Assembly (NCBI GenBank): GCA_015067525.1
Contig: SVMH01000008.1
Location: 1-62,092 of the forward strand
Length of the DNA stretch: 62,092 nt
Direction: 5' to 3'
Source of the DNA: Oscillospiraceae bacterium
GTDB lineage: Bacteria > Bacillota > Clostridia > Oscillospirales > Oscillospiraceae
Shown here in pieces: positions 1 through 62,092 of the stretch. The notes beneath the pieces are model-generated. The model ran no database searches, was not told the origin of the DNA, and saw only the letters and a program-made list of their open reading frames with translations. How positions within the stretch are numbered: position 1 is the first letter of the stretch; every line of letters starts with the position of its first letter. Both the position numbers and the translations under genes were made by a program.

Positions 1-448
1 CGGAAGAGATCTTCACGTGGGTGGGGAAGGTAGCGCCGCCCTGGCCGACGATACCGGCGTTCTTCACGATCTCGGTCAGCTGCTCGGGAGTCAGGCTGTC
101 GGGATCGGCTACGGGTTTGACGTCTTCACACACGGTGTTCTGGAAGTCGTTCTCGATGACCACGGACATGAAGGTGCCGCCCATGGAGAAAGGACGGGGC
201 TCCACGGCCTTGACGGTGCCGGACACGCTCGCATGAATGGGAGCGGACACGAAACCGCCGGGTTCACCGATCTTCTGACCGATGGTTACCTTGTCACCCA
301 CTGCAACGATGGGCTTACAAGGTGCACCGATGTGCATAGACATGGGAATGACCACCTGAGCAGGTGCTTTGAGCTGCTCGATGGCCTTTTCATTGGTTGC
401 GGCCTTCATGTCATTGGGATGAACGCCGCCAAAGAAAGCTTGTGCCAT
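1..448 (-). CDS. rnfC: Electron transport complex protein RnfC, N-terminal part (gene runs off the window)
   Basis: RnfC is the NADH-side, iron-sulfur subunit of the membrane Rnf complex, which couples ferredoxin:NAD+ electron transfer to ion pumping. The visible 149 residues start MAQAFFGGVHPND and carry the family's early GGVHP motif, a lipoyl/barrel-like stretch with GAPCKPIVAVGDKVTIGQKI and SAPIHASVSGTVKAVE, and the glycine-rich GIVGQGGATFPTHVK segment that begins the nucleotide-binding region. The start ATG (446-448 on the complement) is preceded by a GAGGTG ribosome site. The rest of the protein and presumably rnfD/G/E/A/B lie left of position 1. Family assignment is firm; the completeness of the operon cannot be seen. 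Confidence 0.93.
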   Translation of the reverse strand, partial: MAQAFFGGVHPNDMKAATNEKAIEQLKAPAQVVIPMSMHIGAPCKPIVAVGDKVTIGQKIGEPGGFVSAPIHASVSGTVKAVEPRPFSMGGTFMSVVIENDFQNTVCEDVKPVADPDSLTPEQLTEIVKNAGIVGQGGATFPTHVKISS

Positions 449-504
449 TGTCTTTCACCTCATCTTACTTATGGGTGGCCCTAAACCACCCCATACTGCG
501 TTTT

Positions 505-533
505 AGTTTACAGCAAAAGTCTCAATTTGTCCA
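505..533 (-). promoter_or_regulatory. Candidate sigma-A promoter of the rnf operon
   Basis: On the complement there is TGGACA, a 17-bp spacer and TAAACT, about 60 bp upstream of the rnfC start. Both hexamers are imperfect; the call rests on spacing and position. Confidence 0.4.
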
Positions 534-608
534 GCCCCTTGTCCCGATTCTTACGGAAATTTGACGTTTTTCTACAAAATATACCATTCCTGCGGCAGGT
601 ATTGTGTT

Positions 609-637
609 TTGAGAGAAGCCATGATACAATATATATT
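609..637 (+). promoter_or_regulatory. Candidate promoter of the DUF975 gene
   Basis: TTGAGA, a 17-bp spacer and TATATT stand 40 bp before the ATG at 677. The region is AT-rich and offers other -10 choices, such as TACAAT just upstream. Confidence 0.45.
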
Positions 638-676
638 ATATAAGTCATTTGATTTCCAGAGAAAGGAAAATGCTTT

Positions 677-1441
677 ATGCTGGACAGAATCCAACTCAAG
701 CGCGAAGCCAAGGGTATCGTCCGCAATGCCCGGGCATCGGCCTATGTATGCACCCTTTTATATGTAATCATCGTCTATGTGCTGGACACCGTGCGCGTCT
801 ATGTCAGCGGCTCGCTGGTGGCCGATTTGCAGGCGCTGGCGCCGGAGCTGGAGCTGCCTGCCTTTTTGCTGCTGCCGGCCAGCTTCAATCCTCTGGTGGT
901 GCTGTTCGTCACGATCCTGACCACTCTGCTGGCGTCGGTCATCAGTGCCGGCTATGCCATCTATCACCTGGGCGTACGCCGCGGCGAGGAGATGGCCTAC
1001 AGCACCCTCTTTGACGGGTTCTCCTTCGTGGGCAAGGTGATTCTGCTGGATGTCATCATGTCCATTTTCATTACACTGGGCACCATCCTGTTTGTGATCC
1101 CCGGTGTCATCATGGTGTACCGTTACCGCTTCGCCCTGTACAATCTGTGCGAGAATCCGGAGATCAGCGTGATGGAGGCTATGGGCCTGTCCAGCCGCCA
1201 GACTTATGGTCACAAGATGGACCTGTTCGTGCTGGACATTACGTTCTTTGGCTGGCAGCTGCTGTGCACGCTGACCATGGGCATCGCGAACATCTGGGTC
1301 ACGCCCTATATCATGCAGACCCAGCTGGGCTACTTCCAGCAGATCAAAAAAATGAAGGGCATCGGCTGGCTGCCCCCCGAGCCCGGCTGCGAAGCGGATG
1401 ACGGATTCCACCCGCAGGATCCTTTCGGCCCCGGTGTGTGA
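677..1441 (+). CDS. DUF975-family integral membrane protein
   Basis: 254 residues. The basic N-terminus (LDRIQLKREAKGIVRNAR) followed by several hydrophobic segments (roughly residues 22-45, 60-95, 115-150, 180-220) matches the Clostridia DUF975 family of polytopic membrane proteins; its biochemical role is unknown. The long amphipathic first helix, the segment around YRYRFALYNLCENPEISVMEAM and the C-terminal YIMQTQLGYFQQI are typical of the family. ATG 677 has AAAGGAAA 8 bp upstream. It is monocistronic, between its own promoter and a strong terminator. No metabolic link to the neighbouring rnf or AtoE genes can be inferred. Confidence 0.8.
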   Translation: MLDRIQLKREAKGIVRNARASAYVCTLLYVIIVYVLDTVRVYVSGSLVADLQALAPELELPAFLLLPASFNPLVVLFVTILTTLLASVISAGYAIYHLGVRRGEEMAYSTLFDGFSFVGKVILLDVIMSIFITLGTILFVIPGVIMVYRYRFALYNLCENPEISVMEAMGLSSRQTYGHKMDLFVLDITFFGWQLLCTLTMGIANIWVTPYIMQTQLGYFQQIKKMKGIGWLPPEPGCEADDGFHPQDPFGPGV

Positions 1442-1456
1442 AATACGCGGAATTTG

Positions 1457-1490
1457 AAAAAGCTCCCCCGAACGTTCGGGGGAGCTTTTT
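1457..1490 (+). terminator. Intrinsic terminator after the DUF975 gene
   Basis: A 26-bp perfect palindrome (1461-1486, arms AGCTCCCCCGAA / TTCGGGGGAGCT) flanked by A and T runs. Confidence 0.92.
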
Positions 1491-1571
1491 GCATTAGAAC
1501 GATTTTTTGTAAACTGTTGTTTATTTTGTGCATACTCTCCGTTTAATCCTTGTCAAGTAAAGGAGATGTGA

Positions 1572-1620
1572 CGTTAAAATTTTATCAAATATGCACAGGA
1601 AACGCGTTAAAATTTTGTCA
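1572..1620 (+). repeat. Two 16-bp direct repeats upstream of the first AtoE gene
   Basis: CGTTAAAATTTTATCA at 1572-1587 and CGTTAAAATTTTGTCA at 1605-1620 differ at one base and are 33 bp apart, about three helical turns. They lie just upstream of a -35 box, so they are candidate activator or repressor sites. The core TTAAAATTTTA is partly palindromic. Confidence 0.5.
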
Positions 1621-1629
1621 TTTTACAGC

Positions 1630-1658
1630 TTGTAATTGTTAAGACTCTGGTATAGAAT
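1630..1658 (+). promoter_or_regulatory. Candidate promoter of the first AtoE gene, with structured leader
   Basis: TTGTAA, 17 bp, TAGAAT. The resulting leader of about 125 nt (to 1790) contains two stem-loops: CTCTTCCG/CGGAAGAG (1678-1699) and GGTCC-A-GGACC (1700-1710). I recognise no known riboswitch in it. Confidence 0.55.
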
Positions 1659-1790
1659 GTTACCGTTGAGGAGAGCGCTCTTCCGTGGTGCCGGAAGAGG
1701 GTCCAGGACCCTTATGGTCCGAAGACAAAGGAACGGAAAGGGAAAATCTGTTCTGCTGTCCACACAAATCTTAAAAGGAGAGTGTATTCT

Positions 1791-3155
1791 GTGTTTAAGA
1801 AAATCGTCAACGGCTGCGTTAACGTAGTCAACAGATGGCTGCCGGATCCCTTCCTGTTCGCCGTCATCCTGACCATCGTGGTGTTTGTCGCCGCTATGAT
1901 CGCTACCGGTCTGGGCCCCATCGCCATGGTCGGCGCCTGGGGTGCTGACTCCGGCTTCTGGTCCCTGCTGAGCTTCTCCATGCAGATGGCTCTGGTGCTG
2001 GTCCTTGGCTCCGCCATGGCTTCCGCCAAGCCCGTCAAGAAGCTGCTGGGCAAGCTGGCCTCCCTGGCTCACAACAACTTCCAGGCCATCCTGATCACCA
2101 CCATGGTGGCCACCATCTGCTCCTGGCTGAACTGGGGCTTTGGCCTGATCGCCGGCGCTCTGCTGGCTAAGGAAGTTGCCAAGCGCGTTCCCACCATCGA
2201 CTATCCCCTGCTGATCGCCTCCGCCTACTCCGGCTTCGTGATCTGGCACGCCGGTCTGTCCGGCTCCATCCCCCTGGCCCTGAACGGCGGCTACAAGGTC
2301 GGCGATGTGGTCTACACTGCCACCACTGCTGACACCATCTTCCACCCCATGAACCTGGTCATGTGCGGTGTCGTCCTGCTGGTCATGCCTCTGGTGAACT
2401 ACGCCATGCATCCCTCCAAGGAAAAGACCATCACCATCGATCCCAGCCTGCTGGTTGAGGAAGAGGAGAAGACCTATGAGGTCAAGACTCCTGCCGACAA
2501 GATGGAGCACTCCAAGATCCTGTGGGTCATCACCCTGTTGTTCGGCTTCACCTACATCGTTTACTTCTTTGTCCAGCAGGTCCAGGCCGGCAAGAACATC
2601 GCCGCCTCTCTGGGTCTGAACATCGTGAACATGATCTTCATGTTCCTGGGCATCCTGCTGCACGGCAACCTGCGCAAGTATGTCGACGCCATCGGCGAGG
2701 CTGCTTCCGGCGCTGCCGGCATCCTGCTGCAGTTCCCCTTCTATGCCGGTATCATCGGCATGATGACCGCCAAGGGTGCTGATGGTCAGTCCCTGGCTAT
2801 GATCATCTCCAACTTCTTCGTCTCCATCTCCACCGACGTGACCTTCCCCGTCTGGACCTTCCTGTCCGCCGGTATCGTCAACTTCTTCGTTCCCTCCGGC
2901 GGCGGCCAGTGGGGCGTTCAGGGTCCCATCGTCATGCCCGCTGCCGATGCTCTGGGTGTTGAGCCCGGTCGTGCTGCCATGGCTATCGCCTGGGGCGACC
3001 AGTGGACCAACATGGTGCAGCCCTTCTGGGCTCTGCCTGCTCTGGGTGTTGCCAAGCTGTCCGCCAAGGACATCATGGGCTACCTGGTCATCGTCCTGCT
3101 GTTCACCGGCGTCGTGGCCTGCCTGGGCTTCATTGCCTGGGGTCTGCTGTTCTAA
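1791..3155 (+). CDS. Short-chain fatty acid transporter, AtoE family (copy 1)
   Basis: 454 residues, polytopic membrane protein of the AtoE/short-chain fatty acid transporter family, expected to move butyrate-like short-chain fatty acids across the cytoplasmic membrane. Family landmarks include the N-terminal RWLPDPFLFAVILTI segment, NWGFGLIAGALLAKEVAKR, SGFVIWHAGLSGSIPL, and the C-terminal FFVPSGGGQWGVQGP and AWGDQWTNMVQPFWALP. GTG 1791 is chosen because AAAGGAG (1774-1780) lies 10 bp upstream; an in-frame GTG at 1782 abuts that ribosome site. The coding sequence has strong codon bias (CTG, ATC, GGC), which suggests high expression. A close paralogue follows. The exact substrate is not shown by sequence. 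Confidence 0.9.
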   Translation: MFKKIVNGCVNVVNRWLPDPFLFAVILTIVVFVAAMIATGLGPIAMVGAWGADSGFWSLLSFSMQMALVLVLGSAMASAKPVKKLLGKLASLAHNNFQAILITTMVATICSWLNWGFGLIAGALLAKEVAKRVPTIDYPLLIASAYSGFVIWHAGLSGSIPLALNGGYKVGDVVYTATTADTIFHPMNLVMCGVVLLVMPLVNYAMHPSKEKTITIDPSLLVEEEEKTYEVKTPADKMEHSKILWVITLLFGFTYIVYFFVQQVQAGKNIAASLGLNIVNMIFMFLGILLHGNLRKYVDAIGEAASGAAGILLQFPFYAGIIGMMTAKGADGQSLAMIISNFFVSISTDVTFPVWTFLSAGIVNFFVPSGGGQWGVQGPIVMPAADALGVEPGRAAMAIAWGDQWTNMVQPFWALPALGVAKLSAKDIMGYLVIVLLFTGVVACLGFIAWGLLF

Positions 3156-3190
3156 GCAAAACCTACTTAAAGAACTTTCCGAATTGCACC

Positions 3191-3224
3191 AAAAGAGACC
3201 GTCCTTCGGGACGGTCTCTTTTTT
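3191..3224 (+). terminator. Intrinsic terminator after AtoE copy 1
   Basis: Stem AAAAGAGACCGTCC / GGACGGTCTCTTTT with a TTCG loop, then T residues. It is nearly identical to the terminator after copy 2. Confidence 0.92.
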
Positions 3225-3324
3225 GCTGTATTTCTGCCGTAAAAAACCCGCAAAAAAACCGACAAAAACACATAAAGAAATACACCCGACTCGCAAAGGA
3301 GCCGCTTGGATTGGATAAAGCGAA

Positions 3325-3352
3325 TTGACAGACAAAGCAGCCGCCCTATAAT
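3325..3352 (+). promoter_or_regulatory. Consensus promoter of AtoE copy 2
   Basis: Perfect TTGACA and TATAAT hexamers separated by 16 bp, 70 bp upstream of the GTG start. Copy 2 therefore has its own strong promoter and is not simply read through from copy 1. Confidence 0.85.
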
Positions 3353-3421
3353 GGCATTGACAAAGCTTTGACAAAGTTTGCGGCGTCAAAGCGGTAAAAG
3401 TTAAAAAGGAGAGTGTATTTC

Positions 3422-4792
3422 GTGTTCAAGAAAATCGTCAACGGATGTGTACGTGTCATGAACAGATGGCTGCCCGATGCCTTCCTGTTCGCTGTCATTC
3501 TGACCATCGCCGTGTTCCTGGGCTCCATGGTGGCCACCGGCATGAATCCCATTGAGGTCATCAATGCCTGGGGTTCCAGCTCTGGTTTCTGGGGCCTGCT
3601 GAGCTTCTCCATGCAGATGGCTCTGGTGGTTGTGTTCGGCTCCGCCTGCGCCTCTGCCAAGCCCGTTAAGAAGCTGCTGAATACCATCGCCGGTGTCTGC
3701 AAGAACAATATGCAGGCCATCGTGGTCACCACCATGGTCTCCACTCTGTGCTGCTGGCTGAACTGGGGCTTCGGCCTGATCGTCGGCGCTCTGCTGGCCA
3801 AGGAGGTTGCCAAGCGTGTTCCCACTGTTGACTATCCCCTGCTGATCGCCTCCGCCTACTCCGGCTTCGTGATCTGGCACGCTGGTCTGTCCGGTTCCAT
3901 TCCTCTGCAGGTCGCTTCCGGCCACAGCTTCGATGGTGGCGCCACCGTGTGGCAGGCTGATATGACCGCTACCCTGTTCCACCCCATGAACCTGATCATG
4001 GTGGGCGTGATCTTCCTGGTGATGCCCTTCGTGAACTACGCCATGCATCCCGATAAGGACCATACTGTTACCGTGAACCCCGCTCTGCTGGTTGACGAGG
4101 AAGAGAAGACCTATGAGATCAAGACTCCCGCCGACAAGATGGAGCACTCCAAGATCCTGTGGGTCATCACCATGGCCTTTGGTTTCATCTACATCATTAA
4201 CTACTTCGTCGGCGTTGTGAAGCGCGGCGAAAACGTGGCCAACGCCCTGAACCTGAACATCGTCAACATGATCTTCCTGTTCCTGGGCATCCTGCTGCAC
4301 GGCAATCTGCGCCGCTATGTGGACGCCATCGCTGAGGCCGCGTCCGGTGCTGCCGGCATTCTGCTGCAGTTCCCCTTCTATGCCGGTATCATGGGTATCA
4401 TGACTGCCAAGGGTGCTGACGGCACTTCCCTGGCCAGCGTCTTGTCCAACTTCTTCGTGTCCATCTCCAACGAGGTCACCTTCCCCATGCTGAGCTTCCT
4501 GGCAGCCGGCATTGTGAACTTCTTCGTTCCTTCCGGCGGCGGCCAGTGGGCCGTTCAGGGTCCCATCATGATGCCCGCCGGTCAGGCACTGGGTATCGAG
4601 AATGGCCGTACCGCCATGGCTATTGCCTGGGGTGACCAGTGGACCAACATGATCCAGCCGTTCTGGGCTCTGCCTGCTCTGGCCGTTGCCAAGCTGGAAG
4701 CCAAGGACATCATGGGCTATCTGGTTATCGTGCTGATCTTCACCGGTGTCGTCGCCTGCCTGGGCTTCCTGGGCTGGGCCCTCTGGTTCTAA
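3422..4792 (+). CDS. Short-chain fatty acid transporter, AtoE family (copy 2)
   Basis: 456 residues, a close paralogue of the upstream gene: the landmark segments NWGFGLIVGALLAKEVAKR, SGFVIWHAGLSGSIPL, FFVPSGGGQWAVQGP and AWGDQWTNMIQPFWALP are shared almost word for word. The main differences are in a loop around residues 160-180, where copy 2 has an insertion (QVASGHSFDGGATVWQADMT), and in the residues following LWVIT. GTG 3422 fits the AAAAAGGA ribosome site, and the sequence around it copies that of the first gene. The pair looks like a tandem duplication including regulatory ends. The different loop may reflect different substrates or affinity (inference). Confidence 0.9.
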   Translation: MFKKIVNGCVRVMNRWLPDAFLFAVILTIAVFLGSMVATGMNPIEVINAWGSSSGFWGLLSFSMQMALVVVFGSACASAKPVKKLLNTIAGVCKNNMQAIVVTTMVSTLCCWLNWGFGLIVGALLAKEVAKRVPTVDYPLLIASAYSGFVIWHAGLSGSIPLQVASGHSFDGGATVWQADMTATLFHPMNLIMVGVIFLVMPFVNYAMHPDKDHTVTVNPALLVDEEEKTYEIKTPADKMEHSKILWVITMAFGFIYIINYFVGVVKRGENVANALNLNIVNMIFLFLGILLHGNLRRYVDAIAEAASGAAGILLQFPFYAGIMGIMTAKGADGTSLASVLSNFFVSISNEVTFPMLSFLAAGIVNFFVPSGGGQWAVQGPIMMPAGQALGIENGRTAMAIAWGDQWTNMIQPFWALPALAVAKLEAKDIMGYLVIVLIFTGVVACLGFLGWALWF

Positions 4793-4826
4793 GCCATGCC
4801 TACTTAAACCTTTGCAAAAATGCGCC

Positions 4827-4859
4827 AAAAGAGATCGTCCTTCGGGACGGTCTCTTTTT
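4827..4859 (+). terminator. Intrinsic terminator after AtoE copy 2
   Basis: Stem AGAGATCGTCC / GGACGGTCTCT with a TTCG loop and one G-U pair, followed by TTTTT. A duplicate of the terminator at 3191-3224. Confidence 0.9.
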
Positions 4860-4871
4860 ATGTATCAATAT

Positions 4872-4903
4872 AAAAAGGACACGGCCAGATGACCGTGTCC
4901 TTT
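4872..4903 (-). terminator. Terminator of the E2-like gene (complement strand)
   Basis: Stem AAAGGACACGG / CCGTGTCCTTT with an 8-nt loop just beyond the stop of the complement-strand gene; read on that strand it ends in a short T run. Confidence 0.75.
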
Positions 4904-4917
4904 GGCTGTTATGTAGG

Positions 4918-5790
4918 TTATACAGCGGCGACTTCCTGCTCTTCGGCGGGGGTTTCCGCTTCGGCAGGAGCCGAGCCGTCGAAGGGCAGCTCCAGCTCCT
5001 CGGGGTGGCGCAGGTTGTAACGGAAATCGTTGCAGAAGGTGGCATACTCGTAGCCGGTACAAATGCGCTCGTCCATGACCACGCCCAGCGGCATCATCTT
5101 CTTATCCAGATTGCCGGCGGCATAGCCGGGCACGGGCTTGCCCATGCACAAAAAGACACTGGTGGTGCCGAACTCATAGCAGTGATGGTGAATAAAGCTG
5201 GTCTTGATGGAGGCCAGATTGGTGATAAAGAGGCTGGTGTGGAAGGGGGAGAGCTCGATGATGAAGCGGGGCAGCAGACCAATCTTGTCCAGATTGCGGG
5301 CCAGCCACACCACAAAACGTACCAGACCGGGCACGGAGAACAGGAAGGAGACGAATTTGTCGGTCTTGTTCTCGTAGGCCGATTCGGTGTTCTTGGCGAT
5401 GGCCTCCTGAATGCGCTGGTTGATGGTGAAAACGGTGTCGTTGGGCTGGAGATAGATCTTCAGCGTGGTCTCATCCGGCGTGCCGTCGGCCCGCTTTTTC
5501 AGCATGACGAAAGACACGCAGAAGTGGTTGCGCTCGTAGATCTTGCGGTTCATGATGAAGTAGTTGAGCTTGGGATTCTTCAGCACAGCCTTGTAATAGG
5601 CGGCCATCATCACCGCCATGTGGTTCAGGCGGGTGCCGCCGCGGCGTTTTTCGCGGATGAAGGACTTGATGATCTCCTCATCAATATATTCCGTTACGGT
5701 GTTCTGGGCGTCGTAACGCTGGGGCATGATGTAGGGAATGATAGACACGATGGGCGTCAGACCCTTGACTCGCTTTCCGTCGGGACGCAT
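4918..5790 (-). CDS. Stand-alone 2-oxoacid dehydrogenase E2 acyltransferase-like protein with altered active site
   Basis: 290 residues resembling the catalytic (chloramphenicol acetyltransferase-fold) domain of E2 acyltransferases, without lipoyl or E3-binding domains. Supporting segments are the trimer-core-like region PIVSIIPYIMPQRYDAQNTV, INQRIQEAI, and the C-terminal SIKTSFIHHHCYEFGTTSVF followed by GVVMDERICTGYEYATF. In active E2 enzymes the last segment reads DHRVVDG; here it is DERICTG, so both the catalytic His and Asp are replaced. The tail is acidic and Ala/Glu-rich. The start ATG 5790 follows a GAGG site; a longer frame beginning at 5826 would start inside the promoter -10 box. 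Function unknown; it is an orphan gene with its own promoter and terminator. Confidence 0.7.
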   Translation of the reverse strand: MRPDGKRVKGLTPIVSIIPYIMPQRYDAQNTVTEYIDEEIIKSFIREKRRGGTRLNHMAVMMAAYYKAVLKNPKLNYFIMNRKIYERNHFCVSFVMLKKRADGTPDETTLKIYLQPNDTVFTINQRIQEAIAKNTESAYENKTDKFVSFLFSVPGLVRFVVWLARNLDKIGLLPRFIIELSPFHTSLFITNLASIKTSFIHHHCYEFGTTSVFLCMGKPVPGYAAGNLDKKMMPLGVVMDERICTGYEYATFCNDFRYNLRHPEELELPFDGSAPAEAETPAEEQEVAAV

Positions 5791-5824
5791 AGGAAGTTCC
5801 TCAACTTTCTCTCTGGATGTGTTC

Positions 5825-5853
5825 ATTATATAGGAAATGTCCGGCAATTGCAA
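5825..5853 (-). promoter_or_regulatory. Promoter of the E2-like gene
   Basis: On the complement: TTGCAA, 17 bp, TATAAT. The -10 box overlaps an upstream in-frame ATG, which rules that ATG out as start on this transcript. Confidence 0.8.
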
Positions 5854-5920
5854 CAACTTGAGAAAAACTTAATAAATCCCGTTTGCCCGCAGGAAATCGT
5901 AGGGATAAGTGAATTCCTGC

Positions 5921-5949
5921 TTTACCTTTTCCACCGCATTTGCTATAAT
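5921..5949 (+). promoter_or_regulatory. Promoter of the recJ operon
   Basis: TTTACC, 17 bp, TATAAT, about 60 bp upstream of recJ. Confidence 0.65.
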
Positions 5950-6007
5950 GAAATATTATTGGTGTTACTATGCGCATCGGCAGACCGGAAAGGAGGTGGA
6001 GGCGAAA

Positions 6008-8089
6008 ATGAAGTTTCATAAATGGAATATTCCCCGTACGGCGCGCGGCGCAGCGGAAAAGCTGACGGAAGCAGGCTATCCCTGGCTGGTGTCGGAGGTG
6101 CTGGCCCAGCGCGGCGTCGCCTCCGCCGAGGAAGCGGCTGCTTTTCTGGAACATGACCGCAGCCTGACCCACTCCCCCTTCCTGATGAAGGATATGGACC
6201 GGGCGGTGGAGCGCATCAACCGCGCCGTGGCGGACGGTGAAAAAATCGCCGTGTTCGGCGACTATGACGTGGACGGCATCACCGCCACGTGCATCGTGGT
6301 GGACTATCTGCACCGCCGCGGCGCCGACTGCCTGCACTATATCCCCCGCCGCATTGAAGACGGTTACGGCCTGGGCCGCGACGCCATTTTCTCCCTGCAC
6401 CAACAGGGGGTGGAGCTGCTCATCACCGTGGACTGCGGCATCACCGGCGTGGAAGAGGTGGACTATGCCCGCACGCTGGGCATGGATGTGGTCATCACCG
6501 ACCACCATGAATGTAAGGAAGAGCTGCCCGACGCCTGCGCCGTGGTGGACCCCCACCGCAGCGACTGTCCCTATCCCTTCAAGCATCTGGCCGGCTGCGG
6601 CGTGGCGCTGAAGCTGGTGCTGGCGCTGGCCGGAAGCGACCGGGAAGAGGCGCTCTTTGCGCGCTACTGCACGCTGGCTGCCATCGGTACGGTGGCGGAC
6701 GTGATGCTCATGTCCGGCGAAAACCGCACCATCGTCTCCCGCGGTCTGGAGAGTATCGACCACTCCGATTTCATCGGCCTGCACGCCCTGCTGCAGGAGG
6801 CGGGCCTTGCGGACAAGGCCATCACCTCCGTGCAGATCGGCTTTGTGCTGGCGCCGCGCATCAACGCTGCCGGCCGCATGGGCGCGGCCGATATGGCGGC
6901 AGACCTGCTGCTGTGCAGCGATGAGCATCAGGCGGCGGCGCTGGCCCGTCAGCTGTGCGCTCTGAACCGGGAACGCCAGGCTGTGGAGCAGGACATCTTC
7001 TCCCAGGCGCTGGAGATGATCGAGGCCCTGAGCCCGGAGGAGCGCAGCGCGCTGGTGCTGTCCAGCGATGAGTGGCATCAAGGCGTGGTGGGCATTGTGG
7101 CCTCCCGCCTGAGTGAAAAATATTCCTGTCCCAGCTTTATGATCCATCTCAACGCCGGCGTGGGCAAGGGCTCGTGCCGCAGCTGGGGCGGTTTCAATCT
7201 GTTTGCCGCGCTGGAGAGCTGCTCGGATCTGCTGTTGGGCTTCGGCGGCCACGAACTGGCGGCCGGCTTTACCATTGAAGAAAAGAATATCCCCGCCTTC
7301 CGCACCCGCATGAACCAGTACGCCAAGGCGTACCGCGGCGGTGAGGCGCCGGTGTCCAGTCTGGATATCGACGTGGTGCTGACCCATCCGGGCCGCATCA
7401 CGCTGGAGGAAGTGGAGGCGCTGGATGCGCTGGAGCCTTACGGCGCCGGCAACAGTCGCCCTGTCTTCTGCCTGCGGGGCGCCACGCTGGAGCGGGCCCA
7501 GAACGTGGGCCAGAACCGGCATCTGAAGCTGCGCCTCAGCAAGGGCAGCGCCCAGTTTGACGGCATCTTCTTCTCTGCTGTGTCCCAGACCTGCGGTGTT
7601 GCCGCCGGCAGCCGTGTAGACGCCGCGTTCTATCTGCAGGTCAATGAGTTCCGCGGCAGCCGCAGCGTGCAGCTGCAGATGGTGGATATCCGCCCGTCTC
7701 TGAGCTGCAGCGGACGGGAGGAGGAAGCGCTGCGTTTGGTGGAGCGGTGCCTTGCCGGCGAAACGCTGCACGCCAAGGAGGCCCAGCGGCTGCTGCCGCC
7801 CCGTGAGCAGTGCGTGCGCATCTGGCGCGCCCTGCAGCGTGCGGTGCCTCCGGAGGGTCTGCAGACCTATTATCTGCCCTTCGTGCGCCAACTGGCCGCC
7901 GATACCGGCGGAACGGAGTCCTTTGCCCGCACCGCCCTTTGTCTGGAAGTGTTCCGTGAGCGGGGACTTGTGAGCCTGCGCCGCACGGAGGATGAGGTCC
8001 GCCTGACCCTGACCGACCGGGGCAAAAAGGTGAATCTGGAGCAGTCGCAGTATCTGACGCTGCTGCGCGGCATTCTGGAAATGAGGTGA
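6008..8089 (+). CDS. recJ: Single-stranded-DNA-specific 5'-3' exonuclease RecJ
   Basis: 693 residues. RecJ degrades single-stranded DNA 5' to 3' in recombination and mismatch repair. The DHH phosphoesterase core is clear: FGDYDVDGITATCIV (about residue 80), VDCGITG, and VVITDHHECKEELP with the DHH triad, then VVDPHRSDCPYPFKHLAGCGVA. The DHHA1 part has the glycine-rich GKGSCRSWGGFN and FGGHELAAGF, and an OB-like domain follows (ALEPYGAGNSRPVF onward). A roughly 150-residue C-terminal extension is usual for Firmicutes RecJ. ATG 6008 is 11 bp after AGGAGG. The stop lies inside the ribosome-site region of relA, so the two are co-transcribed and probably coupled. Confidence 0.93.
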   Translation: MKFHKWNIPRTARGAAEKLTEAGYPWLVSEVLAQRGVASAEEAAAFLEHDRSLTHSPFLMKDMDRAVERINRAVADGEKIAVFGDYDVDGITATCIVVDYLHRRGADCLHYIPRRIEDGYGLGRDAIFSLHQQGVELLITVDCGITGVEEVDYARTLGMDVVITDHHECKEELPDACAVVDPHRSDCPYPFKHLAGCGVALKLVLALAGSDREEALFARYCTLAAIGTVADVMLMSGENRTIVSRGLESIDHSDFIGLHALLQEAGLADKAITSVQIGFVLAPRINAAGRMGAADMAADLLLCSDEHQAAALARQLCALNRERQAVEQDIFSQALEMIEALSPEERSALVLSSDEWHQGVVGIVASRLSEKYSCPSFMIHLNAGVGKGSCRSWGGFNLFAALESCSDLLLGFGGHELAAGFTIEEKNIPAFRTRMNQYAKAYRGGEAPVSSLDIDVVLTHPGRITLEEVEALDALEPYGAGNSRPVFCLRGATLERAQNVGQNRHLKLRLSKGSAQFDGIFFSAVSQTCGVAAGSRVDAAFYLQVNEFRGSRSVQLQMVDIRPSLSCSGREEEALRLVERCLAGETLHAKEAQRLLPPREQCVRIWRALQRAVPPEGLQTYYLPFVRQLAADTGGTESFARTALCLEVFRERGLVSLRRTEDEVRLTLTDRGKKVNLEQSQYLTLLRGILEMR

Positions 8090-8095
8090 TACGCT

Positions 8096-10303
8096 GTGAC
8101 ACATATGGAAGAGCGTTATCTGAAACTGGAAGAAACCATCCGAAGCTATAATCCCGCGGCCAACTTTGCGCAGATCCGGCAGGCTTATGAGTTTGCCGCC
8201 GCCGCCCATGAGGGTCAGAAGCGCAAGGACGGCTCGCCCTTTGTCAGCCATCCGCTGGCTGTGGCCCAGATCGTGGCCGAAGAGCTGCATCTGGACAGCG
8301 AGTCCATCATGGCGGCGCTGCTGCATGATACCATCGAGGATACGTCGGCCACCCACGAAGAGGTGTCCAAAATGTTCTCTCCCACGGTGGCCGATCTGGT
8401 GGAAGGCGTCAGCAAGCTGACCCGCGTCCAATTTACCTCCAAGGCTGAAGAGCAGATGGAGAACCTGCGCAAGATGCTGCTGGCCATGAGCAAGGATATC
8501 CGAGTCATTCTGGTGAAGATCTCCGATCGTCTGCACAACATGCGCACCATGGAGTATCAGACGCCTGCCAAGCAGAAGCAGAAGTCTTTTGAGACCATGG
8601 AGATCTATGCCCCCATTGCCCACCGCCTCGGTATGCAGCGCATGAAGTGGGAGCTGGAGGACCTTTCCCTGAAGTATCTGGATCCCATCGGCTACGATGA
8701 GATCATTCAGGCGCTGGAGGCTAAAACGGCGGAATACGATGACTTCATGCAGCTCATTGACAAGCAGATCATCACCCGCGTGGAGGAAGCCGGCATTCAC
8801 GGCGCCATTGTCTACGGCCGCCTCAAGCACCCCTACAGCATCTACCGCAAGATGTACACCCAGAACAAGTCCATCAACGAGGTGTTCGACCTGATCGCCT
8901 TCCGCGTCATCGTGGACACGGTGGCGGACTGCTACAATGTGCTGGGCATCGTTCATGACCTCTATAAACCCATTCTGGGCCGCTTCAAGGATTATATCGG
9001 TACGCCCAAGCCCAACATGTACCAGAGCCTGCACACCACGGTCATGGGCCAGAGCGGCACGCCCTTTGAAGTGCAGATCCGCACCCGCGAGATGCACGAG
9101 ATCGCTGAGTACGGTATCGCCGCCCACTGGAAATATAAGCAGAACGGACGCGGCGCCGGCGACGAGAACAGCTATGAGTGGGTCCGCCGCCTGCTGGAAA
9201 ATCAGGAGGGCGCCGACGCTGAGGACTTTATCCACTCGCTGAAGGTGGATATGTTCGCCGATGAGGTGTTCGTTTTTACCCCCATGGGCGATGTGATCAA
9301 CCTGCCCTCCGGCGCCACCCCCATCGACTACGCCTATACCATCCACTCCGCCGTGGGCAACCGCATGGTGGGCGCCAAGGTCAACGGCCGCATCGTGCAG
9401 TACGATTATCAGCTGCGCAACGGTGACGTGGTGGAGGTGCTGACCTCCCAGTCCGCCCGCGGCCCCAGCCGCGACTGGATCAAGATCGCCCGCAGCAGCG
9501 AGGCCCGCAGCAAGATCCGCCAGTGGTTCAAGCGCGAGCGCCGCGACGAGAATATCGCCGCCGGCCGCGCCTCTTTCGAGTCGGAGCTCAAGCGCAGCGG
9601 CGTGACCATCAAGGAGCTGACGGCGGAGGAAAATCTGCCCCATATCCTCAAGAAGCTGAGCTACGGTTCGCTGGATGATATGTATGCCGCCATCGGCTAC
9701 GGCGGCGTCACGGCGCTGAAGATCGTTGGCCGTCTGCGTGAGGATATCCAGCGCATCATCCAGAAGCGCCAGGCCGAGGCCAATCCGCCTGCGGCCGAAC
9801 AGACCAAGACCGAGCAGCCCAACAAGCCCGCTGTCCGCGCCAAGGCGGTGCAGGGCATCATTGTGGAGGGTATGAGCAACTGTCTGGTAAAATTCGCCAA
9901 GTGCTGCACCCCCGTGCCCGGCGATGCGATCGTGGGCTTCACCACCCGCGGCTACGGCATCAGCGTGCACCGCTGCGACTGTCCCAACGCCGCACCCGAG
10001 CGGCGCACCAAGGAAGAGGAGGGCCGCTGGCTGCGCGTCAGCTGGGCCGAGCATACGGAGGAGGCCTACCGCACCACGCTGCAGGTTACCGGCAAGGACC
10101 GTATGGGCCTGCTGGTGGACGTTTCCACCGTGCTCTCGTCCACTAAGACGCGGGTGTCGTCCCTGAACGCCCGCTCCACACCGGATGGCTTCGCCCTCAT
10201 CGATATTGAGATTGATGTACCCGACCACAATCAGCTGCAGGCGGTGATCCGCCGCCTCGAGCAGATCTCCGGCGTCATGCGGGTCACCCGCCCTGCCGGC
10301 TAA
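8096..10303 (+). CDS. relA: Bifunctional (p)ppGpp synthetase/hydrolase RelA/SpoT
   Basis: 735 residues. It makes and degrades the stringent-response alarmone. Domain order: HD hydrolase (about 25-180, with FVSHPLAVAQIV and LLHDTIEDT), synthetase (about 200-350, with GRLKHPYSIYRKM and YQSLHTTVMG), TGS (about 385-450, EVFVFTPMGDVINLPSGATP), a zinc-finger/helical region with AKCCTPVPGD, and a C-terminal ACT domain (about 660-735). Both catalytic halves look intact, so it should be a true bifunctional Rel. GTG 8096 sits 7 bp after AGGTGA, which itself overlaps the recJ stop. Followed by dtd, as in many Clostridia. Confidence 0.95.
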   Translation: MTHMEERYLKLEETIRSYNPAANFAQIRQAYEFAAAAHEGQKRKDGSPFVSHPLAVAQIVAEELHLDSESIMAALLHDTIEDTSATHEEVSKMFSPTVADLVEGVSKLTRVQFTSKAEEQMENLRKMLLAMSKDIRVILVKISDRLHNMRTMEYQTPAKQKQKSFETMEIYAPIAHRLGMQRMKWELEDLSLKYLDPIGYDEIIQALEAKTAEYDDFMQLIDKQIITRVEEAGIHGAIVYGRLKHPYSIYRKMYTQNKSINEVFDLIAFRVIVDTVADCYNVLGIVHDLYKPILGRFKDYIGTPKPNMYQSLHTTVMGQSGTPFEVQIRTREMHEIAEYGIAAHWKYKQNGRGAGDENSYEWVRRLLENQEGADAEDFIHSLKVDMFADEVFVFTPMGDVINLPSGATPIDYAYTIHSAVGNRMVGAKVNGRIVQYDYQLRNGDVVEVLTSQSARGPSRDWIKIARSSEARSKIRQWFKRERRDENIAAGRASFESELKRSGVTIKELTAEENLPHILKKLSYGSLDDMYAAIGYGGVTALKIVGRLREDIQRIIQKRQAEANPPAAEQTKTEQPNKPAVRAKAVQGIIVEGMSNCLVKFAKCCTPVPGDAIVGFTTRGYGISVHRCDCPNAAPERRTKEEEGRWLRVSWAEHTEEAYRTTLQVTGKDRMGLLVDVSTVLSSTKTRVSSLNARSTPDGFALIDIEIDVPDHNQLQAVIRRLEQISGVMRVTRPAG

Positions 10304-10325
10304 CTTAGAAAAAGGAGCATGACGT

Positions 10326-10775
10326 ATGCGTGCAGTTTTGACCCGCGTGAAAAGCGCCAGCGTTACCATTGAAGGCCGTGTGGCCGGTAAGATCGGCCAG
10401 GGCTTCCTCATCCTGCTGGGCGTCACCCACGAGGATACGGAGGCGCAGGCTGTGAAGCTGGCCGACAAGCTGACCGGTCTTCGCATTTTTGAAGACGAAA
10501 ACGGCAAGATGAATCAGGGGCTGGAGTCGGTGGACGGTCAGATCCTGGTGGTCTCCCAGTTTACCCTGTACGGCAACTGCCGCAAGGGCCGCCGCCCCGA
10601 TTTTCTGGCCGCTGCCCGTCCCGAGGTGGCCATCTCCCTGTACGAGAAGTTCGTGCAGCTCATCCGCGACAAGGGCATCCACGTGGAAACCGGCGAATTC
10701 GGCGCCGAGATGCTGGTAGAGTCCGTCAATGACGGCCCTGTGACGCTGGTGGTGGACACGGATCAGCTGGCGTAA
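10326..10775 (+). CDS. dtd: D-aminoacyl-tRNA deacylase
   Basis: 149 residues, full length. Dtd hydrolyses D-amino acids (and glycine) from mischarged tRNAs. It starts [17 protein letters not shown], as the family does, and carries the two signature segments [18 protein letters not shown] and the C-terminal [20 protein letters not shown] with the G-P motif. ATG 10326 follows AAAGGAG; an earlier ATG at 10319 is out of frame. It sits between relA and an MBL hydrolase. Confidence 0.95.
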
Positions 10776-10787
10776 GAGGAGAGCCCT

Positions 10788-11411
10788 ATGAGAATTGAGA
10801 CCATTGCTGTCGGTCAGCTGATGACCAACTGCTACCTGCTGTGTGATGAGCAGGCCAAGGTCTGCGCCGTCATCGACCCCGGTGACGAAGCTGACCGCAT
10901 CGCCCGCGCGGTGGAGCGCAGCGGCTGCAAGCTGCAGTATGTGCTGCTGACCCACGGCCACTACGACCATTTCACCGGTCTTGCAGGCCTTCTGGCGCAG
11001 TACGACGTGCCGGTGTATATCCATCCCGACGACGCCCAGACCGGTGGCGGTAACCCTTGGGCGCTGAAGTTCCCCCGTTTGGATGAGCAGCATCAGCGCT
11101 GGTACGGCGAGGGAGATACCCTGACGCTGGGCAGCCTGATCCTCCATGTGCTCTCTACCCCCGGCCATTCCAAGGGCAGCGTGTGCCTGCTGGTGGAAAA
11201 CGTCATCTTCGCCGGCGACACCCTCTTTTACGGCTCCTGCGGCCGCACCGATTTCCCCGGCGGCGACTATAAGGAGATGCTGCTGTCTCTGGCCCGTCTG
11301 GCCCGTCTGGAGGGCAATTACAAGGTCTATCCCGGCCATGACCGCGCCACGGATCTGGACTGGGAGCGCCGCATGAATCCCTATATGCGCCAGGGCCTGA
11401 CTCTGGCATAA
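10788..11411 (+). CDS. Metallo-beta-lactamase-fold hydrolase (glyoxalase II-like)
   Basis: 207 residues, cytoplasmic. The metal ligands of the MBL fold are all visible: THGHYDHFTG (HxHxDH, about residue 55), STPGHSKGSV (about 122), FAGDTLFYGSCGRTDFPGG (Asp, about 140) and YPGHDRATD (about 180). This resembles the YcbL/glyoxalase II-like hydrolases that commonly follow relA-dtd in Firmicutes; the physiological thioester or other substrate is not known. 12 bp after dtd and 10 bp before hemZ, so within one operon. Confidence 0.88.
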   Translation: MRIETIAVGQLMTNCYLLCDEQAKVCAVIDPGDEADRIARAVERSGCKLQYVLLTHGHYDHFTGLAGLLAQYDVPVYIHPDDAQTGGGNPWALKFPRLDEQHQRWYGEGDTLTLGSLILHVLSTPGHSKGSVCLLVENVIFAGDTLFYGSCGRTDFPGGDYKEMLLSLARLARLEGNYKVYPGHDRATDLDWERRMNPYMRQGLTLA

Positions 11412-11421
11412 AGGAAACGCT

Positions 11422-12903
11422 ATGAAACTGATATTCCGCGGTCATGACGACCGCTATGCGGTGGAGCAGAGCCTGCTGGCCTTCTTCCCCGATGAGCGCC
11501 CCGTGTACGAGGTTGCCGCCGGGGGGGAGGATCACGCGCTGGTCTCGCTCCACAGCGGAAAAATCTATACCACTGCCACCACCCGCATCGTCTATCAGGG
11601 CAAGACGGCCCGGGGCGTGTCGCGTGTGGTGATCGACCCTGCGCTGGACGAATATGAAAGCGAGCGCCTGCGCCAGAAGGCGGTGAAGCTCAGCTTCTTC
11701 AAGGCCGCGCGGGAGATCACCGGCATTACCCCCTCGTGGGGTGCCCTGACCGGCATCCGTCCCGGCAAGATCGCCGCCCGCTTTCTGGAAGAGGGCAAGA
11801 CCGAGCAGCAGACCGACCGCATCCTGCGCGATACCTATTTCGTTGCGCCGGAGCGCCGCCGCCTTGCCATTGAAACGGCGCAGGCCGGCCTGAAGGCCAA
11901 GGCGGAGCTGAAAGACAATGAGATCTCCCTCTATGTGGGTATTCCCTTCTGCCCCACGAGATGTGCCTACTGCAGCTTTGTTTCAGCCTCTGTGGAAAAG
12001 AGCTTCGGCCTGATGGAGCCCTATCTGGAGGTGCTGCACCGTGAGATCGCCGACGCTGCCCGCATGGTGGAGGAAACGGGCTTGAAGATCAAGTCCTTCT
12101 ACATGGGCGGTGGCACGCCCACTACGTTGTCGGCACAGCAGATGGACCGCCTGCTGGAACACCTGAACCGCAGCTTTGACCTGTCCGGCTGCGTGGAGTA
12201 CTGCATCGAGGCCGGCCGACCCGACACCATCGACCGCGATAAGCTGCAGGTGCTGCTGGATCGCGGCGCCGACCGCATCAGCGTTAACCCCCAGTCGCTG
12301 GAGGATCATGTGCTGGCCGCCATCGGCCGCAAGCACAGCGCTGCGGATATTGAGCGCACCATGGAATTGGTGGCGTCCATGAACTTCCCCCATGTGAATA
12401 TGGATCTCATCGCCGGCCTCCCCGAGGATACCCCTGCAGGCTTCCGCCGCACGCTGGATAAGTGCCTGAGCTACGGCGCGGACAACATCACCGTCCATAC
12501 TCTGGCCCTGAAGAAGGGCAGCCGCATCCTGCTGGAGGGCAGCAAGATCCCCACGGCGGAAGAAGTGGGCGCCATGCTGGACTACGCCAATCCCACGCTG
12601 CGCGCCCACGGATTTGCCCCCTACTATCTCTATCGGCAAAAGTACATGTCTGGCAGCTTTGAAAACGTAGGCTGGTGCATATCCGGCGCCGAAGGTCTGT
12701 ATAATATCTACATCATGGAAGAGCTGCACAGCATCCTCTCGCTGGGTGCCGGCGGCTCCACCAAGATGGTGGACGCCAAGCGCGGACGCATCGAGCGTGT
12801 TTTCCACGCAAAATTCCCCACGGAGTATATCCAGCGTCCCGAAAAGCTGGCTGAGAACCTCTCGGCCTTCCGCAGCTTCCACGAGGAAATGTTGAAACGA
12901 TGA
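11422..12903 (+). CDS. hemZ: Coproporphyrinogen dehydrogenase-like radical SAM protein HemZ
   Basis: 493 residues. HemZ is a HemN relative named for oxygen-independent coproporphyrinogen oxidation, although its exact reaction is debated. The N-terminal ~160 residues are the HemZ-specific extension; the radical SAM core follows with GIPFCPTRCAYCSFVSAS (CxxxCxxC, about residue 170), the glycine motif YMGGGTPTTL, and RISVNPQSLED and MDLIAGLPEDT typical of the HemN/HemZ family. ATG 11422 follows AAAGGAAA. Last gene of the recJ operon, followed by a GC hairpin at 12914. Confidence 0.92.
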   Translation: MKLIFRGHDDRYAVEQSLLAFFPDERPVYEVAAGGEDHALVSLHSGKIYTTATTRIVYQGKTARGVSRVVIDPALDEYESERLRQKAVKLSFFKAAREITGITPSWGALTGIRPGKIAARFLEEGKTEQQTDRILRDTYFVAPERRRLAIETAQAGLKAKAELKDNEISLYVGIPFCPTRCAYCSFVSASVEKSFGLMEPYLEVLHREIADAARMVEETGLKIKSFYMGGGTPTTLSAQQMDRLLEHLNRSFDLSGCVEYCIEAGRPDTIDRDKLQVLLDRGADRISVNPQSLEDHVLAAIGRKHSAADIERTMELVASMNFPHVNMDLIAGLPEDTPAGFRRTLDKCLSYGADNITVHTLALKKGSRILLEGSKIPTAEEVGAMLDYANPTLRAHGFAPYYLYRQKYMSGSFENVGWCISGAEGLYNIYIMEELHSILSLGAGGSTKMVDAKRGRIERVFHAKFPTEYIQRPEKLAENLSAFRSFHEEMLKR

Positions 12904-12913
12904 TGGACAGTAG

Positions 12914-12936
12914 GCGGGGCGTAAGCCCCGCGCTGT
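12914..12936 (+). terminator. Weak terminator-like hairpin after hemZ
   Basis: GCGGGGC / GCCCCGC with a GTAA loop, followed after four bases by TTTT. It may partially separate the recJ-hemZ and yabM-yabR blocks; the short U run makes full termination doubtful. Confidence 0.45.
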
Positions 12937-12955
12937 TTTGAAGGGGGGGCAGCAT

Positions 12956-14548
12956 ATGGCGAAAGCGCAAAAGCAAAACTTTATCGGCGGCGCCGCTGTG
13001 TTGGCTGCCGCCGTGGCAGTCACCAAGGTGCTGGGCGCCGTCTATAAGATCCCGTTGGGAAATCTTCTGGACAAGGAAGGTATGGCCCACTTTTATGTGG
13101 CCTATAATATCTACAGCCTTTTGCTGATCCTTTCCACCGCCGGACTGCCGCTGGCCCTCAGCCGTCTGGTGTCTCAGGCCCACGCGCTGGGTCGGGAAAA
13201 CCAGAAGCGGCGTGTTTTCCGCGTGGCGCTGGCTATCTTTTTTGCCATTGGCCTTGTGTGCAGCGGCGCCATGCTGCTTTTCCCGCAGCAGTTGGCCGCG
13301 GCGCTCCACGATTCCCTGGCGGCCCCCTCCATCCAAGCCCTTGCGCCCAGCGTGCTGTGCGTGTGCCTGATCTCCGCCATCCGCGGCTATACGCAGGGGC
13401 AGGGCAACATGAAACCCACGGCCGTCAGCCAGATCATCGAATCCGCCTGCAAGCTGGTGGTGGGTCTGGCGCTGGCGTGGACGCTGCTGCGTGCCGGACG
13501 GCCCTCTCATGAGGCGGCGGCCGGTGCCATCGCCGGCGTAACGGTGGGCAGCGCGCTGAGCCTTGCGGTGCTGTGCCTGTACATGCTGCGCCGCAGCGCG
13601 CAGCGCGGCACGGATGTACCCCAGAGCCGCCGCGATATTGCTGCAGAGCTTCTGCGCATCGGCGTTCCGGTCACCGTGGGTGCCGGCGGCATGAGCTTTA
13701 TCACCCTGCTTGACCAGATGCTGGTTATGTCCACGCTGCAGGATAAGTTGGGTCTCAGCGAAGGGGCGGCTACCGCCCTTTACGGCGAGTACACCTTCGG
13801 CATGACCCTTTTTAACCTGCCCTCGTCCTTTATCTATCCCATTACCATCAGCCTGATCCCAGCCATCGGCGCGGCGCTGGCCCGCGGCGACAGGGAGAGT
13901 GCCTGCAGCCAGACGGAAACGGCCTTCCGCGTCACGGCTCTGCTGGCTCTGCCGGCAGGCACGGGTCTTGCGGTGCTGTCCGGCCCTATTTTGGGGCTTT
14001 TGTATCCGGCGGTGCCGGAAACGGCGGCGGCTGCCGCCTATCACCTGTCGGTGCTGGGCATCGCCTGCATTTTCGTCTGTCTCATGGTCATGACGGCCGG
14101 CGTGCTGCAGGCCTACGGACATGAATACATCCCTGTGCTGTCGCTCCTTTGCGGCGGCGCGCTGAAAGTGGTGGCCAACTATCTGCTGGTGGCCGATCCC
14201 GAGGTGGGCATCCGCGGCGCGGCGGTGGGTACGCTGTGCTGCTATGTGCTCATTGTGCTCATCAACCTCATCGCCATCCACCGTCTGGTGCCCCGCCGGC
14301 CGGATTACTTTGCCGTATTCTGCAAGCCGGTGCTGGCTACGGCTGCCATGGCCCTGGTGGCGCGGGGCAGCTGGTCGCTCCTTGACCGCCTGAGCGGCGG
14401 CAGCCGCGCGGCGGTATTGGCGGCCATCGTGCTGGCGGTGGCGGTGTACGTCATGGCGGCGCTGCTGCTGGGTGCCATCCGCCGACAGGATCTGGCGGCC
14501 CTGCCCAAGGGGGAGAAACTTGCCGATTTTTTGCACATCCAAAGATAA
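12956..14548 (+). CDS. MurJ/SpoVB-family lipid flippase-like membrane protein (YabM type)
   Basis: 530 residues with about 14 hydrophobic segments, in the MOP superfamily (MurJ/SpoVB/Wzx). Such proteins flip lipid-linked oligosaccharides, including lipid II, across the membrane. Landmarks are GAAVLAAAVAVTKVLGAVYKIPLGNLL at the N-terminus (residues in this block are typical of SpoVB relatives) and RGYTQGQGNMKPTAVSQIIE near residue 140. ATG 12956 follows a G-rich ribosome site (AAGGGGGGG). Its position directly before mazG matches B. subtilis yabM-yabN, so YabM is the best comparison; whether it acts in sporulation or growth is not shown. Confidence 0.85.
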   Translation: MAKAQKQNFIGGAAVLAAAVAVTKVLGAVYKIPLGNLLDKEGMAHFYVAYNIYSLLLILSTAGLPLALSRLVSQAHALGRENQKRRVFRVALAIFFAIGLVCSGAMLLFPQQLAAALHDSLAAPSIQALAPSVLCVCLISAIRGYTQGQGNMKPTAVSQIIESACKLVVGLALAWTLLRAGRPSHEAAAGAIAGVTVGSALSLAVLCLYMLRRSAQRGTDVPQSRRDIAAELLRIGVPVTVGAGGMSFITLLDQMLVMSTLQDKLGLSEGAATALYGEYTFGMTLFNLPSSFIYPITISLIPAIGAALARGDRESACSQTETAFRVTALLALPAGTGLAVLSGPILGLLYPAVPETAAAAAYHLSVLGIACIFVCLMVMTAGVLQAYGHEYIPVLSLLCGGALKVVANYLLVADPEVGIRGAAVGTLCCYVLIVLINLIAIHRLVPRRPDYFAVFCKPVLATAAMALVARGSWSLLDRLSGGSRAAVLAAIVLAVAVYVMAALLLGAIRRQDLAALPKGEKLADFLHIQR

Positions 14549-14592
14549 GATCTTCAGCGGGGCGTCAAGGGCCTTGCAATAGGAGGATGAGT

Positions 14593-15381
14593 ATGGTAAA
14601 TTTTGAGTTGAAATCCCGCTATACCTATGAGGACCTGCTGCGGGTGGTCCGTATCCTGCGCTCCCCCGGCGGCTGCCCGTGGGATCAGGAGCAGACCCAT
14701 CAGTCCATCCGCCGCGATTTTCTGGAGGAGGCCTACGAGGCCGCCGAGGCCATCGACACCGATGACACGGCCCTGCTGCGCGAGGAGCTGGGCGACGTGC
14801 TGCTGCAGGTGGTGTTCCACGCCGATATCGAGTCGGACGCCGGCCGCTTTACCATGGAGGATGTGGTGGACGAGGTCACCAAGAAGATGATCTTCCGCCA
14901 CCCCCACGTGTTTGCCAACGTGCAGGCTGACACCACCGAACAGGTGCTGGTGAACTGGGAGGAGCTGAAGCGGGAGGAAAAGGCACAGAAGACCGCCACT
15001 GACACGCTCGACAGCGTGGCCCGCACCCTGCCGGGGCTGTGGCGTGCCGAGAAGATCCAGAAAAAGGCGGCCAAGGCCGGCTTTGACTGGGCCGATATCT
15101 CCGGCGCGCTGGACAAGCTGGATGAGGAGACGGCGGAGCTGCGCCGCGCCGCGGAAACCGGCGAGGGCGTGGAAGAAGAACTGGGCGACGTGCTGTTTGC
15201 TGCTGTGAAGGTGGGCCGCTTTGCCGGAGTGGATCCGGAAACGGCGCTCAGCGGCACCTGCGAAAAATTCATCCGCCGCTTCCGCGCGGTGGAGGAAGCG
15301 GCCCGCGCAAAGGGCGCGGACATGAAAGATATGCCCCTGGAGGAGCTGACCGCTCTTTGGGAGCAGGCAAAACGTTCTTGA
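14593..15381 (+). CDS. mazG: Nucleoside triphosphate pyrophosphohydrolase MazG (YabN type)
   Basis: 262 residues. MazG hydrolyses non-canonical and excess NTPs to NMPs plus pyrophosphate. Two MazG-like repeats are seen: the first with LRSPGGCPWDQEQTHQSIRR and the metal-binding EEAYE...D...EELGDVLLQVVFHAD, the second with LDEETAELRRA and EEELGDVLFAAVKVGR. The N-terminal methyltransferase-like domain of B. subtilis YabN is absent, so this is the E. coli-length form. The start ATG 14593 is 6 bp after AGGAGG; the ATG at 14587 touches the ribosome site. Confidence 0.93.
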   Translation: MVNFELKSRYTYEDLLRVVRILRSPGGCPWDQEQTHQSIRRDFLEEAYEAAEAIDTDDTALLREELGDVLLQVVFHADIESDAGRFTMEDVVDEVTKKMIFRHPHVFANVQADTTEQVLVNWEELKREEKAQKTATDTLDSVARTLPGLWRAEKIQKKAAKAGFDWADISGALDKLDEETAELRRAAETGEGVEEELGDVLFAAVKVGRFAGVDPETALSGTCEKFIRRFRAVEEAARAKGADMKDMPLEELTALWEQAKRS

Positions 15382-15462
15382 GGCGAGCAACATCGTTTTA
15401 GGATAGATCCCAACTGCCGCGCTGCGCGGTGTGAACCAAAGATTTTTAGGAGGAAAATGAGT

Positions 15463-15738
15463 ATGAATAAGGCTGAACTGATCGCCGCTGTGGCGGAAAA
15501 GACCGGCATGTCCAAGAAGGATACCGAGGCTGTCATCGTGGCCGCCCTGAACACCATCACCGAGACTCTGGCAGACGAGGAGAAGGTGCAGCTGGTGGGC
15601 TTTGGCTCTTTCGAGGTGAAGAAGCGCGCCGAGCGCACCGGCCTCAACCCCAAGACCATGGAGTCCATCGCCATCCCCGCTTCCAAGGCTCCCGTTTTCA
15701 AGGCTGGCAAGGCCCTGAAGGAAGCCGTTGCCAAGTAA
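15463..15738 (+). CDS. hup: HU-family DNA-binding protein
   Basis: 91 residues, normal HU length. It is a small histone-like dimer that bends and compacts DNA. The sequence follows the family: MNKAELIAAVAEKTGMSKKD, LVGFGSFEVKKRAERTGLNP (the GFGxF signature and the start of the DNA-binding arm) and FKAGKALKEAV. ATG 15463 lies 9 bp after AGGAGG; the ATG at 15457 is only 3 bp away and less likely. Located between mazG and rqcP. Confidence 0.95.
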   Translation: MNKAELIAAVAEKTGMSKKDTEAVIVAALNTITETLADEEKVQLVGFGSFEVKKRAERTGLNPKTMESIAIPASKAPVFKAGKALKEAVAK

Positions 15739-15740
15739 GC

Positions 15741-15998
15741 ATGCGACTGGATAAATACCTGAAGGTCTCGCGCCTCATCAAGCGGCGCACCGTGGCCAAC
15801 GAGGCCTGCGACAACGAGCGCGTGTCCGTCAACGGACGGGTGCAGCGGGCGTCCTACGATGTGAAGGTGGGCGACAGAATCGCCATCCGCTTCGGTGAGC
15901 GCACCGTGGCGGTGGAGGTGGTCAGCGTGCAGGACAACGTGGGCAAGGCCGACGCGGCCGCCATGTACCGCGAGATCGCACCGGACAATCTGTCATAA
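15741..15998 (+). CDS. rqcP: S4-domain RNA-binding protein RqcP (YabO/Hsp15-like)
   Basis: 85 residues, almost entirely one S4 domain: MRLDKYLKVSRLIKRRTVANEAC followed by VSVNGRVQRASYDVKVGDRIAIRFG. RqcP assists Ala-tailing on stalled 50S subunits in bacterial ribosome quality control. It starts 2 bp after the hup stop, and the synteny (mazG before, yabP after) matches B. subtilis yabO. A large hairpin follows the gene. Confidence 0.9.
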   Translation: MRLDKYLKVSRLIKRRTVANEACDNERVSVNGRVQRASYDVKVGDRIAIRFGERTVAVEVVSVQDNVGKADAAAMYREIAPDNLS

Positions 15999-16021
15999 AA
16001 AAATGCTTCCTCCCATACACA
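15993..16021 (+). promoter_or_regulatory. Candidate sigma-E (sporulation) promoter of yabP
   Basis: TCATAAA (15993-15999), a 14-bp spacer and CATACACA (16014-16021) match the sigma-E pattern (ATA in the -35, CATACA in the -10) at 3/5 and 7/8 key bases. B. subtilis yabP belongs to the sigma-E regulon, which supports the guess. Initiation about 7 bp downstream would fall inside the hairpin loop. Confidence 0.4.
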
Positions 16022-16051
16022 TGAAGTGAAACTTCTTGTGTATGGGAGGAA
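16007..16051 (+). promoter_or_regulatory. Long hairpin masking the yabP ribosome site; possible terminator of rqcP transcripts
   Basis: TTCCTCCCATACACA (16007-16021) pairs perfectly over 15 bp with 16037-16051; the loop forms a further 5-bp stem (GAAGT/ACTTC). The 3' arm contains GGGAGGA, the yabP Shine-Dalgarno sequence, and is followed by CTTTTTA. On read-through RNA it should block yabP translation and may also end transcription. Confidence 0.85.
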
Positions 16052-16057
16052 CTTTTT

Positions 16058-16345
16058 ATGGCATACGAACTGAACACAGGCAAAACCATGCTGGAGCACC
16101 GGCTGGAACTGCTGGGGCGGGAGCACCTGACGGTGTCGGGCGTGGAGGATGTGGAACGCTTTGACGAAAACTGCATCGTCATGGCCACCTGCGTCGGCAC
16201 CCTCATCGTCAGCGGCGAGGAACTGCATATCGGCAAGCTCTCATTGGATGGCGGGGAGCTCCACGTGGACGGCCGCATCGACGCGGTACACTATGAAGAG
16301 CAGACGGCCCACCGCGGAGGCTTCCTGTCCCGCCTGCTGGGCTGA
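16058..16345 (+). CDS. yabP: Sporulation protein YabP
   Basis: 95 residues, normal for the family. It has the YabP/YqfC-type beta-rich pattern: HRLELLGREHLTVSGVEDVERFDENCIVM (in parts), then TCVGTLIVSGEELHIGKLSLDGGELHVDGRID. YabP is a sporulation-stage protein of poorly known mechanism, sigma-E controlled in B. subtilis. GGGAGGA lies 7 bp before ATG 16058 but is buried in the hairpin at 16007-16051. Its stop overlaps the yabQ start (TGATG), so translation of the two is coupled. This pair is good evidence that the organism makes endospores. Confidence 0.9.
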   Translation: MAYELNTGKTMLEHRLELLGREHLTVSGVEDVERFDENCIVMATCVGTLIVSGEELHIGKLSLDGGELHVDGRIDAVHYEEQTAHRGGFLSRLLG

Positions 16346-16779
16346 TGGGCAATTACATTTCCCAGCAGCTCATCTCCTTCCTGCGCGCAGCGCTGCTGGG
16401 CCTAACGGCCGGCGCGGTGTACGATCTGCTGCGCTCGGTGCGGCTGCGCAGTGTGCGCAGCCGCGGTCTGACGCATCTTCTGGATGTGGTTTACGTATTA
16501 TCGCTCCTGTTGGTGGTGTTTCTCTTTGCGCTGCGGCAGGGACAGGGGGAACTGCGCCTCTATATGCTGCTGGCCATGATTCTGGGTTTTAGTTTCTACT
16601 TTTTGCTCTTTTGTCAGTTTTTCCGCCCTTTGTGGACGTTTTGGGCGGAAATTCTGGCGCTGTCAACGAGGCTTCTTCTGGCGCCGGCAAAATTTTTGCT
16701 TGGCTGCGGAAAAAAATTTCAGATTTACATAAAAAAACTCTTTCATTTTTGGTGCAAATGCGCTACAATAGGTAAGTAA
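16345..16779 (+). CDS. yabQ: Spore cortex biosynthesis membrane protein YabQ
   Basis: 144 residues with three to four hydrophobic segments (about 10-30, 45-65, 72-95). The family start is recognisable: QQLISFLRAALLGLTAGAVYDLLRSVR, then LLDVVYVLSLLLVVFLFALRQGQGELRLY (in parts). YabQ is needed for spore cortex formation in B. subtilis and localises to the forespore membranes. The hydrophobic segments are followed by a Phe/Lys-rich cytoplasmic tail. ATG overlaps the yabP stop by one base. Confidence 0.88.
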   Translation: MGNYISQQLISFLRAALLGLTAGAVYDLLRSVRLRSVRSRGLTHLLDVVYVLSLLLVVFLFALRQGQGELRLYMLLAMILGFSFYFLLFCQFFRPLWTFWAEILALSTRLLLAPAKFLLGCGKKFQIYIKKLFHFWCKCATIGK

Positions 16780-16836
16780 TTATGGACGCGTGCCCTCATT
16801 TGGCAGAAAATGGCGCAGAAAGGAGGCGGCACATCG

Positions 16837-17127
16837 GTGAAAAACAAGAGAAAAACCCGGAAAAAGGGTGGCATCGTGCTGGTGGTGCTGCTTCTTCTGA
16901 TCGGTGTTGTGGGCTTTGAAATGGTGCAGGTCTACGCCCAGATCGGTGACGCGCAGGAACAGGAGCAGGCGCTTTCCGCGCAGGTGACGCAGCAGCAGCA
17001 GGCCAACGCCTCGCTGCGCAGCGATTTGGCCCATGCCGAGGATGAGGAGTTCATCAAGGAACTGGCCCGCGAGCAGCTGGGTCTGGCCGAGTCCGGCGAG
17101 CGCATCTTTTACGACGTGAATCATTGA
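16837..17127 (+). CDS. divIC: Septum formation initiator DivIC/FtsL-like
   Basis: 96 residues: a basic cytoplasmic start (MKNKRKTRKKGG), one transmembrane helix (about 13-33), then a heptad-like coiled coil rich in Gln/Ala (QIGDAQEQEQALSAQVTQQQ) and the C-terminal EFIKELAREQLGLAESGE motif characteristic of DivIC. It joins the divisome with FtsL and DivIB. GTG 16837 is chosen because AGGAGG is 10 bp upstream; the ATG at 16810 lies before that ribosome site. A TACAAT at 16764 within the end of yabQ may be a promoter for this gene, but its -35 is poor. Confidence 0.88.
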   Translation: MKNKRKTRKKGGIVLVVLLLLIGVVGFEMVQVYAQIGDAQEQEQALSAQVTQQQQANASLRSDLAHAEDEEFIKELAREQLGLAESGERIFYDVNH

Positions 17128-17158
17128 CCCATTCTGGGAAGGGAGAAAAACCGGATAT

Positions 17159-17605
17159 ATGGAACTGGCGGTTGGGACGATCATAAGCGGTAAGGTGACC
17201 ACGATCACCAAATTCGGCGCCTTTGTGGCTTTGCCCGGCGGAAAGTCCGGCCTGGTCCACATTTCTGAGGTGGCCAGCGCTTTTGTCAGCGATGTGCACG
17301 ATTTCCTCACCGAAGGCCAGGAGGTACAGGTGAAGGTCCTGTCCATCTCGCCCGAAGGGAAGATCAATCTGTCCATCAAGCAGACCCAGCCCCAGCAGCC
17401 GCGTCAGAACCGGCCGCCCTACCGCAGCCAGAGCGCCGCGCAGAGCACTGCCCAGCGCACGGCCGCCCCTGTCCAGAGTGCCGCACCTGCCGCACCGGCG
17501 GAGCCCTCCTTTGAGGACAAGCTCAAGCAGTTCATGACCATGTCGGACAGCAAAATGTCCGAACTGAACCGCAACCGCGACGGTAAGCGCCACAAGAGAA
17601 GATAA
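17159..17605 (+). CDS. yabR: S1-domain RNA-binding protein (YabR type)
   Basis: 148 residues. Residues 1-75 are an S1 OB-fold: GTIISGKVTTITKFGAFVALPGGKSGLVHISEV and GQEVQVKVLSISPEGKINLSIKQ. The remainder is a Gln/Pro/Arg/Ala-rich linker followed by a short conserved-looking tail (SFEDKLKQFMTMSDSKMSEL) and a basic end. Placement after divIC matches B. subtilis yabR; an RNA or ribosome role is likely but not established. Last gene of the block, followed by a strong terminator. Confidence 0.88.
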   Translation: MELAVGTIISGKVTTITKFGAFVALPGGKSGLVHISEVASAFVSDVHDFLTEGQEVQVKVLSISPEGKINLSIKQTQPQQPRQNRPPYRSQSAAQSTAQRTAAPVQSAAPAAPAEPSFEDKLKQFMTMSDSKMSELNRNRDGKRHKRR

Positions 17606-17607
17606 AA

Positions 17608-17641
17608 ATCACCCCGGAAGGATTTTCCTTCCGGGGTTTTC
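17608..17641. terminator. Bidirectional terminator between yabR and the Cys-tail gene
   Basis: ACCCCGGAAGGA (17611-17622) pairs with TCCTTCCGGGGT (17626-17637); T runs on both strands, A run 5'. It serves both converging genes. Confidence 0.9.
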
Positions 17642-18769
17642 TTATTCGTCCAGTAATTTTTCTGTCAGCCGGCGGTCAAGCTGCACACTGCCGTAGAGAT
17701 TCTTGGCGCTGCAGCCAGCCCGACCGCCGCCGGCACAGGCGCAGGCACAGGCACAGGCGCAGCTGGAGGCGCAGGCGCAATGTCCGCCGCCGCCGAAACC
17801 GCCGCCGCCAAAGCCGCCGCCTCGGCTGCCGCCGCCAAAGCCGCCGCGGCTGCCGCCGCTGCTGCGGGGCGGAGAGGGTTTTTTCACCGTGCCCACGCTG
17901 CCGGGACGGGGTCTGCCGTCGCGGCCGGCGGGATACCAAAGGCCGTGAACAAACACGTAGCGGGTGCCAAAGCCGCCGCCGTAGCTGTTGGCGGAGGAAG
18001 CGGCACTGACGATGATGGAGATCACCACCACCGTGAAGATGACGAAGAACAGCATGGCAAGGATGTCATCGCCGGAGTTGTCATATTCGTAGTCGGGATA
18101 GTAATACTCGTCCTCCGGCAGATTTTCGGCGCTGTTCTCCCAGAAAAGCTCCGTGGGCCAGGAATCGTACTTCGCCACCACCCGCAGCTGCGCTCCGTGT
18201 CCCAGATCGCGTCCCTCGTGGACGGGGAAACCGTTCTGGGCGGTGTAGTCGTTCCACTGGCCGTCGGAGGGCGCGGCGGAGAAATCCACCGCCGGCAGAT
18301 TCGCCGGTGCGTTCCACAGCAGCGTCATGCACTGGATGCGGGCCTCGTCAAACCAGCCGGGGGTATAGTCGTACACCACGCCGCCGCTGCCGTCCAGCGT
18401 GTACATATATTCCTGCGTCCATGCGTAGGAGAATTGGAAGACCTCGCCGTCGTCGTAGCCGCGGTCGAAGTAGACGTACATAAAGCTGTTGTCAAAGTCC
18501 AGCGAGTCGATGTTGTCCGTCAGGGCCTCCAAATCCCGGATGCTGCCGTTGGGGATGCCGATCTGCAGCCATTCCACCGGCCCCTGATCCAGCACCTCCC
18601 ACTCAAAGTCCACACGGATGCGCAGGCTGCCGTCCTCGGCGCTGGGGGTGACGGTCACATCGTACTGCCGGATGAGATCCAGATCGCCGGCGTAGGCGGT
18701 GTCGGCCAGCGCAAAGGACAGGCACAGGCAAAGAGCCAGAGCGGCCAGAAGCGAAAGAAGCTTTTTCAT
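17642..18769 (-). CDS. Membrane-anchored protein with Gly-rich, Cys-Ala-repeat C-terminal tail (putative radical SAM substrate)
   Basis: 375 residues, family not recognised with certainty. A signal peptide (MKKLLSLLAALALCLCLSFA, cleavage near ADTAYA) is followed by a ~200-residue beta-type domain beginning LDLIRQYDVTVTPSAEDGSLRI, rather like DUF2207 N-termini; then one transmembrane helix (about 238-262). After it come an Arg/Pro linker (SPPRSSGGSRGG), Gly-Phe repeats (GGGFGGGGFGGGG), and HCACASSCACACACACA with GGGRAGC: eight Cys in about 25 residues, all but one alternating with Ala. The last ~22 residues (SAKNLYGSVQLDRRLTEKLL) are charged. By topology the tail would face the cytoplasm if the signal peptide is cleaved. 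It starts 1 bp after the radical SAM stop, with AAGGAGGT inside that gene, so the two are translationally coupled. Confidence 0.75.
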   Translation of the reverse strand: MKKLLSLLAALALCLCLSFALADTAYAGDLDLIRQYDVTVTPSAEDGSLRIRVDFEWEVLDQGPVEWLQIGIPNGSIRDLEALTDNIDSLDFDNSFMYVYFDRGYDDGEVFQFSYAWTQEYMYTLDGSGGVVYDYTPGWFDEARIQCMTLLWNAPANLPAVDFSAAPSDGQWNDYTAQNGFPVHEGRDLGHGAQLRVVAKYDSWPTELFWENSAENLPEDEYYYPDYEYDNSGDDILAMLFFVIFTVVVISIIVSAASSANSYGGGFGTRYVFVHGLWYPAGRDGRPRPGSVGTVKKPSPPRSSGGSRGGFGGGSRGGGFGGGGFGGGGHCACASSCACACACACAGGGRAGCSAKNLYGSVQLDRRLTEKLLDE

Positions 18770-18770
18770 C

Positions 18771-20153
18771 TCACTGCACCTCCTTGTTGCCGGTGCGCAG
18801 CTGACAGACGTGCTCCGTCTTGGCGCTCTCGGCGCGGATGGCGCGGCAATCTTCGCTGTCCCAGATGCTCTGCCAGTCGTCGCGCAGGATGTGGCCCAGC
18901 GTCACGCCGCCCAGCCAGCTCTGACAGGGCACCACAGCGCCGTCGGGCGCAACGGCCATGTTGGAAAGGCAGGCGCCGCAGCTGGGGATCAGTTGGAGAC
19001 CCAGCGAACGCAGGGTGGCTTCGTCCAGCCAGCCGGGGCTGGTGAAGTCCAGCTCCATGCCCAGACCCACCGCTGTGGCGGTGGCGTCGCGGAGGATCTC
19101 CGTCAATTCCTCGGCGCTCAGCGCCGTGGCGCGGCTGTCCTCGCCCAGTGCATCGCCGGAGGGGATGAGGCCGGAGCAGGTGGCGTAGCGCACGCCCAGC
19201 GAGTGGGCCAGACGCAGCGTGGCGGCATAGTTGCGGTTCAAGGAGCACAGCGGCGTGTTGATGGAAACGATCAGCCCTGCCTCCACCGCGTTGCGGATGC
19301 CGCGCAGCGTGTCATCAAAGCCGGGAGCACCCACCAGCGTGTTGTGGGTCGTGTCATCGGCGGCGTACAGCGTCACCTGCACGCTGTCCAGACTGGCTTC
19401 GTAGAGGGATTGACACAGCTCCGCCGTCAGCAGCCGGCCGTTGGTGTTCAGGCGGGTGACAAACCACTCCGCCTCGCGTACCAGCTCCACCAGATCGTCG
19501 CGCAGCGTGGGCTCGCCGCCGGTAAAGGTGACTTGCGGGATGTTGGCCGCGCGCAGCTTCTGCAGCACGGTTTTCCACTCCTCGGTGGAGAGCTCTGCCG
19601 TCTCGCCCATGGGCTGTCCGGCGGCATAACAGTGCAGGCACTTCTGGTTGCAGTGCCAGCAGCCGTTTTTGGTCATGGCGCTGACCATCAGATCCACGCG
19701 GTGGGGCGCCGTCATGTGGGCAGCGTACTGGCCCAGCGTCAGGGACTCCACCTCCACCTCCGGCTCGCGGCCCCGGGCGATGGCGATGAGGGAGTCCAGC
19801 ATCACGCCCAGATCCTCGTGCAGACGCTTGCGTGCCGTCAGGGGATAGACCTGCTGCGTGGCGGATACGGCCTGCGCGGTGATGGCCTCCCAGTCGCTCT
19901 CAGCGATCTCGCGGCCGCTGAAGGGTTCCAGCGCGTCCATGAAATTGCTGAGTAAAATCGCCCACGACAGGTTCAGCGGCACCAGATGGGCGCCGTTCAG
20001 CAGCAGTAAAAAGGGCTCGTCCGCCGTGTCCGGACGCGGCGGGATCAGGTGCATGCGCACCACGCCGGGGCCGTAGGGGTCCAGCGTGATGTGGCGCACA
20101 CAGGACAAATGCTTCTGGCGGAAGGCCTGCTCCCGCCGGGTCATTTTTTTCAT
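18771..20153 (-). CDS. Radical SAM/SPASM-type enzyme, probable maturase of the downstream Cys-tail protein
   Basis: 460 residues. The radical SAM cluster motif is CNQKCLHC (CxxxCxxC, about residue 160), followed by VTFTGGEPTLRDDLVEL (glycine-rich SAM motif) and NTNGRLLT. The C-terminal third has SPASM-like cysteines: SCGACLSNMAVAPDGAVVPCQSW, then DCRAI and HVCQL, suggesting auxiliary iron-sulfur clusters as in peptide-modifying radical SAM enzymes. An N-terminal extension of ~140 residues without obvious motif could bind substrate. ATG 20153 has AGGAGG 8 bp upstream. It heads a two-gene operon with the Cys-Ala-tail protein, which suggests cross-linking (for example thioether formation) of that tail; this is inference from context. 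Confidence 0.82.
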   Translation of the reverse strand: MKKMTRREQAFRQKHLSCVRHITLDPYGPGVVRMHLIPPRPDTADEPFLLLLNGAHLVPLNLSWAILLSNFMDALEPFSGREIAESDWEAITAQAVSATQQVYPLTARKRLHEDLGVMLDSLIAIARGREPEVEVESLTLGQYAAHMTAPHRVDLMVSAMTKNGCWHCNQKCLHCYAAGQPMGETAELSTEEWKTVLQKLRAANIPQVTFTGGEPTLRDDLVELVREAEWFVTRLNTNGRLLTAELCQSLYEASLDSVQVTLYAADDTTHNTLVGAPGFDDTLRGIRNAVEAGLIVSINTPLCSLNRNYAATLRLAHSLGVRYATCSGLIPSGDALGEDSRATALSAEELTEILRDATATAVGLGMELDFTSPGWLDEATLRSLGLQLIPSCGACLSNMAVAPDGAVVPCQSWLGGVTLGHILRDDWQSIWDSEDCRAIRAESAKTEHVCQLRTGNKEVQ

Positions 20154-20183
20154 GGGCCACCTCCTGTGGGATAAGTTGGGTAT

Positions 20184-20212
20184 AGTATAGCATCCGCATG
20201 CGGGAAAATCAA
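20184..20212 (-). promoter_or_regulatory. Promoter of the radical SAM operon, with palindrome in the spacer
   Basis: On the complement: TTGATT, 17 bp, TATACT. The spacer holds the palindrome CCGCATGCGG (20194-20203), a possible repressor or MerR-like site. Confidence 0.7.
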
Positions 20213-20400
20213 TGCGGGGCGATTTGGACAAAGTGTAAAAAAGGAGCCGCCCTGCCAAGCAGAGCGGCCCAAGCGGGTGGGATATTGGAAAGCTTCCGAT
20301 ATGTATGATAAACCATTTCGTTTTCCTTGTAAATAGGAGGTTTTGCCGCAAAACCGCGACTTTTGCCGAAGGGAGGCGAAGGGGATGAAAAATGCGGACA

Positions 20401-20419
20401 TTTGTTAATTTCTAACAAA
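20401..20419 (+). repeat. Inverted repeat upstream of hpf
   Basis: TTTGTTA-ATTTC-TAACAAA, 7-bp perfect arms, 16 bp upstream of the -35 box. Possible operator. The rest of 20220-20400 shows no gene I can support. Confidence 0.45.
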
Positions 20420-20434
20420 ATGGGGCTTGCCCAC

Positions 20435-20463
20435 TTTTCAAGCCACCGGCAATCTGTTATAAT
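20435..20463 (+). promoter_or_regulatory. Promoter of hpf
   Basis: TTTTCA, 17 bp, TATAAT, about 75 bp upstream of the start. Confidence 0.6.
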
Positions 20464-20540
20464 ACATCAAAGGATAAAGGGAAACCGCTCCCCGACCCTT
20501 TTCGTACCCGTTGACCGGACACAGGAAAGGAGCAGCCAAC

Positions 20541-21077
20541 ATGAAGTTCACATTTACTTGCAAGAAAATCGCACTCAACAACTCCGTCAAGGAATATGCC
20601 GAGAAGAAGATCAGCAAGCTGGATCGGTATTTCCAGGAGGATGCGGAAGCATTTGTGACCTTCGCCGTCGAGAAGAAGAACCGCTGTGTGGTGGAGCTGA
20701 CCATTCGCAGCGCCAACGGAACCCTCTTCCGTGCACAGGAAGAAGACTCCGATGGCGATATGCGCGGCGCCATTGATGCGGCTGTCAACTTCATCGAGCG
20801 CCGTATCCGCAAGAACAAGACCCGCCTTGCCAAGAATCTGCGCCCCGAGGCCGTGGAGCCCCTGGTTCCCGAGCTGGAGCTGGCGGAGGATGCGGAGTAC
20901 GAGGTGGTGCGCACCAAGCGCTTCGCCGTCAAGCCCATGAGCACCGAGGAGGCCATTTTGCAGATGAACCTGCTGGACCACGCCTTCTATGTGTTCCGCA
21001 GCATGGAGACCAACGCCGTCTGCGTGGTGTATCGCCGCAACAACGGCGGCTACGGCCTGATCGAGACGGAGGAATAA
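20541..21077 (+). CDS. hpf: Ribosome hibernation-promoting factor, long form
   Basis: 178 residues, the length of the long HPF that dimerises 70S ribosomes into 100S particles in stationary phase. The N-terminal HPF/YfiA domain reads MKFTFTCKKIALNNSVKEYAEKKISKLDRY with the basic KNRCVVELTIRSANG; a linker (about 95-120) leads to the C-terminal dimerisation domain: YEVVRTKRFAVKPMSTEEAILQMNLLDHAFYVF and NAVCVVYRRNNGGYGLIE (quoted in parts of the family pattern). ATG 20541 follows AAAGGAG. Monocistronic with its own promoter and terminator. Confidence 0.95.
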   Translation: MKFTFTCKKIALNNSVKEYAEKKISKLDRYFQEDAEAFVTFAVEKKNRCVVELTIRSANGTLFRAQEEDSDGDMRGAIDAAVNFIERRIRKNKTRLAKNLRPEAVEPLVPELELAEDAEYEVVRTKRFAVKPMSTEEAILQMNLLDHAFYVFRSMETNAVCVVYRRNNGGYGLIETEE

Positions 21078-21091
21078 TTCTCAGATAAATG

Positions 21092-21126
21092 CAAAGTCCC
21101 GAGCCATTTGGCTCGGGACTTTTTTG
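21092..21126. terminator. Bidirectional terminator between hpf and the hexuronate operon
   Basis: AGTCCCGAGCC / GGCTCGGGACT with an ATTT loop (21095-21120) and a six-T run on the plus strand; on the complement the T run is shorter. Confidence 0.88.
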
Positions 21127-21133
21127 TCAGCTG

Positions 21134-22408
21134 TTACGCCTCAAACCGGCTCTTGTCGATCCACAGACCCAGCGCGGGGTTGGGGATAAAGTAGATCTCC
21201 TCGCCGTCGGGCATGGTGTTGTAGCCGTAAGCCAGCTTCTCCGGATCGTAGCGGCGCGCCATCTCGTCGTAGTCGGCGGCGGCGAAGCCCACGCCCTCCA
21301 CCTCTTCGCGGGAGATGTTCTTCACCGCGTAGGTGATGGTGAACCGTCCGTCAGAAGAGCCGTGGATCAGATGGGCGGCGGCGCCCATGTTCTGCTGCAG
21401 GTCTTCGTTTTCCTTGAAATCCTGCAGGATCTGCAGGCGGCCGCGATAGCCGTACTTGCGGATGAGCCCATCGATGGTCTCGTCTTCGCCGAAACGCTCG
21501 ATGCCGGGGGCCAGCACCAGCAGCTCGCCGCCGTCGGCGATGGCCATGCGGGTGCGGTAGACGGACTTGTTGCCCAGCCACGTGGTGTGGAACTCCTTGG
21601 GGTCAAGGTAGACCACGCACTTTTTGATGCCGCGCTCCACATAGTCCATGTTCTTTACCTGGGCCAGCGCCACAGCCTCTTCCAGCACGCGGCGGGTATC
21701 GCCGATGAACAAACCGTGGGTGCGGATGTTGCCGCCGGGCGCGGTGGTCACGGTCAGGGCAAAGATGATGGGACGTTCGCCCAGATAGGTGTTCAGGGCG
21801 TAGTCCAGGATCTTGCGCACGGGGGTGTGGTCGCGGCCCATCATGCGTTCCATGCCGTACACGGCGCCCACCATGTGGCTCTTGTTGATCATGTCGCTGC
21901 CGCCCACGCCCACGAACAGGTTCTTGGAGTGGTTGGCCATACCGATGACCTCGTGAGGCACCACCTGACCCACAGAGATGATCAGGTCATAGCTGGGATC
22001 CATCACACGGCGGTTGATCTCCACGCTCACCGGCTCCGTCCACAGCCCCTCGGTGATCTGACTGACAAAGTCGGCGGGCACCTCACCCAGCCGTACCACG
22101 TCGGTGCGCCAGTTGTGAGGGATAAACTTCTCGAAGGGGATGTCACCGAACATGTCGGCTGCCTCAGCCTCCGTCACGGGCACGTGGGTGCCCAGCGCCG
22201 GGATCAGGTCTACCTCACAGCCCATGTCGCGCAGCAGATGGTAGTACACGTTGGTGATGAAACCGGCGTTGGAGTGATAGCGGGTGTAGTCGGGGGGCAG
22301 CAGCAGCGCCTTGCGGGGCTGCTTACCCTCCAAAGACCGGATCAGGGCAGCGCGGATCTCCTCCGCGCTGAGACCCTGCTCCGTCTGAGCATGATAGAAA
22401 AGCTCCAT
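21134..22408 (-). CDS. LarA-family (nickel-pincer) hydroxyacid epimerase; probable D-mannonate/D-gluconate 2-epimerase
   Basis: 424 residues, lactate-racemase (LarA, DUF2088) family. Family landmarks: DYTRYHSNAGF (the DxTR motif), ALGTHVPVTEAE (catalytic-loop His), VGQVVPHEVIGMANHSKNLF (the second His and the Lys that carries the pincer cofactor) and NKSHMVG. LarA enzymes racemise or epimerise at C2 of 2-hydroxy acids. D-mannonate and D-gluconate are C2 epimers, and the operon supplies mannonate upstream and 6-phosphogluconate dehydrogenase downstream, so mannonate-to-gluconate epimerisation is the most economical role (inference). RBS AAGGAG precedes ATG 22408. The cofactor genes larB, larC and larE are not in this window and must be sought elsewhere. 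An altronate C2 epimerase is the main alternative. Confidence 0.8.
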   Translation of the reverse strand: MELFYHAQTEQGLSAEEIRAALIRSLEGKQPRKALLLPPDYTRYHSNAGFITNVYYHLLRDMGCEVDLIPALGTHVPVTEAEAADMFGDIPFEKFIPHNWRTDVVRLGEVPADFVSQITEGLWTEPVSVEINRRVMDPSYDLIISVGQVVPHEVIGMANHSKNLFVGVGGSDMINKSHMVGAVYGMERMMGRDHTPVRKILDYALNTYLGERPIIFALTVTTAPGGNIRTHGLFIGDTRRVLEEAVALAQVKNMDYVERGIKKCVVYLDPKEFHTTWLGNKSVYRTRMAIADGGELLVLAPGIERFGEDETIDGLIRKYGYRGRLQILQDFKENEDLQQNMGAAAHLIHGSSDGRFTITYAVKNISREEVEGVGFAAADYDEMARRYDPEKLAYGYNTMPDGEEIYFIPNPALGLWIDKSRFEA

Positions 22409-22423
22409 CCTGCGCTCCTTCCC

Positions 22424-23875
22424 TTAGGCGTTGTAGGTGGAGGAGTGGGTGCTGCCGCCCTTGCCGGTCCAGTTGGTGTGGAACACCTGACCGCGGGGGC
22501 AGTCGATGCGCTCGTAGGTGTGGGCGCCGAAGTAGTCGCGCTGGGCCTGCAGCAAGTTCGCGGGCAGGCACTCGGTGGTGTAGCCGTCAAAATAGTTCAG
22601 GGCGGAGGAGAAAGCAGGCATGGGGATACCCACCTTCACAGCGTAGGAGATGACCTCGCGCCATGCGGGCACCAGCTCCTCGATGACGTTGGCGAAGTAA
22701 TCGTCCATCAGCAGGTTCTCCAGCTGGGGGTTCTTGTCAAAGGCGTCCTTGATCTTGCCCAGGAACACGCTGCGGATGATGCAGCCGCCGCGCCACATCA
22801 GAGCCAGACCGCCGAAATTCAGGTTCCAGCCATGGGTCTGCGCGGCGGAGCGCATCACGGCGTAGCCCTGTGCGTAGGAGATGATCTTGGAGGCATACAG
22901 CGCCTTGCGGATGCACTCGATGAAGGCTTCCTTGTCGCCCTCGAAAGCGGGGATGGCGCGGGGGAAGCGGCGGGCGGCCTTGACGCGCTCGTTCTTCACG
23001 GCGCTCAGGCAGCGGGAGAACACGGCCTCACCGATCAGGGTCAGGGACACGCCCTCGTCCAGAGCGGAGATGACAGTCCACTTGCCCATGCCCTTCTGGC
23101 CGGCAGCGTCCAGAATGTAGTCCACGGTGGTCTCGCCCTTTTCATCCTTGTAGCCCAGGATGTCGCGGGTGATCTCGATGAGGTAGCTGTCCAGCTCGGT
23201 CTCGTTCCATGCGGCGAAGACCTTGTGCATCTCCTCGGCGGACATGCCCAGACCGTCGCGCATCAGCTGATAGGCCTCGCAGATCAGCTGCATGTCGCCG
23301 TACTCGATGCCGTTGTGCACCATCTTCACGAAGTGGCCGGCGCCGTTCTCGCCCACCCAGTCGCAGCAGGGATCGCCGTTTTCCACCTTGGCGCAGATGC
23401 TCTGGAAGATGGGCTTGACAAAGGGCCATGCAGCGGGGGAACCGCCGGGCATCAGGGAGGGGCCGTTCAGGGCGCCCTCTTCGCCGCCGGAGACGCCGCA
23501 GCCCACAAACAGCAGGCCTTTGCTTTCCACATAGGCGGTGCGGCGCATGGTGTCGGGGAAGTGGCTGTTGCCGCCGTCGATGATGATGTCGCCTTCCTCC
23601 AGCACGCCCAGCAGCTGCTCAATGAGAGCGTCCACGGCGGCGCCGGCCTTGACCATCATCATGACCTTGCGGGGCTTTTCCAGATTGGCGGCCAGCTCCT
23701 CGAGGGAGTAGGTTCCGATAATGTTCTTACCCTTGGCGCGGCCTTCCACAAAGTTGGTGACCTTGTCGCCGGTGCGGTTGTAAACGGCCACGGTGAAGCC
23801 CTTGGACTCCATGTTCATGACCAGGTTTTCACCCATAACTGCCAGGCCAATGAGGCCGATATCTGCCTTTTTCAT
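22424..23875 (-). CDS. gnd: 6-phosphogluconate dehydrogenase (decarboxylating)
   Basis: 483 residues, full length. It oxidises 6-phosphogluconate to ribulose 5-phosphate and CO2. The Rossmann start is GLIGLAVMGENLVMNMESKG, followed by AVYNRT, the pattern usual for NADP-dependent forms. Catalytic segments are intact: GVSGGEEGALNGPSLMPGG and NGAGHFVKMVHNGIEYGDMQ, with the catalytic Lys in HFVKMVHNGIEY. ATG 23875 follows AAGGAG. Its place between a sugar-acid kinase and a LarA-like epimerase within a uronate operon is unusual and indicates that 6-phosphogluconate is produced by this pathway rather than only by the oxidative pentose pathway. Confidence 0.95.
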   Translation of the reverse strand: MKKADIGLIGLAVMGENLVMNMESKGFTVAVYNRTGDKVTNFVEGRAKGKNIIGTYSLEELAANLEKPRKVMMMVKAGAAVDALIEQLLGVLEEGDIIIDGGNSHFPDTMRRTAYVESKGLLFVGCGVSGGEEGALNGPSLMPGGSPAAWPFVKPIFQSICAKVENGDPCCDWVGENGAGHFVKMVHNGIEYGDMQLICEAYQLMRDGLGMSAEEMHKVFAAWNETELDSYLIEITRDILGYKDEKGETTVDYILDAAGQKGMGKWTVISALDEGVSLTLIGEAVFSRCLSAVKNERVKAARRFPRAIPAFEGDKEAFIECIRKALYASKIISYAQGYAVMRSAAQTHGWNLNFGGLALMWRGGCIIRSVFLGKIKDAFDKNPQLENLLMDDYFANVIEELVPAWREVISYAVKVGIPMPAFSSALNYFDGYTTECLPANLLQAQRDYFGAHTYERIDCPRGQVFHTNWTGKGGSTHSSTYNA

Positions 23876-23908
23876 CGCAATATTCTCCTTATTCGTCAAT
23901 ATGGGGGG

Positions 23909-24967
23909 TTAGCGCTTCACGCGGGCGTTGCCGCTCCAAACGGCCCAGACCTGCTCTTCGTCGGCAGGCTGTGCGTAGTCGTTGAGCATGGTGGCAGCCA
24001 TCACGCCAGTGGCCCAGCCGAAGTGCAGGCAGTCCTCGGCCTTCCAGTTCTTCAAAATGCCGTACAGCAGACCGCCCACGAAGCCGTCGCCGCCGCCGAT
24101 GCGGTCCATGACCTGAATGGGACGGGGCTCAGCCACGTGCCATTCACCGTCGCGCAGCAGGATGGCGCCCCACAGGTGCTCGTTGGCGTTGATGACCTGA
24201 CGCAGGGTGGTGGCGAAGGTGGTGGCGTTGGGATACTGCTCCTGCACCCGCAGGATCATCTCCTTGAAGGACTCGATCTTGCCGCTCAGATCCTTGCCGC
24301 CGGCCTCGGGGCCCTTGACCTTCAGGCACAGCTGGAAGTCCTCTTCGTTGCCGATCAGGATGTCGGACAGGGAAGCGATCTCATGGAAAGCGGCGTGCAG
24401 CTCCTCCTCACGGCCTTTCCAGAAGGAGGCGCGGTGGTTCAGGTCGAAGGAGATCTTGGTGCCGTAGGCCTTGGCGGCGCGGGCCAGCTCCACGCAGAAG
24501 CGGCTGGTCTCGGGGCTCAGGGCGGCGATCAGACCGCTCAGATGCAGGATCTCCACGCCCTCTTCACCGAAGATGCGCTGGAGGTCGAAGTCCTCCACCT
24601 TCAGCGTGCGGCCCACCTCACCGGCGCGGTCGTTCTGCACGCGGGGACCGCGCAGACCGAAACCGGAATCGGCGATGTTGAACTGGTGACGGTAGCCCCA
24701 GGGATCGCCCTGAGGAACTTCCTTGCCCTCATACTCCATGCCGCGGCTGCGCAGGTCGTTCTTGATGAACTGGGCAATGGGGGAACCCTCCACGAAGGTG
24801 GTCAGCACCTTGACGGGCAGACCCAGGGAGGAAGAAACGGTGGCCACATTGGTCTCGGCGCTGGTGGCCTGCATGTAGAACTCGTGGCTGATGTGGACGG
24901 GCTGGCGGTTGATGGGGGTGATACGGACGCCCATGCTGGTGGGCACCACAAGTGCGTAGCGTTTCAT
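23909..24967 (-). CDS. PfkB-family sugar/sugar-acid kinase (gluconate or 2-keto-3-deoxygluconate kinase)
   Basis: 352 residues. The ribokinase-type fold is shown by ETNVATVSSSLGLPVKVLT near the N-terminus, FDLNHRASFW, NEEDFQLCL and the active-site DRIGGGDGFVGGLLYG with the GxGD catalytic Asp. It resembles 2-keto-3-deoxygluconate kinases, which is what a classic uronate locus would carry. However, no mannonate dehydratase or KDPG aldolase accompanies it, while gnd does, so phosphorylation of gluconate at O6 is an equally good proposal. RBS AAAAGGAG precedes ATG 24967. Gaps of 24-33 bp to its neighbours place it firmly in the operon. Confidence 0.82.
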   Translation of the reverse strand: MKRYALVVPTSMGVRITPINRQPVHISHEFYMQATSAETNVATVSSSLGLPVKVLTTFVEGSPIAQFIKNDLRSRGMEYEGKEVPQGDPWGYRHQFNIADSGFGLRGPRVQNDRAGEVGRTLKVEDFDLQRIFGEEGVEILHLSGLIAALSPETSRFCVELARAAKAYGTKISFDLNHRASFWKGREEELHAAFHEIASLSDILIGNEEDFQLCLKVKGPEAGGKDLSGKIESFKEMILRVQEQYPNATTFATTLRQVINANEHLWGAILLRDGEWHVAEPRPIQVMDRIGGGDGFVGGLLYGILKNWKAEDCLHFGWATGVMAATMLNDYAQPADEEQVWAVWSGNARVKR

Positions 24968-24991
24968 CTGTTGTTCTCCTTTTTGTTCCTT

Positions 24992-26413
24992 TTATTTGAT
25001 AAATTTGTCAAATCCAAAGTAATTGCGGGTGTTGCGGTAGCTGATGTTCTCCACGATGCTGCCCAGCAGCTCCAGATCCCGCGGATACTCGCCCTCTTCG
25101 GCCATGGTGCCCAGCAGATTGCACAGGATCCGGCGGAAGTATTCGTGGCGGGTGTAGCTGAGGAAGCTGCGGCTGTCGGTCAGCATGCCCACAAAGGTGC
25201 CGGCCACGCCCATGCTCATCAGATCCGTGAGCTGCTGCTCCATGCCCTTTTTGTGGTCGTTGAACCACCAAGCGCTGCCCATCTGCAGGCGGCCGGGCAC
25301 GGGGGCGTTGGTCTGGAAGGAGCCCATCACCGTGGCGATGACGGCGTTGTCCGTGGGGTTGAGGGAGTAGAGGATGGTGCGGGGCAGGGCGTCGTCCCGC
25401 TCCAGCAGATCCAGCAGGCGGGAGAGCACCGGTGCGGTGAACCCCTCGTCGTTGATGGTGTCGTAGCCGGTGTCGGGACCCAGCTTTTCAAACATGGTGG
25501 ACGAGGCGTTGCGCACGCAGCCGAAGTGCAGCTGCATGGCCCAATCCCGCTCCTTGTAGGCGCGGGCGCAGGTGCGCAGCAGCGCCGTCTGGAAGGCCTC
25601 GCTCTCCTGAGCGGAGATGGCCTCGCCGGCCCGGCCCTTTTTCAGGATCATGTTCAGCACCTCTTCCGAGGCGGTGCGGCACACGATCTTGTCCAGACCG
25701 TGGTCGGCCACACGGCAGCCAACGCTGTGGAAGAAGGCGATGCGCTGCAAAAGCGCCTGCCGCAGATCGTCCACCGTGCCGATAGTCATGCCGGCGGCCT
25801 TTTCCAGCTTCTCCAGATAGGCGCCGAAGTCCGGCTTGTCCGGCCGCAGAGCCTTGTCGGGGCGGAAGGTGGGCAGTACGGCGCTGGGGCAAGCGGCGTC
25901 GGCGGCGATGGCCATGTGATGGCGCAGATCGTCCACCGGATCATCCGTGGTGCAGATCAGCTGTACGTTGCTCTTTTCCATCAGACCCCGGGCGGACATG
26001 TCACTGCGCGCCAGCATGGCGTTGCACTTGGCGTAGACCTCGTCGGCATTCTTGGCGCTGAGGGGCTCGTGGATATCAAAATAGCGCTGCAGCTCCAGAT
26101 GCGTCCAGTGGTACAGCGGGTTGCCGATGAGCTGAGGCACCGTGGCCGCCCATGCGTGGAACTTTTCTTCGTCGGATGCGTCGCCTGTCACGCACCGCTC
26201 CGGTACCCCGTTGGCGCGCATGACGCGCCACTTGTAGTGGTCACCGCCCAGCCACACCTGCGTAATGGTGGGAAAATGCCGGTCTTCGGCGATCTCCGCC
26301 GGGTTGATGTGGCAGTGATAATCGATGATCGGCATGCGTGCGGCGTGCTGGTGATAGAGCGTGCGGGCCGTGTCAGTTTTCAGCAGGAAATCCTTGTCCA
26401 TAAACGGCTTCAT
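24992..26413 (-). CDS. uxaC: Uronate isomerase
   Basis: 473 residues, amidohydrolase superfamily. It converts D-glucuronate to D-fructuronate and D-galacturonate to D-tagaturonate. Family landmarks: IIDYHCHINPAEIAED (metal-binding HxH), the N-terminal MDKDFLLKTDTARTLYH, LICTTDDPVDDLRHH, and HFGCVRNAS; the C-terminal GTFVGMLTDSRSFLSYTRHEYFRR is typical (quoted in part by the family). ATG 26413 lies just after GAGGTGAAG; the GTG at 26422 sits in that ribosome site. First gene of the four-gene operon. Confidence 0.95.
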   Translation of the reverse strand: MKPFMDKDFLLKTDTARTLYHQHAARMPIIDYHCHINPAEIAEDRHFPTITQVWLGGDHYKWRVMRANGVPERCVTGDASDEEKFHAWAATVPQLIGNPLYHWTHLELQRYFDIHEPLSAKNADEVYAKCNAMLARSDMSARGLMEKSNVQLICTTDDPVDDLRHHMAIAADAACPSAVLPTFRPDKALRPDKPDFGAYLEKLEKAAGMTIGTVDDLRQALLQRIAFFHSVGCRVADHGLDKIVCRTASEEVLNMILKKGRAGEAISAQESEAFQTALLRTCARAYKERDWAMQLHFGCVRNASSTMFEKLGPDTGYDTINDEGFTAPVLSRLLDLLERDDALPRTILYSLNPTDNAVIATVMGSFQTNAPVPGRLQMGSAWWFNDHKKGMEQQLTDLMSMGVAGTFVGMLTDSRSFLSYTRHEYFRRILCNLLGTMAEEGEYPRDLELLGSIVENISYRNTRNYFGFDKFIK

Positions 26414-26473
26414 GTGCTTCACCTCGTATTGATTTTGGGTGGTTTGCGGGCATTTGCCCCCATTCTTGAGGTC

Positions 26474-26494
26474 AGTATATCACTGGTATATCAC
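26474..26494. promoter_or_regulatory. Candidate GntR/FCD (UxuR-like) operator
   Basis: TATATCAC occurs twice (26476-26483 and 26487-26494), 11 bp apart. The second lies in TGGTATATCA (26484-26493), one base from the palindrome TGGTATACCA of the E. coli UxuR/ExuR box. It would block the uxaC promoter. Confidence 0.6.
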
Positions 26495-26502
26495 AAATGC
26501 AA
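26474..26502 (-). promoter_or_regulatory. Promoter of the uxaC operon
   Basis: On the complement: TTGCAT, 17 bp, TATACT. The spacer and -10 are overlaid by the operator-like repeats at 26474-26494. Confidence 0.7.
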
Positions 26503-26560
26503 TAATATTTTCAAAAAAACCTGCAAAGCCTTGCAAATAAAGGAAAATTTTGAAATACAA

Positions 26561-26602
26561 GTGATATATTTTCTTGACATGGCGCAGGGGTTGGTATACT
26601 CT
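26561..26602 (+). promoter_or_regulatory. Promoter and second operator of the oxidoreductase-gntR operon
   Basis: TTGACA (26574-26579) and TATACT (26595-26600) with a short 15-bp spacer. TTGGTATACT (26591-26600) matches half of the UxuR-type palindrome exactly over the -10, and GTGATATA (26561-26568) is the inverse of the TATATCAC repeats near the divergent promoter. Confidence 0.6.
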
Positions 26603-26636
26603 GTAAGCAAGAAGAAAAACAAGGAGGACGTTCATT

Positions 26637-28253
26637 ATGAAGCTTTCCCACGCATCCATCGCGGAAAACCGCGCCCTGTTTGAGGGCAAGGGCTATCAGA
26701 TGCCCGCCTTTGACCGTGACGCCATGATGGCCGCCACGGCGGATCATCCCACCTGGGTCCACTTCGGCGCCGGCAACATCTTCCGCGGTTTTCTGGCTCC
26801 GCTGGCCCAGCAGCTGCTGGACGAGGGCGTCACCGACACCGGCATTGTGGTGGCTGTGGGCTTTGACTCCTCCCTGCTGGATGCCGTGTACCGCCCCTAT
26901 GACAACCTGACCGTGGTGGCCACCCTGTGCTCCGACGGAGAGATCCGCAAAAAGGTGGTGGCCAGCATCGCCGACAGCATCTGCATGGTGGACGGCGGCG
27001 AGGAATGGGAAAAGGTGTGCCGTGCCTTCCGCAATCCCTCGCTGCAGATGGCAAGCCTGACCATCACCGAAAAGGGCTATAACTACCTCGCCTCTGACGG
27101 CAGCATCCTGCCTGCTGTGGCCAAGGATATGGAAGCCGGTCCGCAGGGTGCTGTGGGCTATCTGGGCCGCATTGCCGCCCTGTGCCACGAGCGCTATACC
27201 GCCTGCGGCGCGCCCATCGCACTGGTGAGCATGGACAACTGCTCCCACAACGGCTCCCGTCTGGAGGCCGCCGTGCTGGCCATCGCCGAGGGCTGGCTGC
27301 AGCGCGGTCTGTGTGAGGAGGGCTTCCTTGTCTGGCTGCGCGACCGCAGCAAGATCACCTTCCCCTGGAGCATGATCGACAAGATCACTCCCCGCCCCGA
27401 CGAGTCCGTGAAGGACATGCTGGAAGCCGACGGCCTGGAGGGCATGGACCTCCATGTGACCCGTCACGGCTCCTATGCCGCCGCCTTCGTCAACACCGAA
27501 GAGGCGGAGTATCTGGTCATCGAGGATAAGTTCCCCAACGGCCGCCCCGCGCTGGAGCGCACCGGCGTCATCTTTACCGATGGCGAGACGGTGGATATGG
27601 TGGAGACCATGAAGGTCTGCACCTGCCTCAATCCCCTGCACACCGCCATGTCCGTGGTGGGCTGCCTGCTGGGCTTCACCCGCATCAATGCGGAGATGAA
27701 GGATGAGGACCTGCGTGCGCTGGTGGAGCGTGTGGGCTATGTGGAAGGCCTACCCGTGGTGGTGGATCCCGGTGTTATCGACCCCAAGGCCTTCATCGAC
27801 GAGGTCATTTTGAAGCGCTTCCCCAACCCCTTCCTGCAGGATGATCCCCGCCGCATCGCCACCGATACGTCCCAGAAGATCCCCGTCCGCTTCGGCGGTA
27901 CCATCCGCAAATATGCCCAGCGCGAGGATCTGGACGTGCGCGATCTGAAGTGCATCGCCTTTGTGCTGGCCGCGTGGTGCCGCTACCTCATGGGCATCGA
28001 CGATGCAGGCAACGCCTTCACCCCCAGCGATGACCCTATGCTGCCGGAGCTGATGGCCCAGATGGCCCACGTGAAGCTGGGCGAGGCCTGCGATGTCCAC
28101 GCCACACTGCAGCCCATCCTCTCCAACGCCGCCATTATGGGCAGTGATCTCTATGAAGTGGGTCTTGCCGAGCTGGTGGAGGAGAACTTTGCCCGCATCA
28201 TCGAAGGCCCCGGCGCTGTGCGCCGCGTGCTGCACGAGCTGGTGGAGATCTGA
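26637..28253 (+). CDS. uxuB: Mannitol dehydrogenase-family oxidoreductase; probable fructuronate reductase (mannonate oxidoreductase)
   Basis: 538 residues, long-chain polyol dehydrogenase family. Expected reaction: D-fructuronate + NADH to D-mannonate (or tagaturonate to altronate). The nucleotide-binding start is THPTW-type WVHFGAGNIFRGF, and the catalytic Lys/Asn/His set is seen in MKVCTCLNPLHTAMSV. The sequence FPWSMIDKITPRPD is also typical. Assignment to uxuB rather than uxaB rests on length and context and is not certain; the enzyme may take both substrates. ATG 26637 follows AAGGAGG. Transcribed divergently from uxaC, with the regulator next. Confidence 0.85.
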   Translation: MKLSHASIAENRALFEGKGYQMPAFDRDAMMAATADHPTWVHFGAGNIFRGFLAPLAQQLLDEGVTDTGIVVAVGFDSSLLDAVYRPYDNLTVVATLCSDGEIRKKVVASIADSICMVDGGEEWEKVCRAFRNPSLQMASLTITEKGYNYLASDGSILPAVAKDMEAGPQGAVGYLGRIAALCHERYTACGAPIALVSMDNCSHNGSRLEAAVLAIAEGWLQRGLCEEGFLVWLRDRSKITFPWSMIDKITPRPDESVKDMLEADGLEGMDLHVTRHGSYAAAFVNTEEAEYLVIEDKFPNGRPALERTGVIFTDGETVDMVETMKVCTCLNPLHTAMSVVGCLLGFTRINAEMKDEDLRALVERVGYVEGLPVVVDPGVIDPKAFIDEVILKRFPNPFLQDDPRRIATDTSQKIPVRFGGTIRKYAQREDLDVRDLKCIAFVLAAWCRYLMGIDDAGNAFTPSDDPMLPELMAQMAHVKLGEACDVHATLQPILSNAAIMGSDLYEVGLAELVEENFARIIEGPGAVRRVLHELVEI

Positions 28254-28264
28254 GGAGAAGTGCC

Positions 28265-28960
28265 ATGACCCATGTAGCCATTCCCCCCAAAGAGCCGGGT
28301 GAGAGCGGACGCCAGTTCGCCTACCGCGTGCTCTACAACGCCATTATGACGCTGCAGCTGCCGCCCAGCTGGGTGCTCAGTGACAGTGAGCTGAGTCAGG
28401 CGCTGCAGATCAGCCGCACCCCCATCCGCGAGGCCATCGTCTCGCTGCAGGAGGCCAAGTTGGTGGAAGTCTTCCCCCAGCGGGCCAGCATCGTTTCCCG
28501 TATCGATCTGGACGCCATTGAAGAGGGTGTGTTCCTGCGCTATCACACCGAGTGCGCCATCTTCCGCGAGGCGGTGCGCAAAGCCGACGGCGCTGCTGTG
28601 GGCCGTCTGCGCGCCAACCTGCTGGAGCAGGAGCGGCGGCTGCAAAGCGGCGATGTGCTGGGCTATTTCCAGTTGGACAACGCCTTCCACAAGGAGCTCT
28701 ATCTCATCGCCGGCAAGCCCTGGGTCTGGTCCACCGTGGCCCGCATCGTCACCCACCATGACCGGGTGCGCCTGCTGCAGGCCCAGTTGGGTGCCGAACA
28801 GCTGTGGCCCGCCCACCGGGAGCACTGGGAGATGCTGGACATCATCATGCAGCGCAGCGAAAAGAACATGGACGAATTTTTCCATGACCACCTGACTGCC
28901 GGTTATCGCAGCGCCCTGCCGGAGCTGATCCGCCGCTTCCCTGAATACTTTGTACTGTAA
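28265..28960 (+). CDS. GntR-family regulator, FCD type (UxuR/ExuR-like)
   Basis: 231 residues. An N-terminal winged helix-turn-helix (about 15-80: FAYRVLYNAIMTLQLPP, LSDSELSQALQISRTPIREAI) is followed by an all-helical FCD ligand domain with the metal-binding Asp/His pattern (DNAFHKELYLIAG, VTHHDR, HREHWEMLD). FCD regulators commonly respond to sugar acids. Cotranscribed with the oxidoreductase gene and next to two divergent promoters carrying TATATCAC/TGGTATA-type sites, so it most probably represses the uronate locus until a uronate or aldonate binds. Confidence 0.88.
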   Translation: MTHVAIPPKEPGESGRQFAYRVLYNAIMTLQLPPSWVLSDSELSQALQISRTPIREAIVSLQEAKLVEVFPQRASIVSRIDLDAIEEGVFLRYHTECAIFREAVRKADGAAVGRLRANLLEQERRLQSGDVLGYFQLDNAFHKELYLIAGKPWVWSTVARIVTHHDRVRLLQAQLGAEQLWPAHREHWEMLDIIMQRSEKNMDEFFHDHLTAGYRSALPELIRRFPEYFVL

Positions 28961-28961
28961 A

Positions 28962-28997
28962 AAAAGATCCGAAACCATGCGGTTTCGGATCTTTTTT
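28962..28997. terminator. Bidirectional terminator between gntR and the RND gene
   Basis: AGATCCGAAACC / GGTTTCGGATCT with an ATGC loop (28965-28992), A run before and six T after. Confidence 0.92.
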
Positions 28998-28999
28998 GT

Positions 29000-31900
29000 T
29001 TAGATATCCAGAATTTCCAGATCGGAGGCGTTCACTTTGCGCAGGTCCTTGCGGGCCACGATGTCGTACATGCACGGCACTACCAGCAAGGTCATCAGCG
29101 TGGCATAGGTCAAGCCACCGATGCATACCAGAGCCACCGGCTGCATCAGCGCCGTGCCGGCGTTCTTGGCAAAGGCCATGACCACAAGGCCCAGGATGGT
29201 GGTGATGGAGGTCATCAGAATGGGGCGCAGACGGGTGATGCCGGCCTCAATGATGGCCTCGCGGCGTTCCATGCCCTCCAGACGCAGCTGGTTGATGTAG
29301 TCCACCAGCACGATACCGTTGTTGACGATGATGCCCACCAGCATCACAAAGCCGATGAGGGAGATGACGCTCACTTCAATGCCGGCGATCAGCAGCGCCA
29401 GGAAGCCGCCGGTGAAGGCCAGGGGGATAGTGAACATGACGATGAAGGGAGAGCTGAGGGACTGGAACTGGGCCACCATGATGAAGTACACCAGTACGAT
29501 GCCCAGCAGCAGCATCAGCAAAAGCTGCTGCATGGCTTCCATGATCATCTCGTTCTCACCGGTAAAGCTGATCTTCACGCCTTCCGGCAGCGTGACGCCG
29601 GCCACAGCCTTCTCCACCTCGGCAGAAACCTTGGTCACGTTGTAGCCCTCGGCAATGGCGGCAGAAACGGTGACGTAGCGGCGCTGCTCGCTGTGGCTAA
29701 TGCTGTTGAGGCTCACCGTCTCTTCAATGGTGGCTACCTCGGAGAGCTTGAAGCTCTCAGTAGCAGCGGAAGCGGCAGAAGAGGTGGCACTGCCCATCAT
29801 GCTGCCCATGGAGGCCGACGAGCCGCCCATCATGGACGACATGCCGGAAGAGCCCGTGGAACTCATGGAACCCATGGAAGCGGAGGAGGACGCGGTGATC
29901 TCCAGCGCCATCAGCTTCTCGCGGGTCATGCGGGCCTCCTCGGCGCTTTCGATGGTCACGCCCACGTCCATGCCGTCCAGCGTCATGTCGGCGGCGGTGG
30001 TGGAATCCACCAGCGCTGCAGCCACCTGCATATAGATCTGAGCCACGGTCATGCCCTTTTGCATGGCGGCATTGCGGTCAATGGACACATGGATGGCCTC
30101 CACTGCGTCCTCCAGACCGTCGGACACCTTGGCAGTGCCTTCTACCTTTTCGATCTGGGCGGCCAGATCACGGGCGGCGCGCTGCAGAAGCTCCATATCC
30201 TCACCGTAGACCTGCAGTGATACGCCGCTGCCGGTCATCATGGTGGTCATGCTGTCCATGGCGCCGGCGGCGGATACAGTGCACTTCATGTCGGCGCACA
30301 GCTCCTCGATGGCCTTGCCGGCGGCGGCGCCGGATTCGCCTTCCGGCAGCGTCACGTAGGCGGTCACGGTGTAAGCGCCGCCTCCGCCGCCCATCATGCT
30401 GGTTACGTCGCTGCCACCCATGGTGGCGCCCACGGTCTCCACGTGCTCCACCGTGGCGGCGCGGCGCAGCACCTCATCGGCCAGCTCCACCGCTTCTTCC
30501 CGCTCGATGCCCTCAGGCATGGTGATGGTCACGTTGATCATGTTCATGTCCATGCTGGGCATAAAGGTGAAGCCGCGGCCCAGTGCCAGACCGGCAGAGC
30601 CCAGCAGCAGCGCCAGCGCCAGAAGCAAGACAATGGCCTTGTGGCCCAGGGACCAGGAGACTGCCTTGCGGTAGGCGGGATAGATCTTATCCAGAATGCC
30701 CGGCTTCTGGGGCTTTTCCTTGCGCAGCATGCCGGATGCCATGGCGGGCACCAGCGTCAGCGCCACGATGAGACTGGCCATGAGGGAATAGGTCATGGTC
30801 AGTGCCAGATCGGTAAACAGCTGTCGGGTCAGACCCTCCACAAAAACAATGGGGGCAAATACGCACACCGTAGTCAGCGTGGAGGAGGTGATGGCGCCCA
30901 TCACCTGCTGCGCGCCGGAAACGGCGGCCTGCGTTACGGTGGCACCCTTGCTGCGCAGGCGGTAGATGTTTTCGATGACCACCACCGAGTTATCCACCAG
31001 CATACCTACCGACACGGCAAGACCGCTCAGGGAGATCATGTTGATGGTCACGCCGGAGAAGTACATCAGCACGATGGCGAACACCAGCGAAATGGGGATG
31101 GCGCACAGGGTAATGATGGTGGGTCGGATATCCCGCAGGAACAGCCACAGAATGATGACCGAGAACAGGATGCCCCAGCCCAGGCTGGACAGGATCTCCT
31201 CGATGATCATGAAGATGTAGTAACCCTGATCCATCAGGGCCACAAATTCCAGACCCTCGTATTCAGCCTCCAGCTCGTCAAAGCGCTCCTGAATGTTTTC
31301 GGAAACCTCCGCCGTGGCGTAGGTGGACTGCTTGGTAAAGGTGGCGATCACGCCGTTTTCGCCATTGAGCTTGGCGTAGATGTCGGTGGAGTTGTCGGTG
31401 ATAAAGACGTCCGCCACGTCCTTCAGGCGGATGGGCTCCATACCCTTCAGACCCAGATCAAAGAGGATCATGTCCTCCAGAGAATCCTGGGTTTCGATAC
31501 TGTCGCCCACGCTCACCATATACTGCACGCCCTCTTCGGTGATGTAGCCGGCGGGCATGGAGAAGTTCTGGGCCGTCAGCAGGGCGGAGATGGTGTTGAT
31601 ATTCAGCGCGCCGCTCATGTCAGCCTGATTCAGGGCGCCTTCGCGGGAGCTCTCCAGCGTGGCCAGACCCTGCTCAATCTGGGTCAGGGCGCTGTCCAGC
31701 TGAACGTTGGCCGAGAGCAGCTGCGTCACACCCTCTGCCAGCGTCATCACGCCGGAAGAGATCTGGTCGGCGATGTCGGCAATGCCGTCCTCATTTTCCA
31801 GCTTGCCCAGCTGGTCTTCTACCTTATCCAGTTCTTCCTGCCACTGCTGCAGCTTCTCGCCCATGTTCTCCCATGTGGCGTTCAGCGCGGCCAGGCGCAG

Positions 31901-32878
31901 CTCCAGAGCGGCCAGCTCGGCCTGCACCTGCAGGTATTCGGGGTCATTTTCAATGGCGGCGATCTTCTCCGCCTTTTCCTCCTCCGTCAGATTTTCGTCC
32001 TGGCGGATGGTCTCCATCTGGTAGTGGTATTCGGCGTTTTTGGCATCCAGCTGTGCCTTTTCGCGCTGGATGGCACCCAGCTCGCTGATGTTGCTTTGCA
32101 GGTTCTCCTGACTCTGCCGCAGGGCTTCCAGCGTCTGCTGCACGGAGATCAGCGCCTGCTCGGCCGCGCCGCGCAGGGCGGCTTCCGAACCGTCGCGGAT
32201 GGCGTTCTTGGCACTCTGGAGCTGCCAGCGGGTATTGTAAAGCTGCTTGGCGGCGTCGTCCAGCTGGGCCTCAATGGCCTCGGCCAGTTTCTTGCTCAGT
32301 TCATCCAGCTTCTCCTGGTTCAGCAGCACGTGCAGCTGCCGCTCCACCGTGCCGGTGATGTCCACGCTGGCCACGCCGCTGATACCGTTGAGCTTGTCAG
32401 TCAGCGTGTCCTCTACAAATTCGGACATTTCGTAAACGTCCTTGCCTTCATAGCCGATGGCAGCCACCTGTACCGGCAGCATGGAGGGGTTGATCTTCAG
32501 CACGTAGGGGGTACCGATGGTGTCGTCCCAGGAGCCCTGCAGCGCGGAGATCTTCTGCTGGATGTCCACGCTGATGCTGTCCATATTGACGCTGTCTTCA
32601 AACTCCAGCGCCACCATGGACACGCTGTTCTGGGAGGTGGAGGTGACGGACTTGATCTCGTCCAGCGTGGCCATGGACTGCTCCATAGGCCGCGTCACAT
32701 CCGTCTCCACCGCCTCGGGACTGGCACCGGGATCGGTGGTCACAATGATGACATAGGGGAAGTTCATGTTGGGCAGCAGGTCCGGCGTCATCTTCAGATA
32801 GGCCACCACGCCCAGAATGATCACGGCCAGAACGGCCACAAAAACGGTCAGCGGTTTTTTGACGCTGAATTTCGGCAT
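29000..32878 (-). CDS. RND-family efflux transporter with large coiled-coil insertion
   Basis: 1292 residues, AcrB/SwrC-type proton-driven transporter in the cytoplasmic membrane. RND landmarks: MPKFSVKKPLTVFVAVLAV, LLPNMNFPYVIIVT, TDVTRPMEQ, the TM block WGILFSVIILWLFLRDIRPT, SGLAVSVGMLVDNSVVVIENI (TM4 with the proton-relay Asp) and GIIVNNGIVLVDYINQLR. Usual length is near 1040. The extra ~225 residues lie at about 200-425, inside the porter domain just before INTISALLTAQNFSMPAGYI, and are a Leu/Gln/Glu-rich coiled coil (LDELSKKLAEAIEAQLDD, EELDKVEDQLGKLENED). A second oddity is a Ser/Met/Gly low-complexity segment near residue 1040. RBS AAGGAG precedes ATG 32878. No membrane-fusion partner gene is adjacent. 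Substrate unknown. Confidence 0.88.
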   Translation of the reverse strand: MPKFSVKKPLTVFVAVLAVIILGVVAYLKMTPDLLPNMNFPYVIIVTTDPGASPEAVETDVTRPMEQSMATLDEIKSVTSTSQNSVSMVALEFEDSVNMDSISVDIQQKISALQGSWDDTIGTPYVLKINPSMLPVQVAAIGYEGKDVYEMSEFVEDTLTDKLNGISGVASVDITGTVERQLHVLLNQEKLDELSKKLAEAIEAQLDDAAKQLYNTRWQLQSAKNAIRDGSEAALRGAAEQALISVQQTLEALRQSQENLQSNISELGAIQREKAQLDAKNAEYHYQMETIRQDENLTEEEKAEKIAAIENDPEYLQVQAELAALELRLAALNATWENMGEKLQQWQEELDKVEDQLGKLENEDGIADIADQISSGVMTLAEGVTQLLSANVQLDSALTQIEQGLATLESSREGALNQADMSGALNINTISALLTAQNFSMPAGYITEEGVQYMVSVGDSIETQDSLEDMILFDLGLKGMEPIRLKDVADVFITDNSTDIYAKLNGENGVIATFTKQSTYATAEVSENIQERFDELEAEYEGLEFVALMDQGYYIFMIIEEILSSLGWGILFSVIILWLFLRDIRPTIITLCAIPISLVFAIVLMYFSGVTINMISLSGLAVSVGMLVDNSVVVIENIYRLRSKGATVTQAAVSGAQQVMGAITSSTLTTVCVFAPIVFVEGLTRQLFTDLALTMTYSLMASLIVALTLVPAMASGMLRKEKPQKPGILDKIYPAYRKAVSWSLGHKAIVLLLALALLLGSAGLALGRGFTFMPSMDMNMINVTITMPEGIEREEAVELADEVLRRAATVEHVETVGATMGGSDVTSMMGGGGGAYTVTAYVTLPEGESGAAAGKAIEELCADMKCTVSAAGAMDSMTTMMTGSGVSLQVYGEDMELLQRAARDLAAQIEKVEGTAKVSDGLEDAVEAIHVSIDRNAAMQKGMTVAQIYMQVAAALVDSTTAADMTLDGMDVGVTIESAEEARMTREKLMALEITASSSASMGSMSSTGSSGMSSMMGGSSASMGSMMGSATSSAASAATESFKLSEVATIEETVSLNSISHSEQRRYVTVSAAIAEGYNVTKVSAEVEKAVAGVTLPEGVKISFTGENEMIMEAMQQLLLMLLLGIVLVYFIMVAQFQSLSSPFIVMFTIPLAFTGGFLALLIAGIEVSVISLIGFVMLVGIIVNNGIVLVDYINQLRLEGMERREAIIEAGITRLRPILMTSITTILGLVVMAFAKNAGTALMQPVALVCIGGLTYATLMTLLVVPCMYDIVARKDLRKVNASDLEILDI

Positions 32879-32931
32879 AGTTGTTCGCTCCTTAATCGCT
32901 CAAACGGCAAGGGAAGATTTTTAACTTTGAC

Positions 32932-32960
32932 AGTGTACCATTTGTTCATTAAAAATGCAA
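32932..32960 (-). promoter_or_regulatory. Promoter of the RND gene
   Basis: On the complement: TTGCAT, 17 bp, TACACT, about 55 bp before the start. Confidence 0.65.
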
Positions 32961-32992
32961 CATAGCCGCCGGATTATTCACAAAACCGTTAC

Positions 32993-33033
32993 AAAAAAAC
33001 ACCGGACCGCCTGTCGGCGATCCGGTGTTTTTT
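32993..33033 (-). terminator. Terminator of the GntR/UTRA gene
   Basis: AAAACACCGGA / TCCGGTGTTTT arms around a CGCC/GGCG inner stem; it begins at the stop codon of the complement-strand regulator. Confidence 0.88.
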
Positions 33034-33808
33034 AGTCGATGGTGCGCACGAAGGTCATGCCGCCCTTTTGCATGTGCACATCCAGCCGTACCCGGTCACC
33101 CCGGATATAGCTGCGGGTGTACTCGTAGATGCGGCCGTCTTCCGTCTTGGTGCGGCGCTGGTGGAAAAAGGCACAGCTGCCGCTTTCCACACCCAGAAGC
33201 CGGGACTGATGCGCGTCCAGCACAACGGCCTCATAGCTGTCGTCCGCCGAGAAGGGGACGATGCCTACGTGGTACAGCAGGCTGTAGAAGCTGTGGGTCT
33301 GCACCATTTCCCGCGTCAGGTTGGGGAAGATGTACTGAGGATAGTAGGAGGTCTCCAGGATCAGAGGCTGACCGTCCACGTTGCGGATGCGAGTGAAGCA
33401 GTACACGCTGGTGCCTTCCTTCAGCTCCATCTTCTGGCAGATGGCGGCTGCGGGTACGATCACGTCAAAGTCCACCAGTGTGGAGGAGGGCACCTTGCCC
33501 ATGGAGGAGACCTCCGTGGTGAAGGAGTAGCGCACGCCGCGGCGGTTGGTGGCAGGGTCAGCCACAAAGGTGCCCTTACCCCGCTTGCGGACCACCAGAC
33601 CTTCATCCTCCAGCTCGCCGATGGCCTGACGGACCGTGTTGCGGCTCACGTTCAGCGCGCGGCACAGCTCCGCCTCCGAGGGCAGCAGAGCGCCCACGGC
33701 CAGAGCGCCGGAGGAGATATGGCGCTTGATGATGCCGACCAGCTGGGTATACAGCGGGATATCACTGTTGAGCGACAGCTTGTCGGCCAGAATCGGACTC
33801 AGTTCCAT
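33032..33808 (-). CDS. GntR-family regulator, HutC/UTRA type
   Basis: 258 residues. N-terminal winged HTH (about 10-75): PLYTQLVGIIKRHISSGAL, LPSEAELCRALNVSRNTVRQAI, VVRKRGKGTFVA. The C-terminal UTRA effector domain follows, with CFTRIRNVDGQPLILETSYY and the closing YTRSYIRGDRVRLDVHMQ (family patterns). ATG 33808 is preceded by AAAGGAA about 12 bp upstream; the frame extends further but without a better ribosome site. Regulators of this type usually sense sugar phosphates or amino-acid metabolites. Which gene it controls cannot be told: it stands alone between the RND gene and gap. Confidence 0.87.
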   Translation of the reverse strand: MELSPILADKLSLNSDIPLYTQLVGIIKRHISSGALAVGALLPSEAELCRALNVSRNTVRQAIGELEDEGLVVRKRGKGTFVADPATNRRGVRYSFTTEVSSMGKVPSSTLVDFDVIVPAAAICQKMELKEGTSVYCFTRIRNVDGQPLILETSYYPQYIFPNLTREMVQTHSFYSLLYHVGIVPFSADDSYEAVVLDAHQSRLLGVESGSCAFFHQRRTKTEDGRIYEYTRSYIRGDRVRLDVHMQKGGMTFVRTID

Positions 33809-33952
33809 AAAAGTAGGATTCCTTTCCCCGCGGAAGATCCCGCCGTTGCGGCAGAAAGCCGAAAAACGGGAGGCCCGGGGCAAATTTTCGAAAAACTGTT
33901 AAGGACAGGGGGAAAAATCGGCGCCGAAAAAGGTCGGCACCTGATTTCGGAA

Positions 33953-33987
33953 GCCAACAGCGCCGCCCTTGTGGCGGCGCTGTTGGC
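33953..33987. terminator. GC-rich perfect hairpin downstream of gap
   Basis: GCCAACAGCGCCGCC (33953-33967) pairs over 15 bp with 33973-33987 around a 5-nt loop. There is no T run on either side, so it may be an RNA 3'-end stabiliser, an attenuator or a Rho-assisted stop for gap. Confidence 0.5.
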
Positions 33988-34043
33988 GGAACAAAAAAGA
34001 AGGAAAACTTCGGGGAATAGCTTGTTAACTTTTCCGCAGCTGC

Positions 34044-35060
34044 TTACAGCAGGGTGGAGAAGTGCTTGATGGTGCGGACCATCTGAGAAACGTAGGAGTT
34101 CTCGTTGTCGTACCAGGACACGACCTGAACCTGAGTGCAGCCGTTGCCCAGATCCATGACCATGGTCTGAGTAGCGTCAAACAGGGAGCCGAAGCGCATG
34201 CCGATGACGTCGGAAGAGACGATCTCGTCCTCGGTGTAGCCGTAGGACTCGTTGGCAGCGGCCTTCATGGCGGCGTTGATCTCGGCGACGGTGACGACAC
34301 CCTCAACAACGGCGTTCAGCATGGTGGTGGAGCCGGTGGGGGTGGGAACGCGCTGGGCAGCACCGATCAGCTTGCCGTTCAGCTCGGGGATGACCAGGCC
34401 GATGGCCTTGGCAGCACCGGTGGAGTTGGGCACGATGTTGATGGCGCAGGCGCGGGAGCGGCGCAGGTCACCCTTCCTCTGGGGACCGTCCAGAGGCATC
34501 TGATCGCCGGTGTAGGCGTGGATGGTGCACATGATGCCGGACTTGATGGGAGCCAGGTCGTTCAGAGCCTTAGCCATGGGAGCCAGGCAGTTGGTGGTGC
34601 AGGAAGCGGCGGAGATGATGTTGTCTTCCTTGGTCAGGGTCTCGTGGTTGACGTTATAAACGATGGTGGGCAGGTCGTTACCGGCGGGAGCGGAGATGAC
34701 GACCTTCTTGGCGCCGGCGTCGATGTGAGCCTGAGCCTTGGCCTTGGAGGTGTAGAAGCCGGTGCACTCCAGCACGACGTCAACACCCAGCTCAGCCCAG
34801 GGCAGATCGGCGGCGTTAGCCATGGCGTAGATGGTGATCTTCTTGCCATCGACAACGATGTTGTCCTCGCCGGCCTCGACGACGTGACCCATAGCGGCGT
34901 AGTTGCCCTGGGTGGAGTCATACTTCAGCAGGTGAGCCAGCATCTTGGGGGAAGTCAGGTCGTTGATAGCGACAACCTCGAAACCCTCAGCGCCGAACAT
35001 CTGACGGAAAGCCAGACGACCGATACGGCCAAAACCATTGATTGCAACTTTGATGCTCAT
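34044..35060 (-). CDS. gap: Glyceraldehyde-3-phosphate dehydrogenase, type I
   Basis: 338 residues, full length. It is the glycolytic enzyme oxidising glyceraldehyde 3-phosphate to 1,3-bisphosphoglycerate with NAD+. Landmarks: [20 protein letters not shown] (Rossmann), VVAINDL (Asp after the second strand, as in NAD-dependent forms), the catalytic [17 protein letters not shown] with the active Cys, and [16 protein letters not shown] 35060 follows AAGGAAG; the longer frame upstream is not supported. The extreme codon bias (GGC, AAC, CTG, GTT) agrees with high expression. It is not clustered here with pgk or tpi. Confidence 0.97.
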
Positions 35061-35136
35061 AATGTTTTTCTTCCTTCCTATGATGTGAAATGTGCCATAA
35101 ACAGGCAAAACATCTCAAATGTATGGTACGTTTAGT

Positions 35137-35164
35137 ATTATATGCGTATTTGTGAAAAAATCAA
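35137..35164 (-). promoter_or_regulatory. Promoter of gap
   Basis: On the complement: TTGATT, 16 bp, TATAAT. Confidence 0.72.
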
Positions 35165-35212
35165 CCCTTTTCTGCGAAAATTTTAAGACTTCCCGAAAAT
35201 AGACGAAAAGGC

Positions 35213-35241
35213 TTGTTTTTTGGCATTTTTTTTGGTATAGT
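35213..35241 (+). promoter_or_regulatory. Promoter of the kinase-like gene
   Basis: TTGTTT, 17 bp, TATAGT, about 80 bp upstream of the start. Confidence 0.6.
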
Positions 35242-35322
35242 TTGGCCGTAGCGGTGGTTTTTGCCGGACATAATCCGTAGCGATTTTCGCAACTTTATGG
35301 ATAGGATAGGAGGCGCATGCGC

Positions 35323-36135
35323 ATGGCACAATATGAACAGGAACGGCTGCTCAATGAGATCCTGCCCAACGTGGCATCTCAGCTGCGCGGCCCTCTGGGC
35401 AATATGCATGTTGCCATCCAGCGCATGACGCCGCAGGACGGCACCGACGAAAAGGCCGAGCGCAACATGGCCATTCTGGCGCAGAGCTATTACCGCACCA
35501 TGCGTCTGGTGAACAACCTGTCCGCTGCGCCCATGCTGCTGGACACCACGCCGTTTTTAACGGCCAATGTGGAGCTGGTGGCGTGGCTGAAGGGTCTGGT
35601 GGCGCAGGCCCAGCCGCTGGCGGAGGAGGCCGGCGTGGAGGTGCGCTTCACTTCGCCGCTGCCCCATCACAGCGTGGCCATTCATAAGGAGCATATGGAG
35701 CGTCTGGTGTGGAATCTGCTGTCCAACGCCATGAAGTTTACGCCCAGCGGCGGAACTGTTACCGTGTCGCTGCGTCTGAGCGGCCAGCAGGTACTGCTGG
35801 AGGTTTCGGATACCGGCTGCGGCATCAGTGAGGAGCTGCAGGAAACGGTGTTTGACCGCTATCTCCATCCGGAGCGGATGGATCCCCAGCCCCACGGTCT
35901 GGGTCTGGGTCTGCCCCTGTGCCGCCGCATTGCCGAAGGCCACGGCGGCCGCCTTGTGCTGCGCTCCCACGTGGGCGAAGGCACCACCGTCACGGTGGCG
36001 CTGCCGGATAAAAAGCATCTGGTGGCCGTGGTGCGCGAGCCCGGTTTCCACTATGCCGGCGGCTTCCAGCCGGTGCTGATGGAGCTGAGCGACGCCCTGC
36101 CTTACGGTGCATTCCGCGCCCGGCATATCGACTGA
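35323..36135 (+). CDS. Soluble histidine-kinase-like protein lacking the phospho-accepting His
   Basis: 270 residues, no membrane segment or sensor domain. The C-terminal HATPase domain is intact: N box NLLSNAMKFTPSGG (about 130), G1 box VSDTGCGIS, G2 GLGLGLPLCRRIAEGHGG and a closing GEGTTVTVALP. The N-terminal dimerisation helix reads ILPNVASQLRGPLGNM, aligning with NVSHELRTPL of normal kinases: the His of the H box is Ser here. A 40-residue tail of unknown role follows the ATPase domain. ATG 35323 is 9 bp after AGGAGG (ATG 35317 is only 3 bp away). Orphan gene with no partner regulator. It may be a pseudo-kinase, a phosphatase-only protein or an ATP-dependent binding partner. Confidence 0.8.
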   Translation: MAQYEQERLLNEILPNVASQLRGPLGNMHVAIQRMTPQDGTDEKAERNMAILAQSYYRTMRLVNNLSAAPMLLDTTPFLTANVELVAWLKGLVAQAQPLAEEAGVEVRFTSPLPHHSVAIHKEHMERLVWNLLSNAMKFTPSGGTVTVSLRLSGQQVLLEVSDTGCGISEELQETVFDRYLHPERMDPQPHGLGLGLPLCRRIAEGHGGRLVLRSHVGEGTTVTVALPDKKHLVAVVREPGFHYAGGFQPVLMELSDALPYGAFRARHID

Positions 36136-36142
36136 ATGTTGC

Positions 36143-36166
36143 TGACCCCGGCGCAAGCCGGGGTCA
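36143..36166 (+). terminator. Hairpin after the kinase-like gene
   Basis: TGACCCCGGC / GCCGGGGTCA with a GCAA tetraloop; no T run follows, so termination would be partial. mnmA has no other evident promoter. Confidence 0.5.
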
Positions 36167-36205
36167 TGCTGTATCAAACCTTCCCAAGGAGGGAACAAAA
36201 GGGTT

Positions 36206-37243
36206 ATGACGAACAAGAAAGTTTTGGTGGCCACGTCCGGCGGCGTGGACAGCAGCGCGGCGGCCGTGCTGCTGCAGCGGCAGGGCTACCGCGTGGACGG
36301 CGCTATGCTGGATCTGCTGCCCTGCGGCAATGACACCGCCGACGCTGAGGCGGTGGCCCGCCGTCTGGGCATGGCGTTCCGCGTCATCGACGGCGCGCAG
36401 CCCTTCGCCGCAGAGGTGATGGACCGCTTTGTATCCGAATACTGTGCCGGCCGCACGCCCAACCCCTGCATCGACTGCAACCGCTGTCTGAAATTCGGTC
36501 TCTTTCTCGATGCGGCGCTGGAGCTGGGCTATGATTATATCGCCACCGGCCACTATGCCCGGGTGGCTCACGGTGCCGAAACCGGGCAATACCGCCTGCT
36601 GCGGGGGCTTGACCGCCGCAAGGACCAGAGCTATATGCTCTACCAGCTGACGCAGCGCCAGCTTTCCCACCTGCTGCTGCCGGTGGGCGAATATGAAAAG
36701 AGCGAGATCCGCGACCACGCCCGGGCGGCAGGTCTGGAAAACGCCGACAAATCCGACTCGCAGGACATCTGCTTCATCCCCGATGGAGATTATGCCCGTT
36801 TCCTGCGCGAATATGGTGGCGTGGAAATGGAAGCGGGCGATTTTGTGGATGGCACCGGCCGCGTGCTGGGCCGCCATAAGGGCCTTCCCTGCTACACCAC
36901 CGGCCAGCGCAAGGGTCTGGGCGTGTCCGCCGGCCGGCATGTGTATGTGGTGCGGAAAAACGCCGCCGACAATACCATTTTGCTGGGCGATGAAGAAGAT
37001 CTCTATACCGATACGCTGACCGCCTGCCGCGTCAACTGGATATCGGGCGAGGCGCCTGCACGGCCCGTCCGCTGCACCGCCAAAACGCGCTACAGTCAGA
37101 CCGAGGCGGAAGCCACCGCCGAAGCGCTGCCGGAGGGCCGGCTGCGCCTGACATTCGATACACCCCAGCGAGCCGTCACCGCCGGGCAGGCGGTGGTGCT
37201 CTACCGCGGCGAGGAAGTCCTCGGCGGCGGAACGATCGAATAA
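36206..37243 (+). CDS. mnmA: tRNA-specific 2-thiouridylase
   Basis: 345 residues. MnmA transfers sulfur to U34 of Lys, Glu and Gln tRNAs. The PP-loop SGGVDSSAAAVLL is near the N-terminus; the first catalytic Cys lies in GRTPNPCIDCNR (about residue 90) and the second in KSDSQDICFIPDG (about 190); YTTGQRKGLGVSAG is also typical. It is complete at its C-terminus although slightly shorter than E. coli MnmA. ATG 36206 has AAGGAGGG about 15 bp upstream and AAAGGG closer. A strong terminator follows. Confidence 0.95.
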   Translation: MTNKKVLVATSGGVDSSAAAVLLQRQGYRVDGAMLDLLPCGNDTADAEAVARRLGMAFRVIDGAQPFAAEVMDRFVSEYCAGRTPNPCIDCNRCLKFGLFLDAALELGYDYIATGHYARVAHGAETGQYRLLRGLDRRKDQSYMLYQLTQRQLSHLLLPVGEYEKSEIRDHARAAGLENADKSDSQDICFIPDGDYARFLREYGGVEMEAGDFVDGTGRVLGRHKGLPCYTTGQRKGLGVSAGRHVYVVRKNAADNTILLGDEEDLYTDTLTACRVNWISGEAPARPVRCTAKTRYSQTEAEATAEALPEGRLRLTFDTPQRAVTAGQAVVLYRGEEVLGGGTIE

Positions 37244-37279
37244 AAAAGGAGCCTTGTGCCACGCATAAGGCTCCTTTTA
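37244..37279. terminator. Terminator after mnmA, shared with a convergent small gene
   Basis: AAAAGGAGCCTT (37244-37255) pairs with AAGGCTCCTTTT (37267-37278). It is AT-flanked on both sides and so may serve both directions. Confidence 0.9.
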
Positions 37280-37348
37280 TCGTTCGCTGATCCGCCATTC
37301 CTCCTGGTAGATCATGTCGTCAATGTCCAACGGTTTCCTCGGCTCCAT
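37277..37348 (-). CDS. Candidate 23-residue micro-protein
   Basis: Reads MEPRKPLDIDDMIYQEEWR and four more residues, ending just before the terminator. It has a good ribosome site (GGGAGGG, 6 bp spacing) and a start inside the 48-bp repeat that recurs at 38631-38678, where the same leader and first three codons precede a different frame. Peptide of mixed charge with no transmembrane segment. Function unknown; conservation would decide whether it is real. Confidence 0.4.
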   Translation of the reverse strand: MEPRKPLDIDDMIYQEEWRISER

Positions 37349-37387
37349 GTGCGCCCTCCCTTCTGCGCTTCTGTCTATACCGGACAG
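37340..37387. repeat. 48-bp direct repeat, left copy
   Basis: Matches 38631-38678 with one mismatch. Read on the complement it contains the inverted repeat CTGTC-N7-GACAG, a GGGAGGG ribosome site and ATGGAGCCG, i.e. the leader and start of a small gene. The two copies bracket 1.24 kb holding the SOS-type promoter, the RHH gene and the HNH gene. Confidence 0.85.
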
Positions 37388-37432
37388 CTACAATGCAATG
37401 TTTTGGCATTGCCCTTGTGGGCAAGGGTACTA

Positions 37433-37461
37433 TTGAAAGCATTTGCATACATGTGTATACT
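37433..37461 (+). promoter_or_regulatory. Promoter of the RHH-HNH unit
   Basis: TTGAAA, 17 bp, TATACT, about 100 bp upstream of the RHH start. The predicted start of transcription coincides with the LexA-type box. Confidence 0.7.
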
Positions 37462-37468
37462 TTTGTAT

Positions 37469-37482
37469 CGAACGAACGTTCT
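37469..37482. promoter_or_regulatory. LexA (SOS) box
   Basis: CGAACGAACGTTCT matches the Gram-positive LexA consensus CGAACRNRYGTTYG at all but the last base. It lies 8 bp after the -10, where repressor would occlude initiation. Confidence 0.65.
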
Positions 37483-37564
37483 ATTTTGTTGCAGGAAATT
37501 TCATCATCATTGCGGGCAGGTGTGCTACAGTACGATGCCAGGAAACTTGAAAGGGGGTGGAATC

Positions 37565-37765
37565 GTGGAACGGAACAGGCAGCGCAAGTGGGACAAGAAG
37601 CACCTGCGGACGGTCTCAACGCATTTGACCTACAAAGACTGGGCGCGTCTGCAGATGATTTGTCAAGCTGAGGGCACCAAGCCGTACCGCCTGCTGAGGG
37701 ACTACCTCAAACACTACATGGCCGCGGCAGAACGGCGGTTGTTCGACCCGCGCGCCTATCGGTGA
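37565..37765 (+). CDS. Small ribbon-helix-helix-like protein
   Basis: 66 residues, very basic. After a Lys/Arg start (MERNRQRKWDKKH) comes LRTVSTHLTYKDWARLQMIC, a beta strand plus helix as in Arc/MetJ or mobilisation-type RHH proteins, then a second helix (KPYRLLRDYLKHYMAAAERR). It probably binds DNA as a dimer. GTG 37565 is 7 bp after AAAGGGGG. Downstream of a LexA-type box and upstream of an HNH gene, within an island flanked by 48-bp repeats, so a regulator or accessory DNA-binding protein of a mobile unit is likely. Confidence 0.7.
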   Translation: MERNRQRKWDKKHLRTVSTHLTYKDWARLQMICQAEGTKPYRLLRDYLKHYMAAAERRLFDPRAYR

Positions 37766-38038
37766 CGCCGCCCGCACAACGGCTTGTGCTGTGATTCTCC
37801 ATCTGGCACTACATCTTGTGCTCCCTCTTTCTGTGCTTGGCCCATCGTGGCAGACGGTCAAGGCCAAGACAAGCGGCCCGCCGGCGGGTCTGCGCCCCGC
37901 CCAAGCGGTGCCGGCCTGCGTTCGTGGCCATACATGGCCCCGCCCGCGTCCGTTCCCGCTTGGCCCTTGCGGGCATGGCGGGCCGGCCTTGACTACGCCC
38001 GCCATACTTGGGCCATCACATGAAAGGGGGACACTTCG

Positions 38039-38335
38039 ATGATAAGTGCCAATATTCCAAATCACGTTCGCAAAGCCGTTTACAAGCGGGACGGCTACCG
38101 CTGCGCGCTGTGCGACAACAACCGCGGCCTGCAGATTCACCACTACGTCAGCCGCGGCCAGGGCGGCTGCAATCACCCCATGAATCTCATCACGCTCTGC
38201 TGGAACTGCCATGCCATCATTCATGGCACCAGGCTGCCTGGATACGATTTCATGGGGCAGGATGACCTCATCCAGGCGTGCGCAGAATACCTGGGAGACT
38301 ACTATGCTCCGGATTGGTATCCTTACGATGGGTGA
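38039..38335 (+). CDS. HNH endonuclease
   Basis: 98 residues. The whole protein is an HNH unit: HVRKAVYKRDGYRCALCDNN (first zinc Cys pair), LQIHHYVSRGQGG (catalytic His), NLITLCWNCHAIIHG (Asn, second Cys pair and final His). Such small HNH proteins nick or cut DNA and are common in phages, mobile elements and restriction systems; no methylase or toxin partner is adjacent. ATG 38039 follows AAAGGGGG by 8 bp, the same style of ribosome site as the RHH gene 270 bp upstream. That 270-bp gap (37766-38038) is GC-rich, with the palindrome CCCGCCGGCGGG, and holds no gene I can support. Confidence 0.82.
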   Translation: MISANIPNHVRKAVYKRDGYRCALCDNNRGLQIHHYVSRGQGGCNHPMNLITLCWNCHAIIHGTRLPGYDFMGQDDLIQACAEYLGDYYAPDWYPYDG

Positions 38336-38349
38336 CGCTTCGGCGTCAC
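38332..38349 (+). terminator. Hairpin at the end of the HNH gene
   Basis: GTGACGC-TTCG-GCGTCAC overlaps the stop codon; stable UUCG loop but a poor T run. Confidence 0.5.
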
Positions 38350-38630
38350 TCTTACTGGCAATCAAGCGGTGCGCCGGCGGGGCCCACCCCCGCGGGTGCA
38401 GCCTGCGCCGGTGCCGCCACAATGCGGCGGCCCTCGGCGCGCCTGCCCCCTTGGCGTGCGCGCCCCCGCCCGCCGGCGCTGTGCCGTCCTGGCTGATGCC
38501 AGACCGGCACGATTTGAATACTGCGCGGTGCTCGGCCGCTCGCGGCCTGTGCCCTTGCTCTCGTCGCCGCCGGCCCTGTTTCATTGCGGGGGGTGGTGCC
38601 GGCGGCTCCTCGGCGGGGGTTGGTGCGGGG
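38350..38630. other. GC-rich stretch without supported gene
   Basis: Very GC-rich with many short GC inverted repeats (for example CCCGCGGG). A complement-strand frame of about 95 codons starts at the ATG within the right-hand 48-bp repeat, but its product is a Pro/Arg/Ala-rich low-complexity chain and I do not call it a gene. It may be a decayed or non-coding part of the island. Confidence 0.5.
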
Positions 38631-38678
38631 CGGCTCCATGTGCGCCCTCCCTTCTGCGATTCTGTCTATACCGGACAG
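38631..38678. repeat. 48-bp direct repeat, right copy
   Basis: See 37340-37387; one base differs (GCGA here versus GCGC there). It ends 36 bp from the stop of the neighbouring membrane-protein gene. Confidence 0.85.
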
Positions 38679-38713
38679 TATATGCAGTGGGTGCGGGGAC
38701 GATGCCTGTCTTT

Positions 38714-39259
38714 TCAGCCGCGGAAGAGCTTTCCCCGCCATCTGCGGCGGTAGAGCAGGGTGAAGCGCTGCAGGACCTTGTCAAAAAGCAGCCAGATCAC
38801 ACAACCCAGCAGTACGGTGACCAGCAGCAATATTTGCCCGCCGCCGGTGTATTCTTCGGCAAGGTATTCCATCCCCAGCACAAAAATAGCCAGAGAGTAC
38901 ATGACGCTCACCGCCGCAGCAAAAAGGAGCAGCTTCACAAGGCCGGACAGAAGTTTGCCGGGGATCGTGCAGTTAATTCGGGGCCGCAGCACCGGAAACC
39001 AGCCCAGAAAAAGATAGAGAAGCGCTACTTCCTTGTCCGGCGTCAGCAGAAGCGCCAAAATGGAAACAGCGGCGTAAAAAAGAAGTGCCGTTTTTCCGCC
39101 GTATTCTTCCAGTACCGGCAACGTGCACAGCATAGCCAGAACAGGGCAGCAGAAGGTGGCTAAGGGCAGCAGGCCGCCCATGTTTAAAAGCACAAGAGCC
39201 AGAGCGGCCAGCACGCCGCACAGTGCCAGACGGCGGCTGCTATCGCGGAATCTGCTCAT
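38714..39259 (-). CDS. Small polytopic membrane protein, family not identified
   Basis: 181 residues with about five hydrophobic segments (12-32, 35-50, 58-75, 105-130, 140-160) and a basic C-terminus (RRRWRGKLF). The start (RRLALCGVLAALALVLLNMG) resembles ECF-transporter S components and related six-helix proteins, but I cannot assign it. Its ATG overlaps the stop of the inositol-monophosphatase-like gene (ATGA), so it is the last gene of the response regulator-kinase-phosphatase operon. Confidence 0.7.
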   Translation of the reverse strand: MSRFRDSSRRLALCGVLAALALVLLNMGGLLPLATFCCPVLAMLCTLPVLEEYGGKTALLFYAAVSILALLLTPDKEVALLYLFLGWFPVLRPRINCTIPGKLLSGLVKLLLFAAAVSVMYSLAIFVLGMEYLAEEYTGGGQILLLVTVLLGCVIWLLFDKVLQRFTLLYRRRWRGKLFRG

Positions 39260-40026
39260 GCCAGGAATTCCTGAATATCCCCGATGAGGCTGTGGCAGGC
39301 CGCGTTGGCAGCAAAGACGGAGCAGTTATGCAGCACGTCCAGCGGCGTGCCGTCCATCTGCGTCACTTTGCCGCCTGCCTCGGTGAGGATCAGGCTGCCG
39401 GCCGCGATATCCCAGGGCCGCAGGCGGCACTCGAAGAACACCTCCACGCGGCCTGCGGCGATGTAGCACAGATCCAGCGCTGCCGCGCCCAGACGGCGGA
39501 AGTCGCCCACGCGGTCATAGAGGGTGCGCATGATGGCAAAGTGGCGGTCGGTCAGCTCCCGGTCATAGGCGGTGGAGCCGCACAGCAGAATGCCGTGAGA
39601 GGGGTCGGAATCGCTGACATGGATGGGTTTGCCGTTGAGGGTGGCACCCTTGCCCCGCTGGGCGGCAAACAGCTCACCGCGGTAGGGGTTATATACCACG
39701 CCATACTCGGAAACACCGTTTCTCGCCAGCGCCACGGAGATGTTGCTGTGGCCGAAGTCGCGCACAAAGTTGGCCGTGCCGTCAATGGGGTCCACGATGA
39801 AGGTCCACTCGGTGGCGATCTCCCCGTGCTCGCCCTCCTCCCCAAGGAAGCCGGCCTCCGGCATCAGTTGGAGCAGCTCCCGGTACAAAAAGGCCTGCAC
39901 GGCGGTGTCGTACTGGGTCACCACGTCGATGTGGCTGCTCTTTTCGGTGATGTTTTCGGAAACGTCGTGGACGCCGCGGATCATTTCGCCGGCCTCCTCC
40001 ACAACGCGGATGATTTTTTGAAGCAT
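39256..40026 (-). CDS. Inositol monophosphatase-family phosphatase
   Basis: 256 residues. Li+-sensitive, Mg2+-dependent sugar-phosphate phosphatases of the IMPase/SuhB/CysQ group. The metal-binding motifs are complete: GFLGEEGEHG (about residue 60), FIVDPIDGTANFVRDF (about 80) and CRLRPWDIAAGSLILTEAGG (about 205). Substrate could be inositol phosphate, 3'-phosphoadenosine 5'-phosphate or another sugar phosphate. ATG 40026 is 8 bp after AGGAGG. 20 bp downstream of the sensor kinase and overlapping the next gene. Confidence 0.9.
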   Translation of the reverse strand: MLQKIIRVVEEAGEMIRGVHDVSENITEKSSHIDVVTQYDTAVQAFLYRELLQLMPEAGFLGEEGEHGEIATEWTFIVDPIDGTANFVRDFGHSNISVALARNGVSEYGVVYNPYRGELFAAQRGKGATLNGKPIHVSDSDPSHGILLCGSTAYDRELTDRHFAIMRTLYDRVGDFRRLGAAALDLCYIAAGRVEVFFECRLRPWDIAAGSLILTEAGGKVTQMDGTPLDVLHNCSVFAANAACHSLIGDIQEFLA

Positions 40027-40046
40027 AGTCGTTTCCTCCTGCAAAA

Positions 40047-41240
40047 TTATCGTTTCAGCGGCAGCGTGACAGTAAATCGGGTGGATCGCTCGTCGCTCTC
40101 GGCACGGATGGTGCCGCCGTGGTCGTGAGCGATGGCCTGTGCGATGGAAAGGCCCAAGCCGAAGCTGCCGTGGTCGCTGCGGCTGGGATCGGCGCGGTAA
40201 AAGCGCTCGAAAAGGTGGGGCAGATGCTCGGGCGGTATGGGCGCGCCCGTGTTTTCCACCGTCAGCACCGCCTGCCGCTCCTGCCGCAGCAGACGCAGCG
40301 TTACGGTGCTGCCCGCGGGGGCGTATTTGATGGCGTTGTCCAGCAAAATACCGCTCAGCTGCCGCAGCCGGCCGGCGTCACCGGAGAGCAGCAGGCCCTC
40401 CTGAATGTCATATTGCAGCAGCCGGCCCGCCTCATAGGCCACCGGTTCAAAGCGCAGCGCCGTTTCGGCGGCCAGATCGCTCAGGTCGGTGTCGGTGAAG
40501 GCCGACTTGGGCTGCCCGTCTTCGGTGCGGGCCAGCGTCAGCATGTCCTCCACCAGCGTGCGCATCCGCTGTCCCTCGGCCTTGATGTTGTCCACATAGC
40601 CGGCTGCCTCACCGTCCGTGTGCTCTTCCAGCAGCTCTGCGGAGGAGAGCACCACCGTCAGAGGCGTTTTCAGCTCGTGGGATGCGTCGGAGAGGAAGCG
40701 GCGCTGTTCGCGCCACGCCTTTTCCACCGGCCGGGTAATGAGTCCGGAGAGGAAGTAGCAGCACACCAGCAGCACGGCAATGGCCGCAAAGCCGATCACC
40801 AGCCATGTGCGCACCAGCGAGCGCAGCGTGGCCTGCTCCAGCGAGCTGTCGGTAAAGGCGATGCGCAGACCCAGCGGCGCGCTCTGGCGCAGATAGCGCA
40901 GATGATAGTCTGCCAATACACCGGCTTCGGCCGGCTCTGCCAGACAGTCGGTCACGATCTGGCGCAGCGTGGCCTCATCCAGCTGGTAATAGGCGCTGCC
41001 GGAGATACGGATGGTGCCGGTAGGATAGACCTCCGCCACAAAACAGGGCTGGTTGCCCTCCTGCCCGGGACGGAACAGATCGCCGCCGCTGCCCATCAGG
41101 GCCTGACGCAGCTGCTGTTCGGCGTTTTGCTGCAGACTGGTGCGGGCGGTGAAATAGGTGCCGGAAAAAACAGCCAGTAAAATGGCGGTGACAAACAGCA
41201 TCGTCAGCCCCACCACTTTCCAGCGAAGCTTGCGGATCAT
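40047..41240 (-). CDS. Membrane sensor histidine kinase
   Basis: 397 residues. Two transmembrane helices (about 10-30 and 145-168) enclose a ~110-residue extracytoplasmic sensor; a short linker leads to HisKA with FLSDASHELKTPLTVVLSS (phospho-accepting His present), then HATPase: LLDNAIKYAPAGS (N box), VENTGAPI (G1, with Asn instead of the usual Asp), LFERFYRADPSRS (F box) and GSFGLGLSIAQAIAHDHGG (G2). Its start overlaps the end of the response regulator gene, so the two form a cognate pair. The stimulus is unknown. Confidence 0.92.
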   Translation of the reverse strand: MIRKLRWKVVGLTMLFVTAILLAVFSGTYFTARTSLQQNAEQQLRQALMGSGGDLFRPGQEGNQPCFVAEVYPTGTIRISGSAYYQLDEATLRQIVTDCLAEPAEAGVLADYHLRYLRQSAPLGLRIAFTDSSLEQATLRSLVRTWLVIGFAAIAVLLVCCYFLSGLITRPVEKAWREQRRFLSDASHELKTPLTVVLSSAELLEEHTDGEAAGYVDNIKAEGQRMRTLVEDMLTLARTEDGQPKSAFTDTDLSDLAAETALRFEPVAYEAGRLLQYDIQEGLLLSGDAGRLRQLSGILLDNAIKYAPAGSTVTLRLLRQERQAVLTVENTGAPIPPEHLPHLFERFYRADPSRSDHGSFGLGLSIAQAIAHDHGGTIRAESDERSTRFTVTLPLKR

Positions 41241-41917
41241 TCCTCCACCTCCAGACAGTAGCCCACCAGACGCACGGTGCGGATTCTGGCGGCGGAATGC
41301 AGGTGGCTCAGCTTGCGGCGCAGGAAGGAGATGTAGACCTCCACGTTGTTATCCTCCGCCTCGGAGTCGTAGCCCCATACCTTCACCAGCAGCTGTTCCT
41401 TGGTGAGGATGTGCTTATAGTTGCGCATCAAAAGCTCCATCAGGTCGTATTCCCTCCGGCTCAGACGCACGGAGCGCTCGGCGCAGCACAAGAGGAAGGT
41501 GCCCGGCTCCAGACGCAGATCGGCGCAGGCGATGGTGTTGTCTGTGCGGCTCTCGCCGCCGCTGCGGCGCAGCAGCAGGCGCACGCAGGCCAGCAGCTCC
41601 TGCGCTTCAAAGGGTTTGGTGAGATAGTAGTCGGCGCCGCTGTCCAGACCGCGGACGCGGTCTTCCACATCGCTGCGGGCCGTCAGCATCAGCACGGGCG
41701 TGGTGTGGCCGCCGCCGCGCAGCTGCTGCAGCAGGGAAAAGCCGTCCAGCCCCGGCAGCATGCCGTCCAGAACGATCAGGTCGTAAATACCGCTGGCGGC
41801 GTTGTCCAGTCCGGTAAGGCCGTCATGACACACATCGGCGGTGTAGCCCTGCCGGCGCATCAGCTCGGAAAGCGTGGAAGCAAGACGCACTTCGTCTTCA
41901 ATGATCAGGATCCGCAC
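41237..41917 (-). CDS. OmpR/PhoB-family response regulator
   Basis: 226 residues. Receiver domain (1-115): MRILIIEDEVRLASTL with the acidic pair, LIVLDGMLPGLDG (phospho-accepting Asp), VLMLTARS and YYLTKPFEAQELL (conserved Lys). C-terminal winged HTH (130-226): RLSRREYDLMELLMRN, VWGYDSEAEDNNVEVYISFLRRKL (family pattern) and RIRTVRLVGYCL. It heads an operon with the sensor kinase, an IMPase-like phosphatase and a membrane protein. Target genes are not evident. Confidence 0.95.
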   Translation of the reverse strand: MRILIIEDEVRLASTLSELMRRQGYTADVCHDGLTGLDNAASGIYDLIVLDGMLPGLDGFSLLQQLRGGGHTTPVLMLTARSDVEDRVRGLDSGADYYLTKPFEAQELLACVRLLLRRSGGESRTDNTIACADLRLEPGTFLLCCAERSVRLSRREYDLMELLMRNYKHILTKEQLLVKVWGYDSEAEDNNVEVYISFLRRKLSHLHSAARIRTVRLVGYCLEVEE

Positions 41918-41950
41918 AAAGTGCCTCCTTTCGGGAATCGCAAGGTGTAA

Positions 41951-41984
41951 AGCCCCTCTGAAAGCAGAGGCGTTCAGAGGGGCT
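41951..41984 (-). terminator. Terminator of the DUF4340 gene
   Basis: AGCCCCTCTGA / TCAGAGGGGCT around a 12-nt loop, between the DUF4340 stop and the response regulator start; only a short T run on the complement. Confidence 0.65.
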
Positions 41985-41990
41985 GCAGGT

Positions 41991-42947
41991 TTATCGGATA
42001 AAGGCCAGAATGGGGTCGATCAGCTGGGTGCTCATGAGGTAGATGGTCTCGTCCTCACCGATGCGCACGCAGTAGCCGTCGCTGCGGGCGTTACCGATCT
42101 CCATGGTAAAGGAGCTCTCCACGCCGGTGGTGCTGAGATACTCCACCGCCACCGTGACCTTCACGGGGTCAAGGCCGCAGTAGGAAGGTGCGGTGCTGGT
42201 GGGACGGAAGTCCACGCAGGTGGCTAAGGTCATGGTGCTCAGAGCCTGCAGCATGGGCTGGGCCTTTTCATTGACGCTGCTGATGCCCACCACCCACACG
42301 CCGGAGCTGTTGGGCACGGTGGTCACGGTCTTTTCTGCGGTGGTGATGGTGACGCTCTTGGCGTTGGCCACGGGAATGACGGGCAGCTCCGGCAGGATCA
42401 TCATGTCAAAGATGCTGCGGCTGATCTGCTCGGTCAGCTGGGCCGGTGCCAGATACACGGCGCCGGACTCGTCACCCTTCAGGCACATGTAGTAGCAGCC
42501 GTTTTCATCCTGCTTGCCCAGATACCACGTCATGGCATAGCCCTTTTCATCCGTGGCGGTCACATATTTTTCCTCTTCGTCCAGATCCAGATCTTCCGGC
42601 GTCTTGTCGGTGGTGATGGGCTGCAGCGTCAGCATCTGCTCGATGGTGGTCAGCAGCTCCTGCACATAGGTGTTGTCCAGCGGGAAGGTGGTGTCATCCT
42701 TCCAGTCCCAAGTGCCCTCAGCATTGCGCTCAAAGCGCAGCGTAGTGTCGCCGTCGCAGCAGCTGATGGTGTCGCTGAGCAGCTGGGGCTGCTCGTTCTG
42801 CTGCTCGCCGTCGGTCTGTTCCTGCTGGTCGGACGTCTCTTCTCCCTCGGGCTGCTGATCGGGCAGCTTCGTGCCGCAGCCCCACAGGGCCGTCAGGCAC
42901 AGGAGAAGCGCCAGCATCAGCGCGGCGTATTTGTACACATATTTCAT
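41991..42947 (-). CDS. DUF4340-domain lipoprotein
   Basis: 318 residues. A lipoprotein signal (YAALMLALLLCLTALWGCG, lipobox LWGC) is followed by an acidic Gln/Glu-rich spacer (about 28-60) and two repeats of the DUF4340 fold, whose other members occur with gliding/ABC systems but have no firm function. Repeat edges: WDWKDDTTFPLDNTYVQELL and WVVGISSVNEKAQPMLQAL. It should sit on the outer face of the membrane. RBS AAGGAG lies 11 bp before ATG 42947, and a TATACT about 45 bp further upstream is a possible -10 on the complement. Confidence 0.8.
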   Translation of the reverse strand: MKYVYKYAALMLALLLCLTALWGCGTKLPDQQPEGEETSDQQEQTDGEQQNEQPQLLSDTISCCDGDTTLRFERNAEGTWDWKDDTTFPLDNTYVQELLTTIEQMLTLQPITTDKTPEDLDLDEEEKYVTATDEKGYAMTWYLGKQDENGCYYMCLKGDESGAVYLAPAQLTEQISRSIFDMMILPELPVIPVANAKSVTITTAEKTVTTVPNSSGVWVVGISSVNEKAQPMLQALSTMTLATCVDFRPTSTAPSYCGLDPVKVTVAVEYLSTTGVESSFTMEIGNARSDGYCVRIGEDETIYLMSTQLIDPILAFIR

Positions 42948-43073
42948 GATAAAAGGTGCTCCTTCGGATATTTTTTCTTAAATCTTTATCAGTATAGCAG
43001 ACAACGGACGAAAAGAAAAGAAAAAGTAACAAAAGTTTACAAATTTTCCGCAGGAGATCTGATGCAAAAGCCA

Positions 43074-43101
43074 CTGACAGAGGGGTGTTTTGTGGTATAA
43101 T
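43074..43101 (+). promoter_or_regulatory. Promoter of the DUF3783 gene
   Basis: CTGACA, 16 bp, TATAAT. Confidence 0.75.
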
Positions 43102-43126
43102 GAGAAAAACGAAAGGAGCACCGGCT

Positions 43127-43495
43127 ATGGAACCTGTTGTACTGTTGTATCATATTGCCCCCGCCAAGGAGACGGCGATCCGCGCCTTGTGCGAAAAGCT
43201 CTCGGTGCGGATGGTCAGGGTGCCCGTTTCCCGCCACGGCTGTACCATCGGTGAGGCATTGCGCGGCGAGGGGGCCGACAGAAGGGCCCTGCGCCCCTTT
43301 TCCGAGGAGATGCTGGTGATGAACCTGCCAGGCATTTTGATGGACTTCTTCCTGCAGGGTCTGGCCCGCGAAGGCGTTGATGTGGCGCTGAAGGCCGCCA
43401 TCACCCCCACCAACGTTGCGTGGACGGCAGACGCGCTGGTGCGGGAGCTGAAGGACGAGCGGCAGGAATTCCTGCGGCAGATGGCAAAGAAATGA
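43127..43495 (+). CDS. DUF3783-domain protein
   Basis: 122 residues, soluble. The sequence (MEPVVLLYHIAPAKETAIRA, then EMLVMNLPGILMDFFLQGL, and a C-terminal KAAITPTNVAWTADALVREL) fits DUF3783, a Clostridia family of unknown function whose members are often annotated only as hypothetical. AAAGGAG precedes ATG 43127. Its stop overlaps the start of the alkyltransferase-like gene, so they are co-translated. Confidence 0.75.
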   Translation: MEPVVLLYHIAPAKETAIRALCEKLSVRMVRVPVSRHGCTIGEALRGEGADRRALRPFSEEMLVMNLPGILMDFFLQGLAREGVDVALKAAITPTNVAWTADALVRELKDERQEFLRQMAKK

Positions 43496-43839
43496 TGCAA
43501 AGCTTTGAGAAAAAAGTGGCGGCGCTGACCGACGCCATCCCCGACGGGAAAGTGGCCACCTACGGCCTCATCGCCGTGCTGTGCGGCTGCCCCCGCCACG
43601 CCCGCCATGTGGGCCGGGCGCTGGGACAGGGCGTGTCGCAGCAGGCCTATAAGGTCGTCGGCAGCAGCGGCAGGCTGACCGGCGCGGCGTCCTTTCTCCA
43701 ACCGGGTCTGCAGGCAGAGCTGCTGCGATTGAGCGGTGTGTGGGTGTCGGAAAAAGAAACGGTGGATTTAAAGAAGTATCTCTGGCAGCCGACACCGGAA
43801 CAAGTGACGGAAATTCTGAAACAGGCTGAAACACAATGA
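43492..43839 (+). CDS. Alkyltransferase-like (MGMT/ATL-family) protein without the active-site motif
   Basis: 115 residues, the length of ATL proteins. It matches the C-terminal O6-methylguanine-DNA methyltransferase domain: FEKKVAALTDAIPDGKVATYGLIA and GCPRHARHVGRALGQG (helix-turn-helix with Arg finger region), then GSSGRLTG. At the active site, MGMT has PCHRV and ATL has PWHRV; here the aligned residues are QAYKV. So no alkyl transfer is possible and even the ATL signature is lost. ATLs flag alkylated DNA for nucleotide excision repair; this one may still bind DNA. ATG 43492 overlaps the upstream stop; ATG 43495 follows directly. Confidence 0.75.
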   Translation: MMQSFEKKVAALTDAIPDGKVATYGLIAVLCGCPRHARHVGRALGQGVSQQAYKVVGSSGRLTGAASFLQPGLQAELLRLSGVWVSEKETVDLKKYLWQPTPEQVTEILKQAETQ

Positions 43840-43842
43840 AAC

Positions 43843-43872
43843 AAAAAGGAGCGCAGCTGCGCTCCTTTTTTG
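43843..43872. terminator. Bidirectional terminator between the ATL gene and the anti-sigma gene
   Basis: A 28-bp perfect palindrome, arms AAAAAGGAGCGCAG / CTGCGCTCCTTTTT (43843-43870). Confidence 0.9.
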
Positions 43873-43874
43873 CG

Positions 43875-44945
43875 TCAATGGAGGGAAATGTGTGCCTCCT
43901 GTGCCCAGATCTGGCTGACAATGCCGGTGTCGTACAGAGAAAGAAGCTCTGCGCCTGTGCCGGTGACCCAGACGCCGCAGTAGGTGATCTCGTCGTTTTG
44001 GGCTTCCTTCAGGAAGCTGCTATAATTTGCATGGGGGGTCAGTTTCCGGGCGATGGAGGAATGGTCTGCCATATATTGCAGCTGGCTGATCAGGTGCTGC
44101 TGCAGCACCTCGCTGTCGTCGGGCTTGATATAACCGAGGTAAAGATGGGGGTAGTCCTTATTGACGCTGTCACTCCAGCCGATGACACCGCCCTCCAGCC
44201 GGAGGAACATCGTATGGCCGGTTTGGCGGCTGATGGCGGCGGCGATCACATCCACACCCAGCGCACGGGCCTGCTGGCGGAAGGCCAGCACTTCTTCCAA
44301 TGTCAGATTTTCGGTGAAAGACACGGCGCCGGACACAGAGATGGAATCGTCCAGCCGTGCCAGCGCATCGTCGCCGGCATGACTGATGTCCTGATTGAAC
44401 AGGTTGACCGCCGGAAACAAGCGCCAAAAATTCTCCGACTCCGTGTTGAGAAAGCCGCAGGTCACGGTAAAATCTGCAGCCACATATTGGCCGGGAAGTC
44501 CCCAGAAGGTGTTTTTCAGAGTCCATCGGCCAAAACCGGAAGTTTCTTTTCCACAGCCGTAGAAATCGTACTGGGGCAGAAAGAGCTGGGTGAACACATC
44601 CATGGTCATCCGATATTCGGAGAAACCTTCGCTGACCTCATAGTCTTCCCGGTCGTAAATTCGACGGTTAAGAAGCGGCAGCAGGACAAATTGCAGCAAC
44701 AGCAGCAGGGCCAATCCGCCGGCCACCACCGCCAGCGCGGTACGGCGGGTGCGGCGGTTGATGGTGCGCCGCACGGCCTTCACTTCACCGGCGGCGATTG
44801 TCTCCGGCAGGGGCAAAGACACCTCTTCCTCGGCCAGATATTCTTCAATGAGCCGCACTTTTTCCAGTTCTTCTTCCACCGCCGCCCGCTCTTCGGCCGT
44901 GGCGGTGCCGTCTTTATATTTTTTCAGCAGTTCTTCAAATTTCAT
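43875..44945 (-). CDS. Membrane anti-sigma factor
   Basis: 356 residues. The N-terminal cytoplasmic part (MKFEELLKKYKDGTATAEER) has the helical look of sigma-binding domains but no HxxxCxxC zinc motif. One transmembrane helix at about 70-92 (basic RRTRRT before it) is followed by a ~260-residue extracytoplasmic domain of the anti-sigma C-terminal type. ATG 44945 is 6 bp after AGGAGG (ATG 44951 abuts it). Its first codons overlap the end of the sigma-factor gene, so the pair is coupled. The extracytoplasmic domain presumably senses an envelope signal. Confidence 0.82.
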   Translation of the reverse strand: MKFEELLKKYKDGTATAEERAAVEEELEKVRLIEEYLAEEEVSLPLPETIAAGEVKAVRRTINRRTRRTALAVVAGGLALLLLLQFVLLPLLNRRIYDREDYEVSEGFSEYRMTMDVFTQLFLPQYDFYGCGKETSGFGRWTLKNTFWGLPGQYVAADFTVTCGFLNTESENFWRLFPAVNLFNQDISHAGDDALARLDDSISVSGAVSFTENLTLEEVLAFRQQARALGVDVIAAAISRQTGHTMFLRLEGGVIGWSDSVNKDYPHLYLGYIKPDDSEVLQQHLISQLQYMADHSSIARKLTPHANYSSFLKEAQNDEITYCGVWVTGTGAELLSLYDTGIVSQIWAQEAHISLH

Positions 44946-45426
44946 AGCCATCCTCCTCTAAGATGTGCCGCAGTTTGACTCGCGCCCGGTGCAGACGCTG
45001 GCGCGCCGCGGCAGGAGATAAACCTAACAGTGCGGACAGTTCGCCCAGCGGGCGGGCGGCAAAATAGTGCAGGACCAGCAGCTCCCTGTCTGCCCCGTCC
45101 AATTTGGCAATGGCCCGCCACAGGGCCGCCGCGTCCTCTTTTTGCAGAAGCAGCGTTTCCGGTGTAGAGGTGTCCACACCCTCCGGCGGCGCTTCCGACG
45201 AGAGAAATTTCTGCCGCCGCGCATGGTCGTACCACAGGTTGCGGCAGACTTTCATCAGCCAGAAAGGGAACGAGGGGGCATCGTCCGGCAGGGAAAGATA
45301 CGCCTTGACAAAGGCGTCGTGCACGATCTCCTCCGCCAGTGCCCGGTCGCGGCAAAGGGACAGCACGTACAGCAGCGCTGCGCCGTAGTACTGCCGGTAC
45401 AGTTCATCCAGAATGTCGCTGTGCAT
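44935..45426 (-). CDS. ECF-type RNA polymerase sigma factor
   Basis: 163 residues. Sigma-2 region: LYRQYYGAALLYVLSLCRDRALAEEIVHD (in parts), AFVKAYLSL, FPFWLMKVCRNLWYDHAR; linker about 85-105; sigma-4: LLVLHYFAARPLGELSALLGLSPAAARQRLHRAR. It resembles SigV/SigW-type ECF factors of Firmicutes. ATG 45426 is preceded by GGGAGGG. Followed by its anti-sigma factor. Autoregulation is expected but I could not define a promoter. Confidence 0.92.
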   Translation of the reverse strand: MHSDILDELYRQYYGAALLYVLSLCRDRALAEEIVHDAFVKAYLSLPDDAPSFPFWLMKVCRNLWYDHARRQKFLSSEAPPEGVDTSTPETLLLQKEDAAALWRAIAKLDGADRELLVLHYFAARPLGELSALLGLSPAAARQRLHRARVKLRHILEEDGYEI

Positions 45427-45477
45427 ACCATCCCTCCCTTCTGCCCATATAACGAATGAGGCGAAAAAATGTGACAA

Positions 45478-45512
45478 AAAATCCCCCTCAAAATGATTGA
45501 GGAGGATTTTAG
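45478..45512 (-). terminator. Terminator of the ROK kinase gene
   Basis: On the complement AAAATCCTCCTCAA pairs with TTGAGGGGGATTTT (one mismatch) and ends in six T. Also lies upstream of the sigma-factor gene. Confidence 0.85.
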
Positions 45513-45519
45513 AACATGA

Positions 45520-46452
45520 TTATAGCGCCGCTGCGCCGATGATACCGGCCTCGTTGCCGAGAGCTGCCGCCTTGATCACGGGAATGGCGCCGTCTTTCTG
45601 GCCGAAGCAGTTGTTGGCCACATATTCGCGGATGGGGGCCAGCAGACGCTCGCCCTGACGGCTGATGCCGCCGCCGAGGAGGATCATCTCCGGCGCCAGA
45701 GAGTTGACAAGGTCGGTGAAGCCGGCGGCGATATACACGCAGTACTGCGCAATAACGGCATCGGCCACGGCGTCGCCGGCGTCGGCGGCGTCAAACACGG
45801 TGCGGCCCGTCACGTCGGCAGGTGCCGTCTGGGCCAGCAGGGAATCGGGATGGTCGGCTGCCGCCTGACGGGTCTGGCGGATGAGGGCGGTGGCGGAGGC
45901 ATAGGTTTCCCAGCAGCCGCGGCGGCCGCAGGTGCACTCCTCGCCATCCAGCACCAGCAGCATATGGCCCAGCTCGGCACCGGCCGAGCGCATACCGGCA
46001 TAGATCTTGCCGTCAATGATGATGCCGCCGCCCACGCCGGTTCCCAGCGTGATGAGTACCATGTTTTTGCAGCCGATGGCGGCACCGGCCACCGTCTCGG
46101 CCAGAGCCGCGCAGTTGGCGTCGTTGCTCAGGCGCACGGGGATGCCGAAGCGGGACTGCAGCTTGGCACAGATGGGCACATCGAACCAGCCCAGATTGTA
46201 GGCGCGGGTCACCACGCCCTTTTCGCTGTCGCAGTTGCCGGGGGAGCCCACGCCAATGCTCTCGCACTGGTCGATGGACACGCCGGCCTTCACCAGCGCG
46301 GCCTCCACGGCGTCGCCCATGTCACGGATGACTTCCGCGGCGGGGCGGGAGGCGCCGGTGGGCACGCTGTGCAGCGCCACGATCTCGTATTTTTCGTTCA
46401 CTACGCCGACGGCAATGTTGGTGCCGCCCAGGTCGATACCGATGCGATACAT
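45520..46452 (-). CDS. ROK-family sugar kinase (glucokinase-like)
   Basis: 310 residues. ATP-binding start MYRIGIDLGGTNIAVG (DxGGT), catalytic region RLSNDANCAALAE with the Asp, and the zinc motif CTCGRRGCWETYAS typical of ROK kinases; GTGVGGGIIIDG is also present. No N-terminal HTH, so it is an enzyme, most likely a glucokinase. ATG 46452 follows AAAGGAA; the longer upstream frame is not supported by a ribosome site. Monocistronic. Confidence 0.9.
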   Translation of the reverse strand: MYRIGIDLGGTNIAVGVVNEKYEIVALHSVPTGASRPAAEVIRDMGDAVEAALVKAGVSIDQCESIGVGSPGNCDSEKGVVTRAYNLGWFDVPICAKLQSRFGIPVRLSNDANCAALAETVAGAAIGCKNMVLITLGTGVGGGIIIDGKIYAGMRSAGAELGHMLLVLDGEECTCGRRGCWETYASATALIRQTRQAAADHPDSLLAQTAPADVTGRTVFDAADAGDAVADAVIAQYCVYIAAGFTDLVNSLAPEMILLGGGISRQGERLLAPIREYVANNCFGQKDGAIPVIKAAALGNEAGIIGAAAL

Positions 46453-46497
46453 ATGCAAAATTCCTTTCTCTTCAAAGGTAATGGCGTTATCCCATGC

Positions 46498-46507
46498 ATT
46501 ATAGCAC
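46498..46507 (-). promoter_or_regulatory. Extended -10 promoter of the ROK kinase gene
   Basis: On the complement TGCTATAAT, an extended -10; no good -35 is visible 17 bp upstream. Confidence 0.5.
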
Positions 46508-46574
46508 CTTTGCCCTGCCGGGGGAAGTGCTTTTTTATGTTTGGCATATTTCCGGGAGAAAAGCGCCCTGCTTC

Positions 46575-46602
46575 TTGCTTTTCTCCTGTGCTGTGGTATG
46601 AT
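46575..46602 (+). promoter_or_regulatory. Promoter of the argO-nitroreductase-truA operon
   Basis: TTGCTT, 16 bp, TATGAT. Confidence 0.6.
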
Positions 46603-46637
46603 GATATTAAACAAGAAAAAAGGAGATCATACGCTTT

Positions 46638-47255
46638 ATGGATATCTACCTGCAGGGTCTGACCATGGGGCTCGCCTACGTGGCGCCCATCGGACTGCAA
46701 AACCTCTTTGTCATTAATACGGCTCTCACCCAGAAGCGCAGCCGCGTCTTTTTAACGGCGCTGATCGTCATCTTCTTTGATATCACTCTGGGCCTCGCCT
46801 GCTTTTTGGGCGTTGGCGCGCTGATGCAGGCGCTGCCGTGGCTGCAGAAGGTGATCCTGGCAGTGGGCAGCCTGATCGTCATCTGGATCGGCATCGGGCT
46901 CATCCGCTCCAAGGCCGCCATGGACACCAGCACCAACGTCAACCTCCCCATCTGGAAAGTGATTACCTCCGCCTGCGTGGTCACGTGGTTCAACCCCCAG
47001 GCCATCATCGACGGCACCATGATGCTGGGCGCCTTCCGCGCCAGTCTGCCTGTCGGTACGGATGCCGCCTTCATCGCCGGCTTTGCCAGCGCCAGCGTGA
47101 CGTGGTTTTTGGGCATCTCGGCCCTCATTTCCCTGTTCTCTGCCCGGTTTAACGACAAAATTCTCACCATCATCAACAAGGTCTGCGGCGCTGTCATCAT
47201 TTTCTACGGCTGCAAGCTGCTGGGGAGCTTTGTGCAGCTGATGGGATGGCTGTAA
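46638..47255 (+). CDS. LysE/ArgO-family amino-acid exporter
   Basis: 205 residues, about six transmembrane helices. The family start MDIYLQGLTMGLAYVAPIGLQNLFVI (first part shown) carries the PxGxQN-type motif of ArgO/LysE basic amino-acid exporters, and WFNPQAIIDGTMMLGAFRAS fits the central motif. It should export arginine or lysine, or an analogue. AAGGAG lies 12 bp before ATG 46638. Followed by a nitroreductase and truA, with no obvious functional link. Confidence 0.88.
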   Translation: MDIYLQGLTMGLAYVAPIGLQNLFVINTALTQKRSRVFLTALIVIFFDITLGLACFLGVGALMQALPWLQKVILAVGSLIVIWIGIGLIRSKAAMDTSTNVNLPIWKVITSACVVTWFNPQAIIDGTMMLGAFRASLPVGTDAAFIAGFASASVTWFLGISALISLFSARFNDKILTIINKVCGAVIIFYGCKLLGSFVQLMGWL

Positions 47256-47273
47256 TATAAGGAGGAACGCAAT

Positions 47274-47792
47274 ATGGACGCAATGGTCAATCTGCTGACG
47301 AGAAGAAGTATCCGCAAGTATAAGAGCGATATGCTGCCCCGTGAGGTGATTGAGAAGATTGCCGAGGCCGGCACCTACGCCCCCACGGGCAAAAACCAGC
47401 AGTCTCCTATCATCATCGCCGTCACCAACAAGGCCCTGCGCGACCGCATGTCGGCGCTCAACGCCGCCGTGCTGGGCATCGACTCCGACCCGTTCTACGG
47501 CGCGCCGGTGGTGCTGGTGGTGCTGGCAGAGCGGAATAACCCCAACCATGTGTACGACGGTGCTCTGGTGATGGGCAATCTGATGCTGGCCGCCCATGCC
47601 ATGGGCATCGGCAGCTGCTGGATCAACCGCGCCCGCGAGGTCTTTGACACCGATGAGGGCAGGGCGATCCTGGCCGACCTCGGCATCGAGGGCGACTATG
47701 AGGGCATCGGCAACTGCATCCTGGGCTATGCCGACTGCGCTGAGCCGCAGGCCAAGCCCCGCAAGGAAAACTACGTGTATTACGCAGAGTGA
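47274..47792 (+). CDS. Nitroreductase-family FMN protein
   Basis: 172 residues. Typical start VNLLTRRSIRKYKSDMLPRE (RRSxRxY), then the FMN-binding APTGKNQQSPIIIAVTN, and MGIGSCWINRARE in the second half. NAD(P)H-dependent flavin reductases of this kind act on nitro-compounds, quinones or flavins; the natural substrate is not predictable. The closing Lys/Tyr-rich tail (KPRKENYVYYAE) is the family's C-terminus. AAGGAGG precedes ATG 47274. Confidence 0.9.
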   Translation: MDAMVNLLTRRSIRKYKSDMLPREVIEKIAEAGTYAPTGKNQQSPIIIAVTNKALRDRMSALNAAVLGIDSDPFYGAPVVLVVLAERNNPNHVYDGALVMGNLMLAAHAMGIGSCWINRAREVFDTDEGRAILADLGIEGDYEGIGNCILGYADCAEPQAKPRKENYVYYAE

Positions 47793-47798
47793 GGCATC

Positions 47799-48536
47799 AT
47801 GGAGAAGAACTATAAGCTGACCATCGCCTATGATGGCACCCGCTTTTTCGGCTGGGAGCGCCAGCCGGATCGGGAGACCATCCAGGGCAAGTTGGAAGGC
47901 GTGCTGGAAAAACTGAATGGCGCACCGGTGGACGTCATCGGTGCCGGCCGCACCGACGCCGGCGTCCACGCCCGGGCCATGGTGGCCTCGGTGCGGATGG
48001 ACGTGAAGGAGAGCTGCGAGGAGATCCGGGACTACATGAACCGTTACCTCCCGGACGCCATCGCCGTGCGGGAGGTGAAGGAGGCGGGCGAGCGGTTCCA
48101 CGCCCGCTACAACGCCATCGGCAAGACCTACCGCTACACCTGCTTTGTGGGCGAGGTGAAGCCGGTGTTCGACCGGCGCTATGTCACCATGCTGGATTAC
48201 AGTGTGGACGTGGAAAAGATGCGGCAGGCCGCCGCCATCCTCACCGGCGAGCACGATTTTCGCTCCTTCTGCGGCAATCCCCGCATGAAAAAGTCCACGG
48301 TGCGCGTGGTGGACAGCATCACCATCGAGCAGAACCGCGACCGCATCCATTTTACCTTCCACGGCACCGGCTTTCTGCAGAACATGGTGCGCATTCTGGT
48401 GGGCACGCTGCTGGAAGTGGGCCGCGGTTACTGGGATGTGGACTATGTGCAGACCATTCTGGACGCCAAGGACCGCAAGCTGGCCGGCCCCACGGCGCCG
48501 CCGGAGGGCCTGTGCCTGATGAAGGTGGACTACTAA
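47799..48536 (+). CDS. truA: tRNA pseudouridine synthase A
   Basis: 245 residues, full length. It converts U38-40 in the tRNA anticodon arm to pseudouridine. Landmarks: LTIAYDGTRFFGWERQP, GAGRTDAGVHARAMVA with the catalytic Asp, KTYRYTCF and FTFHGTGFLQNMVRILVGTLL (family pattern). It starts 6 bp after the nitroreductase stop; the closing PPEGLCLMKV is typical. Confidence 0.96.
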   Translation: MEKNYKLTIAYDGTRFFGWERQPDRETIQGKLEGVLEKLNGAPVDVIGAGRTDAGVHARAMVASVRMDVKESCEEIRDYMNRYLPDAIAVREVKEAGERFHARYNAIGKTYRYTCFVGEVKPVFDRRYVTMLDYSVDVEKMRQAAAILTGEHDFRSFCGNPRMKKSTVRVVDSITIEQNRDRIHFTFHGTGFLQNMVRILVGTLLEVGRGYWDVDYVQTILDAKDRKLAGPTAPPEGLCLMKVDY

Positions 48537-48545
48537 AACGACAAA

Positions 48546-48581
48546 AAAACGACCTGTTCCCGTGGGAACAGGTCGTTTTTT
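48546..48581. terminator. Bidirectional terminator between truA and the cohesin gene
   Basis: CGACCTGTTCCC / GGGAACAGGTCG with a 2-nt GT gap, A run before, six T after. Confidence 0.9.
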
Positions 48582-48583
48582 CG

Positions 48584-50395
48584 TTACATATTACGGATAT
48601 CTTCCAGCAGCTCGTCCAGCGACATGGTGTCGGGCGTCACGGGCGCGGGCTCGTCCTGCGCAACCGGCTCTTCGGCGGCCAACTCCTCGGCAACGGGGGC
48701 TTCCTCTTCGGCAGGGGCTTCCTCGATAGGCGCTTCCTCGGGTGCGGCCAACTCCTCGGCGGCAAGCTCCTCGGCGCTCACTTCGGTGACGGCCATGGCG
48801 GGGATGGCCTCTTCTGCGGGTGCAGCTTCTTCGGCAGCGGGAGCCTCTTCGGCAGGAACTTCTTCAACCGGAGATTTTTCCTCGGCGGAAGCATCCTCTT
48901 CCGCGGCAGGCTCCTCGGCCGCGGGCTCGTCGGCCACGGCGGCGGTCACCACGGCGGCAGCGGTGGCTGCGGCGGCATCCTCGGCAGCCAGACGGTCCAG
49001 CAGAGGCTCAGCCGGCGCATCGCTCTGTGCATTGGCCTTGGCCAGCTGGCGCAGGGCTTTTTTGCGTCCGCCGCGGCGGCCGATGGCCCATGCGATGATC
49101 AGGAGCAGCAGCAGGATCACGCCCAGTGCGATCAGCGCGCCCAGAGCGGCCTGCTGCAGCGTGACCTCGCCGATGTAGGGCAGGGTCAGCACCAGAGGCA
49201 GGGAGATGTCAAAGGTGGTGGGCTCGGGCTCGGGTTCCGGCTCGGTAACGGGAGGGATGATCTCCGGCAGCATACCCTCGTAGACGGGCATGCGGATGAC
49301 ATGGACGGTGTAATCCTTGGTGGTGGTGCCGTCCTCGGCGGTGCAGGTGACGATGTAGATGGTCTCACCCTCGGGCAGAGGCTCATCATCGGAGAGGGTG
49401 CGGTATTCCGGCTCGGCGTTCTCTTCGGCGCCCTCTCCGGTGTTATTTTCGCCCTCTTCGGCGCTTTCCTCTTCAGGCAGAACCAGAACCTTGCGCGTGG
49501 TAGCCACGCCCAGCGCCTTGCTGTCATGGGCCTCGCCGCGGAAGGTCAGCTCGGTGACCTCATAGGGGATGTAGAGCACATAGTCCGTCACATCGGTGCT
49601 GAAGGCGGGGCTCAGCTTGCCGGTGGAAGGAGTCAGTGCAGAGAGGGTGGCGTCGGTGCTGGGCACGTAGTTGGGGTCCTGCTCCCGGGTGACATAGATG
49701 TAATAGCGTTTGGTAGTGCCGTTTTCCGCCTTGACGGTGACCGTCACGGTGTTGGAGCCAACGGACAGGCTGTTGCCGGAGACCTCCACCTTGGAGCCGC
49801 TATGGGAGCGGGACCAGTCCAGATCCAGCGAGGAGACCTCGTAGGGAACGGTGATGGAATACTCGGTGCCGCCGGTGAAATCCAGATCGGCATTATCGCA
49901 CCACAGATCCTTCAGCGTGGCATCGCCGGACAGGGGGGCGGCTACCTTCCCGGACCAGGAGGCGGAAAAGCTGCTGTCGGCGCCGTTTTCGGACGCCTTG
50001 CCGCTGACACTGACGGACATAGCTGCGCCGGTGGAGGCACTGCTTTTGACGGTGAAGCTCAGCGCGATGACGCGCTTGCTGCCGCTGAAGGTGTCACCGG
50101 AACTGTTGTACATGGTGAAGTTGCGGCTGCTTTCGCTCAGCACCCAGCTGCCGCCGAGGCTGTTCTTATAGCCGTTATAGGTCAGCGTGGAGCTGTCATA
50201 GGACATAGAGGCTTCGATACCCGCCACATTGCTGCCGCTGACGGACAGATACACGGTAAAGGAGTTACCGGCTCGCAGGGTGGAAGAACTGGCGCTGAGG
50301 CTGCCGCTGGCGGCGTAGGCGCGCTGCGGGATCAGGGAAAAGACCAGCAGGAAGGACAGGCAAAGTCCGAAAAGCCGGGTAAGTACGTTTTTCAT
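48584..50395 (-). CDS. Membrane-anchored cohesin-like protein with cadherin-like repeats and acidic cytoplasmic tail
   Basis: 603 residues. Signal peptide (LFGLCLSFLLVFSLIPQRAYA); a cohesin-like domain (about 30-165: LSASSSTLRAGNSFTVYLSV, VAGIEASMSYDSSTLTYNG, RVIALSFTVKSSASTG); two cadherin-like beta-sandwich repeats (about 167-250 starting DATLKDLWCDNADLDF, and 255-380 starting DATLSALTPSTGKLSP); a Pro/Glu linker; one transmembrane helix (about 420-445); and a ~150-residue Ala/Glu-rich, strongly acidic tail that would be cytoplasmic. The order suggests a surface receptor for dockerin proteins. The neighbour upstream in the same operon ends in a dockerin. It lacks an enzyme domain. Confidence 0.8.
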   Translation of the reverse strand: MKNVLTRLFGLCLSFLLVFSLIPQRAYAASGSLSASSSTLRAGNSFTVYLSVSGSNVAGIEASMSYDSSTLTYNGYKNSLGGSWVLSESSRNFTMYNSSGDTFSGSKRVIALSFTVKSSASTGAAMSVSVSGKASENGADSSFSASWSGKVAAPLSGDATLKDLWCDNADLDFTGGTEYSITVPYEVSSLDLDWSRSHSGSKVEVSGNSLSVGSNTVTVTVKAENGTTKRYYIYVTREQDPNYVPSTDATLSALTPSTGKLSPAFSTDVTDYVLYIPYEVTELTFRGEAHDSKALGVATTRKVLVLPEEESAEEGENNTGEGAEENAEPEYRTLSDDEPLPEGETIYIVTCTAEDGTTTKDYTVHVIRMPVYEGMLPEIIPPVTEPEPEPEPTTFDISLPLVLTLPYIGEVTLQQAALGALIALGVILLLLLIIAWAIGRRGGRKKALRQLAKANAQSDAPAEPLLDRLAAEDAAAATAAAVVTAAVADEPAAEEPAAEEDASAEEKSPVEEVPAEEAPAAEEAAPAEEAIPAMAVTEVSAEELAAEELAAPEEAPIEEAPAEEEAPVAEELAAEEPVAQDEPAPVTPDTMSLDELLEDIRNM

Positions 50396-50413
50396 GGCGG
50401 TTCAGGCTCCTCC

Positions 50414-52813
50414 TTAATTGGGGGTGATTGTAGATTTTTTCAGCAGATGGTTGTTGACCTGCACCAGATCGGTGATGGAGATCACACCGTCTGCATTGAC
50501 ATCTGCCGCGCTGGCGGCAGCGCCGGTCAGTGTGGATTTTTTCAGCAGGTGGTTATTGATCTGCACCAGATCGGTGATGGAGATGGCGCCATCCCCGTTC
50601 ACATCACCGGTGACTACCACGGTCAGGGTCTGGAACGTCTCGCCGCCCACGGCGTAGACCACCTCCATGCCGGTGGCGACGGTGGTTTCCGTAGCGGCGC
50701 TGCCCTTGGTGACGGTGATGAACTCACTGGGCACCAGCTTGTTCAGCAGCGCCTCGGGCGTGGTGCCGATGGCGATGGCGCGCAGGTAGCCGTCACGGAT
50801 GGTGTAGGCATCGGTGGTGATCTCAGGCAGGATCTCCAGTTCATGCTGTTCATACTGGGCGGTGAAGACCACATCTTCCGTAATGGTCATGCCCTCGGTA
50901 TAGCCCTCCCAGCCGGTGAAGACGTAGTAATATGCTTCGTCGGCGGGGCGGGTGGGGTTTTCGGCAGGCGCGGGGATGGGGGCGTTCAGCGCCAGCGTAC
51001 CGGCGGCCCATTCGGTGCCGTCATAGTTGCGGAAGGCGTAGGTATAGGCCTTTTCGTAGTGGGCGTAGACGGTCTGGTTGGCGCCGGTGGCGATGGTGGA
51101 AGCTGTGACCTGCTCGCCGCCCTCAGCGGCGGTGAACCAGCCGGTGAAGAGATAGCCCTCCTTTTCGGGGGTGGGCAGGGCGCCGAAGGCCTGACCTGCG
51201 GCCAGATTGCGGGCCGTTTCAGACACGGTGCCGCCGCAGGGGTCAAAGGTCAGGATGTAGGTGCCGTCGGTCACAAAGAAGGGGGACTCCAGATAGAAGT
51301 CGGTGCCGGCCTCGGAAGAGGTGGCCTGAATGACTACCTTGTAGCTGCCGGCCTTCAGTTTGCTGAAGGCCATCTTGCCATCCAGATTGGCCAGGTTATA
51401 GGATGTGGCGTTGATGCCTGTAGCCTTACCGGGCGTTGTGGCATTGGTGCCGGAGGCGGTGAGGATGGAGGCCGTCACGGTGTCAATATTGTGGGTGCAG
51501 CGCAGGGTGCCGCGGAAGGGGAAGCTGGAGTTGCCCTCGTGCAGAAGGTTGGCGTAGGTGGGATAGGACGCGCCGTCCAGCGACCAGGCGGAACCGGACT
51601 TGCTCATCTGCCACTGCATGGCTTCCGCGCCGGTGGCAACGGAAGCGCCGGCGGAGGCACCGGTGAGATAAAGGCCGGTTTCGCGGTTGCAGACGGAGAA
51701 GCCGCTCTCCATGTTTTCCAGCTTCCAGAACTGGTTGTTGCTGACGGTGGGTTCGGCCAACGTGACGGAGCCGTCCGCCTGTGCCGTCAGGCGCAGGTCG
51801 GAGGTGACGCTTTCAATAATATAGTAGCCGCTGGCGTAATATGTCAGGCGGAAGCGCTGTGCGTCCGAACTGTCGGCTGTGTTGAGGGTGAGGCCTGTGC
51901 CGGTGACGCCGACGGCCAGCTCGGCATTGGCGGCGGGAGAGAAGCGGTAAAGACCTTCGGCTGCCGGCGCGTCCACGTAGCCGTAGGTCACCAGCATGTT
52001 CTGGGCCTTGGCCGGCTCATTGAACCGCAGGCGCAGGAAAACGCCCAGCTGAATGTCGGGCGAAGAGCCGCGGTAATAGTGCAGCACCTGACCGCTGACG
52101 CCGTATTTATCGGCAGTGGTGCCGGTCATGATCTTGGTTTCGCCCTCGTTGGGAAGGCGGGTCTTGCTGCTCTCGGCGTAAATGGCGTTGATGATCTCTG
52201 TTTCCGGCTGGTTGGCAAAACCGCCCAGCGCGGCAAAGGCATTGCCGATCACCTGACGGGCGCCCGGAACGCCGTGCTGGATGGCGCGGGAGAGGAACAC
52301 GTTGCGCAGAGCGATGCTGTAGTTGTGGATGTCAAAGCCGGAGGTGTCGGCCTCCACCTTCTCCACGATGCTCTCGTAATACTCAGCGTTGACGTAGTAG
52401 CGCTGACAGGCGAGGAAGCCATCGTAGTTCTCCTCGGCCAGCGCTTTCCACGCATTATCAAAGTTGCTGCCGTAGCCGGCGCCGCCCTTATAGTAGGCAG
52501 CTTCCAGCGTCTGGCCGATGTACTGGTAGTATTCGTTGTCCGATTCCTGACACCATAGGGCAAAGGAAAGCGGTGTGCCGGAGGCGCTGGCAAACTGGTA
52601 AGCACCGTAGGACTTGCCGCCGATATCGCCGGAATTGTTGACAACAGCACCGGCATCGCCGCCCTCATAGCGGGAGGCCAGCTCGCCCAGCAGCTCGTAT
52701 TCCTGATCGTCGGCAGCGGTGGCGCTGGCCTGCAGCGGCAGAAGCTGGAACAGCATGGCCGCGGTCAGAAGAAGGCACAGGGCGCGGCATCCGCGCCTGC
52801 GTCGGTTGTTCAT
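50414..52813 (-). CDS. Secreted lysozyme-like / ricin-lectin protein with C-terminal dockerin
   Basis: 799 residues. Signal peptide (LCLLLTAAMLFQLLPLQASA); an N-terminal domain (about 38-260) whose LASRYEGGDAGAVVNNSGD and GGKSYGAYQFAS match phage-lysin/chitosanase-like peptidoglycan hydrolases, the Glu of RYEGG being the likely catalyst; a beta-trefoil (ricin-type) region with AVGVTGTGLTLNTAD, NQFWKLENMESGF and NRETGLYLTG (about 290-420); InlB-type repeats (LTFDPCGGTVSETARNLAAG, GYLFTGWFTAAEGG) near 540-650; and a type I dockerin at 735-799 with two calcium repeats (GDVNGDGAISITDLVQINN and ADVNADGVISITDLVQVNN). AGGGTGA precedes ATG 52813. First gene of an operon with the cohesin protein, which probably holds it at the cell surface. 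Confidence 0.82.
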   Translation of the reverse strand: MNNRRRRGCRALCLLLTAAMLFQLLPLQASATAADDQEYELLGELASRYEGGDAGAVVNNSGDIGGKSYGAYQFASASGTPLSFALWCQESDNEYYQYIGQTLEAAYYKGGAGYGSNFDNAWKALAEENYDGFLACQRYYVNAEYYESIVEKVEADTSGFDIHNYSIALRNVFLSRAIQHGVPGARQVIGNAFAALGGFANQPETEIINAIYAESSKTRLPNEGETKIMTGTTADKYGVSGQVLHYYRGSSPDIQLGVFLRLRFNEPAKAQNMLVTYGYVDAPAAEGLYRFSPAANAELAVGVTGTGLTLNTADSSDAQRFRLTYYASGYYIIESVTSDLRLTAQADGSVTLAEPTVSNNQFWKLENMESGFSVCNRETGLYLTGASAGASVATGAEAMQWQMSKSGSAWSLDGASYPTYANLLHEGNSSFPFRGTLRCTHNIDTVTASILTASGTNATTPGKATGINATSYNLANLDGKMAFSKLKAGSYKVVIQATSSEAGTDFYLESPFFVTDGTYILTFDPCGGTVSETARNLAAGQAFGALPTPEKEGYLFTGWFTAAEGGEQVTASTIATGANQTVYAHYEKAYTYAFRNYDGTEWAAGTLALNAPIPAPAENPTRPADEAYYYVFTGWEGYTEGMTITEDVVFTAQYEQHELEILPEITTDAYTIRDGYLRAIAIGTTPEALLNKLVPSEFITVTKGSAATETTVATGMEVVYAVGGETFQTLTVVVTGDVNGDGAISITDLVQINNHLLKKSTLTGAAASAADVNADGVISITDLVQVNNHLLKKSTITPN

Positions 52814-52865
52814 GTGATCACCCTATCTGAAAGTTGAATTGATTTACATAATCCCAATCATAGGC

Positions 52866-52895
52866 AGTATATCATGGCGCAGGTGTCATTGTCCA
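52866..52895 (-). promoter_or_regulatory. Promoter of the dockerin-cohesin operon
   Basis: On the complement: TGGACA, 18 bp, TATACT. Confidence 0.65.
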
Positions 52896-53020
52896 CAGAG
52901 AATTGACAAAAAAGGGGAAGAGGTGCCAAAATTTTCGCCGGAAAGGCGAAAGATTTGGGTGGAAATCTGTCGAGTATTCCCGTATAATGGAGCAACAGAG
53001 CATACTTAGTGAGGTGTGAT

Positions 53021-54727
53021 ATGGAAAACGTCATGACAAAGAAAAAGAAGGTGTGGCCCTGGGTGCTGCTGAGCGCTGCGGTGCTGGCGGCGGCGGGCGT
53101 ACTGCTGTATATTCTGTGGCCCCGTCCTCTGGTGACGGCGCAGGCCTACGTGGCCGCCGATCTGGAAACGGCGAATATTTATAATGAAGAGGGCGCGCAG
53201 GCGGGCGAGCTGGTCCGCGGCAGCACCGTTACCTACGTGGTGGAGGAAGCGGATGAGGAGCGCCCCGACATGATCCGTCTGGTAATGAGCAGCCCCGAGG
53301 GTGAGGAGATCTTTGAGGACGAGGCGACCTTCGCCTGGATCGAGAGCGTCAACCTGACGGACGACCCGATGAAAGTGGTGCAGACCGAGGCTATGTACGT
53401 ATACAACACGGTGAATCTGCTGGACGAGGCCGGTGTTGTGGCGGGCGAGCTGGTGGAAAAGGGCGAGAAGCTGACCGTGGTGGGCTTTGAGGGCCTGAAC
53501 GAAAAGGGCGAAGTGGCACGCTACAAGGTCAGTACTGTGGACGCTGCCGGCACTGCGGTGGACGGCTATATCCGCGCTTCCTATCTGCGCCGCACAGAGG
53601 CGGAGGCCTCTGCCGTTTACGATGCCGAGCAGCTGCAGCTGCACGCCAAGCGCGGCGACAGCTGGGGCGGCGGCGACGCGGCGGGACTGGACTACTCTCC
53701 CCGGGAAAAGGTGAAGTTTGCCGACAACGTCATGCCCGACGAGGTGAAGGCGCTGTATCTGAATGTGGAGTTTATTGAGTATCTGGACACGTTTCTGGAG
53801 ATTGCCGACGGCTGCGGCGTCAATGCGTTCGTCATTGACATTCAGGACGGCACTGCCATCGGCTACGCCTCCCCTGTGATGCAGCAGTATTCCCCCAGTG
53901 CTTATGCCAGAGCGTTCAACTCTCTGGAGGATTATCAGGCGGCAGTGAAGAAGATCAAGGATGCCGGTTACTATATCATTGGCCGCATCACCGCCTTTAA
54001 TGACGCCAATCTGGCCAAGGATCACCCCGAGTTGGTCATCGCCAACAAGAGCGGCAACCCCCAGAAGATCGTGGGTATGTACTGGCCCAGCGTGTACCAG
54101 CGTGCCGTCTGGCAGTACAAGGTAGATCTGGCCATGGAGGCTGTGGAGCTGATGGGCTTCAACGAGATCCAGTTTGACTACTGCCGCTTCCCTGACGGTA
54201 CGTGGAACATGGACAAGGCCGGCAGCCTTGATTACCGCAATACCTACGGCGAGAGCAAGGCGCAGGCCGTGCAGCGCTTTTTGATGTACGCCTGCGACCG
54301 ACTCCATGACGCCGGCGTCTATGTCAGTGCCGACGTGTTCGGCGAGTGCGCCGAGCCCTATGTGTGCGCTTACGGCCAGTACTGGCCCGCCATCACCAAC
54401 GTGGTGGACGCCATCTCCGCCATGCCCTATCCCGACCACTACGGCGCTTCCGGCGACTGGCTGCCCTGGGAGCATCCCTACGATACGCTATACGCCTTCG
54501 GCACCAAGGCTGCCAAGCGCCAGACCGAGGTGCCTACCCCCGGCGCGGTGCGTACCTGGATCCAGGCCTACAACGCCATCCGTGAGCCCTATACTTACTA
54601 CGGGCCCAGTCAGATCGCGGCACAGATCCGCGCCCTGCGGGATAGCGGCAACACCGGCGGCTATATGACCTGGAATGCAGCCTCCAACATCGGCAAATAC
54701 CGGGCGATCAGCCCCGCGCTGGACTAA
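53021..54727 (+). CDS. Putative glycoside hydrolase (DUF4015/GH13-like) with N-terminal anchor
   Basis: 568 residues. A Lys-rich start and one transmembrane helix (about 10-30) anchor it outside; residues 40-200 form two SH3-like repeats (AGELVRGSTVTYVVEE and AGELVEKGEKLTVVGF); the rest is the (beta/alpha)8-like DUF4015 domain: VKALYLNVEFIEYLDTF, NAFVIDIQDGTAIGY, GRITAFNDANLAKDHPEL, NEIQFDYCRFPDGT and VSADVFGECAEPY. This family is annotated as putative glycosyl hydrolase; the Asp in QFDYCRFP and Glu/Asp in ADVFGE are candidate catalysts. ATG 53021 follows GAGGTG. A TATAAT at 52984 without good -35 may be its promoter. Faces the cohesin/dockerin operon divergently. Confidence 0.82.
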   Translation: MENVMTKKKKVWPWVLLSAAVLAAAGVLLYILWPRPLVTAQAYVAADLETANIYNEEGAQAGELVRGSTVTYVVEEADEERPDMIRLVMSSPEGEEIFEDEATFAWIESVNLTDDPMKVVQTEAMYVYNTVNLLDEAGVVAGELVEKGEKLTVVGFEGLNEKGEVARYKVSTVDAAGTAVDGYIRASYLRRTEAEASAVYDAEQLQLHAKRGDSWGGGDAAGLDYSPREKVKFADNVMPDEVKALYLNVEFIEYLDTFLEIADGCGVNAFVIDIQDGTAIGYASPVMQQYSPSAYARAFNSLEDYQAAVKKIKDAGYYIIGRITAFNDANLAKDHPELVIANKSGNPQKIVGMYWPSVYQRAVWQYKVDLAMEAVELMGFNEIQFDYCRFPDGTWNMDKAGSLDYRNTYGESKAQAVQRFLMYACDRLHDAGVYVSADVFGECAEPYVCAYGQYWPAITNVVDAISAMPYPDHYGASGDWLPWEHPYDTLYAFGTKAAKRQTEVPTPGAVRTWIQAYNAIREPYTYYGPSQIAAQIRALRDSGNTGGYMTWNAASNIGKYRAISPALD

Positions 54728-54742
54728 AAAGAGGAAAGAACA

Positions 54743-54777
54743 AAAACGGCAGATCCGAAGTCCGGGTCTGCCGTTTT
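54743..54777 (+). terminator. Terminator after the DUF4015 gene
   Basis: AAAACGGCAGATCC / GGGTCTGCCGTTTT with a 7-nt loop and one G-U pair. Confidence 0.85.
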
Positions 54778-54804
54778 GATTCTGTAAAGAAATGGAAATA
54801 GTGC

Positions 54805-54833
54805 TTGCAAAATTGTGGGAACAGTAGTAAAAT
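54805..54833 (+). promoter_or_regulatory. Promoter of the SLC13/ArsB-type transporter
   Basis: TTGCAA, 17 bp, TAAAAT. Confidence 0.65.
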
Positions 54834-54845
54834 TCTTTATATTTG

Positions 54846-54871
54846 TGCGAAGCAGAGGGATCTGCTTCGCA
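54846..54871 (+). promoter_or_regulatory. Hairpin at the predicted 5' end of the transporter mRNA
   Basis: TGCGAAGCAGA / TCTGCTTCGCA (11 bp perfect) with a GGGA loop, starting about 6 nt after the predicted transcription start and ending 10 nt before the ribosome site (TTGGAGG). Confidence 0.65.
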
Positions 54872-54894
54872 CCCACTTTTTGGAGGCCGGTGCC

Positions 54895-56256
54895 ATGAAC
54901 ACGATGACCGTATTTGCCCTGATCCTTTTCGCGCTTACCTACGTGCTGATGTTTGCCTTTCAGAAGATCCGGCCTTATGTGGCGCTGACTTCGGCGGTCA
55001 TTTTTGTGGCGGTGGGCAGCCTGGGCCTTTTTCCGGATTTTCACTACACCGTTGCGGAGGCTGTGGGGCAGATCGACTGGAACGTACTGCTGATGATCGC
55101 CGGCACCATGGGCACGGTGTATCTGTTCATTGAGTCCGGTATGCCGCAGCTGATGAGCGATGTGCTGGTCAGCCATATCCACAGCGTGGAATGGCTGGTG
55201 GTGTTGCTGAGTCTGTTCGCCGGACTGATCTCCGCCTTTGTGGACAACGTGGCCACGGTACTGATGGTGGCGCCGGTGGCGTTGGCGCTGTGCGCCAAGA
55301 TCGGCATCTCTCCGGCTCCGGCCATTATCTGCATTGCCATCTCCTCCAACCTGCAGGGTGCTGCCACACTGGTGGGTGACACTACCTCCATCCTGCTGAG
55401 CAAGGCGGCGGGACTGGACTTCATGGACTTCTTCTTTGTAGAGGGCAAGCCCGGCATGTTCTGGGTTACCGAGGCCGGCGCTGTAGCTACAGCGCTGATC
55501 ATCATGTGGATGTTCCGCAAGGAAAAGGACCCCGTCTCCGTTCACGACCGGACACCTGTGGAGGACAAGGTTCCTACGGCACTACTGGTGCTGACGGTGC
55601 TGACGCTGATCGCGGCCTCCTTCATCCCCTATGAGGATGCAGCGGCGCCGGGCCAGCTGTATAAGCCGGCCATCACCAACGGCATTATCTGCATGAGCTA
55701 TTTTGTCATCGGCATCGTGCGCAGCATGGTGAAGACCAAGAGCACTGACACGCTGAAGGCGGCCTTGCAGGAGATCGACTACTACACCATTTTGCTGCTG
55801 GCAGGCCTGTTCGTGGTCATCGGCGGCATCAGCGAGGCCGGTATTATTGATATGCTGGGTCAGGCGCTGGCCGGTATCAGCGGCGACGGCAGCCGTATGT
55901 CCGTGTTCATCGTCTACACGGTGATCGTGTGGATGTCGGTGCTGTGCTCTGCCTTCATTGACAACATCCCCTACACGGCTACCATGCTGCCGGTAGTGGC
56001 AGTGGTGACGGAGCATCTGAGTGCGGCCGGCGGTATTGCCATCCATCCCAACCTGCTGTATTTCGGTCTGCTGGTGGGCGCCACGCTGGGCGGCAACATC
56101 ACCCCCATCGGTGCAAGCGCCAACATCACCGGCCTCGGCATCCTGCGCAAGGAAGGTATCGAGGTCAAGGCCGGCCAGTTCATGAAATACAGTGTACCCT
56201 TCACGCTGACGGCAGTCATCACCGGCTATGTATTGGTGTGGCTGATCTGGATGTAA
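54895..56256 (+). CDS. SLC13/ArsB-NhaD-type ion transporter
   Basis: 453 residues, about 11-12 membrane segments. ArsB/NhaD superfamily features: FALTYVLMFAFQKIRPYVAL, the first re-entrant region GLISAFVDNVATVLMVAPVAL and its repeat CSAFIDNIPYTATMLPVV, followed by LGGNITPIGASANITGLG. The paired NVAT/NIPY motifs are substrate-binding hairpins. Substrates in the superfamily include arsenite, Na+ and dicarboxylates; none can be picked from sequence, and no arsenic genes are near. ATG 54895 follows TTGGAGG. The leader begins with an 11-bp hairpin. Confidence 0.85.
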   Translation: MNTMTVFALILFALTYVLMFAFQKIRPYVALTSAVIFVAVGSLGLFPDFHYTVAEAVGQIDWNVLLMIAGTMGTVYLFIESGMPQLMSDVLVSHIHSVEWLVVLLSLFAGLISAFVDNVATVLMVAPVALALCAKIGISPAPAIICIAISSNLQGAATLVGDTTSILLSKAAGLDFMDFFFVEGKPGMFWVTEAGAVATALIIMWMFRKEKDPVSVHDRTPVEDKVPTALLVLTVLTLIAASFIPYEDAAAPGQLYKPAITNGIICMSYFVIGIVRSMVKTKSTDTLKAALQEIDYYTILLLAGLFVVIGGISEAGIIDMLGQALAGISGDGSRMSVFIVYTVIVWMSVLCSAFIDNIPYTATMLPVVAVVTEHLSAAGGIAIHPNLLYFGLLVGATLGGNITPIGASANITGLGILRKEGIEVKAGQFMKYSVPFTLTAVITGYVLVWLIWM

Positions 56257-56264
56257 AAGAACGA

Positions 56265-56295
56265 AAAAAGAGGACGCATAGGCGTCCTCTTTTTG
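56265..56295. terminator. Bidirectional terminator between the transporter and ABC operon
   Basis: AAAAAGAGGACGC / GCGTCCTCTTTTT with an ATAG loop. Confidence 0.92.
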
Positions 56296-57285
56296 TTATC
56301 CGGCGGCCTTCTTCGCGAAGGAATTATCCACCAGCGCGTTAAAATCCACCCATTCTTCCCGCGTCAGCTCGCCGGCATGCTCCATCACCGTCTCCAGACG
56401 CTCCAGCGCCTGCTGCTCCATGACGGGCGTGGCGTTCCACGCGTCGATGGCACGGTGGCGGGCGGTCACCTTTTCCAGCAGTTCCACCGAGGTGTCGGGA
56501 AACTGGGAGACCATGGCCTCGGCCACCTCGCGGTCGGTGTGGGTCAGGATCCACTGCTGTGCCCGGGCGATAGCGTTGGTGAAGCCCTGCACCACGTCGG
56601 GATGCGCCGCCAGATAGCTCTGGTTGGCAAAGTAGGCTGTGTAGGGGATCTCGCCGCTCTCCTCGCCGATGGAGCAGAGGATGTAGCCCTTGCCGGCCTC
56701 CACCACTTCCGTGGCGGTGGGTTCAAAGAGGGCGACATAGTCGCCCTGCCCGCCGGTGAAGGCGCCGGCCATCATGTTGAACTGCACGGAGGTATCCACC
56801 ACCGCGTCCACATGGGGCGTCACGCCGTTTTGCGCCATGACGTATTCCAGCGTCATCTCCGGCACGCCGCCCTTGCGGCCGCCGATGACGGTTTTGCCCC
56901 GCAGATTTTCCCACGAAAAGTTCTCATCGGTGCGGCCCACCAGAAACGAGCCGTCCCGCTTGGTCAGCTGGGCGAAGATGACGGGATAGTCCTCCTTGCC
57001 CTGATTGTATACGTAGATGCAGCTTTCGGGTCCTGCCAGACCGATGTCCGACTGGCCGGAGACCACGGCGGTCATCACCTTGTCGGCACCGCCGCCGTTG
57101 GTCAGCTCGATCTCCAGCCCTTCGTCGGCGAAGAAACCCAGACTCATGGCCACATACTGCGGCGCATAGAATACGGAATGGGTGACCTCGTTGACACGGA
57201 CCACCGTCAGGTCGGATGATTGGCCGCAGCCCCACAACGGCAGCAGCAACAGCGCTGCCAGACAACAAACAAGCTTCTTTTTCAT
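56296..57285 (-). CDS. ABC importer substrate-binding lipoprotein (NMT1/SsuA-like)
   Basis: 329 residues. Lipoprotein signal MKKKLVCCLAALLLLPLWGCG; then the NMT1/SsuA pattern NEVTHSVFYAPQYVAMSLGFFADEGLEIEL (quoted in part by the family) and GGGADKVMTAVVSGQSDIGLAG, with LRGKTVIGGRKGGVPEM later. Such proteins bind aliphatic sulfonates, taurine, nitrate or pyrimidine thiamine precursors; I see no thiamine riboswitch, so sulfonate/nitrate-type substrates remain open. ATG 57285 overlaps the permease stop. Last gene of the operon. Confidence 0.9.
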   Translation of the reverse strand: MKKKLVCCLAALLLLPLWGCGQSSDLTVVRVNEVTHSVFYAPQYVAMSLGFFADEGLEIELTNGGGADKVMTAVVSGQSDIGLAGPESCIYVYNQGKEDYPVIFAQLTKRDGSFLVGRTDENFSWENLRGKTVIGGRKGGVPEMTLEYVMAQNGVTPHVDAVVDTSVQFNMMAGAFTGGQGDYVALFEPTATEVVEAGKGYILCSIGEESGEIPYTAYFANQSYLAAHPDVVQGFTNAIARAQQWILTHTDREVAEAMVSQFPDTSVELLEKVTARHRAIDAWNATPVMEQQALERLETVMEHAGELTREEWVDFNALVDNSFAKKAAG

Positions 57286-58097
57286 TGCAACCCCCAATAA
57301 TGATTCAATAGTTTTTCCACCAGCAGTACCAGCCGGTACATCGCCACCGCGGCCACGGCCAGGATCAGCACGCTGGTCATCACCAGATCCATGTTGAACA
57401 CCTGCGAGCCGTAGACGATGAGATAGCCCAGTCCCGCCCGGGAGACCAGAAATTCGCCCATGATAACGCCCACCCACGAAAGGCCCACGTTCACCTTCAG
57501 CGTGTTGAACAGCGTGGGAAGATTGGCGGGAAACACCAGCATCCACAAAATCTGTCCGCGTCCGGCGCCCAGCGAGCGCATCAGCCGCAGCTTCTCACTG
57601 CCGGTGGAGAGGAAGCCCACGTACATATTCAAAATGGTGACGATCAGGGAAATGGCCAGCGTCATGGCGATGATGGAGCCCATGCCCGCCCCCATCCACA
57701 CGATGAAGATGGGGCCCAGCGCCGTTTTGGGCAGGGCGTTGAGCACCACCAGATAGGGATCGAGGATGCGCGAGAGCGTGTCGGACCACCACATGGCCAC
57801 GGCGATCAGCGTGCCCAGCAGTGTGCCGGCCAGAAAGCCCACCGCGGTTTCCAGACAGGAGGTGCCCACATGGACAAGCACTTCGCCGCTGCGGCACAGC
57901 TGCCAGAACGTGGCGGCCACACGGCTGGGACTGGAGATGAGAAATCCGTCGCTTAAACCCAGGCGGGTGGTCAGCTCCCACAAGGCGAACAGGCCAAGAA
58001 GCAGCGCGATCTGCCACAGGCGGATGGTGCGCCTGCGGCGCTTTTGCTGCTGCAGCCACGCAAGGCGGGCGGGGGACGGAGCAGACGGTTCATACAT
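57282..58097 (-). CDS. ABC importer permease (SsuC/TauC-like)
   Basis: 271 residues, six transmembrane helices after a basic, Gln/Arg-rich cytoplasmic start (WLQQQKRRRRTIRLW). The EAA loop that docks the ATPase is KLRLMRSLGAGRGQILWMLVFP (central part shown), and LISSPSRVAATFWQL at residue ~55 is typical of SsuC/TauC proteins. The start overlaps the ATPase gene by 8 bp and the stop overlaps the binding-protein gene, so all three are coupled. Confidence 0.92.
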   Translation of the reverse strand: MYEPSAPSPARLAWLQQQKRRRRTIRLWQIALLLGLFALWELTTRLGLSDGFLISSPSRVAATFWQLCRSGEVLVHVGTSCLETAVGFLAGTLLGTLIAVAMWWSDTLSRILDPYLVVLNALPKTALGPIFIVWMGAGMGSIIAMTLAISLIVTILNMYVGFLSTGSEKLRLMRSLGAGRGQILWMLVFPANLPTLFNTLKVNVGLSWVGVIMGEFLVSRAGLGYLIVYGSQVFNMDLVMTSVLILAVAAVAMYRLVLLVEKLLNHYWGLQ

Positions 58098-58848
58098 GGA
58101 TATCCAGCTCCTTCCAGATGGCGTTAAAATGGATATGGAATGACGGGTGATCCCGCCGCTGCAGCGGCGTCAGGTCCCGCAGCGGCGACAGGTCGTGGAC
58201 GGTTTTCACCACCGCCGGACGGCGGGAAAGAACGAAAACGCGGTCAGACATGCTGACGGCTTCGGCAATATCGTGGGTGACCATGAGGGCGGTCTGGCCC
58301 TCGCGGCGGAGAATGGCGTGGATGTCGGCAGACACAGCCAGCCGCGTCTGATAGTCCAGCGCGGAAAAGGGTTCATCCAGCAGCAATATCCGCGGTTCCA
58401 CGGCCAGTGTGCGGATCATGGCGCAGCGCTGGCGCATGCCGCCGGAGAGCTGGCCGGGCCGCTTATGGGCAAACTCCGCCAGACCGTAGCGGCGCAGCAG
58501 CTCCATGACGCGCTGCCGGTTTTCCGGTGTGTCCTGCCGCCGCACCTGCAGTCCCAGCATCACGTTGTCCTCAATGGTTTTCCACTCAAACAGCTGGTCG
58601 CGCTGGGGCATCAGACCGATGCGGGGCGAGGGGCCGCACACCTCCTGTCCGTCAACAAGGATGGAGCCGCTGTCCAGCTTCTCAAGGCCGGCGATGGCGC
58701 CCAGCAGAGTGGATTTGCCGCAGCCGGAGGGGCCCACAAGGCTGCACAGCTCGCCTTCGGCCATGTGCAGGGAAATATCCCGAAGCGCCTCCACCTCTCC
58801 GTCGGCGGACTGGTAGGTCAGCGCAGCGCTGCGGATTTGAATGATCAT
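58090..58848 (-). CDS. ABC importer ATPase (SsuB/TauB-like)
   Basis: 252 residues. Walker A GPSGCGKSTLL (about residue 40), Q-loop LMPQRDQLFEWKT, signature QLSGGMRQRCAMIRTL, Walker B ILLLDEPFSALD and switch His in MVTHDIAEAVSMSDRV. It energises uptake by the adjacent permease. ATG 58848 is preceded by AAGGAGG; a CGGAGA/TCTCCG hairpin (58870-58887) stands just upstream in the leader. First gene of the operon, divergent from the sigma-54 activator. Confidence 0.94.
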   Translation of the reverse strand: MIIQIRSAALTYQSADGEVEALRDISLHMAEGELCSLVGPSGCGKSTLLGAIAGLEKLDSGSILVDGQEVCGPSPRIGLMPQRDQLFEWKTIEDNVMLGLQVRRQDTPENRQRVMELLRRYGLAEFAHKRPGQLSGGMRQRCAMIRTLAVEPRILLLDEPFSALDYQTRLAVSADIHAILRREGQTALMVTHDIAEAVSMSDRVFVLSRRPAVVKTVHDLSPLRDLTPLQRRDHPSFHIHFNAIWKELDIHV

Positions 58849-58930
58849 GCCTGTTTTGAGCCTCCTTACCGGAGAAAAGTCTCTCCGTAGCCATTGTATG
58901 TGGCGTGTGCGGGAAAGGAAACCGTTGCCC

Positions 58931-58959
58931 TTGCAAACGCGGGGGAGGTATTGTAAAAT
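58931..58959 (+). promoter_or_regulatory. Promoter of the sigma-54 activator gene
   Basis: TTGCAA, 17 bp, TAAAAT; a sigma-A type promoter. Confidence 0.65.
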
Positions 58960-59019
58960 GGTACGCAGGAAGAAATGTTCTGCGCCGCCGGTGCGTGCGC
59001 AGGGGAAAGGATGGGCCAT

Positions 59020-60831
<1,812 letters not shown>

Positions 60832-60833
60832 TG

Positions 60834-60888
60834 TTCCGAAAAACGGAAGATAGTTCTAAAAACGGGAAAGCAAGTTCCGATTTCGGAA
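60834..60888. promoter_or_regulatory. Three phased inverted repeats: candidate activator (UAS) sites
   Basis: TTCCG-AAAAA-CGGAA (60834-60848), degenerate TTCTAAAAACGGGAA (60854-60868) and TTCCGATTTCGGAA (60875-60888) start 20 and 21 bp apart, i.e. two helical turns. They lie 150-205 bp upstream of the -24/-12 promoter, the usual distance for enhancer sites. The third repeat is also part of the terminator stem. Confidence 0.6.
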
Positions 60889-60905
60889 CTTGCTTTGCGT
60901 TTTTA
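60867..60905 (+). terminator. Terminator of the sigma-54 activator gene
   Basis: AAAGCAAGTTCCG (60867-60879) pairs with CGGAACTTGCTTT (60884-60896), followed by GCGTTTTTA. Confidence 0.8.
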
Positions 60906-61036
60906 TAGAGCAGTGCGAGGAAAAATTCTCATCTTGTCGGAATATAGAGAAAGAAGGGAAGTTTTTCTCGGGCAAAGTGTCAAAAAAAGATGCGGGAATT
61001 TGTGAGCTATGCCAAAGTTTGCGCGGAGGTATTGGG

Positions 61037-61053
61037 TTGGCACGGAAATTGCT
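61037..61053 (+). promoter_or_regulatory. Sigma-54 (-24/-12) promoter
   Basis: TTGGCACGGAAATTGCT matches the consensus TGGCACG-N4-TTGCT at every specified position, with GG and GC at the required spacing. It lies about 55 bp before the DapF-family gene. Confidence 0.9.
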
Positions 61054-61107
61054 ATAGAGAAAAGTGAACGCAAATCCACGGCAGAGTGCCGAAAAAAGGA
61101 GCGAAAA

Positions 61108-61950
61108 ATGATGAAGTTCTGGAAAATGAACGGAGCCGGCAACGACTTCGTGATCATCAACAACATGGACGGCGCCATTGACCCCAAGCATTACGGGATC
61201 ATCGCCAAGACCCTGTGTGAGCGCCACATGTCCATCGGCGCCGACGGCATGATGTTTGTGGAGAAGCCTCACGGCGAGGCGGACTACCGCATGGCCTTCT
61301 ACAATTCCGACGGCAGCCAGGGCGAGATGTGCGGCAACGGTGCCCGCTGCATCTGCCGTTTCGGCTACGAGACCGGTCTGGCCGGCGAAGTGCAGACGGT
61401 GGAGACCACCGCCGGCGTAGTCATCGGCCAGCGCATCAACGAGCGGCTGTACCGCATCCGCCTCAACGACCCCTCCGTGCTGAAGGTGAACTATCCGGTG
61501 GAGCTGGACGGCACCATGCGCGAATGCTCCTACGTGGAGCTGGGCAATCCCGGTATCCCCCACGCGGTGGTTCCGATTTCCGGACTGACCGATTTCCCGG
61601 AGCGCCTGCTCTTCGATCTGGGCCGGAAGCTGCGCTATCACGAGGCTTTCCCCAAGGGCGCCAACGTCAACTTCTACGAGATCACCGGCGAGGACGAGGT
61701 GTTTGAGCGCACCTATGAGCGCGGCGTGGAGGATTTCACCTACGCCTGCGGCACCGGCACCGGCTCTCTGGTCAGCGTGCTGACGCTGAAGGGTTTGGTC
61801 AGCGGCAAGAACGTGAAGGTCAACATGACCGGCGGCCAGCTGATCATCGACATCGACCGCGAGGGCGATGTGATCCGCAACCTGTATCTCACCGGCCCCA
61901 CCAACATGGTGTGCTGCGGTGAGGTCACCGATGAGGATCTGTCTTTTTAA
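61108..61950 (+). CDS. DapF-family epimerase/racemase under sigma-54 control
   Basis: 280 residues. It follows diaminopimelate epimerase: FWKMNGAGNDFVIINN (N-terminal signature), the first catalytic Cys in EMCGNGARCICRFGYE and the second in YACGTGTGSLVSV, so both half-sites of the two-base Cys mechanism are present. DapF makes meso-DAP for lysine and peptidoglycan; but a sigma-54 promoter, a dedicated activator next door and a following membrane protein suggest an inducible, probably catabolic amino-acid racemase (relatives acting on other amino acids exist). ATG 61108 is 6 bp and ATG 61111 9 bp after AGGAG; either may be used. Confidence 0.85.
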   Translation: MMKFWKMNGAGNDFVIINNMDGAIDPKHYGIIAKTLCERHMSIGADGMMFVEKPHGEADYRMAFYNSDGSQGEMCGNGARCICRFGYETGLAGEVQTVETTAGVVIGQRINERLYRIRLNDPSVLKVNYPVELDGTMRECSYVELGNPGIPHAVVPISGLTDFPERLLFDLGRKLRYHEAFPKGANVNFYEITGEDEVFERTYERGVEDFTYACGTGTGSLVSVLTLKGLVSGKNVKVNMTGGQLIIDIDREGDVIRNLYLTGPTNMVCCGEVTDEDLSF

Positions 61951-62025
61951 AAAAGTATGTTAAGCAAAAAAAGCTTTGCATAAATAAAATCAACCAAAAA
62001 ATCTGTTAGGAGGAGTATTAAAAGT

Positions 62026-62092
62026 ATGGATAAGAAATCCGTCATGAAAAACTATGCGTTCCTGATCATCCTGCTGGGCGCAATGGTTCTGG
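62026..62092 (+). CDS. Membrane protein, N-terminal fragment (gene runs off the window)
   Basis: Only 22 residues are visible, MDKKSVMKNYAF followed by a hydrophobic start (LIILLGAMVL), which look like a short basic cytoplasmic end and the first helix of a transporter. AGGAGG (62008-62013) precedes ATG 62026 by 12 bp. No terminator separates it from the DapF-family gene 75 bp upstream, so it probably shares the sigma-54 promoter; an amino-acid or organic-acid permease is a reasonable guess only. Confidence 0.6.
   Translation, partial: MDKKSVMKNYAFLIILLGAMVL

Follow-up and report, generated by a model that had tools for sequence, protein, structure and literature searches.

Hexuronates are classically degraded by the isomerase pathway UxaC-UxuB-UxuA-KdgK-KdgA, in which mannonate is dehydrated. 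A different exit from mannonate was proposed for Thermotoga maritima by Rodionova et al. (2012), as recounted in the available text of PMC6978723 and PMC7583248, and the corresponding operon is aldH-pelB-gnd-uxaRED-gntEK (PMC3750489, available part). For Lactobacillus suebicus, the accessible part of PMC6978723 describes a pathway via a mannonate kinase and a 6-phosphomannonate 2-epimerase. Furthermore, the LarA homologs LarAH19/GntE1 and LarAH20/GntE2 are described in the accessible text of PMC7583248 as D-gluconate 2-epimerases; a further close homolog is LarAH15 (PMC11770544). This kind of route is therefore already in print, as a proposal in T. maritima and in kinase-first form in L. suebicus, with the epimerase activity shown in 2020; what is new here is a likely role for group 18 of the LarA family, a proposed hexonate kinase of the PfkB type, and an unexpected finding on the lar genes.

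Organization of the locus and proposed route

In this study, we examined a stretch of 62,092 nucleotides from an Oscillospiraceae bacterium (here called the window), a bacterium with gut-type relatives. Profile searches in the window verified six hexuronate-locus genes (Table 1). A sequence-only reading had placed the LarA-like epimerase, gnd, the PfkB kinase and uxaC in one operon, with the reductase and the regulator divergent from it; we found the four genes on one strand, separated by only 15, 9 and 24 bases, and the other two on the opposite strand. Gnd scored 754 bits against TIGR00873 (cut-off, 426.7), and UxaC scored 675.3 bits against Pfam UxaC and 630.9 bits against PRK02925 (cut-off, 387). 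The reductase stayed below the NCBIfam cut-offs, with 133.5 bits for D-arabinitol dehydrogenase, 125.6 for fructuronate reductase and 111.5 for tagaturonate reductase. A repeat search of the intergenic region revealed GTATATCAC at 26475-26483 and 26486-26494 and an inverted match at 26561-26568, which may form an operator, even if such short repeats could arise by chance.

Table 1. Features of the hexuronate locus in the window
Feature	Positions	Strand	Basis
LarA-family C2 epimerase, group 18, 424 aa	21134..22408	-	NF052594
6-Phosphogluconate dehydrogenase gnd, decarboxylating, NADP type by family	22424..23899	-	TIGR00873
PfkB-family kinase, 352 aa, proposed hexonate 6-kinase	23909..24967	-	Pfam PfkB
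Uronate isomerase UxaC	24992..26422	-	Pfam UxaC, PRK02925
Divergent intergenic region with candidate operator	26423..26636		Repeat search
Mannitol-dehydrogenase-family reductase, 538 aa, proposed fructuronate reductase	26637..28253	+	Pfam Mannitol_dh, Mannitol_dh_C
GntR/FCD transcriptional regulator	28265..28960	+	Pfam GntR, FCD

The substrates of all enzymes, the sequence of the steps, the ligand of the regulator and the supply of the cofactor are inferred here. UxaC would convert glucuronate to fructuronate, and the divergent reductase would convert this to D-mannonate. The LarA-type enzyme would then invert C2 and PfkB phosphorylate C6, in either order, giving 6-phosphogluconate, which Gnd would decarboxylate to ribulose 5-phosphate with formation of NADPH. 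The route would share its first two steps with the classical pathway and replace the UxuA-KdgK-KdgA branch, mannonate leaving by C2 epimerization and phosphorylation instead of dehydration. We consider it probable that the operon is a hexuronate catabolic one working through mannonate and 6-phosphogluconate to ribulose 5-phosphate, as the earlier reading had suggested, and gene context and co-occurrence agree with it. Its claim that the bypass also yields NADPH does not hold as a net gain: one NAD(P)H is consumed in reducing fructuronate and one NADPH is recovered at the Gnd step, which would leave the path to ribulose 5-phosphate redox neutral, as stated for a related route in the available text of PMC6978723.

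The gene set of the classical pathway was incomplete, since UxuA had no match in the window's genome (1.97 Mb, 85% complete). The earlier statement that mannonate dehydratase and KDPG aldolase are absent holds for the locus, but one KDPG aldolase match lies elsewhere in the genome (G000:C27). This aldolase sits beside what appears by eye to be a KDG kinase of its own.

As in T. maritima, gnd and a LarA-family epimerase share one hexuronate operon, the proposed routes are equal, and LarA-type epimerase, sugar kinase, Gnd and reductase stand together. In contrast, T. maritima has a group 20 epimerase, GntK (which we take to be of the FGGY family) in place of PfkB, and an additional KDPG branch, kdgAK-uxuBA. 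With L. suebicus the route would have UxaC, the reductase, the passage from mannonate to 6-phosphogluconate and Gnd in common, whereas a phosphoketolase follows downstream in that organism.

The epimerase, the kinase and the order of their steps

The epimerase belongs to group 18, scoring 625.6 bits against NF052594, "nickel-dependent putative hexonate epimerase" (cut-off, 500). In the accessible literature on LarA groups, we found no measured substrate for this group. The closest solved structure was T. maritima 4nar, both by sequence (1.5e-29) and by predicted fold (TM 0.81), the predicted structure being used for fold comparison only. Residues D40, R43, H75, H152, K162, H178 and K281, the equivalents of D72, R75, H108, H174, K184, H200 and K298 of LarA, were invariant in 92/92 sequences (that of the window plus those of 91 loci in which 380 or more residues aligned; three or more contigs are represented twice). 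Equivalences were placed by reading the 4nar alignment, four of the seven being our own reading; the available text of PMC7583248 numbers R41, K164 and H180 in GntE2. Two of the three pocket features given there for groups 18 to 20, a loop E-V and a tryptophan, are also present and invariant (E153, V154, W277). The enzyme thus shares fold, catalytic and cofactor residues and part of the pocket signature with LarAH19/GntE1, LarAH20/GntE2 and LarAH15, but group 18 has an NCBIfam model of its own. Gene context and pocket signature support a putative D-gluconate 2-epimerase (GntE) function, and we propose mannonate/gluconate, or their 6-phosphates, as the substrate pair.

The kinase scored 73.5 bits against Pfam PfkB and matched 14 NCBIfam models without reaching the cut-off of any, including those for KDG kinases (NF052444, 28.1 versus 400 bits; NF041332, 96.2 versus 440; NF040938, 42.8 versus 400). 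Its best solved match was the T. maritima KDG kinase 2afb (8e-30). Both its best solved and its named relatives are KDG kinases, a point against a role as hexonate kinase. In three loci where PfkB is missing, other kinases lie near Gnd, namely, an FGGY kinase in L061 and PFK-type kinases in L114 and L118.

It is quite possible that the kinase acts first, with PfkB as mannonate 6-kinase and the LarA-type enzyme as 6-phosphomannonate 2-epimerase. This order fits the genes nearly as well as epimerization first and is a rival on order only, because the net route is identical. According to the available text of PMC6978723, L. suebicus extract without ATP gave no gluconate from mannonate, and the mannonate kinase has high affinity; group 18 is, moreover, separate from the measured gluconate epimerases. 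On the other hand, groups 19 and 20, with a similar active-site signature, use free D-mannonate (PMC7583248, accessible part). For L. suebicus, the available part of PMC6978723 assigns no genes to the two key steps, and the candidates for its kinase resemble gluconate kinase rather than PfkB.

Conserved neighbourhood and co-occurrence with Gnd

We compared 120 genomes of the same family, 14 of which, including the window's, carry the group 18 epimerase. In the 13 other loci, Gnd lay within ~2 kb of the epimerase in 10, PfkB near it in 9 and UxaC in 5. An SDR D-mannonate oxidoreductase, searched with a query taken from one of these loci, was found whole in seven and cut by a contig end in one more; two of the SDRs reached 445.8 and 427.1 bits with NF006132, whose cut-off is 281. 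UxaE adjoins the epimerase once among the relatives (L053, 572.6 bits). A wider scan of 80 epimerase loci, at least three of them apparently duplicates of family-locus contigs, showed Gnd in 58, the SDR in 28 (59 and 31 with looser match limits) and a mannitol-dehydrogenase-family reductase in 11, and both reductase types together in none of the 80. In the 22 others Gnd was not seen in the available stretch; many of these end at contig edges, and L072, L085, L096 and L104 had no Gnd despite ~10 kb on each side. The neighbourhood of gnd and the epimerase exceeds chance.

Glucose-6-phosphate dehydrogenase was found in only 1/120 same-family genomes, so Gnd, present in 15/120, is generally without a feed from glucose 6-phosphate. 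Thirteen of these 15 fall among the 14 epimerase genomes (Fisher p=1.65e-14, the genomes not being independent). The other two are the one with glucose-6-phosphate dehydrogenase and one whose Gnd match is a 33-position fragment, while UxuA and KDPG aldolase are both present in G046, the sole epimerase genome lacking Gnd. Neither UxuA (1/14 versus 17/106, p=0.69) nor KDPG aldolase (3/14 versus 29/106, p=0.76) was significantly anti-correlated with the epimerase in this sample. The predicted route from hexuronate through mannonate to 6-phosphogluconate is well supported because of the co-occurrence of Gnd and epimerase, the rarity of glucose-6-phosphate dehydrogenase and the D-mannonate oxidoreductase and UxaE of the relatives.

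It is improbable that the LarA-type enzyme works on another C2 pair, such as an aldarate or a non-mannonate hexonate, with Gnd nearby for another reason. The lack of a measured group 18 substrate and the loci where Gnd was not seen would suit this, and the high KM of group 19 leads the available text of PMC7583248 to weigh alternative substrates for that group; yet among the hexonates of the route only mannonate has a C2 epimer leading to the substrate of Gnd, and the cluster includes the SDR D-mannonate oxidoreductase. Very improbable is an ordinary KDPG route with PfkB as KDG kinase and uxuA missed through incomplete assembly: for all the similarity of PfkB to KDG kinases, the aldolase in the genome and its 85% completeness, UxuA occurs in 1/14 epimerase genomes, UxuA and KDPG aldolase are both missing from 11/14, of which seven are 94-98% complete (G005, G007, G008, G038, G061, G082 and G109), the aldolase of the window's genome adjoins a different KDG-kinase-like gene, and Gnd would be left without a substrate.

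Nickel-cofactor genes and implications

A host of an NPN enzyme would be expected, if not by formal definition, to carry LarB, LarE and LarC, which synthesize this nickel-pincer cofactor. None of the three scored over its cut-off in the window's genome (85% complete) or, counting it, in 6/14 epimerase genomes of the family (5/13 besides it). LarC, searched alone, was absent from 24/37 near-complete epimerase genomes (completeness of at least 93%), or from 22/35 without G139 and G218, whose epimerase match is below the family cut-off; it was present in 13/20 epimerase-negative genomes, the first listed rather than a random draw. Across the 120 genomes, every LarB above its cut-off was accompanied by LarC (59/59), LarE without LarC occurred in 2 genomes and LarC without LarB in 4. 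The control T. maritima had LarC over its cut-off and also appeared in the control matches for LarB and LarE, which are given with no cut-off status.

The earlier description of the bypass as nickel-dependent is thus not supported by the window's genome, despite the conserved cofactor-binding residues; the same reading had held that missing lar genes would refute it, and this applies to nickel dependence and leaves the route itself unaffected. Incomplete assembly is unlikely as an explanation for the group, given 24/37, and possible for the window's own genome. A decayed enzyme is also unlikely, the seven residues being invariant in the sequences of the family whether or not the genome carries lar genes. 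The absence is not peculiar to group 18, since 8/28 genomes with a higher-scoring LarA (Lar_N, ~150 bits or more) also lack all three genes. The window's genome additionally has a LarA of the lactate racemase type (610.8 bits; cut-off, 460). We give an even chance to the reading that LarA-family enzymes remain functional, as part of a main sugar-acid route, in many anaerobes of mostly gut origin that lack the known cofactor genes. The cofactor or a late precursor might then come from neighbours, be made by unknown enzymes, or be replaced by another cofactor in the same site.

PfkB is a candidate for the hexonate/mannonate kinase step whose gene stayed open in L. suebicus, and a lone Gnd in anaerobes without glucose-6-phosphate dehydrogenase suggests a hexuronate route. 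If LarB, LarC and LarE are truly absent, a nickel cofactor that each user was thought to make for itself would instead be shared or produced in a different way.

Gene content and proposed route of the hexuronate cluster

The families of the six genes were checked against Pfam and NCBIfam, and all six lie where the sequence-only reading had placed them, as two divergent units (see the table below). With 625.6 bits, the epimerase exceeds the cut-off of 500 set for NF052594, the NCBIfam model named "nickel-dependent putative hexonate epimerase", and Gnd and UxaC fall clearly within their own families. The PfkB kinase and the reductase fell under the cut-off of every NCBIfam model matched, so that their substrates are not named by family. 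The window cluster is real and functionally coherent.

UxaC would convert glucuronate to fructuronate, which the reductase would turn into D-mannonate; the epimerase and the kinase, acting in either order, would lead from there to 6-phosphogluconate, and Gnd would release ribulose 5-phosphate and CO2. The earlier suggestion that this route also yields NADPH holds as an exchange of carriers only and not as a net gain, since one NAD(P)H is spent in the reduction step and one NADPH is regained at the Gnd step. KDG kinases phosphorylate C6, and a switch of PfkB from KDG to gluconate or mannonate is therefore plausible. Alignment of 50 PfkB proteins from loci of this kind revealed a common motif with near-invariant W90, G91, R93, H94, Q95, F96, N97, N112, D113, and R114, which was compared with KDG kinases by eye, using 2afb only.

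Elsewhere in the window, a 375-aa protein with a cysteine-alanine-rich tail gave no Pfam or NCBIfam match at E 0.001, and the radical SAM/SPASM protein encoded next to it scored under the cut-off of the best 25 NCBIfam models listed. The two are possibly a tail-modifying pair.

Features of the window, its genome (G000), and related loci
Feature	Location	Strand	Remarks
375-aa protein	17642-18769	-	C-terminal cysteine-alanine-rich tail; CACASSCACACACACAGGGRAGCS
Radical SAM/SPASM protein	18771-20351	-	375-aa protein gene directly downstream
uxaC, PfkB kinase, gnd, LarA-like epimerase		-	One unit; gaps of 24, 9, and 15 bases in that order
Mannitol-dehydrogenase-family reductase, GntR/FCD regulator		+	One unit
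AcrB/AcrD/AcrF-family transporter	29003-32878	-	668.4 bits; adjoins operon
GntR/UTRA regulator	33032-33883	-	Adjoins operon
Second LarA, lactate-racemase type	L121:1480-2757 (G000:C73)		NF033504, 610.8 bits (cut-off, 460)
KDPG aldolase	L123:6326-8012 (G000:C27)		Followed by KDG-kinase-like gene
Epimerase fragment	G031:C27:26941-27351 (L027:9421-9852)		~145 residues; genome 98% complete
PFK-type kinase	L118:655-2855		NF010675, 372.4 bits (cut-off, 273); followed by HAD-type hydrolase; near Gnd and epimerase, PfkB absent
PFK-type kinase	L114:7533-8846		NF010675, 378.4 bits (cut-off, 273); near Gnd and epimerase, PfkB absent

Epimerase residues and cofactor supply

Both by sequence and by predicted fold (pLDDT, 87.9), the nearest solved structure to the window epimerase is 4nar of T. 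maritima (TM, 0.81). We took 4nar as GntE2 because the numbering of GntE2 residues R41, K164, and H180 in PMC7583248 agrees with it. The seven cofactor and catalytic positions show no variation, either among all 13 sequences of a first set (the window plus 12 family loci) or among all 92 of a wider one, in which at least three contigs are present twice. Of the three pocket features listed for LarA groups 18 to 20 in PMC7583248, the two examined are present (E153-V154 and W277); hexonate as substrate of group 18 is given there as a supposition only.

The sequence-only reading had proposed a nickel-dependent route and named missing lar genes as a finding that would refute it, an objection that carries weight. 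A search of the window's genome (85% complete) for LarB, LarC, and LarE, the makers of the nickel-pincer cofactor, gave no match over cut-off, and its weak matches to LarB (39.1 bits; cut-off, 175) and LarE (32.7 bits; cut-off, 150) look like paralogues. None of the three was found in six of the 14 epimerase genomes of the family (G000, G005, G008, G038, G061, and G073), and G057 holds LarE alone; LarC is no commoner with the epimerase (7/14) than without it (56/106). Among 396 genomes of the order (completeness of 93% or more), 34 including the window's own carry the epimerase, 32 of them over cut-off. LarC was searched for in 37 epimerase genomes, i.e., the other 33 of these plus four family genomes, and was found in 13 (split in two of them). 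It was absent from 24, spread across eight families, or from 20 of 33 without the four family genomes, which were already known to lack it when they were added. Higher-scoring LarA proteins (Lar_N of about 150 bits or more) are accompanied by LarC in 20 of 28 genomes, an enrichment (p=0.03), and eight of the 28 have none of LarB, LarC, and LarE. The window's genome also keeps a lactate-racemase-type LarA although none of the three was found over cut-off.

It is possible that the epimerase uses another cofactor. We read the missing lar genes as a problem of cofactor supply, because these genomes retain the epimerase with its conserved positions intact. Their absence is the single interesting anomaly of the cluster, and no mention of LarA without LarB, LarC, and LarE was found in the available parts of PMC7583248, PMC11770544, PMC11796402, and PMC12611868.

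Conservation of the neighbourhood and known routes

Neighbours were placed by tblastn in the 13 family loci besides the window. The genes found no more than ~2 kb from the epimerase were Gnd (10 loci), PfkB (nine), an SDR D-mannonate oxidoreductase (seven, plus one cut), and UxaC (five); in one locus (L015), PfkB and Gnd are transcribed divergently from the epimerase. A wider scan of a contig collection yielded at least 577 confirmed relatives, the best 80 of which come, by their record titles, from Clostridia and other Bacillota, Bacilli, Spirochaetes, Kiritimatiellae, Victivallales, and Verrucomicrobia. Under one set of thresholds, these best 80 loci contain Gnd (58), PfkB (42, all accompanied by Gnd), UxaC (23), an SDR reductase (28), and a mannitol-dehydrogenase-type reductase (11), with no locus containing both reductases. 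Several of the 22 Gnd-less loci hold little sequence on one side; four inspected by eye (L072, L085, L096, and L104) lack Gnd despite ~10 kb on both sides, and group 18 therefore also occurs in other settings. An FGGY kinase is found in a locus without PfkB (L061), and the PFK-type kinase of two others is possibly a third family for the hexonate phosphorylation step. L053 carries UxaE.

PMC6978723 attributes to Rodionova et al. 2012 a proposal of mannonate-to-gluconate epimerisation followed by gluconokinase and Gnd, and reports mannonate kinase and 6-phosphomannonate epimerase activities in L. suebicus, with no genes assigned to either. PMC3750489 describes the T. maritima operon, which comprises gnd, uxaE, uxaD, gntE, and gntK among its genes, and gluconate epimerases with measured activity are given in PMC7583248 and PMC11770544. 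Searches covering mostly open-access literature showed no description of this cluster. The window cluster is a variant of an already known route, and the variant itself is new.

Co-occurrence across the family

Among 120 genomes of the family, the epimerase was detected in 14 at E 1e-20 (13 over cut-off, the G031 copy being a fragment), UxuA in 18 over cut-off and 20 at E 0.001, and KDPG aldolase in 32 and 33, respectively; LarC was present in 63, and LarE and LarB were over cut-off in 60 and 59. Epimerase and Gnd occur together in 13 genomes, the epimerase only in one, Gnd only in two, and neither in 104 (p=1.65e-14, a guide only as the genomes are related, though the 14 epimerase genomes represent 14 genera). 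In G031, Gnd lies on a different contig (L124), beside 2-hydroxyacid-dehydrogenase-like and sugar-ABC-transport-like genes. Gnd is present in 15 of the 120 genomes and G6PDH in one; because no G6PDH was found in the others, hexonate is most likely the source of Gnd's 6-phosphogluconate.

No significant anti-correlation of the epimerase with UxuA or KDPG aldolase was observed in these 120 genomes. UxuA gave no match in the window's genome, and a KDPG aldolase was located there. In a genus mate, G036, both UxuA and KDPG aldolase are present and both the epimerase and Gnd are missing; thus, either route can take the place of the other inside one genus.
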